Positions 1 through 31,246 of a stretch of 31,246 bases of DNA are shown piece by piece. The notes below the pieces were generated by a model, which had not been told where the DNA came from, did no database searches, and saw nothing but the letters and a program-made list of their open reading frames with translations. The position numbers and the translations under genes are program-made. Numbering within the stretch: position 1 is the stretch's first letter; the number at the start of each line of letters is the position of its first letter. The stretch comes from a virus. The stretch spans positions 1 to 31,246 of the IMG/VR virus record IMGVR_UViG_3300032213_000771. One strand, 5' to 3'.

Positions 1-1143
1 GATAGTGATATTTCATTTACACCAGATACACTTAAAAAACTTTTAAGTCATAATAAAGATATGGTATCTGGCCTTTATATACAAAGAAAACAAAACGAAC
101 ATATATTAGAAGTTTATGAACCTAACGATAGAGGTGGTTGTTCAAATATACCATTTGAAAAAATAAAGAATATTCCATTAGTAGAATTGGTAGCTTGTGG
201 TATGGGTTGTGTATTAATTAAAGGAGAAGTTTTTAGATCAATACCTTATCCTCATTTTGTTTATCATTCAGCAATAGATCATAAAAATACAATATCGGAA
301 GATGTTGATTTTTGTAGAAAAGTTAAAGCAAAAGGTTTTGGAATATTTGCTGATACAACAGTACATTGTGAACATATAGGTAATACAATTTTTAAAGTAG
401 AAAGTACACCCAATACATCAACTGTAAATAAAAAAGAAATTAATATACCTGATAGATTAAAAGATTTATCAACCAAAAGATTGTTACCTCAAATACACGT
501 AGATTATTTAAAAAGTTTAAACATATCACCTAAAGTAATTTACGATATAGGTGCTTGTGTTCTACATTGGACAAGTGAAGCTAAAACAATATGGCCAAAT
601 GCTGAGTATGTTGTTTTTGAAGCTATGTCTGAGTGTGAATTTTTATATAAAGAAAACAATTTACAATACCATATAGGTGTACTAAGTGATGTGAATGATA
701 AAAAAGTTAATTTTTACAAAAATACTTATCATCCTGGCGGAAATAGTTATTATAAAGAAAATGAACAAATCAGTTCTGAATCTAATAGATTGTATAATGA
801 AAGTAATAAAAAATTATATAAAACTAAAACTTTAGATAGTATTATAAGTTCAAGAAATCTGCCTATGCCAGATCTAATAAAAATAGATGTACAAGGTGCT
901 GAATTAGATGTACTAAAAGGATCTAAAGAAGCTTTAAAACATTGTAAAGATTTAATACTAGAATTACAAATAGTAGAATATAACAAAGGAGCACCTTTAA
1001 GAGATGAAGTAATTAAGTATGTTGAGAATTTAGGTTTTAGATTAATTTCAGGACCTTTTTGTGATAATGGCCCAGACGGAGATTATCATTTTTCAAAAAA
1101 CAATATTGAAATAAAAATACCTACAAATAAATTTTTTGATTAA
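1..1143 (+). CDS. Glycosyltransferase-FkbM methyltransferase fusion, 5' end missing
   Basis: The reading frame is open to the left edge, so this is the C-terminal 380 residues of a longer protein. The first residues (D-S-D-I-S-F-T-P-D) look like the DxD metal/nucleotide-sugar site of a GT-A (family 2-like) glycosyltransferase. The following segment supports that fold: VSGLYI near residue 22, ACGMGCVLI near 65-73, and SEDVDFCRKV with its downstream HCEHIGN near 100-127. After a linker comes an FkbM-type SAM methyltransferase: YDIGAC near 181 (the D-x-G-A SAM-binding loop) and LIKIDVQGAELDVLKG near 292-307, the family hallmark. Such fusions usually modify sugars on surface polysaccharide or virion glycoproteins; the substrate here is unknown. 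It converges on the minus-strand late block, and its stop codon overlaps that of the next gene. An internal ATG at 61 is not the start. Confidence 0.85.
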   Translation, partial: DSDISFTPDTLKKLLSHNKDMVSGLYIQRKQNEHILEVYEPNDRGGCSNIPFEKIKNIPLVELVACGMGCVLIKGEVFRSIPYPHFVYHSAIDHKNTISEDVDFCRKVKAKGFGIFADTTVHCEHIGNTIFKVESTPNTSTVNKKEINIPDRLKDLSTKRLLPQIHVDYLKSLNISPKVIYDIGACVLHWTSEAKTIWPNAEYVVFEAMSECEFLYKENNLQYHIGVLSDVNDKKVNFYKNTYHPGGNSYYKENEQISSESNRLYNESNKKLYKTKTLDSIISSRNLPMPDLIKIDVQGAELDVLKGSKEALKHCKDLILELQIVEYNKGAPLRDEVIKYVENLGFRLISGPFCDNGPDGDYHFSKNNIEIKIPTNKFFD

Positions 1144-1487
1144 GGAGTATAAGAAGAAACTACGCCAGGATAAACAGTAATAATACCTTCAACCACACGT
1201 GTTACTGTACTGTCGGATGTTTTTGTTATTTCAACATCATATACCCAACGGCCATCTTCTAACAAAGCAGTTGTAGCTGGTTCTAAAGCAATAGTTACAA
1301 TTCCATCAGCTTGATAGACAGTAATATCAAAATATACTCTATCGTAAGTGCTAGAGTATCCTTTTGACATTTTACCTTGAGCTGTATATCCCGTTAAATT
1401 AAAAGCCGTACCATCATCATTCTGTACTAATACATCACTTGTAAATGTGGCACCTGCGTCTAAAGATAAATTTGCTATACCTGCCAT
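1140..1487 (-). CDS. Small virion/baseplate-type protein (BppU-N-like)
   Basis: This 115-aa protein is rich in Thr, Val and Gly with a beta-sandwich look: an N-terminal LSLDAGATFTSDVLVQNDDGT, a central FDITVYQADGIVTIAL and a C-terminal TRVVEGIITVYPGV. The pattern resembles the small immunoglobulin-like proteins of cyanophage tail regions and the N-terminal domain of baseplate upper proteins. The resemblance is by memory only. It starts three bases after the stop of the 70-aa gene 1491-1703 and is probably translated from the same mRNA. It is the last gene of the long minus-strand block and ends head-on against the glycosyltransferase gene, leaving no room for a terminator. A structural role is likely; the exact position in the virion is not known. 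Confidence 0.6.
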   Translation of the reverse strand: MAGIANLSLDAGATFTSDVLVQNDDGTAFNLTGYTAQGKMSKGYSSTYDRVYFDITVYQADGIVTIALEPATTALLEDGRWVYDVEITKTSDSTVTRVVEGIITVYPGVVSSYTP

Positions 1488-1490
1488 TTT

Positions 1491-1703
1491 TTATTCTTTT
1501 ATTTCTTCTTTTGGTTCTTCTAATTTTTTTAATTCTTCATTAATTTTAGCATTATAATAGTTTGTAAGAACATCAACTTTTTCAAGTTCCATAATCATGC
1601 GAACTCTACTGTTTTGTATTTCTTGTCTAGCTATAATGTAATTTTTTAATATGTCGTCAAACTTAGTTTCGTCATATTCTTTACCGTTTATATTAATTGT
1701 CAT
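1491..1703 (-). CDS. Small conserved phage protein, DUF6447-like
   Basis: This 70-aa protein opens with a short beta stretch, I-N-I-N-G-K-E-Y-D, followed by a long charged helix (about residues 15-65) that is probably a coiled coil and ends in a Lys/Glu tail. The layout matches the small 'ITIDGxEYD + helix' proteins of T4-like cyanophages, called DUF6447; function unknown. A good Shine-Dalgarno sequence (AAAGGTAA) lies about 8 bases before the ATG, and a TATAAATA late promoter motif sits 29 bases upstream. It therefore appears to begin a short late transcript with 1140-1487. The location between enzymes and a tail-type protein suggests a virion or assembly role. Confidence 0.6.
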   Translation of the reverse strand: MTININGKEYDETKFDDILKNYIIARQEIQNSRVRMIMELEKVDVLTNYYNAKINEELKKLEEPKEEIKE

Positions 1704-1732
1704 ATCATTTACCTTTGTGTTATTATATTAAC

Positions 1733-1740
1733 TATTTATA
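1733..1740 (-). promoter_or_regulatory. T4-type late promoter motif (TATAAATA)
   Basis: The minus strand reads TATAAATA in the 39-base gap between the oxygenase gene 1743-2510 and the small gene 1491-1703. This is the -10 element recognised by the gp55 late sigma factor in T4-like phages. Position and spacing (29 bases to the ATG, with a Shine-Dalgarno sequence in between) fit a working late promoter for 1491-1703 and 1140-1487. Confidence 0.6.
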
Positions 1741-1742
1741 TA

Positions 1743-2510
1743 CTATTCAAACTTAAATTTAAAACTAAATGTATATCTGTTTTTAGTATAATCATTAGCA
1801 ATTGTTTTATGTCTCATTAATGGATTGTAGTTATTAATGCAAACAAAAGTGCCATCAGTAGGATAGTGTTGATGTATTTCTTTAACGGTTTCATCTTCTT
1901 GTTCTTTACCAAAACACACTTGGCCATTCCATTCTGGTTTCCATTCCGTATAGTCATTAAAATACATCAATACAATCATATTACAACAGTCGTCAGAATC
2001 GTTATGCCAAGGCAAATCTTCAGTGCCATTCCATAATCCATATGTAAATGATTTAATACTTCTTAACCAAGTATTTTGTGTCATTCCATCTTTAATTAAA
2101 CTTAATTTTAATGGATCAAAGAAAGGCATATCCAATACTTTAATCGCTAACTCTTTTACACTATCAGGCGCATTGTTAAAACAATACATATCTCTTAATT
2201 GTTCTTCATAAGGAAAATCATTTACAGTATAAACTTTTTTATTATTAGGAGATATAATATTAGTTAAAGTATCTAAAGGCATTTGAGACCAAGAAGCGGC
2301 AATAGGCCCTTTTTTAAGATTTTCTTCTGTAAGATTTTGATTTGTTTTATTTTCTATTGTCTTTTGATTTTCTTCAATAAAATTTTTAAAAGTAGTTTCA
2401 GCAATAATTTGTTTAGCATCTTCCGTTAAATCATTCGGCAATATACCAACGTTAAATCCTACTTCAAAAAATTTATATACATCAAATTGGTAATCAAAAT
2501 TTAAATTCAT
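1743..2510 (-). CDS. 2OG-Fe(II) oxygenase, copy A
   Basis: This 255-aa protein is predicted to hydroxylate or otherwise oxidise a substrate using Fe(II), O2 and 2-oxoglutarate. The facial triad is visible: H169 and D171 in P-W-H-N-D, and H234 in L-M-R-H-K. R245, eleven residues after the distal His, is placed to bind the 2-oxoglutarate carboxylate. The double-stranded beta-helix core runs from about residue 150 to the C-terminus; the N-terminal 150 residues are helical and carry an extra segment (about 45-70) absent from the neighbouring paralogue. It is a tandem duplicate of 2514-3194, with near-identical first 25 residues and matching core motifs (WNGTE.LPWHND, FNDYTEWKPEW.GQVCFGKEQ). A Shine-Dalgarno AAGG lies upstream. 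It belongs to the overlapping modification-enzyme block. A protein or peptide substrate is inferred, not shown. Confidence 0.85.
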   Translation of the reverse strand: MNLNFDYQFDVYKFFEVGFNVGILPNDLTEDAKQIIAETTFKNFIEENQKTIENKTNQNLTEENLKKGPIAASWSQMPLDTLTNIISPNNKKVYTVNDFPYEEQLRDMYCFNNAPDSVKELAIKVLDMPFFDPLKLSLIKDGMTQNTWLRSIKSFTYGLWNGTEDLPWHNDSDDCCNMIVLMYFNDYTEWKPEWNGQVCFGKEQEDETVKEIHQHYPTDGTFVCINNYNPLMRHKTIANDYTKNRYTFSFKFKFE

Positions 2511-2513
2511 ATA

Positions 2514-3194
2514 TTAATGTACCTTAAATTTAATGTTAAAAGTAAATCTATTTTTAGTAAGATCATTTTGTTCTACTCTATGTTTAAACAAAGGATTATA
2601 ATTATTAATACAAACAAATGTACCATCAACTGGATAATGTTGATGTATTTCTTGTATTGTATTATTTTCCTGTTCTTTACCAAAACATACTTGGCCTTTC
2701 CATTCAGGTTTCCATTCCGTATAGTCATTAAAATATAATAACATCACCATATAACTACTATCATAATTGTCATTATGCCAAGGTAAATTTTCTGTTCCAT
2801 TCCATAAACTGTACGTGAAAGGTCTAATGGATCTTAACCAAGAAGTATCTTTATGTTGATCTTTTACTAAACTCTTTTTTAATGGATCAAAAAATTTTAA
2901 TGAGGATATTTCATTTGCAAAATTTTTAATGTAATAAGGCGCATTATTAAAACAATATAAATCTTTTAAATTTTCTTCATATCCAAATTCACCAAGACCA
3001 TGATTTTCTAAATTTAAACCTTCAGGTATTAAAGTCCAATCTGCTGAATATGGAGGAGGAGCATTAGTTCTAAATTTTGTTCTTTTAACTATTGCTTTAG
3101 CATGTTCTATATATTCAGAAGGAAGTATTCCTATGTTAAATCCCACCTCGTGAAATTTATGTACGTCAAATTGGTAATCAAAATTAAGATTCAT
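2514..3194 (-). CDS. 2OG-Fe(II) oxygenase, copy B
   Basis: This 226-aa protein is the close paralogue of 1743-2510, separated from it by only three bases. The iron site is H140, D142 and H205, with R216 as the expected 2-oxoglutarate ligand. The C-terminal 100 residues are very similar to copy A, while residues 40-70 differ strongly. The duplication has therefore kept the catalytic core and diverged in the region most likely to touch the substrate. The 5' end overlaps the preceding gene by 11 bases, so translation is probably coupled. Both copies are intact, with all active-site residues present, which argues that both are functional and may act on different positions or partners. Confidence 0.85.
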   Translation of the reverse strand: MNLNFDYQFDVHKFHEVGFNIGILPSEYIEHAKAIVKRTKFRTNAPPPYSADWTLIPEGLNLENHGLGEFGYEENLKDLYCFNNAPYYIKNFANEISSLKFFDPLKKSLVKDQHKDTSWLRSIRPFTYSLWNGTENLPWHNDNYDSSYMVMLLYFNDYTEWKPEWKGQVCFGKEQENNTIQEIHQHYPVDGTFVCINNYNPLFKHRVEQNDLTKNRFTFNIKFKVH

Positions 3195-3588
3195 CTATTA
3201 AAAATTCTTTCTTATAATATTCTTTTATATCGGGAACTATACCTTTAGTTTCATTTAAGGGCATAACTTTATTCAATATACTGTCATAAGTATTTATATC
3301 TTCATCATAAATCTTAAAATAAGGATCATTTCCATACAAAAGATCGCCGTCATTCAATAATTCATAAAAATCTTCACCAAAATCTTTTGACAACCAATAG
3401 GCATAACATATAGCTACTACATAACTTTTAGAAGGATATATAAAAGGCATATCTTTACTATAAAAATATTTTACAGCATTTTCAACCACATCATTAGAAA
3501 ATTCTACTGGTATTTTATTAAGATCATCAGTATGATCTGTAACCATTCTATGATATAATTCTTGTCTAATTTTCCATTCTTTTTTCAT
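3184..3588 (-). CDS. Unrecognised 134-aa protein in the modification block
   Basis: I do not recognise this gene. It encodes an acidic, mostly helical protein with many aromatic residues (MVTDHTDDL near 15-23, YPSKSYVVAICYAYWLSKDFGEDFYELL near 51-78, then a D/Y-rich C-terminus). No Cys pair, metal motif, signal peptide or clear membrane segment is visible. It overlaps the upstream radical SAM gene by 23 bases and the downstream oxygenase by 11 bases, so it is almost certainly co-translated with them. A small helical partner between a radical SAM enzyme and its accessory oxygenases could be a substrate-binding or adaptor subunit, but that is inference from position alone. Confidence 0.6.
   Translation of the reverse strand: MKKEWKIRQELYHRMVTDHTDDLNKIPVEFSNDVVENAVKYFYSKDMPFIYPSKSYVVAICYAYWLSKDFGEDFYELLNDGDLLYGNDPYFKIYDEDINTYDSILNKVMPLNETKGIVPDIKEYYKKEFLIDES
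3291..3298 (-). promoter_or_regulatory. Internal TATAAATA motif (weak late promoter candidate)
   Basis: The minus strand reads TATAAATA inside the 134-aa gene, 97 bases upstream of the oxygenase ATG at 3194. It could start an internal late transcript for the oxygenase pair. Because it lies inside coding sequence in very AT-rich DNA, chance is a good alternative. Confidence 0.2.
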
Positions 3589-4492
3589 AATAATCTAATA
3601 ATCCTTTATATCCGTTGCAACCATTATCTAAGTCTTTTACATAACGATAATGTTCCGTTAAACAATGCCCGTAATATTTACATTTTCTACATATATCAGA
3701 AACATTATTAATAGGTTCCTGTTCGGCCCACTTTACATACTCTTTAATAGAATTTAATTCTAAAAAATATTCCTTATCATTTTTATCAAACTCCAACACA
3801 GCAAAATTACCATTTGGTGTTATATAAACGTGATTGTTTGAAAATGCGTTATATTCCTTTTTCAAACTTCTAATTATATTACCTTCATTTATAAAATCAA
3901 ATCTTTTTTTTACAGGACTTTCAATCCATTTTTGTACAAACAACTCAAAATCTTTATGAGTAACTGGTTGAGAATTGGCTTGATTTATAGAATATGGTTT
4001 AATCTCTACACTTTCTATACTAGAACATAAATTCATTTTTTGTATCATATCATCTATATTCATCTCTAATACTTTTTGACTAGCGAGTATTAATACAGCA
4101 ATTGGTACAGGACTATGAAACATATTATTGTAAACCAAATCAGATTTTTCTCTGGCTTCAAAATCGTAACTTACACCTAAATAAAAATCAGATTGAAAGA
4201 AACCATCATGTAACATTGAAAGATTCGTTATTATATTAATTTTGTCCTTATAGTATTTTCTTATAACATCTTTTAATCCATAAAAGTAATCTTTTTTTAA
4301 CGCACCTATTTCACCACCGTACAAATCTACCCAATCAATCTTTCTAATTTTACTAATTTCTTTAAGTCTTTGATCGAGTATTTTTAGTGGTATTTTTTTT
4401 TGATCTCCCAATTGTTCAGTAGTAAGATAACAAAAGTTACATCTAAAGTTACAAAAGTAACTAGGATTGATCGATACTGTTATTGGTTTCAT
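3566..4492 (-). CDS. Radical SAM protein with SPASM-like C-terminus
   Basis: This 308-aa protein has the radical SAM cluster motif CxxxCxxC at C14, C18 and C21 (C-N-F-R-C-N-F-C), which binds the 4Fe-4S cluster that cleaves S-adenosylmethionine. A GGE motif at 59-61 (L-Y-G-G-E-I) contacts the SAM amino group. The C-terminus carries a shortened auxiliary-cluster motif: C268, C271, C277 and C292. The usual fourth Cys of the CxxC-x5-C-x3-C core is replaced (T-E-H), so this is a degenerate SPASM or 'twitch' type. The family modifies ribosomal peptides or proteins. It overlaps the oxygenase gene 4489-4998 by an ATGA junction and the next gene by 23 bases, indicating tight translational coupling. 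Confidence 0.85.
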   Translation of the reverse strand: MKPITVSINPSYFCNFRCNFCYLTTEQLGDQKKIPLKILDQRLKEISKIRKIDWVDLYGGEIGALKKDYFYGLKDVIRKYYKDKINIITNLSMLHDGFFQSDFYLGVSYDFEAREKSDLVYNNMFHSPVPIAVLILASQKVLEMNIDDMIQKMNLCSSIESVEIKPYSINQANSQPVTHKDFELFVQKWIESPVKKRFDFINEGNIIRSLKKEYNAFSNNHVYITPNGNFAVLEFDKNDKEYFLELNSIKEYVKWAEQEPINNVSDICRKCKYYGHCLTEHYRYVKDLDNGCNGYKGLLDYYEKRMEN

Positions 4493-4998
4493 TTATTTAA
4501 ATTAAAGTAAAAAGACGCTTGTATTCTTTGTCTATGTGTTTTACCAGCCCTATGTTTAAATTTTTTATCATTGTTGACTAATACTAAAGAACCTACACTT
4601 GGATAAAATGTCCAAACCTTATTATCTGTTTTAAATTCTATTTCTCCTTCTTTATATTTTTTCATTTCTGAGAAATATAATATAAAAAAGAAATCACATT
4701 CTTCTATATCATTATGCCATTCACTAGCTTTTGTATAAATGCCTTCCCACATTTGATGATCTCCCATAACATGTTCACCAAACATAGGTTGCACTATTTC
4801 ATCTGAAATATTAAAATGTATGGCCATTAAGGCCTTATCTAATTGTTTAGTATCTCCAGTAGGATGATAGTCATTATCAGTACCTGGAAAATTCCATTCA
4901 ATAGTATCGAGATTTACAAGATCAATATATTTTTTACCTTTAAATACTGTAAATCCTTTTGTAAAAAAATTAGATTTATGTTGTTCAATATTAGTCAT
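4489..4998 (-). CDS. 2OG-Fe(II) oxygenase, third type
   Basis: This 169-aa protein looks like a compact 2-oxoglutarate/Fe(II) oxygenase. The likely iron ligands are H95 and D97 (S-E-W-H-N-D-I-E) and H149 (K-F-K-H-R-A-G), with R158 as the 2-oxoglutarate-binding residue. The core strands F-F-F-I-L-Y-F-S, V-G-S-L-V-L-V-N-N and Q-A-S-F-Y-F-N-L are as expected for the cupin-like fold. It is not closely similar to the 1743/2514 pair, so it is a separate lineage rather than a third copy. It overlaps the neighbouring oxygenase by 8 bases and the radical SAM gene by 4. Two oxygenases flanked by radical SAM genes suggest sequential oxidation of one target; the target is unknown. Confidence 0.8.
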   Translation of the reverse strand: MTNIEQHKSNFFTKGFTVFKGKKYIDLVNLDTIEWNFPGTDNDYHPTGDTKQLDKALMAIHFNISDEIVQPMFGEHVMGDHQMWEGIYTKASEWHNDIEECDFFFILYFSEMKKYKEGEIEFKTDNKVWTFYPSVGSLVLVNNDKKFKHRAGKTHRQRIQASFYFNLNK

Positions 4999-5563
4999 TT
5001 TTTAAAAATAAATCTACAGGCACAGCAAGTCTTATTTTTCCTAAAAATGTTTCTACATTATGATAGGCGAAACTAGGAAATATGACTATATCACCAGATT
5101 TAGGAACAAATCTTATCGGATTAAACCATTGATTAAACTCTGAAGTATATCCTCTATTTGCGTTATGCCTAGGATCGTGTATTACTAATCCGCCTCCTTG
5201 ATTTTGTTCTTCACATAACAAATAAAACACAGCACTTAAATGAGACCCAGAATGATTATGTTTAGGCATAGAATAAGATGATTTATTACCTGTTATCCAA
5301 GCTTTTGTATGAAAATTTTTTTCAATATTGAGATTTTGTAATTTTATATATTTTTCAAAAGAAGGTATAACAATTTTTTCTTTAAATGTATTGAAATGTT
5401 TATCATTAAATAAATTTCCATCCAATATGTCTAATGAAATTTTTAAATCTTCAGAATTATAATTAGAAAAAATATGATTTATAATATCATTTAATATACC
5501 TTTATCGGTAATCGTATCTTTTAATATCGGTGTAGGCCAACAATAATTTATACCTTCATTCAT
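4991..5563 (-). CDS. Putative 2OG-Fe(II) oxygenase (2OG-FeII_Oxy_5-like)
   Basis: This 190-aa protein matches the layout of the phage-common family often called 2OG-FeII_Oxy_5. It has a C-W-P-T-P-I opening, P-K-H-N-H-S-G-S-H-L-S near 100-110, a G-G-G-L-V-I-H-D-P-R block near 123-132, G-D-I-V-I-F-P-S near 157-164 followed by Y-H-N-V (H168), and R178 near the end. H102/H104 and H168 are the likely metal ligands, and R178 the 2-oxoglutarate contact. These proteins are frequent in marine T4-like phages, where their substrates are unknown. It overlaps its neighbours by 8 and 4 bases within the enzyme block. Confidence 0.8.
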   Translation of the reverse strand: MNEGINYCWPTPILKDTITDKGILNDIINHIFSNYNSEDLKISLDILDGNLFNDKHFNTFKEKIVIPSFEKYIKLQNLNIEKNFHTKAWITGNKSSYSMPKHNHSGSHLSAVFYLLCEEQNQGGGLVIHDPRHNANRGYTSEFNQWFNPIRFVPKSGDIVIFPSFAYHNVETFLGKIRLAVPVDLFLKND

Positions 5564-6651
5564 AATACACTTTCATTTATATAAGGTGTTACTTCTATAT
5601 TTAGTCCGTTAGATTTAAGTATATCTGGCGCAATAGATTTCATTAACTTACAATGTTCTTCTACCATATCATGTTGTTTTAAATCTTTAACTGTCTTTCG
5701 ACAACCATTACATATCTCAAACATAGGACAAGTAAAACAGGCCTTCTTCATACTAATAAGATTAATATCATCTTGTAATGGTGTAAAAAACTCACCTTCC
5801 ATTTCTTTATCAAAATCTATTGATTTATCTTTATCATCACCAAACGAACCACAAGAATAATAATCGCCACTAGGATTTAATGCACGAATACCACTATCAC
5901 ATTTACGATTTTGAGGACATGATGTTCTTCCTCCAGTTAATCTTTGTATCATTTGTTTTGTATTAAATTCCCAAGGCGTAAGTCCACGTTTCCATATTTC
6001 TACATAGATTTGATATATTTTACTTAGTAAATAAGGTTTGCCTTGTTCACCACTCGCCATTGCATAGTTTAATTTACACTCCACACCGGTTTTACTATGA
6101 CGTGTAAAGTTATGTAATGTGCCATCAGGCACAACATCTTCACTCATACGCTTTGCTAGTTCCACATTTTTAATAGCATATTTTTCATTTTCAGGAACAA
6201 TAACAGATATAAAATCTGGTCTATAACCACAATGTTTCAACATTGCGTCTGAACATTTCCAAAAATCTTCTTCTGTAAATTCTGTCAAATCACCTTTAAG
6301 ACGGCCACCGCCATATTGAAACGAAGTAGTTATACCCACTCTTTCATTATTAAATAGATCAACCCACTTCTCTGGTTTCTTATAAAACGGCCATAAATTT
6401 GTAGTCAATGCAATAGATGTATCATAATCATGTTCATCTAACCATCTAATAATCTTCCAATAGTATTCAGGTTCCATCATTAAAGGATCTCCACCATTAA
6501 CTATAATAGTTTTTGTTTCAGGAAAACGTTTTAAAAATGAAAATATATAATCGTGTGATAACTCATCTTTTCTATTTTTGGATATCTTTGTACTAGAACA
6601 AAAAGTACATTTAAAGTTACATAACTCGGTAGGTTTAATTATTAAATCCAT
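5560..6651 (-). CDS. Radical SAM/SPASM protein
   Basis: This 363-aa protein has CxxxCxxC at C11, C15 and C18 and the SAM-binding G-G-D-P motif at 53-56. The C-terminal part has a Cys-rich auxiliary-cluster region: C245, C251 and C267 (around N-P-S-G-D-Y-Y-S-C-G), then C305, C308, C314, C317 and C334. This corresponds to a SPASM-type domain able to hold extra Fe-S clusters, as in PqqE, anSME and sactipeptide maturases. The stop codon region overlaps the next gene by an ATGA junction, and the start overlaps the stop of the B12-type radical SAM gene by one base (TAATG). It is most likely a maturase acting on a peptide or protein made in the same infected cell. Confidence 0.88.
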   Translation of the reverse strand: MDLIIKPTELCNFKCTFCSSTKISKNRKDELSHDYIFSFLKRFPETKTIIVNGGDPLMMEPEYYWKIIRWLDEHDYDTSIALTTNLWPFYKKPEKWVDLFNNERVGITTSFQYGGGRLKGDLTEFTEEDFWKCSDAMLKHCGYRPDFISVIVPENEKYAIKNVELAKRMSEDVVPDGTLHNFTRHSKTGVECKLNYAMASGEQGKPYLLSKIYQIYVEIWKRGLTPWEFNTKQMIQRLTGGRTSCPQNRKCDSGIRALNPSGDYYSCGSFGDDKDKSIDFDKEMEGEFFTPLQDDINLISMKKACFTCPMFEICNGCRKTVKDLKQHDMVEEHCKLMKSIAPDILKSNGLNIEVTPYINESVL

Positions 6652-8351
6652 TAGTTCAGCCTTTTAAATAATTCACTTATTATAATATGTTTATTATTAG
6701 AAATAATTTCATTGAATACATCTATTCTCAATTTACCATTTATTTTTTTAATACTTTTAGGTTCAGTGTCAATATCAAACAAATCAATTATGTAGTTATG
6801 TATATCATCAAATTCGGGCAACATTCTTAGTATCTTATAACATTCTTTACCAAAATCGCTTGGACATATTTGATTTTCATATAAAGGATAAATCAATTCT
6901 AATAATATATTACACGCTTGATTCATAAACCACATTTCGTACATATCTTCTTTAGTAAAACTATAACAGCTTTGTATAGTATAAAAATGATTTTTTTTTG
7001 TTTTATATAAACTATAAAGATTATCTACACCATCTTCGTCAATTAAATCTGTATAAACTTTTACCGGTTGAATTTTATATTCATCTAAGTATTCTTTTTT
7101 ACTTAAAACACTATCTGGTAAAATCATATAATCATGTCTATTATGACTAAATGCTTTAAAGTTCCATATTAATTCCATTTCATCATAGAAATCGTTTAAT
7201 GTAGAACCTGGCATTCCTAATATCAATTCTAATGCAGGAACAGGATAGCCTTTTTCTCTACATTGCTTTTCTATATGTTTACTTAACTCAATTTTATCTT
7301 CTGACGTTAAATCAACTCTTTTAGATACTTTCATTGCTTCATCTGATATACTTTGAATCGCAACAGTAGGCACAATCGAAATAGAATTTTCACCGGCATC
7401 TTTATCCCACCACTCAAAGTTTTTAACTTGTTTTGCGGTTTTACTTTCTTTTTTAGGACCTACTATTTCAAACCAACAATCAACTAAACGTTTTCTTCTA
7501 GTCAAATCTTTAGACTTCATAGTAGATATGTCTGTAAGATTTACTCCTTGCTCCCACGCAAATTTAAATATCTCTAAATCTCTTTCTTCAAAAGCACCAA
7601 AGTTTGCATCAGTTAAAAACGCACTTGTATATCCCGCACTTTTCATAGCAGAAATATCTTTCTTTGCAATTTCTATTTTCTTTGTTATAATTTTTGTTTC
7701 TAATCCCCCACCCCATTCACAATATACACATTTATATGGGCAACCTCTTGTAGTTTCTAATACTATAAAAGATTCCATTTTATTTTGTTTAGAATAATCG
7801 CATATTTTTTTTAAATAATCAAAATGTTCTTCATATATCGAATAATCAGGCAAACCACATTTAGTTTGTTTTTTACTATTCATTTCCCAACTAATATCTT
7901 TTTTGTTAACTTTTCCATTGTTGTCTATATAAGAATTTAAAAAATCTTCTATAAAAACTTCACCTGGTTTTGTGGGTTGGCATATAAAATCGTAATTTGT
8001 TCTTGTTTTAAAAAACTCAGAATCGTTTGTACCTATATGAGGTCCACCTAAAATACATATTGCATTTTTGTTTACTTTCTTAACATGTTCGGCAAATAAA
8101 TCACATAGATCATAATTCCAAACATAACTACTAATTAAATAGATATCGGCATCAGGTATCTCATTGTAAATTTCTTCTATACTTTTATATTGATTAAATT
8201 TATATGGAGCTTCCAACCATTCAAATCTATCATAGTATTTGCCAAATCTTTTATAATGACTTTGCATCATTAAATAAGTGGCACTGTTTGCAAGACACCA
8301 ATCAGCGTGTGGAGGATTCACAAATCCAATTTTACTTTTTTGAATCAGCAT
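6651..8351 (-). CDS. B12-binding-domain radical SAM protein (class B-like)
   Basis: This protein has 566 residues with the start used here. The N-terminal half (about 1-140) has the Rossmann-like pattern of cobalamin-binding domains: I-G-F-V-N-P-P near 8-14, Y-L-I-S-S-Y near 71-76 and C-I-L-G-G-P-H-I-G near 99-107. The radical SAM core follows, with T-T-R-G-C-P-Y-K-C-V-Y-C placing the cluster cysteines at C204, C208 and C211, and P-A-L-E-L-I-L-G-M-P-G-S later in the barrel. Members of this class typically methylate unactivated carbons or rearrange carbon skeletons. I chose the ATG at 8351 because the longer frame to 8375 lies mostly inside the previous gene. It overlaps that gene by 20 bases and ends in a TAATG junction with 5560-6651. 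The C-terminal 200 residues are not assigned. Confidence 0.85.
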   Translation of the reverse strand: MLIQKSKIGFVNPPHADWCLANSATYLMMQSHYKRFGKYYDRFEWLEAPYKFNQYKSIEEIYNEIPDADIYLISSYVWNYDLCDLFAEHVKKVNKNAICILGGPHIGTNDSEFFKTRTNYDFICQPTKPGEVFIEDFLNSYIDNNGKVNKKDISWEMNSKKQTKCGLPDYSIYEEHFDYLKKICDYSKQNKMESFIVLETTRGCPYKCVYCEWGGGLETKIITKKIEIAKKDISAMKSAGYTSAFLTDANFGAFEERDLEIFKFAWEQGVNLTDISTMKSKDLTRRKRLVDCWFEIVGPKKESKTAKQVKNFEWWDKDAGENSISIVPTVAIQSISDEAMKVSKRVDLTSEDKIELSKHIEKQCREKGYPVPALELILGMPGSTLNDFYDEMELIWNFKAFSHNRHDYMILPDSVLSKKEYLDEYKIQPVKVYTDLIDEDGVDNLYSLYKTKKNHFYTIQSCYSFTKEDMYEMWFMNQACNILLELIYPLYENQICPSDFGKECYKILRMLPEFDDIHNYIIDLFDIDTEPKSIKKINGKLRIDVFNEIISNNKHIIISELFKRLN

Positions 8352-9360
8352 ACCTAAATGTTTCCTTAAACACACATTCGTTCATATCATGTTCAATAAA
8401 TTTAAAATCTTGTTTTATAAAGCAAGTAAAAGGACATCTTTGAAAAAACTCACATTCAAAACAATTATATTTTTTCATAAAATTTTCAATAATTTTAGTG
8501 CCACCTAAATCTTTTGTATTTGAATCTTTTAATAACACCGCACCAGAACAGCCTCTAGGTATGTTACCATCTGGCATTATTGTTAAACTGTTGCCTTTAG
8601 TACAACCCATTTTATTATTTGTTTTGCCATTTAAGAATGGTTCTATGTTTAACATTTTAGGATATTTGTCAACACATAGTTTATAGAATTTAAATGTTTC
8701 CGATTCAGCAGGCATCATAAAGACATTGGTTTTTCTAGTTACACTTGGCAATAAAGAATCAAAATGTATTTCAAAATTATTATATAGATAATCAAAGTAT
8801 TCATCACCAGCAACTATCTTTTCAATGTTTTGTTTAGTTAAAACACAACTTATCATTTTAATATGTGGTTTAAGAATATCTATATTTTTTTTAAAAGTCT
8901 CTAGTGTAGGTGTATTAAATCTACCCACAATATCATAAGAAACTGATAATATAATATTATTTTTTTTAATAAAATCTATAACTAAATCTGTTTTATCAAA
9001 TACAAGATTAGTAACAAAATTAAATACGACTGTTTTATCTGAAGAAACTTTTTGTTTAACCTGTTCTATTAATTTAGAGTATATATCTAAGAAGCCTTTA
9101 TCTGTCCAAGTATCTTGTAATAATTCACCACCCATAGTGTTTATTATAAAATGTTTTGATCTATCGTTTCGTTTAATATAAGTAGTTATTGTTGAAACTT
9201 TATTTAAGATTTCTTCTTCTGAAGCGCCCAATATACTTGAATGATCTTGTGGGCAAAAAGCACATGATAAATTGCAATGTTCAAATAAACATAAAACGAT
9301 TTCGGACCAATCTATAACTTTATTATCTATTACTTTGTAGAATGATATATCTTCTCGCAT
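8332..9360 (-). CDS. Radical SAM/SPASM protein with full auxiliary motif
   Basis: This protein has 342 residues from the ATG at 9360. The cluster motif is C29, C33 and C36 (C-N-L-S-C-A-F-C), with a G-G-E motif at 77-79. The C-terminus holds a complete SPASM pattern: C253, then C271 after a P-D-G-N turn, then C300-x2-C303-x5-C309-x3-C313, and C329. This predicts one radical SAM cluster plus up to two auxiliary 4Fe-4S clusters, as in RiPP maturases. An in-frame GTG at 9366 gives two more residues; ATG 9360 is preferred because the AAGGTG sequence lies just upstream as a ribosome-binding site. There is no overlap with 9369-10508, so this gene may have its own translation start. Confidence 0.88.
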   Translation of the reverse strand: MREDISFYKVIDNKVIDWSEIVLCLFEHCNLSCAFCPQDHSSILGASEEEILNKVSTITTYIKRNDRSKHFIINTMGGELLQDTWTDKGFLDIYSKLIEQVKQKVSSDKTVVFNFVTNLVFDKTDLVIDFIKKNNIILSVSYDIVGRFNTPTLETFKKNIDILKPHIKMISCVLTKQNIEKIVAGDEYFDYLYNNFEIHFDSLLPSVTRKTNVFMMPAESETFKFYKLCVDKYPKMLNIEPFLNGKTNNKMGCTKGNSLTIMPDGNIPRGCSGAVLLKDSNTKDLGGTKIIENFMKKYNCFECEFFQRCPFTCFIKQDFKFIEHDMNECVFKETFRYADSKK

Positions 9361-9368
9361 TTTCACCT

Positions 9369-10508
9369 TTATAAAACATATGGAGCCAGTGCCTGTTTGT
9401 TATCCGAATTAAATTCATTAAAAATATGTTGTATAAAATATGTGTTAATGGTTGGAAAATTTGTTCCATAAAATGTTCCTGTATTAAAAGAACTATCTTG
9501 TGAACTTTGATGATTTATAATATCATCTAATTGTTTATCAGTAAATTGAGAATTTCTAAGTAATGGTAAAATATCTATTAAATAACTCCATTCAACTTCA
9601 GATACACCTAAAGAAACTAAAAATTGTCTGATATTTTCTATATGTTGATCCGTGATATTAGCAAAATTAATTAATGATTTAGAACCTGTAGTTAAACAAA
9701 CATCATAAGTTGCGTAATCTAAGTTATTCAATAAAAAAACACTTGAATTATTATAAAAAGTTTGTACTATAGGGTGTTTATTTTTAAGAACATCTAAACA
9801 ATTATTCATAGAATATGTTTGTGTAATACCAATTTTAGTTAAAAAATTTTTATTTAACAAATGATATGTAAATAACTCTCTAATATTATACAACCATTTA
9901 GATATTTCTATTTTTACCAAAGGAATTAATGAACTTTTTAAGTTATTTTTTTTAGAACCATTATAAAGATAAGAAGTTAATAAAAATTCCACACTAAAAC
10001 TTGAAATATTATTATTTACAAAACTTTGATATTCCTGTCTGTTTATTTCTAAGTCATCATATTCAGATTGTAATTTTTCAGAATCAAATAATATATCGTT
10101 ATTTTTATTTTTATCAACCATGTTCCAATAACTTGATATTTTTAAAAAATTTTTATAATCAAAATTTAGTTTTACAAGACTTACAATATCATTTGTAGTT
10201 GCATTAGGTAATATAATTTTATACCATAAACTTAATATTTTGTAATAACTATCTTTATCAGCATAGATATAAACAGGTTTATCAGTTTCGATAGTTTTAT
10301 CATTAACTTTATTAAGCAAATCTTTAAAAGAATTTACATTATTTAAATTATTTAAATTTTTACCATAAGTTATAAGTCTTCCGCCTGAAATTTTTTCTAT
10401 TTCACTCCAATTTTGAACACCATTTAATTCAGATACAACCACCCTATCGTAATTATAATCTATATTAGCGTCATGTTCTAAATAAACTTTTCTAAATAGA
10501 TGTAACAT
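9369..10508 (-). CDS. Unrecognised 379-aa protein in the modification block
   Basis: I do not recognise this gene. The first 130 residues alternate strands and helices (D-R-V-V-V-S-E-L-N-G, G-G-R-L-I-T-Y-G, K-P-V-Y-I-Y-A-D-K-D-S-Y) in a way that suggests an alpha/beta, possibly nucleotide-binding-like fold. The remainder is helical and rich in Asn, Leu and Tyr. There are only two Cys and no visible metal-binding cluster. It overlaps the upstream gene by 17 bases and so appears coupled to it. Its place directly after the Cys-His-tailed protein and its short neighbour makes it a candidate partner protein (recognition, chaperone or scaffold) for that substrate, on position alone. Confidence 0.65.
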   Translation of the reverse strand: MLHLFRKVYLEHDANIDYNYDRVVVSELNGVQNWSEIEKISGGRLITYGKNLNNLNNVNSFKDLLNKVNDKTIETDKPVYIYADKDSYYKILSLWYKIILPNATTNDIVSLVKLNFDYKNFLKISSYWNMVDKNKNNDILFDSEKLQSEYDDLEINRQEYQSFVNNNISSFSVEFLLTSYLYNGSKKNNLKSSLIPLVKIEISKWLYNIRELFTYHLLNKNFLTKIGITQTYSMNNCLDVLKNKHPIVQTFYNNSSVFLLNNLDYATYDVCLTTGSKSLINFANITDQHIENIRQFLVSLGVSEVEWSYLIDILPLLRNSQFTDKQLDDIINHQSSQDSSFNTGTFYGTNFPTINTYFIQHIFNEFNSDNKQALAPYVL

Positions 10509-11184
10509 TTTTTATTAATTCCTTATCTTGTTCTTTTGCTGTTATATAATCTTTATTTTTACCTTGAGATACTGCTAATGTTAATAAAAACATCGGATTA
10601 TTTAGATTACCCCAAAAACTAAACAAATTTTTACCTCTGAACATATAATCATCAAAATAATGAGTGTAAAAGTTTACATTTTCATTTAATTTATTGTAAA
10701 ACGAATAAAATCTTTCGTGTTTTAATAGGCTTAAGAAATTAACACCTGTTAAATCTTTAGTATCATTCTTTGGAAAAGTTTTCGCATAATCTCTTAATAA
10801 ATCAGAATTTACAATGTAAGCATTGAATATTGTTAAACTGTCTAATTTATCAGACCATTTAGAAATAATTTCTTTGTTTTGTTCAATAAAATCTTTATAA
10901 TTATTTTCTTTAACTAAACCTTTGTATTGTAATAAAACATTAATAGCAATATTTTCCAATGAATTAATATTCACTAAAGAAATACTATTAAAATAATCTT
11001 TAACTAATTCTAAATCCGGTTCTTTTATATCTACAGGTAAATCCAAATTACTTAAATATGTTAACAATTTTGATCCTTTCATTTCGCTTTTAGAATAATC
11101 AATTATATAAAAAGTGTCTTTATTTGTAAAATATTTTTTTAAATCTTCTATTGATATTGGTGCCGTTGTTTCAATTATTTTCAT
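10492..11184 (-). CDS. Unrecognised 230-aa protein next to the Cys-His-tailed protein
   Basis: I do not recognise this gene. The start chosen is the ATG at 11184, which shares its A with the TAA stop of the preceding gene (TAATG). A longer frame to 11211 would read through the tail-coding part of that gene and is unlikely. The protein begins with a short alpha/beta section (residues 1-55, with D-T-F-Y-I-I-D-Y-S-K) and is then mostly helical. It contains no Cys, signal peptide or membrane segment. The exact stop/start coupling implies that it is made together with the Cys-His-tailed protein. It may bind or escort it, but no domain supports a specific function. Confidence 0.65.
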   Translation of the reverse strand: MKIIETTAPISIEDLKKYFTNKDTFYIIDYSKSEMKGSKLLTYLSNLDLPVDIKEPDLELVKDYFNSISLVNINSLENIAINVLLQYKGLVKENNYKDFIEQNKEIISKWSDKLDSLTIFNAYIVNSDLLRDYAKTFPKNDTKDLTGVNFLSLLKHERFYSFYNKLNENVNFYTHYFDDYMFRGKNLFSFWGNLNNPMFLLTLAVSQGKNKDYITAKEQDKELIKNVTSI

Positions 11185-11756
11185 TATCTTCTTCCTCTGT
11201 TGCTGTGGCACGAACTATGGCAACTTGAATGACATACGTCCACTTGTATTGTTTGTGTATTAGCGGATTGAGTGCTATATTCTGTTTGTAGATTTGTAAA
11301 AAATGTTTCTAAACCTGATGCTGTTATTGTGTTGCCCGAAACAACATTACTAAAATTAACAGAATTTAAAGTTTGTCTATATGTAATATTTAAATTTGAT
11401 TTACTGGTCGCATCAAAAATTACTCCTGGAGAACCATAACTTCCTGTATTTCCTCCTCCACCTGTAACGTTTAATACTGCTTTTAAATTTCTTATGTTAG
11501 TATAAAGAGCCGTTTCTGTAAGTAAAGCATTTATAATACTAGAAGCTGTAATAGTATTTCCTGTAGAACCTATAGAAGAACCTGTGGCTGTTATTGTAGT
11601 TCCAGCAGTTGTGCCTGCAAACGTGGCATCAGGCATTTCTGTAAAAGGTTTACTATTTGTTCCCCAAATAATAGTTGAGTTTGCTGTATCTGTTACAAAA
11701 TCTTTAAATCTATCCACAATATTTTGTGGTGTAATTGGATTATTTAACGTTGTCAT
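11184..11756 (-). CDS. Virion-like protein with Cys-His-Ser-Ser tail; candidate modification substrate
   Basis: This 190-aa protein has a Thr/Gly/Ser-rich body like phage fibre or virion proteins: repeated T-I-T-A-S/T patterns at 54-72 and 143-147, and a Gly patch at 99-111. The last 16 residues are C-H-S-S-C-H-S-S-C-H-S-N-R-G-R-R. Cys 175, 179 and 183 and His 176, 180 and 184 are the only Cys and His in the whole protein. The frame ends in TAA followed in frame by TGA. The 5' end overlaps the radical SAM/SPASM gene 11740-12777 by 17 bases, and the stop shares a base with the next start. A short, regular, Cys-rich C-terminal tail beside a SPASM maturase is the usual arrangement of a RiPP core peptide. 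Here it is attached to a structural-type protein rather than a short leader. Metal or haem binding by the tail is an alternative. Confidence 0.75.
   Translation of the reverse strand: MTTLNNPITPQNIVDRFKDFVTDTANSTIIWGTNSKPFTEMPDATFAGTTAGTTITATGSSIGSTGNTITASSIINALLTETALYTNIRNLKAVLNVTGGGGNTGSYGSPGVIFDATSKSNLNITYRQTLNSVNFSNVVSGNTITASGLETFFTNLQTEYSTQSANTQTIQVDVCHSSCHSSCHSNRGRR
11187..11234 (-). repeat. Three-unit Cys-His-Ser-Ser repeat tail
   Basis: The three units are encoded TGT CAT TCA AGT, TGC CAT AGT TCG and TGC CAC AGC AAC, followed by R-G-R-R. The units differ at Cys, His and Ser codons, including both TCN and AGY serine boxes. The repeat is therefore held at protein level rather than being a fresh DNA duplication. 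The four-residue period puts every Cys and His on related faces of an extended or helical tail. Confidence 0.85.
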
Positions 11757-12777
11757 ATTTTATATTACTTTTTAATTCCTTCATTAAACTCTTAGGTGCG
11801 CCACATATATCACCTTGCCAAGCAAGTTGGTGACAATCACCTCCACAAAACTCAAAAACCTCGCAAGAAAAACATATAGGATTTCTTGAACGCTCACAAG
11901 CAATGTTTTCTATTCTAACTGGACTATTTATAACGGTTTGTATATCGTCATTTATAGTGCCAAACGAGAACTCCGGTGCAGAATTAGGGCATCCTGATAT
12001 TGTACCATCTGCGTTTATTGTAAATATCTTTTGTTCACAGTCTCTACAAAATGTACCGCCTTTTAAAAAACCTGTTTCAAATTTACTGTATATGACTTCT
12101 AATGTTTCGTTATCAAACCAACTCCTACAATCAAACTGTTTAGACTGGTGGTGCATTTTTAAAAACCATTTATCTTGTTCTATATTATCAGGAAATATCT
12201 CAGGATGTAGTTTCGCATTACCATTTCCTGTTAATCTTTCGAATGATATCTCTTGTACGCCCAACTCTTTAATCCACTTTAATAATTCAATTGGTTCCAT
12301 TGCTATAGTATCTTTAGTTACACTAATAAACAATTTAATTGTAACACCTCTATTCAATAAATCTTTTACGTTTTTTTCCCATAAGTTGTATTGAGCATCA
12401 TTTTCAAATCGTATTTTAGGATCCCAACTTGTGCCCATACGATTGTTCAAAGGACCTTTTATAAATTCATAGTGTTCATCTTTTAATTTTAAAACAAGAT
12501 TTGAAGTTATACCCCAAGACATATTAGGCCACAAGTCTTTACATTCTTCATATACTTTATTCATATGAGATATAGGCGCTAAAAATGGTTCGCCTCCATG
12601 AAATTCTAAATGTATAGTATCTTCATTTTTATTAAAATATTGTCTAAATCTTTTTATAAAATCTATTGTTTTGAAATGATCAAAGTAAATCTTTTTACCG
12701 TTTATACCGCTAGTAAAACAGTGTTTACAATTCAATTGACAAGTTTCAGTTGTCTTTAAATAAAACATCCAATTCAT
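11740..12777 (-). CDS. Radical SAM/SPASM maturase (anSME/PqqE-like)
   Basis: This 345-aa protein is the clearest RiPP-maturase-like enzyme here. CxxxCxxC is at C13, C17 and C20 (C-Q-L-N-C-K-H-C). F-H-G-G-E-P-F at 59-65 is the canonical GGEP SAM site, as in sulfatase and peptide maturases. A full SPASM domain follows: C244/C247, C263 after N-A-D-G-T-I-S-G, C302-x2-C305-x5-C311-x3-C315, and C325. It is therefore expected to bind one radical and two auxiliary 4Fe-4S clusters. It starts on a TAATG junction with the cupin-like gene and overlaps the Cys-His-tailed gene by 17 bases, so enzyme and putative substrate are translated together. The reaction (thioether, C-C, C-O crosslink, epimerisation or other) cannot be read from sequence. 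Confidence 0.9.
   Translation of the reverse strand: MNWMFYLKTTETCQLNCKHCFTSGINGKKIYFDHFKTIDFIKRFRQYFNKNEDTIHLEFHGGEPFLAPISHMNKVYEECKDLWPNMSWGITSNLVLKLKDEHYEFIKGPLNNRMGTSWDPKIRFENDAQYNLWEKNVKDLLNRGVTIKLFISVTKDTIAMEPIELLKWIKELGVQEISFERLTGNGNAKLHPEIFPDNIEQDKWFLKMHHQSKQFDCRSWFDNETLEVIYSKFETGFLKGGTFCRDCEQKIFTINADGTISGCPNSAPEFSFGTINDDIQTVINSPVRIENIACERSRNPICFSCEVFEFCGGDCHQLAWQGDICGAPKSLMKELKSNIKYDNVK
11925..11932 (-). promoter_or_regulatory. Internal TATAAATA motif upstream of the Cys-His-tailed gene
   Basis: The minus strand reads TATAAATA inside the radical SAM gene, 168 bases before the ATG of the 190-aa protein. It could give extra late transcription of the candidate substrate over its maturase. 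It lies in coding sequence (V-I-N-S-P) and may be chance. Confidence 0.25.
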
Positions 12778-13226
12778 TAATTAAATCCTATACTTAATGC
12801 CCAAGTGTTTGGTAAACTATCAACCTTGTGTTTTAATCCTTTTGGTATAAAAACAGCTTGTTCTTCTTTTACCAAAACTGGATGTTTATCTATATAAATT
12901 TTCTTTGATCCCTTTACAATATATAAAAGAACATTTGTATCGTCCTCATGTTCTGGAAAAGAAAATCCACCATATTGATTATAAAATAAATGAACACTGT
13001 TTACTTTATGATTTAAATTAAAATCTTTTAATATCTTTAAATGAAATGTTTTATCTTCTAAACCTTCAATTTTTATGTGAGGTATATCTTTATATGTTTT
13101 AATCCAATTACCATAAGTTATTTGATCTTTAACTTTATAGTCTTTGCCTTTTTCGTCTATATAAATTATTTGATTGTTTTCGTACCTAGAAAAAGAAACC
13201 ATCTCATCATTTAAAACTTTAATCAT
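12777..13226 (-). CDS. Cupin/JmjC-like metal-dependent protein
   Basis: This 149-aa protein has an N-terminal helical/strand part and a cupin barrel from about residue 75. The barrel includes F-P-E-H-E-D-D at 90-96, L-L-Y-I-V-K-G-S-K-K at 100-109, E-Q-A-V-F-I-P-K-G-L-K-H at 122-133 and W-A-L-S-I-G-F at the end. H93, D95 and H133 are the likely metal ligands in the HxD...H arrangement of cupin-like and JmjC-like hydroxylases. The length is short for a JmjC enzyme, so it could also be a non-enzymatic cupin. It heads the enzyme block: its stop overlaps the start of the SPASM maturase, and it lies 24 bases downstream of the tail fibre gene. This suggests joint action on a tail protein. Confidence 0.7.
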   Translation of the reverse strand: MIKVLNDEMVSFSRYENNQIIYIDEKGKDYKVKDQITYGNWIKTYKDIPHIKIEGLEDKTFHLKILKDFNLNHKVNSVHLFYNQYGGFSFPEHEDDTNVLLYIVKGSKKIYIDKHPVLVKEEQAVFIPKGLKHKVDSLPNTWALSIGFN

Positions 13227-13247
13227 ACTGTAATATTTAGTACAGTA
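13226..13247. other. Inverted repeat in the fibre-cupin gap
   Basis: TACTGTA (13226-13232) and TACAGTA (13241-13247) form a 7-bp stem with an 8-base loop. It fills the short gap between the fibre stop and the cupin start. There is no U-tract after it on the minus strand, so a strong terminator is unlikely; an mRNA processing or attenuating hairpin is possible. Confidence 0.35.
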
Positions 13248-13250
13248 AAA

Positions 13251-14582
13251 TTATAGTATAATTGCCTCTATTAGGCCTTTTTCATTATCTTCCAATGCGA
13301 TAGCAAATACTTTAGTAAATTGTTCACTAATAGTTGTAGCAAAACCACCATTACCGGCAACTAACTCATCACCTTTTTTAATAGTGCCCACAACTTTTAC
13401 TTTAACACGTCCTTTTAATGCAATTGGTTGTCCTTTAGCTTGAGAGTTCATTAAAAAAGCAGGTCTATTAGATATAACACCTAAAGCTCTTTTACCAACA
13501 AAACACTCAGTAACTTCTTTTTCTCCACCCACCATTACGACAGTACCAACATCATAAAGTTTGTCAGTTTCATAAATCTCAGCTAAATCGGCATATTGCG
13601 CCTGCGTAGCTGTTGTAGATAATATATTTGTTGATGGATTGTATGATAAACTTGTATCTGTTTCTAAACTTTGATTACCTGTAGCTGTGTCAGAAAAAGT
13701 TAAATAAACTGTTTCATTATTTGTATTATTAGCACTTAATGTAACAGCAGTAGCTATTGAAGCTATACCTGTAAAATTAGTAGCAGTTACGTTACCAAAA
13801 GTTACGTTATCAGAAGATACATTTAATTTAGCACCTCTAATTGTGTTATCGGCAATATCACCATTTACGATTGTGCCATCAGCAATCATTGTACTTGTAA
13901 CCGTACCTGTGTCTCCTGTAGTAACTATTGTTCCTGTTATGTTTGGTATTGTAATAGTTCTATCTGCTGTTGGATCAACAACAACTAAAGTTGTTTCAAA
14001 ATTGTCAGCTGTAGAACCTTCAAATTGAATTCCTGCTGAACCTGTTAAAATTAAATCTGTACCTTGAATTGTAGAAGAACCTGTAATAGTAGTTCCTGAA
14101 ATAGCACCTGTTGAAGTTACAGAAGTTGATGACACACCTCCATTAACACTTAAAGAGTCATTAATTCTAACTGTAGTAGAATCTGTTGATCTAATATTAT
14201 TTCCACTAATTTCTATTGTGCCTAGTGTATGTAATGTTCCCGTAACTGTTAAATTTCCAGGCAACGTTACGTTAGTAGGAAAACTTAAAGTTAAAATACG
14301 TGTAGCGCTTACAACAGCATTAATTTGATTTGTTGTGCCAAGCACTGTTAATGTTTGACCAGAACTAATAGTTTGAGTGGTATTAGCCGAATCTTTAATA
14401 TTATAACCTCCAGCAGCAAAAGCAACAGCCGCCAATTCAACTACAGCCCCAACCACAGAAGTTGCGGATATACCTGCTGGTGATAGTAAAGCAGGATCAC
14501 CAAAATCGTTTGTAGTTAAGTTGTTTAACTTAACTCGCATCTGTTCTAGTGTATCCGTAGTATTAATTACTGTGTATGCCAT
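13251..14582 (-). CDS. Tail fibre protein
   Basis: This 443-aa protein has the make-up of a cyanophage-type tail fibre. The N-terminal segment (M-A-Y-T-V-I-N-T-T-D-T-L-E-Q-M-R) is probably the virion attachment part. The middle section (about 90-330) has repeated short beta strands with T, S, G, N and V (L-T-V-T-G-T-L, V-T-S-T-G-A-I-S-G-T-T-I-T-G). The C-terminal domain from about 333 begins Q-Y-A-D-L-A-E-I-Y-E-T and contains V-G-T-V-V-M-V-G-G-E-K-E-V-T. That C-terminal domain is widespread on cyanophage fibres and may be the trimerising or receptor-binding tip. It is a possible target of the modification enzymes that follow directly downstream. It starts 3 bases after the small helical gene. 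Confidence 0.8.
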   Translation of the reverse strand: MAYTVINTTDTLEQMRVKLNNLTTNDFGDPALLSPAGISATSVVGAVVELAAVAFAAGGYNIKDSANTTQTISSGQTLTVLGTTNQINAVVSATRILTLSFPTNVTLPGNLTVTGTLHTLGTIEISGNNIRSTDSTTVRINDSLSVNGGVSSTSVTSTGAISGTTITGSSTIQGTDLILTGSAGIQFEGSTADNFETTLVVVDPTADRTITIPNITGTIVTTGDTGTVTSTMIADGTIVNGDIADNTIRGAKLNVSSDNVTFGNVTATNFTGIASIATAVTLSANNTNNETVYLTFSDTATGNQSLETDTSLSYNPSTNILSTTATQAQYADLAEIYETDKLYDVGTVVMVGGEKEVTECFVGKRALGVISNRPAFLMNSQAKGQPIALKGRVKVKVVGTIKKGDELVAGNGGFATTISEQFTKVFAIALEDNEKGLIEAIIL

Positions 14583-14585
14583 TGT

Positions 14586-14804
14586 TTATTTTTTTATAAC
14601 CTCTTTTAATAAATTTTTAATTTCCTGTAATTCGGTCTTTAAAGTATTTATTTGTTTAACCGCATTTCTTATTTCATCGCTTTGTTTTTCACGAGATTTA
14701 ATTCTATTCATATATAATTCATATTCTTTTTTATTGGTATTGATGATAGCATTAGATTTAGTATCTCTAACTAATGAATCATAACCTTGAACTTTTAATT
14801 TCAT
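14586..14804 (-). CDS. Small coiled-coil protein between fibre and DUF4815 genes
   Basis: This protein has 72 residues from the ATG at 14804, which follows the TAA of the giant gene after a single base. The frame can be extended to 14822, but that would lie inside the upstream gene. An N-terminal K-V-Q-G-Y-D-S-L-V-R-D-T-K-S-N-A-I-I-N-T motif is followed by a long charged helix (about 25-72) with heptad-like Leu/Ile, a probable coiled coil. Similar short proteins with 'L-x-R-D-x-x-S-x-A-I-I-N-T' openings occur beside fibre genes in T4-like cyanophages. A fibre connector or assembly chaperone is plausible, but no function is established. Confidence 0.65.
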   Translation of the reverse strand: MKLKVQGYDSLVRDTKSNAIINTNKKEYELYMNRIKSREKQSDEIRNAVKQINTLKTELQEIKNLLKEVIKK

Positions 14805-14805
14805 A

Positions 14806-17800
14806 TTAAGCTGCCAAAGCAATTCCTCTTAAATCTCTTATAATTGGAGGATAAGAAGAAATTGATCCTTTCATAACTATTTTAATTTGAAATGCTGTAA
14901 ATTGATTTATTCCTGTTGCAGAGTATTTGTATTCTTTAAATGTAAAATCATCTTCAGATGGTGTTACAGATATATCTTCATTACCATCCGTATTAAATGG
15001 TACCCACGATAAATCATTAATATTTCTTACTTCTGTAGAACTTGTAGCTCTATAGTAAACTTTTACCGAAGAACTCGACCTAATATTTTGAGTTAATCTA
15101 ATATCTAATGCTGTTGAATCATTTTCTAAAACAACAGGTCTAGTTAAATAAACTGCTGCTGATGATGTTCCTGTTGAATTAATATCAGATATATAATTTG
15201 GCGTATTACCTGAAGTAGGATTATTTAATCTATTTTGTACAGCAACCATGCTTATACGTTGAATGTCTAAAACAGGAGATAGTTTTGTATTTTCCGTTAA
15301 CAGAGATAAATTAACAAATAATGATTTGCTCCCTGCCATCTCATTAGTTTCATTTATAGAACTCGCTACTAATTGAGGAGAATTGAAGTAGATATTATTT
15401 CCTACATTTACATTAATAAAGTTTGAAATTGAAGATAGATTAAATTCTGTTTCTGAACCATGTACAGATTTGCCTGTAGTTGTTCTCATAGTATAGTATA
15501 TATTAGTTGAAGGTACAGTCAGAGTTGATAAATTTAAACAAGCAACATCAAATAATCTATTTTGAGTTACTGTAACTGTTGAGCCGCCAATATCTCCTGT
15601 AGCAGTTGCTGTGCCAGCCGTTGTAATATCATAACTATCTAAAGTTACGTTTGAAATACTTGTGTATGTTCCGTTAATTTGTGTATGTGTAATGCCATTA
15701 TATGTACCAGCAGCAACTCCAGCAATCGTAACATTGTTTGATGTTCCGTGCATACCGTGATTTCTATGAAATACTTTTATTACACCTGAACTATTTGTTG
15801 TTCTTAAAGAATTTGTAGGTAAAGTTTTTGTTAATAAAGTGTCATTAACCAGCGTAACTGTTCCTGTTACATTTTGAAATTCTGCTCTATTAATTTTAAA
15901 TTTTATATCTTCCATTTGTTCTGCTGTCCAAGTAGAACCATTTTGAGATTTAAACAAAACTCCAGCATAAGGATTTTCAGATATTGTTCTATCAGATCCT
16001 ATTTGAGTATCACCAAGTCTTGCAACAAAAGCATTATATTTGTTACAGTTACTTAATAAACAAAAGGAATATTCTGTTTTTTCTTGTAAATAAACTGGCG
16101 AAGGAAAAGTAAATTTAGTTGCAACAGTAGCATCATCGCTTATATTAACTTGACTAGGATTTAAAACAACTTCACCAAAAGGAACAATTGTACGAGAAGG
16201 ATAACCATTTACAACTTCTCTAATCTGTAATGTAACAGGAATGTTTTGATCTTTTGATTGAAAATAAGTTTCAATAGATGTTACAAATACACCACCAGTA
16301 TCATCTATTAAAAATGTTTGTGCTATTGGGTCGATCCATTGTATTACTTCTTGTGTTGTTCTTGTAGATGTTCTATTGATATTTCTAGTATCATTAACAG
16401 TTTGTCTAACTGTTTGAGGTTCTCTTGTTGACACTACTGTATTTTGTACTGTTTCTAAAGAACCTTTAGCAATATAATCGCCTTCCGCTGATGTTTCAAC
16501 GTCAGTGGATGAATTTGTAGCTGAACTTGTTAATCTGAATATTCTTTGGCCTGTTCTCCATCTAGGATTAGAACTATTTGTAGAATCTGGTATAGCAAAA
16601 GTTCCCGATACAGAACCATTTGCATCTGTTATTAAATTTCCACCTAAAGAACCGCCTGTTGGTGTAACATATGAAGTTATCGCAACATTATCAAAGTAAG
16701 AATAAACTCTTGTATTTGGTTTTAATCTTGTAGCTGTAAAGTTTATTGTTCTACTTCTAATAAATGGAATAAAAGCAACATTTATAACTTTATCTCCTAA
16801 AGACGTTCTCACTACTTGAGGAACTATAGAAGTTCTAATACCTGTTCTTGTTTGAGAAACTTGTTGAGTGGATGTTGTTGTTACGTCTTGTGCTAATACG
16901 GTCCAACCTCCAGCTCCTCTTCCATTACCAGCAACTTGATTTGCCCCTCTATAAATTCCACTTGTTGTTGATGTTTCACTTGGCGTTCCTTGCCAAAAAT
17001 CTTGCCATTCGTTCCATATTGTATCTATTTCTACACTTTCTAAATTAGGATTACCTAAATTAGAAACCATAGTATCAAAAGCGCCTTGTTCATTAATTAT
17101 TAAATCTGGCGATCTATTAGTTTCTTTCCATTCATCACCAGGAGGGTCAAGCGTAATAGAACCTGCCCACGTAAATACGTTAAAAGGATTAACATTGATA
17201 TATTTGCTAGCATAAGGTTGATTAATTAAAGTTGTTTCAGTATAAGGTAAAGTAATTAAATCTCCTGTTTTTTGGTAATTAGATGATGATCTATTTGTAT
17301 TTGTAACTGTAGTATTTCCTTCACTAGTAGCTTCGGTTAATTGTACAGATTCAGAATTAAACATTGGTCTAACATATCCGCCGGCCATGTCCATAGAAAC
17401 TTTATAATCTAAATTTCCTACATCACCTATACCATGACCTGTAAAATTATCTACAACAAATCCGTTTTTAAATCTATCAAATCCTTCAGCATCTTGTATT
17501 TGTAATGATTGAGCATTTGTTTCTAATAAAGATAACTGTGTATAATATTCAACATTTGAAATTCTTTTTTCTAAAGCACCAATGTCTCTCATTGTATATC
17601 TTTTGTTATCAATTTTTTCAATTTTTAAATCTGAAGTGTTTAGTGTATAAGGATTTAAATATATTGTATAAAGGTGCATAGCATTTTCAAGACCTTTAGG
17701 TATTTGTGGATTTAAAGCACTAGATCCTGAAACAACTTTAAAATTACCATCTTTATCTAAAAATATTTTATCTATTCTAGGTAAATAATATTCTAAATCT

Positions 17801-20800
17801 GTACTTAGATCAGAACCAAACTGTACCATATCTATAGTAGAAGCTCCTGTTCCACTATATTGTCTATCTTGTCCTGAACTTATTATTGTTGAAGCATCAT
17901 CAACTCTAGGTCTTAAATCCAAACAGTCTCTTAATTTATATGTTTTGCCTGTAGTATCAGAAGTATATTCAGGTATATTTGAGTAAGTAATAACGCCAGA
18001 ATAAGAATCTACATCAAAATAATCTCCTGAACCATGAGAAAAATAATCAAAGTTTATTAGTAATCGACCTGTAGGTATTATAGATCCTGTTTTTAATTTA
18101 ATTCTACCTATATCGTAAAAATTATCTCTTTGACCGTTATCTAATATAAATCTATTAGTTACATTTGTATCTGAGGTTGTAGCTGGTGTAGAAAAATTTG
18201 CTGACATGTAAATATTATTAATTACATATATGTCTGCTTTGCCTAAATTAATAATACCAGATTCTATTTCTGTTTGACTTGTTACATGTTTTGTAGAACT
18301 TGTATTTAAAGTTTTTGTTTTAGAACCAGCAACTGAACGACTAATAGTAGCTAATATTTTAATTTTAGCGTTAGAATAATTTGTTCCAAAATTTAAAGTT
18401 AAAGTTTTTCCTGTAGGCGAACCTCCTAAAGTAAATATAGCACTACCATTATGATTATTGCCCGAAAGACTTAATACATCTCCTACAGCTCCAGCTGTTG
18501 CTGAACCAATACTCATTATAGAAACTGAAAAATCTTTTTCGGTTAGACTAGAAAATATTTCGTTTGTGCCGGCAGTAATAGTAGCGCTACCTGAAGATAA
18601 TGTTGCTGTAAAATGTCGTCTTATTTTAAAATTTGTGTCTGTAATTCCACCATTAGCAGTTGTTTTTAATGTTTTAATAACATTATAAGGTAATTCAAAT
18701 ATTGAAATATTTTTATTAGAACCTTGTAATTTTCCTCTTTTTCTTACTGCTATAGTTTTTGTAGATACATCAGAAGCTCCTACGGCTGTTGACAATTCTA
18801 AACTTGTATTAGATGAAATAGATTCAACTATTCTAGTTATTGAACTTCCTGCGTCTGTAGTAAATGTAATATTATCTCCAATTCTTAATTCGGAGGTAAA
18901 TAGTGTACCGAATCCTGTTACTGCTGTTCCGTTATTAGCTACTGATAGTGAACCAAATATTGTATAATTATCTCCGTAAGTAGAATTTGTGGAAACATCA
19001 GCAGTGTATGTTGGAGAACCTGACATACCAATTTGTTTTACTGAAGTAAAATCAAAAGTTTGTACACCATTAAATCCATATCTATTATCTTGAATAACAG
19101 CTGTCAATGATGAAGAAGCTCCTGTTATTGTTTCACCAGCAACAAAAGTTCCAGTTACATTATTAAGTACCACAACTCCATGTGCAGCTGTTGGAGCTGA
19201 ACTATAAGCAGTTACGTTTATTGAAGATGTTCCTGTTGAATCGTATAATTGAAAAGTGTTTGTAGTAGGATTTTTTACTGTAAATACAGTTCCACTAGAA
19301 TAAGCAGCACTACTGATTGAGAACGAACCGCCAGTTAATGTAATTTGTTGTCCTTCTCTAAATGAATGTGAATTTAATGTTACAACACCTGGATTTGCAA
19401 CCGAAATACTAGTAACAGCTGAAGTTTTTATAGAATCTAAAGATTGAACATAACCATAAGCGCCTGAAGTGCCACCTGTTACTTTTTCTCCATCCGTAAA
19501 ATCTATTGCTGTTTTAATGTTTAAGTGTGTAAACATTTCTATATCAAATAGATAATGTTTGTAAACAGCACTTGTTAAAGAAGAACTAGCAAATATATTT
19601 GAACTTGCCGTTCCACTATTTAATTCAAATCCTCTTGATTTAGCTCTACCTATTTGCGGTACAGTTACTCCAACGGTTGATTGTTCTGTTCCTCTTGAAG
19701 AAGTTGCTATATCATACAAATTTACATTTTTAAAAGCTTCAATATCACTAGATATAAATCCTATATCAGGAGTACCGTAAACATTTGTAACATTAACATA
19801 ATTTTCTACATCAAATCTTGTATTAAAATTATTTTCAGAACTAAAATCTCTAGCTTTATCTACTTCTACATAAGAAGTTCCTAAAGTTTCTATTTCGTAG
19901 CCTTTAACATATGCTTTACCTGGACTTACACCAGCAGCTAATAATGTTTCATCGCCAAAAGGTGCTGTGTATATACCTCTATTATTTCCATCCAGTAAAT
20001 GTTCTCTCATGTCAATATCAAAACCTCTAATACTATAATCTCCAGATTCATCATACGTTCTTCTTGCCATATTATCTTCTAGTACAGCATAATTTGTTCT
20101 AGTAACCTGATTTAATCTAATACCATTTGATAATCTTAATAATTCAACAAAACTAGCGTCATCTGTTGATGTTAATGTTCTTTTAGCTAATGTTAAATCT
20201 ATTTTAAACCTATCAGCTCCTGGGGCATTTTCGTTTGATGAACCTTGAGCGTTATCAACTAAAGAAACATCATCATTTGATGTTACAAAACTTTCAGTTA
20301 TAGTTAATCCAATTCTATAACTAGGTGTATTTGTATATTTGTCTAATATTAAAGTTTGTTCTGTTACTGATACGTGAAATCCATTAATATAATAAACGCC
20401 AGCAGCAATGTTGGCAGCAGAACCAGTTGCTGTAGAATTTACAACAGCCGTAGCTAAAATTGAAGCACTACCTATTAGAGTAGCATTTATAGTTTCACCA
20501 GAAGAAAATGCTATTGATGTATTATCCGTTCCCGTTTTATTGTATTTTACATATAAAGTATCAGGATCTGTTCCATTATTTGCGACAGCATTAACACAAA
20601 TACCTATAACACCAGAAGTAACACCTGTTAATTGTTTACCAATATAATCTGATATTGAAGAATATGTTTTAGATGTAAGTTTAACAGCATAATAGTTTAA
20701 ATCAAATCCAATTTCACCTGGAATGACCATTGCTCCTTTTTCAAAAAGGTGATCAGATACTCTTTCAATTTGGTTTTGAAGAATTGTTTGAGATTGAGTT

Positions 20801-20913
20801 AGTTCTCTAGCTTGTACAGCGAATGCTGGTCTGTATAGTATTCTATGAAACTTTTTTGACTCATTATAATCATCAAAATAAGGCTTCTGCGTTGTCTTTA
20901 TTGGACTTGGCAT
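14806..20913 (-). CDS. Giant virion structural protein, DUF4815-containing baseplate/fibre protein
   Basis: This 2035-aa protein opens with the DUF4815-type sequence (Y-F-D-D-Y-N-E-S-K-K-F-H-R-I-L-Y-R-P, A-V-Q-A-R-E-L-T-Q-S-Q near residues 12-43) found in large baseplate or fibre proteins of marine T4-like phages. Further parts include a beta-sandwich near 500-560 (N-P-G-V-V-T-L-N-S-H-S-F) with a related domain near 1705-1780 (V-I-K-V-F-H-R-N-H-G-M). GETITG-type repeats occur near 475 and 585-605. A conserved block near 1525-1650 begins W-I-D-P-I-A-Q-T-F-L-I-D and includes I-R-E-V-V-N-G-Y-P-S. A C-terminal binding-like beta domain ends R-D-L-R-G-I-A-L-A-A. A strong Shine-Dalgarno sequence (TAGGGAGA) lies before the ATG. 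It is expected to be a peripheral baseplate or long-fibre component; its exact T4 counterpart (gp9/gp10 region) is not certain. Confidence 0.85.
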   Translation of the reverse strand: MPSPIKTTQKPYFDDYNESKKFHRILYRPAFAVQARELTQSQTILQNQIERVSDHLFEKGAMVIPGEIGFDLNYYAVKLTSKTYSSISDYIGKQLTGVTSGVIGICVNAVANNGTDPDTLYVKYNKTGTDNTSIAFSSGETINATLIGSASILATAVVNSTATGSAANIAAGVYYINGFHVSVTEQTLILDKYTNTPSYRIGLTITESFVTSNDDVSLVDNAQGSSNENAPGADRFKIDLTLAKRTLTSTDDASFVELLRLSNGIRLNQVTRTNYAVLEDNMARRTYDESGDYSIRGFDIDMREHLLDGNNRGIYTAPFGDETLLAAGVSPGKAYVKGYEIETLGTSYVEVDKARDFSSENNFNTRFDVENYVNVTNVYGTPDIGFISSDIEAFKNVNLYDIATSSRGTEQSTVGVTVPQIGRAKSRGFELNSGTASSNIFASSSLTSAVYKHYLFDIEMFTHLNIKTAIDFTDGEKVTGGTSGAYGYVQSLDSIKTSAVTSISVANPGVVTLNSHSFREGQQITLTGGSFSISSAAYSSGTVFTVKNPTTNTFQLYDSTGTSSINVTAYSSAPTAAHGVVVLNNVTGTFVAGETITGASSSLTAVIQDNRYGFNGVQTFDFTSVKQIGMSGSPTYTADVSTNSTYGDNYTIFGSLSVANNGTAVTGFGTLFTSELRIGDNITFTTDAGSSITRIVESISSNTSLELSTAVGASDVSTKTIAVRKRGKLQGSNKNISIFELPYNVIKTLKTTANGGITDTNFKIRRHFTATLSSGSATITAGTNEIFSSLTEKDFSVSIMSIGSATAGAVGDVLSLSGNNHNGSAIFTLGGSPTGKTLTLNFGTNYSNAKIKILATISRSVAGSKTKTLNTSSTKHVTSQTEIESGIINLGKADIYVINNIYMSANFSTPATTSDTNVTNRFILDNGQRDNFYDIGRIKLKTGSIIPTGRLLINFDYFSHGSGDYFDVDSYSGVITYSNIPEYTSDTTGKTYKLRDCLDLRPRVDDASTIISSGQDRQYSGTGASTIDMVQFGSDLSTDLEYYLPRIDKIFLDKDGNFKVVSGSSALNPQIPKGLENAMHLYTIYLNPYTLNTSDLKIEKIDNKRYTMRDIGALEKRISNVEYYTQLSLLETNAQSLQIQDAEGFDRFKNGFVVDNFTGHGIGDVGNLDYKVSMDMAGGYVRPMFNSESVQLTEATSEGNTTVTNTNRSSSNYQKTGDLITLPYTETTLINQPYASKYINVNPFNVFTWAGSITLDPPGDEWKETNRSPDLIINEQGAFDTMVSNLGNPNLESVEIDTIWNEWQDFWQGTPSETSTTSGIYRGANQVAGNGRGAGGWTVLAQDVTTTSTQQVSQTRTGIRTSIVPQVVRTSLGDKVINVAFIPFIRSRTINFTATRLKPNTRVYSYFDNVAITSYVTPTGGSLGGNLITDANGSVSGTFAIPDSTNSSNPRWRTGQRIFRLTSSATNSSTDVETSAEGDYIAKGSLETVQNTVVSTREPQTVRQTVNDTRNINRTSTRTTQEVIQWIDPIAQTFLIDDTGGVFVTSIETYFQSKDQNIPVTLQIREVVNGYPSRTIVPFGEVVLNPSQVNISDDATVATKFTFPSPVYLQEKTEYSFCLLSNCNKYNAFVARLGDTQIGSDRTISENPYAGVLFKSQNGSTWTAEQMEDIKFKINRAEFQNVTGTVTLVNDTLLTKTLPTNSLRTTNSSGVIKVFHRNHGMHGTSNNVTIAGVAAGTYNGITHTQINGTYTSISNVTLDSYDITTAGTATATGDIGGSTVTVTQNRLFDVACLNLSTLTVPSTNIYYTMRTTTGKSVHGSETEFNLSSISNFINVNVGNNIYFNSPQLVASSINETNEMAGSKSLFVNLSLLTENTKLSPVLDIQRISMVAVQNRLNNPTSGNTPNYISDINSTGTSSAAVYLTRPVVLENDSTALDIRLTQNIRSSSSVKVYYRATSSTEVRNINDLSWVPFNTDGNEDISVTPSEDDFTFKEYKYSATGINQFTAFQIKIVMKGSISSYPPIIRDLRGIALAA

Positions 20914-20921
20914 ATTTCTCC

Positions 20922-22391
20922 CTAAAACTCAATTACTAATTTGATATTTTCAGTTTGGTCGGCTGCTCTTGTTATTGGTGCTCTGTTTTCAATATATAAA
21001 ACATCACCTCTATGTCTGTCCAATTCTGATCCTTTATAACCATTTGTAAATGTAATTTGATCAGCAGTTTCACTTGCTACCGAACTCGGTGTACCTGTAG
21101 CACTTGAAGTTGCTCCTGTGATAACATTTACTCCACTAAATGCTGTTAAATTTCCATTACTATCAACACCTTCATCATTAAATTTAGTTTGTATGTAATG
21201 TAATATTCTATTAGTAGCGTCCCACTCAACAACTTTACCTACAGCACCTGTTGTTGCTTGAGTAATTTTTTCATCAACTTGAAAAGTTCCTGGAGTTGGT
21301 GAAGAAGCAAATCTAACTGCTTTTGTTGCTCTTAATGTTGTAGAACTAGCAACGGTTCCGCCAGAATATGGATCTCTTAATAATACTATTCTTCTAAAAT
21401 CGTTTTGAGCAGTAAAGTCTCCTGTATTTGATGATTCTGTTCCTTCTAAATTTACGTTTAACATTACAAAGAATCCACCTAATTCTTTTACAGCATCATA
21501 ACCATGGCCACCTTTTGGTTCAATAATACAATCTATTTCAGAACCAGATAAACCTGTAGCACCAGCAGAAACTATATCTGCGTTACGAATGTAAGCAATT
21601 GTATAACCTGTTCCAACGTTTGTAATTGTAACTGATGCAACTGCTCCACTTGAAACCACAACTGTAACTGTTCCTGAAGAACCATCTCCTCGAATTGGAA
21701 TACTTGTGTATGTTCCATTTGTTCCGCCTGAACCAGCAGATTTTATTTTAATTATATTAATAGCTCCATCAATAGCGGCTGATGATACTGTAGAGTTTGT
21801 TGATACAGCCATAAAATCTGTTGATAAAAAATTTGATTGTTGAGAAGCTGATAAGGTATACATATATTTCCATTTATATCCATCAGCAGTTGTTATAATA
21901 TTAACAGAAGTGCCTGTTGGTTCTGTTGTTGAAGATGCGTTATTATTATTATCTAAACATTTATAAACGTTTCTAGCAGCAGTTAAAACATAAAACGTAG
22001 CATCAAATAAAGTTGTTGAACCACTATTTGAAGTTTGAGTTGATGTTGTTCCTGTAATTCTGTTACCATAATCGTGTCTGTAAATATCGTAAGTTGTTCC
22101 TGTTGTCCAGTTTCTTCTAGGTATTACATAAGAAACGTCAGATGATGTTATTTTTTTTACAGCAAGCAAATCGTCAAACGTATTAAACTCTTGTAATACA
22201 CTATCCGAAGGAGTGATAGAAGCACTATCTGTTCCTAAATTTTCTGTTCTTAAATCACCTCTTGTTTGAGTAGCCCAAGCTTGTGGTCTACCTATTCCTA
22301 GGTAATAAATGTTTGGAGAAGATTCCGAAAAAGACTCGGAAAATTGTTCACTGTTGTGTATTCTAAACTTATTTGTTATAATTGCTGGCAT
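20922..22391 (-). CDS. Baseplate wedge protein gp8-like
   Basis: This 489-aa protein begins M-P-A-I-I-T-N-K-F-R-I-H-N-S-E-Q-F and contains I-Y-Y-L-G-I-G-R-P-Q-A-W near 28-39 and S-Y-V-I-P-R-R-N-W-T-T-G-T near 86-98. It also has D-A-T-F-Y-V-L and T-A-D-G-Y-K-W-K-Y-M-Y-T-L near 167-179. These motifs are typical of cyanophage proteins annotated as the gp8 baseplate wedge subunit. It is longer than T4 gp8 (334 aa). The C-terminal part has G-T-G-Y-T and I-T-G-A-T-S-S-type repeats shared with the neighbouring structural genes. Two TATAAATA late promoter motifs lie in the 60-base gap upstream, so this gene probably starts a strong late transcript together with the giant protein gene. Confidence 0.78.
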   Translation of the reverse strand: MPAIITNKFRIHNSEQFSESFSESSPNIYYLGIGRPQAWATQTRGDLRTENLGTDSASITPSDSVLQEFNTFDDLLAVKKITSSDVSYVIPRRNWTTGTTYDIYRHDYGNRITGTTSTQTSNSGSTTLFDATFYVLTAARNVYKCLDNNNNASSTTEPTGTSVNIITTADGYKWKYMYTLSASQQSNFLSTDFMAVSTNSTVSSAAIDGAINIIKIKSAGSGGTNGTYTSIPIRGDGSSGTVTVVVSSGAVASVTITNVGTGYTIAYIRNADIVSAGATGLSGSEIDCIIEPKGGHGYDAVKELGGFFVMLNVNLEGTESSNTGDFTAQNDFRRIVLLRDPYSGGTVASSTTLRATKAVRFASSPTPGTFQVDEKITQATTGAVGKVVEWDATNRILHYIQTKFNDEGVDSNGNLTAFSGVNVITGATSSATGTPSSVASETADQITFTNGYKGSELDRHRGDVLYIENRAPITRAADQTENIKLVIEF

Positions 22392-22409
22392 AGTTAATTT
22401 CTTTAGTTA

Positions 22410-22417
22410 TATTTATA
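22410..22417 (-). promoter_or_regulatory. T4-type late promoter motif (proximal)
   Basis: The minus strand reads TATAAATA 18 bases before the ATG of the gp8-like gene, inside the only sizeable gap between the structural genes. The short leader would still leave space for ribosome binding. It is paired with a second copy at 22439-22446. Confidence 0.6.
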
Positions 22418-22438
22418 CAAGTTTTTTAAACTCATTAT

Positions 22439-22446
22439 TATTTATA
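22439..22446 (-). promoter_or_regulatory. T4-type late promoter motif (distal)
   Basis: This second minus-strand TATAAATA lies 29 bases upstream of the first (start to start), between the structural gene ending at 22452 and the gp8-like gene. Two late promoter elements in a 60-base gap suggest high late expression of gp8-like and the giant DUF4815 protein. Confidence 0.6.
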
Positions 22447-22451
22447 CTCAT

Positions 22452-24965
22452 TTAAGGTATAATTGTCGTAGTGATTTCAGCTGGCATAGTTAATTTAGTT
22501 TTGATGCCTCTACCTAAATCACTAGAACATAATAAAAGAGTATTGTCGTTACCATCTAATGACGTTTTAGTTCCAAAAGTAACATTATTACTCAATTCTG
22601 CAATAGAATAATTTGTTCCTGTTTGTGTAAAGGTTCTAAATATTTCTCTATTAATAGTTCCATATCTAGGGCCAGCATAAACAAAACCATTATTAACTGT
22701 AATACCATTAATAATTCCTCTAACTCTTGATGTTATCGAAAGATTAATAGCAGGAGAATATAAAGTTACATCTCTAGTTCCTGAAGAAAAAGGACTTATA
22801 GTATCAGTATTTAAATCTGAAATAACTCCGATATTAGCATCAGATCTTTGTGTTGTGCCATCAGTTAATGTTCCTAATCTTCTACCAAATATTGTACTAA
22901 AAAGTGTATTAATAATACTGAATAAAGGTTCATCTATTTCTCCAGAAACGGCTCCAGTAATTGGGAATTTTATTTTAGCATTTAATCTTGTAGAAATGTT
23001 AACTTGACCAGTAAGATAAAAACCTGAAGTGTGCATGGTCTTTTTAAAAGAGTCTCTCCATTCTGTAATTGAACGGCCTACTTTTATAACATAAGAAAAA
23101 TCTTGATAGTATAAAGAGTCTTGTATTTTAATAGTATTTTCTGAAACAAAACCATCTTCATTTATATAAACTCCTTCGGTATCGACTACTGAACCAACAA
23201 TCAAAGAAGCTGTTGCTGAATTTAATCTAGCAATTGTTCCTGTAGAACCTGAAGAATTTCCTAATATTGTAGAATTTTGTGTTATAGTTCCTGAACTATT
23301 TTTTAACACTAACAGTCCAGTATCTTCGTTATAATTAACAACTGTTGCTGTAACAGAGGTACTTGTTGTTACTGTTTCCCCTTCTATAAAAATTCCTGAG
23401 GAGCTTGTTAATATTAAATTTTTATATAAATTTAAAGTAGGAGGTGTAGGAGAATTTTCATAACCTTTACCGTATTCTAATATTTTTAAATCTAACACGC
23501 CACCTATATTAGTAGTATAACTTTTTAAAATAGCATTATTACCTGTTGAGGCAATTGTTATTATGGGTAATTTTGTATAACCACTTCCTGAATTATACAA
23601 ATAAATATCCGTGATATCTCCCACACCCGTACCAAATTCTTGTACAAATTTATCTCCCGAATAAGAATCTTCTTGTGTTGTTGCTTCTTCTAAAACAATT
23701 CTATCATCAGAATTATCTTCTAAAATAATTCCACCATTGACTATTGAAATAAATCCAGCCGCACCTGCGCCGTTCGTATTTGAATTATTAAAAACTAATT
23801 CATCACCGATTGAATAACCTGAACCGGCATTATCTATTATAACTTCTGAAATACCACCAGAAGTTACAGATTTTGTTTGTACAATAGATCCTTGTCCTCC
23901 GCCAACAATAGATATGCTTTCTTCTTCAGAGTGTAAAACTCCAGGATTTGTTATTGTATGTGAAATTGGAATTCCTGTAATAACAGCTTTAATTAAAATA
24001 TCATCTGTATCTGTTGATGTTCCGGTTATTTGTTCTCCAACCAAAAATGTTCCTAACATACTATCTTTGTTTAAAACAAATTCTGAAACAGTGTTTGATC
24101 CTATTAAAAATTTACTTACATTTTCAACTATAGCTGTTGCGTTTGATGTTTTGCCTGTTATTGTTCTTCCTATTAAATTTAAAGTTTCGCCTTCCAATTC
24201 TAATGATCTTAATATTTTATTTTTGGTAAATTTTCCGTCTGATACTCTTAATAATTGTTCTCTTGGATAAATGGTTTCTGCCGCTTCGTTAAATAATAAT
24301 CTAAAAAATAATTCATTTCCTTTTTTAGTACCTTTTGATTGGTATAATGATTTTATATTTTTAATTAAATTTCTTTTATTAACATTTACATTTAAATTTT
24401 CAGGAAACGTTGATAAAAATTCATTTCTAAAATTATTTAAAAAATTAGATATCACTTTATCAGGATCTCTAAAATTTAATAATTCTTGTATATTGTTTAC
24501 AGGATTAGGTCTATAATTATCAATTATAGCACTAGCATTCGAAGAAGAACCTAGTATAGTTTCTCCTTTTATAAATTTATCTTGAGCTACAATAAACAAT
24601 CTATTTTTATTTAAATCTTCAGTAAGTATAGTAGAAGTTGCTTTTGATGTTTGTCCTGTTATGGTTTCTCCTTTAATAAATTTACCATAAGAAGAACTTT
24701 CTAATATTATTTTATCACCTGCATCTAAAATAGTTTTTTCAGATTCAACACGAGAACCATCTAATAATAAATTATTTTCTTGATTTGTTTCTGTTTCTAA
24801 TGTTATGCCATCTGTAGTTTCAACACTAGTGACCACCAATTCGGCAGCTTCCATAAATATATAATACGTTTTTAAAAATTCTACAAATTTAGGATGATCT
24901 TCAAGTACAAAATCTGGTACCTGTGAAGTGATTAAATTAGATACTTTATTTTTGAAATTAGCCAT
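22452..24965 (-). CDS. Baseplate wedge-type structural protein
   Basis: This 837-aa protein opens with F-K-N-K-V-S-N-L-I-T-S-Q-V-P-D-F-V and H-P-K-F-V-E-F-L-K-T-Y-Y near 24-35, and later has L-Y-Q-S-K-G-T-K-K-G-N-E-L-F-F-R-L-L-F near 207-225 and S-I-T-E-W-R-D-S-F-K-K near 632-642. These features are common to a large baseplate-region protein of T4-like cyanophages that lies between gp6 and gp8, the place of gp7 in T4. Six G-E-x-I-x-G-x-S-S repeats (about 97, 132, 264, 307, 527 and 565) and three G-S-G-Y-type turns (about 381, 460 and 500) make up much of the middle. It starts immediately after the gp6 stop. The gp7-equivalent role is inferred from order, since sequence similarity to T4 gp7 is not evident. 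Confidence 0.7.
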   Translation of the reverse strand: MANFKNKVSNLITSQVPDFVLEDHPKFVEFLKTYYIFMEAAELVVTSVETTDGITLETETNQENNLLLDGSRVESEKTILDAGDKIILESSSYGKFIKGETITGQTSKATSTILTEDLNKNRLFIVAQDKFIKGETILGSSSNASAIIDNYRPNPVNNIQELLNFRDPDKVISNFLNNFRNEFLSTFPENLNVNVNKRNLIKNIKSLYQSKGTKKGNELFFRLLFNEAAETIYPREQLLRVSDGKFTKNKILRSLELEGETLNLIGRTITGKTSNATAIVENVSKFLIGSNTVSEFVLNKDSMLGTFLVGEQITGTSTDTDDILIKAVITGIPISHTITNPGVLHSEEESISIVGGGQGSIVQTKSVTSGGISEVIIDNAGSGYSIGDELVFNNSNTNGAGAAGFISIVNGGIILEDNSDDRIVLEEATTQEDSYSGDKFVQEFGTGVGDITDIYLYNSGSGYTKLPIITIASTGNNAILKSYTTNIGGVLDLKILEYGKGYENSPTPPTLNLYKNLILTSSSGIFIEGETVTTSTSVTATVVNYNEDTGLLVLKNSSGTITQNSTILGNSSGSTGTIARLNSATASLIVGSVVDTEGVYINEDGFVSENTIKIQDSLYYQDFSYVIKVGRSITEWRDSFKKTMHTSGFYLTGQVNISTRLNAKIKFPITGAVSGEIDEPLFSIINTLFSTIFGRRLGTLTDGTTQRSDANIGVISDLNTDTISPFSSGTRDVTLYSPAINLSITSRVRGIINGITVNNGFVYAGPRYGTINREIFRTFTQTGTNYSIAELSNNVTFGTKTSLDGNDNTLLLCSSDLGRGIKTKLTMPAEITTTIIP

Positions 24966-24967
24966 AA

Positions 24968-26824
24968 TTAATAGCTAGTTGTTGTTGTGTAACCCACTCC
25001 TGCGTCTGCTGAACCACCAACAAAAGTATCTGGTTGAACAGTGATGTAAGAATTTTCTATATCTATTTCTACGATTTGATCTCGTACAGGAACAATATCA
25101 TTCGAATTTGGTTTTACAGTCAATTCTATTGCTGTTGATGTTTGATTTCTAATATTTTCAACACTAGTTATGTTTAAAGATGATATTTCAATTCGACCTG
25201 TAGAGTAATGTATAATTCCTTGAGAATTATCCACGTAGGTTTTGACACCACTAACCAATCTATATCTTCTTATATTGCCATTACCATCATCATTTAAATA
25301 ATAAACATTAGTTGTATCACCACTAATTTTAAATCCTGATGATTCTAAGATTCCTCCTTGAGAAGAATTGTATCCTGCTACCGGATTGTACAATGAATTT
25401 CTAAAATAAATGTCATATTTTGTAGATGAATTTAATGTTGGTGTAAAATTTTTTCTAATTTTAATAGTAGTTATATTTGACACTATACTAGTGTCTGTAT
25501 TATCAATCAATCCTACAACTTTAGAATATCTGAATATACCATCAAATTTTTGTAAAGTATTAGTATTATAATTTATTAACTGATTAATAACATCAGATTT
25601 TAAAGTATCTGAAGTTTTTGTTGTCAATCTTGAATCGTATTTAACATTACTTGTAATTAAAACAGAAGTTACTTGAGGATCAACAATAATCGGTCTTACA
25701 GAAGCAACATTGTAAGGTTTTAATGCTGTAACAATGCTTGACTTAGTTGAATTTGTAAGTGTAGATCCGCTTTTTGCTTTTATAGCAATTTTAACAACAC
25801 CATATATTGCTGTCTCATCATTTTCGCCGCCCCAAGCACTTACGGATAAAGCATTTGGATAAATCGACTTAACAATCGTTTCATAGTCTGTTGTTGTTAC
25901 AGCTCTATTTTGAGCAGAATAATTTAAAGGAGCATTAAAACGAATCGACTCTTTAGATTCAGCTTCTGTTCCTCCTTGTGATGCTGAATTTGTTTTTATA
26001 GACACGTCTGAAAATCCACCGATTGTTGTAGATAGTGTAAATGAAGAAGCTCCATTAGACTGATCTTTATTTGTAACAATATATTCCAATATTATAATAT
26101 TACCATCTGATAAAGAAGTTCCTACAACACCATCACCAAAATAAACTTCAAATTTTCCATCTTCGCTTTCTTGTAAAAAATAAACGTTAGAAGTATTAGA
26201 TACACCATTGTATCCACCAGCTAAAGAGTAAATATTTGTAATTGTATCAGTAGAACTGTTTTGTATGGAAACTTTTAATGTGGTTGTGTCAGCGTTTAAA
26301 CTATTAATTACAAATTTTTGATCAGGATCATTTTTATCAACAACATATCTATAAGTAACTAAAGTTCCTTCATAAACATTTACACTTGAAAAATTATAAA
26401 CACCATTTACAGGAGAAATAGTATAATCTTGATTTGTCAAATATTGATAAGTTGTTCCTAAAATAGAAGTTACAAATGCAGTTCCTTTAGTTAATGTTAA
26501 AGTTGAACCTGTTGCGTCATTTACAGTTATATTTAAATTTGCTATAGGTGCTCTAACAGAAGATGGAGTATAATTTAACATCTTTGCTAAAGATACTATA
26601 TTTTTTCTAATGTCAGCACTATCCAAATACATTTCATTAGCTAACATGTTAGCATTGAAACCTAGATAATGTGTATTGTATGCTAGTATATCTAAAAGAA
26701 CGGCAAATCCTGAACCTTCAAAGTTATAATCAGAAAATTCTGTTTGACTTTGTAAAAATGTTTTTAAATTTGATTTTATATTATCAAAATCAAAATCTGA
26801 TACTTCTAATTTGTTACTTGCCAT
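24968..26824 (-). CDS. gp6: Baseplate wedge subunit gp6
   Basis: This 618-aa protein resembles the T4 gp6 / baseplate J family that forms the inner ring of the contractile-tail baseplate. T4 gp6 is 660 aa. The N-terminus has the characteristic F-D-N-I-K-S-N-L-K-T-F-L-Q-S-Q-T-E-F and L-L-D-I-L-A-Y-N-T-H-Y-L-G-F-N-A-N-M near 44-61. F-E-V-Y-F-G-D-G-V-V-G near 221-231 and the R-A-V-T-T-T-D-Y-E-T-I-V motif near 308-319 are typical of baseplate J proteins. It directly follows gp25 in the same order as in T4-like cyanophages and is flanked by wedge genes, which supports the call. Confidence 0.92.
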   Translation of the reverse strand: MASNKLEVSDFDFDNIKSNLKTFLQSQTEFSDYNFEGSGFAVLLDILAYNTHYLGFNANMLANEMYLDSADIRKNIVSLAKMLNYTPSSVRAPIANLNITVNDATGSTLTLTKGTAFVTSILGTTYQYLTNQDYTISPVNGVYNFSSVNVYEGTLVTYRYVVDKNDPDQKFVINSLNADTTTLKVSIQNSSTDTITNIYSLAGGYNGVSNTSNVYFLQESEDGKFEVYFGDGVVGTSLSDGNIIILEYIVTNKDQSNGASSFTLSTTIGGFSDVSIKTNSASQGGTEAESKESIRFNAPLNYSAQNRAVTTTDYETIVKSIYPNALSVSAWGGENDETAIYGVVKIAIKAKSGSTLTNSTKSSIVTALKPYNVASVRPIIVDPQVTSVLITSNVKYDSRLTTKTSDTLKSDVINQLINYNTNTLQKFDGIFRYSKVVGLIDNTDTSIVSNITTIKIRKNFTPTLNSSTKYDIYFRNSLYNPVAGYNSSQGGILESSGFKISGDTTNVYYLNDDGNGNIRRYRLVSGVKTYVDNSQGIIHYSTGRIEISSLNITSVENIRNQTSTAIELTVKPNSNDIVPVRDQIVEIDIENSYITVQPDTFVGGSADAGVGYTTTTSY

Positions 26825-26825
26825 A

Positions 26826-27251
26826 TTATCTTAGTCTTTCTAAAAACGTTTCTACATTTACTAGTTCATTAGAACCTATAATATAAAAGTAAATGCTCAG
26901 ATCGTAAGCATTACTATCATAATTTGGTCTAGCTGCTATTTGTACCAATTTAATTCTTGGTTCATAATTAACTAAAACTTCTTGTACTTTTCTTTGAAGA
27001 TTTAATGCTGTAAGTGGTGTCATCAATTCAAACAACATTGCTCTAACACTAGAACCTATTTCTGGATGAAAAGGCCTTTCAAAGTGTGATGTATTAATTA
27101 AATTTCTAACACTTCTTTTAACAGCTTCAACATCTGTTAATTTATTTACATCACTGGTTACAGTATTACGACCAAAATCTAAATCTAAATCTTTATATTT
27201 TACATTAGCTCGCTTGCTAGTGTTCGTAGAACTGGCATCGTAATTTGGCAT
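26826..27251 (-). CDS. gp25: Baseplate wedge subunit gp25 (gp25-like lysozyme fold)
   Basis: This 141-aa protein (T4 gp25 has 132) is a sheath-baseplate connector of contractile tails. The family signature E-P-R at 97-99 (N-Y-E-P-R-I-K-L) is present, together with the conserved upstream part D-V-E-A-V-K-R-S-V-R-N-L-I near 40-52 and R-P-F-H-P-E-I-G-S near 59-67. It is followed at once by gp6, the usual order. A TATAAATA motif lies only 8 bases before the ATG, which would give an almost leaderless late mRNA if used. Confidence 0.92.
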   Translation of the reverse strand: MPNYDASSTNTSKRANVKYKDLDLDFGRNTVTSDVNKLTDVEAVKRSVRNLINTSHFERPFHPEIGSSVRAMLFELMTPLTALNLQRKVQEVLVNYEPRIKLVQIAARPNYDSNAYDLSIYFYIIGSNELVNVETFLERLR

Positions 27252-27259
27252 AGTGTTAA

Positions 27260-27267
27260 TATTTATA
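27260..27267 (-). promoter_or_regulatory. T4-type late promoter motif before gp25
   Basis: The minus strand reads TATAAATA in the 16-base gap between the PAAR gene stop and the gp25 start. Its position 8 bases before the ATG implies transcription starting only a few bases ahead of the start codon. The motif at 27771-27778 has the same 8-base spacing to its own ORF. Confidence 0.45.
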
Positions 27268-27531
27268 TTAGTTTACTGAAACATTTGAAGAACCTGTGAT
27301 ATTATGATTACAATTTGCTTTATCACCAGCTCTTACTATACCAATACCATTTACAAATACATTTTGCGAACCTTGAACCATAGGAGGCGTTGGTTGATGT
27401 GGAGGTAAGCCGTGGCTTGCTACTTTATCTCCAATTCTAACTACACCGTCGCCATTTACCAAAACATTTTCACTACCTTCAATAGCAACACCGCCCGCTA
27501 TATCTTTATTCTTGCGAGCAACGCCTGGCAT
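27268..27531 (-). CDS. PAAR-repeat tail spike tip protein (gp5.4-like)
   Basis: This 87-aa protein is a PAAR protein, the sharp conical tip that caps the central tail spike. Two repeats are visible: G-S-E-N-V-L-V-N-G-D-G-V-V-R-I-G-D-K near 19-36 and G-S-Q-N-V-F-V-N-G-I-G-I-V-R-A-G-D-K near 54-71. The likely zinc-binding residues are H40, H45, C74 and H76. The length is typical of phage PAAR proteins (T4 gp5.4 is about 97 aa). The start codon shares a base with the stop of the small basic ORF upstream (TAATG), and gp25 follows, in keeping with a spike/baseplate gene group. Confidence 0.9.
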   Translation of the reverse strand: MPGVARKNKDIAGGVAIEGSENVLVNGDGVVRIGDKVASHGLPPHQPTPPMVQGSQNVFVNGIGIVRAGDKANCNHNITGSSNVSVN

Positions 27532-27680
27532 TATCTACCTTGACCTCTATATTTCTTAAAACTTCTTCTTTTGTGTTTATTCATCATACATTTGCTGTGA
27601 AATCCACGTCCAATGCTTGTTCTTTTTGGTTTACTTACTTTTTTTGATGCGTTTGTGTTTCCTGCTACTTTTCTTGCCAT
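27531..27680 (-). CDS. 49-aa very basic phage protein
   Basis: This short ORF reads M-A-R-K-V-A-G-N and ends K-K-Y-R-G-Q-G-R, with T-S-I-G-R-G and H-K-R-R-S-F-K in the middle. Nearly 40% of residues are Lys or Arg. Similar 'T-S-I-G-R ... K-K-Y-R-G-Q-G-R' mini-proteins occur beside baseplate genes in T4-like marine phages, to my memory; function unknown, possibly nucleic acid binding or virion filling. Its stop overlaps the PAAR start by one base, which supports translation. It overlaps the ORF 27631-27762 by 50 bases in another frame. Confidence 0.7.
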   Translation of the reverse strand: MARKVAGNTNASKKVSKPKRTSIGRGFHSKCMMNKHKRRSFKKYRGQGR

Positions 27681-27762
27681 AATTTTTTGCCTTTTTTAGT
27701 TTTTTCGAATCAATATCATCAATCATAAATGATAAATCATCAATTTTGTCAAAATCAATCAT
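27631..27762 (-). CDS. 43-aa ORF overlapping the basic protein
   Basis: The ORF reads M-I-D-F-D-K-I-D-D-L-S-F-M-I-D-D-I-D and then a Lys-rich tail ending H-K-R-I-K-K-S-K. The acidic front lies outside the overlap, while much of the basic tail is the second frame of the 49-aa gene. A TATAAATA late promoter motif sits 8 bases before its ATG, so it could be the first gene of the late spike/baseplate transcript. It may also be a leader region without a protein product. Confidence 0.45.
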   Translation of the reverse strand: MIDFDKIDDLSFMIDDIDSKKLKKAKNYGKKSSRKHKRIKKSK

Positions 27763-27770
27763 ATATTTAC

Positions 27771-27778
27771 TATTTATA
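27771..27778 (-). promoter_or_regulatory. T4-type late promoter motif at the head of the structural block
   Basis: The minus-strand TATAAATA is placed at the start of the minus-strand run of structural genes, next to the divergent plus-strand group. It is the likely late promoter for the 43-aa ORF, the 49-aa basic protein, PAAR and on to gp25. Confidence 0.6.
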
Positions 27779-27789
27779 ATGATTTTTTG

Positions 27790-27807
27790 TGTTGTATTTT
27801 TACAACA
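27790..27807. other. Inverted repeat in the divergent intergenic region
   Basis: TGTTGTA (27790-27796) and TACAACA (27801-27807) form a 7-bp perfect stem with a TTTT loop. It sits between the late promoter motif at 27771 and the plus-strand promoter at 27865. No U-tract follows on either strand in the right place, so an operator is as likely as a hairpin. The rest of the 163-base gap is AT-rich and includes A7-GTGC-T7 at 27845-27862. Confidence 0.35.
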
Positions 27808-27864
27808 TTCATTTAAGTTACTGATTTTGTTGCTTTATTTCTTTAAAAAAAGTGCTTTTTTTGC

Positions 27865-27893
27865 TTGTTTTAATCAAAAATACAGTGTATATT
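27865..27893 (+). promoter_or_regulatory. Sigma70-like promoter for the small plus-strand genes
   Basis: TTGTTT (27865-27870) and TATATT (27888-27893) are separated by 17 bases and lie 33 bases before the ATG at 27926. The -35 box is weak (consensus TTG only) and the -10 has five of six consensus bases. The AT-rich context raises the chance of a false match. Confidence 0.4.
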
Positions 27894-27925
27894 ATATGTA
27901 TATTAACAACAAAAAAATAAAATAA

Positions 27926-28060
27926 ATGTTTACTAAAGAAGATGTTAAATCATTGTTACTTGTTGCTGCTATTGTACTAGGAAGTTACGCTTTATTTTAC
28001 ATTGGAGCAAAATATATGGTTGCTTATGGTACTGCTAACTGTATTATAGGTTGTATTTAA
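27926..28060 (+). CDS. 44-aa single-pass membrane peptide
   Basis: This short ORF has a charged start (M-F-T-K-E-D-V-K) followed by one hydrophobic segment, about residues 9-27, and a C-terminal C-I-I-G-C-I. Its stop shares a base with the next start (TAATG), which argues for a real translated gene. I do not recognise it. Small membrane peptides of this kind are common among phage early genes that act on the host envelope, but no role is shown. Confidence 0.5.
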   Translation: MFTKEDVKSLLLVAAIVLGSYALFYIGAKYMVAYGTANCIIGCI

Positions 28061-28350
28061 TGAAATACGCTGATAAAATTATGAATACACAAAAGTTTAA
28101 AGATGTATTATTGTCGGCCGAAGGCCTTATCAAGCAATATCGTTCATCAGATTATGAACGTTCCGTTGCTAAAGGAATACCTATACAATTTTTAGGTATA
28201 TTTTATTCTTATTCTAAAATGGTTCAACCTTTAAGAATACGTTATAGAGGTTCTAGTAAATATTTTCCTAATGGTTATAGATATTACCGTAGGCCTAGAG
28301 ACTACGTTCATAGAACTTATGCCGATACGTTTGCTATTTACGAAAGATAA
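28060..28350 (+). CDS. Unrecognised 96-aa basic protein
   Basis: This protein has 96 residues from the ATG at 28060; a TTG-initiated extension to 28051 is less likely because ATG 28060 is coupled to the stop of the upstream ORF. The protein is basic and Tyr/Arg-rich (R-I-R-Y-R-G-S-S-K-Y, R-Y-Y-R-R-P-R-D-Y-V-H-R-T-Y). I do not recognise a domain. It sits in a group of small plus-strand genes between the late block and the 375-aa gene. Confidence 0.6.
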   Translation: MKYADKIMNTQKFKDVLLSAEGLIKQYRSSDYERSVAKGIPIQFLGIFYSYSKMVQPLRIRYRGSSKYFPNGYRYYRRPRDYVHRTYADTFAIYER

Positions 28351-28352
28351 TT

Positions 28353-28580
28353 ATGAAAACAGATCAAATTTTAAAATGGGTTGCTACCGGTATATTAATT
28401 GTTGGTAGTTTAGTCAATTCACTTGGTTATTATCCTGCCGGTCCAATCATATTAGGACTAGGTGCTATTGTATGGTTAATAGTAAGTATTATGTGGAAAG
28501 AAATGTCTTTAATTGTTACCAATTTAATATTTGCCGTTGTTACTACAATAGGTCTTATTATATATTATATAAATGGATAA
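28353..28580 (+). CDS. Small three-helix membrane protein
   Basis: This 75-aa hydrophobic protein has three probable membrane segments, near residues 7-24, 28-46 and 52-72. Recognisable pieces are N-S-L-G-Y-Y-P-A-G-P near 22-31 and W-L-I-V-S-I-M-W-K-E near 41-50. Similar small inner-membrane proteins occur in marine T4-like phages, to my memory, without an assigned function; a half-sized transporter is a loose possibility. It starts 2 bases after the stop of the upstream gene and overlaps the next ORF by 8 bases. Confidence 0.65.
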   Translation: MKTDQILKWVATGILIVGSLVNSLGYYPAGPIILGLGAIVWLIVSIMWKEMSLIVTNLIFAVVTTIGLIIYYING

Positions 28581-28719
28581 ACCAGAAATCATTGATATTA
28601 ATTACGTTGGTGCTTGGGGGAAATGTTACCTAGTTAAGTACAAAGGATTTTCTAATGTTATGCTAAAAGAAGAAATTGATGATTGGTGTAAAGAGGTTGA
28701 CAATTTAAATTTTACATAA
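28573..28719 (+). CDS. 48-aa acidic ORF
   Basis: The ORF runs M-D-K-P-E-I-I-D-I-N-Y to D-N-L-N-F-T. It looks like a small beta-rich protein (W-G-K-C-Y-L-V-K-Y-K-G-F) with an acidic C-terminal helix, and has two Cys. It overlaps the membrane-protein gene by 8 bases and the convergent 375-aa gene by 8 bases. No function is recognised; the tight overlaps favour a real gene. Confidence 0.5.
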   Translation: MDKPEIIDINYVGAWGKCYLVKYKGFSNVMLKEEIDDWCKEVDNLNFT

Positions 28720-29839
28720 ACTCTTTAACATTAAACCAAAAGTTTGTTTTACCGGCACCTTTACTTTTAGTCATACCACCAGAACCAATACCGGTATCTG
28801 TAAAACTTATTGTAGATTTAGCAATTACTTCTTTATCTAACTGAATACTAACATCAATAGCATTACCACTATCACTAGGTTTCATATTAACATTTAATTT
28901 ATTTGTTTTAACCGATTCTAAAAATTCTTTCATTTCTTTACTTTGTCTTGATGATAAAACTTTTTGTTTGCCAGCAGTACCTATAGCGGCATAAAAATCA
29001 TCACCTCCATCCATACCTATTAGATGTAATAAATTTTGATTCATTTTCTTTTTATTATCTTTATACAATTTATCAAATTCTCCTATAATTAGTTTAGATA
29101 CTTCTTTATGTGAAGCTTTCGATGCTGCTCTGCCCGCTTCTTTTATTTTACCAAATAAAGCAGAACCATATTCTTTTAAAAATTTCTCACCTGAACCTAC
29201 AGCATCTTCAGCAAATTTTTTATCTTTAATTTTTTTAATTTTCATAAACTCAGCAACCATACCTGTAAATATAATGTGTTCAAATTTTTGTAATGTTTTA
29301 TTTTCATATTCATCATCACCTGAAAGAACTTTTAATAAACTTGTAAATGTAGAGTTTGCTAAATTAATATTTGGTGTTTTATAAGTTTTTAATGAGGCAG
29401 CAATTCTATCTACAATTTGTTTTTTAGATGGACGTTTTACAGTAACAACAACGTCTGCTTTCTCTACACCTTTGGCACTATCACCAGTTAATTCTATATC
29501 AAATTCTAAAGTATGATAATCATTACCTTCTTTACCATTCAAAATTAAATCTTTGAATATTTGATTGGCTATAACTTTACCGCCTGTTTCTTGTCTTTTT
29601 AATTCATCAGCCGAAACTTTTAATCTTATTAATTCGTTTCTTCTAAGATTCATACTTTGTTTAAGTAATTCAATTTTACTTCTACTTGTAAGTTTGCCTT
29701 TGTTTCTATCTATTATAATGGCAAGTTCATAAGCAGTTACAAACTCAGAAAAATAACCAAGACGACTTTTTACATCTATCTTTTCAGTTACTTTAATCTT
29801 ATCTTTTTGTTCTGTATCTTTAGGAGCTTTAGGTTTCAT
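28712..29839 (-). CDS. Unrecognised 375-aa protein with its own sigma70-like promoter
   Basis: I do not recognise this protein with confidence. The N-terminal third includes Y-F-S-E-F-V-T-A-Y-E-L near 29-39 and helices rich in Lys and Arg. Residues 108-136 give a strand-turn pattern (L-E-F-D-I-E-L-T-G-D, E-K-A-D-V-V-V-T-V-K-R) that weakly recalls the D-x(n)-x-K core of PD-(D/E)xK nucleases (E38, D129 and K135 as candidates), but the central acid is missing. The C-terminus ends in a beta-rich Gly/Ser section. It is the only large gene near the structural block with a clear TTGACA/TATAAA promoter, and so may be expressed early, unlike its late-type neighbours. A role in DNA metabolism is a guess. 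Confidence 0.6.
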   Translation of the reverse strand: MKPKAPKDTEQKDKIKVTEKIDVKSRLGYFSEFVTAYELAIIIDRNKGKLTSRSKIELLKQSMNLRRNELIRLKVSADELKRQETGGKVIANQIFKDLILNGKEGNDYHTLEFDIELTGDSAKGVEKADVVVTVKRPSKKQIVDRIAASLKTYKTPNINLANSTFTSLLKVLSGDDEYENKTLQKFEHIIFTGMVAEFMKIKKIKDKKFAEDAVGSGEKFLKEYGSALFGKIKEAGRAASKASHKEVSKLIIGEFDKLYKDNKKKMNQNLLHLIGMDGGDDFYAAIGTAGKQKVLSSRQSKEMKEFLESVKTNKLNVNMKPSDSGNAIDVSIQLDKEVIAKSTISFTDTGIGSGGMTKSKGAGKTNFWFNVKEFM

Positions 29840-29846
29840 ATGAGTT

Positions 29847-29875
29847 TTTATACATTAAAATATACTTAATGTCAA
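29847..29875 (-). promoter_or_regulatory. Sigma70-like promoter for the 375-aa gene
   Basis: On the minus strand TTGACA (29875-29870) and TATAAA (29852-29847) are spaced 17 bases apart and end just 7 bases before the ATG. The -35 box is a perfect match. The leader is very short, so translation may begin near the 5' end of the mRNA. Confidence 0.65.
29852..29872. promoter_or_regulatory. Inverted repeat inside the minus-strand promoter (operator candidate)
   Basis: ACATTAA (29852-29858) and TTAATGT (29866-29872) form a 7-bp inverted repeat with a 7-base centre. It fills the spacer between the -10 and -35 boxes of the promoter for the 375-aa gene. Its place there suggests a binding site for a dimeric repressor; no regulator is identified. 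Confidence 0.4.
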
Positions 29876-29898
29876 CACTATTTATTGATGTAAATAAG

Positions 29899-29927
29899 TT
29901 GACAATTTGAACAATTTATGATAGAAT
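29899..29927 (+). promoter_or_regulatory. Near-consensus sigma70 promoter for the TonB receptor genes
   Basis: TTGACA (29899-29904), a 17-base spacer and TAGAAT (29922-29927) make an almost ideal host-type promoter, 10 bases before the ATG of the 36-aa ORF. Two ACAATTT copies (29902 and 29911) lie in the spacer region. The promoter is back to back with the one at 29847-29875; the two -35 boxes are part of the pair TGTCAAC/GTTGACA. Confidence 0.75.
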
Positions 29928-29937
29928 AAATAAACAT

Positions 29938-30048
29938 ATGAAGGAAAAATATTTTTATTTAAGTTTATTATTAGGTCCCGTTGTTGTTTTTTTATTATAC
30001 AAATTAGGCCTAGAACTATGGTGTCTGGCTTATGCGTTTATTCATTAA
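29938..30048 (+). CDS. 36-aa membrane peptide ahead of the TonB receptor
   Basis: The ORF starts M-K-E-K-Y-F-Y and has one hydrophobic stretch (about 7-22: Y-L-S-L-L-L-G-P-V-V-V-F-L-L-Y), then a short tail ending A-F-I-H. It is the first ORF after the strong promoter and overlaps the receptor gene start by 17 bases, so it may couple or tune translation of that gene. It may also be a small inner-membrane partner. No homologue is recognised. Confidence 0.5.
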   Translation: MKEKYFYLSLLLGPVVVFLLYKLGLELWCLAYAFIH

Positions 30049-31246
30049 ACTATTATTATTCATATTTGTAACCAATACTTCGTATTCACAATATTCTTAC
30101 GAAAATATACCACAAATTACAATACAAGCATTTAGAACGGCAGAGGAACATCTACCATTAACGTATTCTTATGACGTTATAGAACCAAATGATATAAAAA
30201 ATATAACTAGCACAAACATTGTACAGTATGGGCCAAAAGGCCAGTTCAGTAGTACTTTTACACGTGGTACAAATTCAAATCATACATTGTTTACTTTAAA
30301 CGGAATACCTATTAAAGATGCCAGTACACCTACAGGCAATGATGATTTAAGTCAACATAATTTTTTAGGAGTTCAATCACTAGAAGTTATCAAAGGCCCT
30401 ATGGGAAGTGTTTATGGACCTGACGCAATCGGCGGCGTTGTTAACATGAAAACTCAGGCTAATGATAAAAATTGGATTGATCTATCTTATGGTTCTAAAA
30501 ATACTAAAACAAAAACAATTAAGTTAGGTAAAAAAATTGATAATCATATAATAGATTTACAAATTGAAAATGAAACTAGTGATGGTATAAGTGTTTATCC
30601 AAAAGGTAATGAACCAGATTCTTTTAGAACACGTAATTACATTTTACAAACAGATTCTCGTATAGTAGATGATTGGTTTTTAAAAACAAATTTCATAGAT
30701 AAAACCAATAAGACAAATTTAGATGACAGTGGTGCTGATAATACGAACTATTCTGGTTTATGGAATTTTAAAAATCAACAACTATCTTTACAAAAGAATA
30801 ACGATTTTGAATTTACTTTAAATAATACAGACCACAATAGAGAATATAATAAATCAGGTGTTAAAGATACTTACGATAGTAATGCTAAAACTCTATTAAC
30901 CAAAAATACTTTTCATACAATTGCTGATATAAGTTTAGGTACAGAACACACATTTACAAATGCCAAATTTAATACTAACATAGATAGTTATGTTTCTTCT
31001 GTAGATAAAAAAAGAGAAAATCACGGTTACTATTTTAATGTTAGTAAGTTTTTATCTGACGAATTATTTGTAACAGGTGGGGCTCGCTATGATATGCCAA
31101 GTAACTTTGATAATCAATTAACTGAAAGAGTCGGTCTTTTTTATAATGGTTTTAGAACAAGTGTATCAACAGGATATAAAATGCCCACACTATACGAAAT
31201 GTATGGTAAAGATAACTATGGTTTCTTAGGTAACTCTAATTTAATA
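30032..31246 (+). CDS. TonB-dependent outer-membrane receptor (BtuB-like), 3' end beyond window
   Basis: The first 405 residues are present and the frame is open at the right edge. A signal peptide-like start (M-R-L-F-I-K-L-L-L-F-I-F-V) is followed by a possible TonB box near 27-34 (P-Q-I-T-I-Q-A-F). The plug domain is clear: F-T-R-G-T-N-S-N-H-T-L-F-T-L-N-G-I-P-I near 76-94 and S-L-E-V-I-K-G-P-M-G-S-V-Y-G-P-D-A-I-G-G-V-V-N near 116-138, in the usual spacing. Barrel strands follow and the late motif Y-K-M-P-T-L-Y-E-M-Y-G is at about 382-392. The ATG at 30032 is the only good start, because an in-frame TAG lies at 30011. Known receptors of this family import cobalamin, siderophores or sugars and are common phage receptors. 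The finding is unusual in a phage; the substrate is unknown, but BtuB-type is the closest look. Confidence 0.85.
   Translation, partial: MRLFIKLLLFIFVTNTSYSQYSYENIPQITIQAFRTAEEHLPLTYSYDVIEPNDIKNITSTNIVQYGPKGQFSSTFTRGTNSNHTLFTLNGIPIKDASTPTGNDDLSQHNFLGVQSLEVIKGPMGSVYGPDAIGGVVNMKTQANDKNWIDLSYGSKNTKTKTIKLGKKIDNHIIDLQIENETSDGISVYPKGNEPDSFRTRNYILQTDSRIVDDWFLKTNFIDKTNKTNLDDSGADNTNYSGLWNFKNQQLSLQKNNDFEFTLNNTDHNREYNKSGVKDTYDSNAKTLLTKNTFHTIADISLGTEHTFTNAKFNTNIDSYVSSVDKKRENHGYYFNVSKFLSDELFVTGGARYDMPSNFDNQLTERVGLFYNGFRTSVSTGYKMPTLYEMYGKDNYGFLGNSNLI

Follow-up and report, generated by a model that had tools for sequence, protein, structure and literature searches.

The His-Xaa-Ser system, in which HxsA is found with the radical SAM enzymes HxsB and HxsC (TIGR03978, TIGR03977), is a multi-rSAM cassette with H-x-S units. 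PapB ranthipeptide maturases (NF047865) are SPASM proteins involved in the formation of Cys-to-acidic-residue thioethers, and the CXXX-repeat peptide system (TIGR04115) has a Cys every four residues in its core. Anaerobic sulfatase-maturating enzymes (anSME, TIGR03942) are rSAM/SPASM proteins that act on Cys or Ser of a full-size protein. In predatory bacteria, the mosaic adhesive trimer (MAT) fibres of Bdellovibrio are S74-chaperoned, phage-like fibre adhesins (PMC10769870). Radical SAM clusters have been noted in the jumbo phages 332-Vera (PMC12390700), FLC6 (PMC8066314) and RP12/RP31 (PMC5468394), and the 332-Vera paper notes eight radical SAM genes among structural genes as highly unusual.

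The locus described here lies in a viral stretch of 31,246 nucleotides (IMG/VR record IMGVR_UViG_3300032213_000771, positions 1 to 31,246), which is called the window. An earlier note, made from the sequence alone, claimed that positions 1743-13226 hold five radical SAM proteins, four 2OG-Fe(II) oxygenases and a cupin/JmjC-like protein, packed in near-continuous overlap between a tail fibre gene and two small virion-type genes, and proposed that the phage modifies a virion protein or a secreted peptide in several steps. The observation is confirmed: all ORFs are present on the minus strand, with short overlaps or gaps, and they encode ten enzymes or enzyme-like proteins, three conserved unknowns and a 190-aa protein that ends in CHSSCHSSCHSNRGRR immediately before its stop codon. 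The note named the gene of this Cys-His-tailed protein only in its proposed tests, and it turns out to be the key part. The features are as follows.

13251..14582 (-), FIB, tail-fibre protein with a Peptidase_G2 intramolecular-chaperone (IMC autoproteolytic) domain (PF11962, 27.1 bits over cut-off), upstream neighbour of the cassette; family present in 60/65 loci with enough flank
12777..13226 (-), CUP, Cupin_2 protein (PF07883, 28.6 bits, just over the cut-off); 63/65 loci
11740..12777 (-), rS1, radical SAM/SPASM protein directly upstream of the tailed gene (PF04055, PF13186; TIGR04085, 33.9 bits), proposed first modifying enzyme
11184..11756 (-), TAIL, 190-aa proposed substrate protein (phrog_35144) with a folded body and a disordered C-terminal tail, both as predicted
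11187..11234 (-), codons of the 16-residue tail tag CHSSCHSSCHSNRGRR before the stop codon
10492..11211 (-), hA, conserved unknown (phrog_20767), possible recognition or adaptor partner; an alignment of homologues suggests that the true start is the ATG overlapping the TAIL stop near 11184; 65/65 loci
9369..10508 (-), hB, fast-evolving conserved unknown; 57/65 loci
8332..9366 (-), rS2, radical SAM protein with SPASM-like C-terminus (PF04055, E 1.3e-3; phrog_1802, E 4.5e-34); 64/65 loci
6651..8375 (-), B12-rSAM, cobalamin-binding radical SAM protein, probable C-methyltransferase, optional module; 24/65 loci
5560..6651 (-), rS3, radical SAM/SPASM protein (PF04055, 35.2 bits over cut-off), 50-65% identical to jumbo-phage relatives
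4991..5563 (-), 2OG-Fe(II) oxygenase (PF13759, 47.9 bits, above cut-off)
4489..4998 (-), 2OG-Fe(II) oxygenase-like protein (PF13640, 23.1 bits, below cut-off)
3566..4492 (-), rS4, radical SAM protein with degenerate SPASM-like C-terminus (PF04055, 28.7 bits, just below cut-off); 61/65 loci
3184..3588 (-), h1, conserved unknown (phrog_20737, E 6.4e-47); 55/65 loci
2514..3194 (-), 2OG oxygenase-like protein (PF13661, 23 bits, below cut-off)
1743..2510 (-), 2OG oxygenase-like protein without a Pfam hit, a close paralogue of 2514-3194 by sequence
1140..1487 (-), small tail-fibre-region gene after the cassette (phrog_1084, E 6.2e-23; phrog_3304, "L-shaped tail fiber protein assembly", E 1.4e-19)

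All five radical SAM proteins hit PF04055 and have a visible CxxxCxxC motif. Only rS3 exceeds the Pfam cut-off, the others being weaker but significant, and all except B12-rSAM match the phage family phrog_1802 strongly. B12-rSAM has a B12-binding N-terminus (PF02310, E 1.2e-3) and matches the NCBIfam KedN5 B12-rSAM model NF033712 at E 3.7e-26, although its 91.5 bits are far below the cut-off of 700. Of the three complete SPASM-type Cys patterns and the degenerate one claimed in the note, rS1 passes the SPASM domain models and rS3 is below cut-off (21.3 vs 27 bits), while rS2 was read by eye as SPASM-like and rS4 as degenerate.

Co-occurrence of the enzymes with the Cys-His-tailed gene across viral genomes had been put forward in advance as the decisive test, and it came out as predicted. 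Two scans of the viral collection with rS1, made without using the tail, returned about 350-360 contig stretches that encode rS1 relatives, and every rS1 locus with more than 1.2 kb of downstream sequence (70/70 and 59/59; the two scans share some contigs) carries directly downstream an ORF ending in CHxxCHxxCHxxRxRR before the stop, in different phage groups. These loci comprise 84 distinct rS1 proteins. Of 18 records whose fetched stretch showed no rSAM, 14 encode rS1 elsewhere on the contig. In-frame stops that appeared for one rS1 copy are not in the gene, and its ORF is intact. Only 7 of 50,697 records in the isolate collection matched, which may explain why the system was overlooked and such genes listed as metabolic. 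A tblastn search of the isolate phages with the tailed protein, or with a 26-aa tail, found nothing, the body being too divergent and the tail probably masked as low complexity.

Nine tail positions (C-16, H-15, C-12, H-11, C-8, H-7, R-4, R-2 and R-1) are invariant in 64 distinct proteins, while 42% of those codons differ synonymously per pair. The bodies average 42% identity within the aligned set, against 86% for the tails, and all bodies collected form 12 BLAST families. In the AlphaFold2 model the body of the window's protein has pLDDT mostly above 90 and the tail about 53. Core genes occur in 85-100% of the 65 loci with enough flank, and the order fibre-cupin-rS1-tail-hA-hB-rS2...rS3-rS4-h1 is conserved from marine T4-like contigs to jumbo phages, being kept in four divergent jumbo phage groups. 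B12-rSAM shows at least 12 gains or losses on the rS1 tree. Its association with Asn at the fourth repeat position has a raw Fisher p of 9e-6, but is supported by about 2.5 against 1 phylogenetically independent pairs and so is not established.

The system is not restricted to phages. The cassette also sits in chromosomes of predatory Bdellovibrionota, where it keeps the tailed gene: in 192 genomes all 5 tail carriers are among the 9 rS1 carriers (hypergeometric p 6e-8), and three of the other four carry variant tails. Natural variants such as CHSNCHGSCHGSI and CHSSHSSHSSHSSRGRR, each before the stop, keep the H-x-S/N units. Peptidase_S74 genes, two of them with a Pfam N-methylation prepilin motif, lie near four bacterial cassettes. 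Three other pattern hits in bacterial genomes (stretches L133, L134 and L140) look like chance, since the match ends in TGG or gives no usable ORF. Genes usually filed as metabolic thus look like a way to build adhesive fibre parts.

Radical SAM and 2OG genes in marine viromes have been listed as auxiliary metabolic genes (PMC7150976), and in this view the enzymes would act on small molecules, nucleotides or glycans and the tail would be incidental. This is very unlikely given the adjacency of the tailed gene in all usable rS1 loci and in the bacterial cassettes. The grouping of the enzymes with nucleotide or lipid metabolism families had been named beforehand as a refuting outcome, and they do not group with them: the nearest curated relatives of rS1, rS2 and rS3 are mostly peptide and protein maturases.

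The interpretation of the note is supported, although the modification itself is still inferred, and a virion protein is favoured over a secreted peptide. The tailed gene sits beside a chaperoned fibre gene, no export or protease gene was recognised in the cassette, and published virion mass spectrometry of phage Atu_ph07 (PMC6102473) names a virion-protein gene cluster, CDS 170-215, that starts exactly at the tailed gene; gp170 is the tailed protein, and its C-terminal tryptic peptide ends in DFCHSSCHASCHNSR. This virion evidence is a cluster boundary rather than a protein list and comes from one phage. An alternative is that the tail is matured and then cleaved off as a diffusible modified peptide (toxin, bacteriocin or signal), with the body as a long leader. 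rSAM/SPASM enzymes near short Cys-rich C-terminal cores are typical of secreted RiPPs, and the nearest NCBIfam models include PapB, DynA and DarE. However, the body folds confidently in the prediction and is far longer than a usual leader, the gene lies among tail genes, and the Atu_ph07 cluster boundary places it in virions. This reading is considered unlikely, although the lack of a recognised protease does not settle whether a leader is removed, and a cleavage is not excluded. It is even less likely that the tailed protein is a carrier on whose tail a small molecule is built, as in pearlins, and then released: many tailoring enzymes for one conserved C-terminus would fit, but no aminoacyl-tRNA-using ligase or release protease was recognised, and the product would not need to be virion-linked.

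The best explanation, with a probability of about 0.75, is that the block is a tag-directed protein modification system that works like RiPP biosynthesis but on a full-size phage protein. In this model the substrate is the protein at 11184-11756, a folded body followed by a flexible C-terminal tag of three Cys-His-x-Ser units and RGRR. rS1 probably starts by acting on Cys/Ser/His of the tag, hA and hB probably recognise or present it, and rS2, rS3, rS4 and the cupin complete the core chemistry, while B12-rSAM and the 2OG oxygenases are swappable tailoring enzymes, for which C-methylation and hydroxylation, respectively, are the likely reactions by family. The recognition role is a guess, since hA and hB have no recognised fold or family: no PDB relative of hA was found by sequence or fold, and no credible Pfam or PDB relative of hB. 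The mature protein is probably part of, or attached to, the adjacent chaperoned tail fibre and ends up in the virion, where the modified tail would serve attachment, receptor binding or metal-assisted rigidity; no PDB structure resembles its body, so its place on the fibre is unproved. Predatory Bdellovibrionota carry the same cassette near their own S74-chaperoned, prepilin-like fibres. Gene content, invariant linkage, tail conservation, predicted disorder of the tail and spread to bacteria are demonstrated by the analysis, whereas the rest is inferred: strongly that the tail is the substrate, with moderate support the fibre location, and only weakly the reaction types and the purpose. The order of steps is also inferred, and no chemistry was observed, as no mass data were available for the core.

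Another possibility is that the tail is mainly a metal-binding fibre tip, with Cys/His clusters between fibre subunits, and that the enzymes build or insert a metal centre or cofactor rather than cross-link the peptide. Regular CHxS spacing suits repeated Cys/His ligand sets, and HxH iron-binding tips are known in T4 gp37, a parallel that was not tested here. This is unlikely, since metal binding alone would not require four or five radical SAM enzymes and the variant tails CHSSHSSHSSHSS and CHSNCYTPPPKSRSRR drop most of the Cys or His ligands.

A more far-reaching reading, which is only tentative, is that phages and predatory bacteria share a portable chemical maturation machine that installs one and the same multi-step, cross-linked or metal-binding structure on the C-termini of otherwise dissimilar fibre-tip proteins. 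It would be a ribosomally encoded, enzyme-built attachment or penetration device, a kind of virion maturation with no described counterpart. Literature searches for the tail sequence and for phage RiPP, tail fibre or auxiliary metabolic combinations found no description of the tail or its function. If the tail is modified, phages chemically upgrade a virion protein with a multi-enzyme RiPP-like pathway, new protein chemistry becomes accessible, and a shared adhesin technology between phages and predatory bacteria becomes testable with isolates that already exist.

Among the described systems, the locus fits RiPP-type maturation in the broad sense in having a ribosomal substrate with a conserved core encoded next to its proposed modifying enzymes. 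No enzyme reaches a specific NCBIfam maturase cut-off, so the reaction types do not follow from the scores. rS1 and rS3 hit HxsB and HxsC weakly (40.3 vs a cut-off of 370 and 33.3 vs 267.9 bits). The tail in the window is CHxS at four-residue spacing with an RGRR end and not a tandem three-residue His-Xaa-Ser repeat, but one Bdellovibrionota variant tail, in the distant relative L396:4310-4918, is literally HSSHSSHSSHSS plus RGRR. The locus also has extra rSAMs, the cupin, 2OG proteins, hA and hB, and a phage and fibre context. PapB is the best NCBIfam model for rS1 (E 1.1e-12, 47.9 vs 340 bits) and regularly spaced Cys are shared, but there is no C-x3-D core and the substrate is a 190-aa virion-type protein; thioether formation was not assayed. 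rS1 hits the CXXX-repeat model at E 3.3e-9 (36.7 vs 350 bits), and the Cys at every fourth residue is present (C-16, C-12 and C-8), but with fixed His and RGRR and other partner genes. rS1 hits the anSME model at E 2.7e-11 (43.1 vs 349 bits) and aligns with the anSME structures 4k37/4k36, although no sulfatase or CxPxR motif was seen. Radical SAM enzymes are not mentioned in the main text of the MAT paper, and the tail, the substrate link and the function are not described in the parts consulted of the jumbo phage papers. The MAT fibres share with the bacterial loci S74-chaperoned, phage-like fibres in predatory bacteria, and among the jumbo phages FLC6 carries the same cassette.

The 31,246-base IMG/VR viral record has a G+C content of 29% and carries a T4-like baseplate module (wedge subunits, PAAR protein) on the minus strand. 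The fibre gene is followed by an almost gap-free minus-strand run, which encodes a cupin, the radical SAM protein rS1, the tailed protein, the conserved unknowns hA and hB, the radical SAM protein rS2, the cobalamin-type radical SAM protein B12-rSAM, the radical SAM protein rS3, two 2OG-type proteins, the radical SAM protein rS4, the conserved unknown h1 and two more 2OG-type proteins. The features that need a position are the following:

1-1143, plus strand, protein with a glycosyltransferase-like N-part and an FkbM methyltransferase domain (PF05050), convergent with the cassette
1743-2510, minus strand, 2OG-type protein, assigned only by likeness to its neighbour
11184-11756, minus strand, tailed protein
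13251-14582, fibre gene
30032-31246, plus strand, start of a TonB-dependent receptor gene (PF07715, PF00593), running off the contig end

The description in the earlier note, of a compact block of radical SAM, 2OG oxygenase and cupin genes beside a tail fibre gene, holds, although several domain hits are below the Pfam cut-offs and two of the SPASM patterns are read by eye. A TonB-dependent receptor gene is unusual in a phage, and a relation to the cobalamin supply of the B12-rSAM is pure speculation.

The protein at 11184-11756 ends with CHSSCHSSCHSNRGRR. A tblastn search of isolate phages with rS1 found seven records, all from jumbo phages, and in the four divergent groups inspected (Atu_ph07, Phosso, FLC6 and pPa_SNUABM_DT01) the gene after rS1 encodes a protein of 178-306 aa, which has an unrelated-looking body and the same kind of end, such as CHSSCHTSCHGSRGRR. 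In FLC6 (locus L008, 18319-19532) two dihydrofolate reductase genes are inserted inside the cassette. A degenerate DNA pattern of the tail hit at least 120 viral stretches and 19 stretches in 84,980 prokaryote genomes, of which at least three are chance matches.

Co-occurrence of the enzymes with the tailed gene across viral genomes, which the earlier note had put forward as a test of its reading, was examined with loci fetched by rS1 alone. Where over 1.2 kb of sequence was available, a tailed ORF lies immediately downstream (in a few cases with one gene between) in 70/70 loci and, with a more distant query, in 59/59 loci; the two scans share contigs and involve 84 distinct rS1 proteins. Metagenome contigs are redundant and partly fragments, and the scans use motifs of rS1 and favour its kin. 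In a scan with the B12 enzyme, 63 of 80 loci hold the strict tail, while of the other 17, five carry CHSNCHxxCHGSI before the stop codon in the same place, several are truncated or rearranged contigs, and five are distant B12 relatives without a recognisable cassette. Most of the viral loci selected by the tail (97/119) show a radical SAM gene in the stretch retrieved, and of 18 records checked among the rest, 14 encode rS1 elsewhere on the contig. Some phages (loci L010, L033, L075, L127 and others) have two tandem tailed genes of about 127 aa with a different body, and in these the enzymes often lie elsewhere on the contig.

In 64 distinct tailed proteins nine tail positions never vary, although 42% of those codons differ synonymously between pairs, and in the alignment of tailed proteins (A2) the bodies average 42% identity and the tails 86%. 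One locus (L040, 8105-8878, minus strand) encodes a four-repeat tail, CHSNCHSNCHSNCHTNRSRR, with several radical SAM genes nearby. Of 65 loci with enough flank, 57-65 carry each of cupin, rS1, hA, hB, rS2, rS3 and rS4, 55 carry h1 and 60 the fibre, whereas the B12-rSAM (24 loci) and the 2OG genes (0-4 per locus) vary, and the B12-rSAM needs at least 12 changes on the rS1 tree. In 81 phage loci (tail positions -13, -9 and -5), Asn instead of Ser at the fourth repeat position goes with the B12-rSAM gene (raw p 9e-6), but not significantly when phylogenetically independent pairs are compared.

Outside phages, the cassette is carried by five Bdellovibrionota contigs inspected (named as Halobacteriovoraceae, Bacteriovorax, Bdellovibrionaceae and Bacteriovoracaceae, and a further MAG of the same phylum set), whose flanks, read by eye, look like ordinary chromosomal genes, with no phage structural genes recognised. 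Among 192 genomes of that phylum, all 5 tail carriers are among the 9 rS1 carriers (p 6e-8), and three of the other four have variant tails encoded just before hA, which are CHSNHCSHSNHGSRGRR, CHSSHSSHSSHSSRGRR and CHSNCYTPPPKSRSRR. So the H-x-S/N units are the most constant element, the Cys spacing can change, and RxRR usually ends the protein. Near four of these cassettes lies a Peptidase_S74 gene, with a prepilin N-methylation motif detected by Pfam in two and by eye in a third; S74 fibres are adhesins in Bdellovibrio (PMC10769870). The rS1 tree mixes phage and bacterial rows, needing at least three switches on supported branches. Three bacterial cassettes (loci L230, L237 and L234, in genomes G005, G008 and G003) hold second, diverged rS1 copies, which suggests duplication and new roles.

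AlphaFold2 predicts a confident fold for the body of the tailed protein and leaves the tag disordered. A fold search found no match in the PDB, and the few significant viral matches include the tailed protein of Atu_ph07, so at least that BLAST-unrelated body shares the predicted fold. Three proteins of 504-660 aa from Myoviridae sp. ctijX18 in BFVD (A0A8S5USJ8, A0A8S5USJ7 and A0A8S5USV2), whose tails and neighbours were not examined, also match it. The Atu_ph07 virion proteome paper reports clusters of virion proteins including CDS 170-215 (PMC6102473); the numbering was checked (gp198 is the portal and gp215 the major capsid protein), and CDS 170 is the tailed protein. The virion location rests on this one published cluster boundary. 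The structural cluster of AP-J-162, ORFs 49-63, which was built partly on those data, would end at the tailed gene if its gene order follows that of Phosso, a point that was not checked (PMC11242549).

The best reading of these data is a tag-directed modification, in which the body folds, the tag stays exposed, rS1 would act first, the core enzymes would follow, the optional B12 and 2OG enzymes would tailor, and the product would be mounted with the chaperoned fibre. The linkage of the genes and the conservation of the tail are demonstrated by the analysis, while the identity of the substrate is a strong inference and the reaction types come from family knowledge only; no chemistry was tested, and the purpose of the product is open. 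The proposal of the earlier note, that the phage modifies a virion protein or a secreted peptide in several steps, is supported, with the modification itself still inferred.

Papers on related jumbo phages list the enzymes as oddities, and the literature searches found no description of the tail or of a virion-maturation role. The proposed system works like a RiPP pathway of the rSAM/SPASM kind, and like anaerobic sulfatase maturation in acting on a full-size protein, but no specific maturase cut-off is reached. The HSSHSSHSSHSS variant is a bridge in substrate motif to the His-Xaa-Ser system, whose enzymes are only weakly similar.
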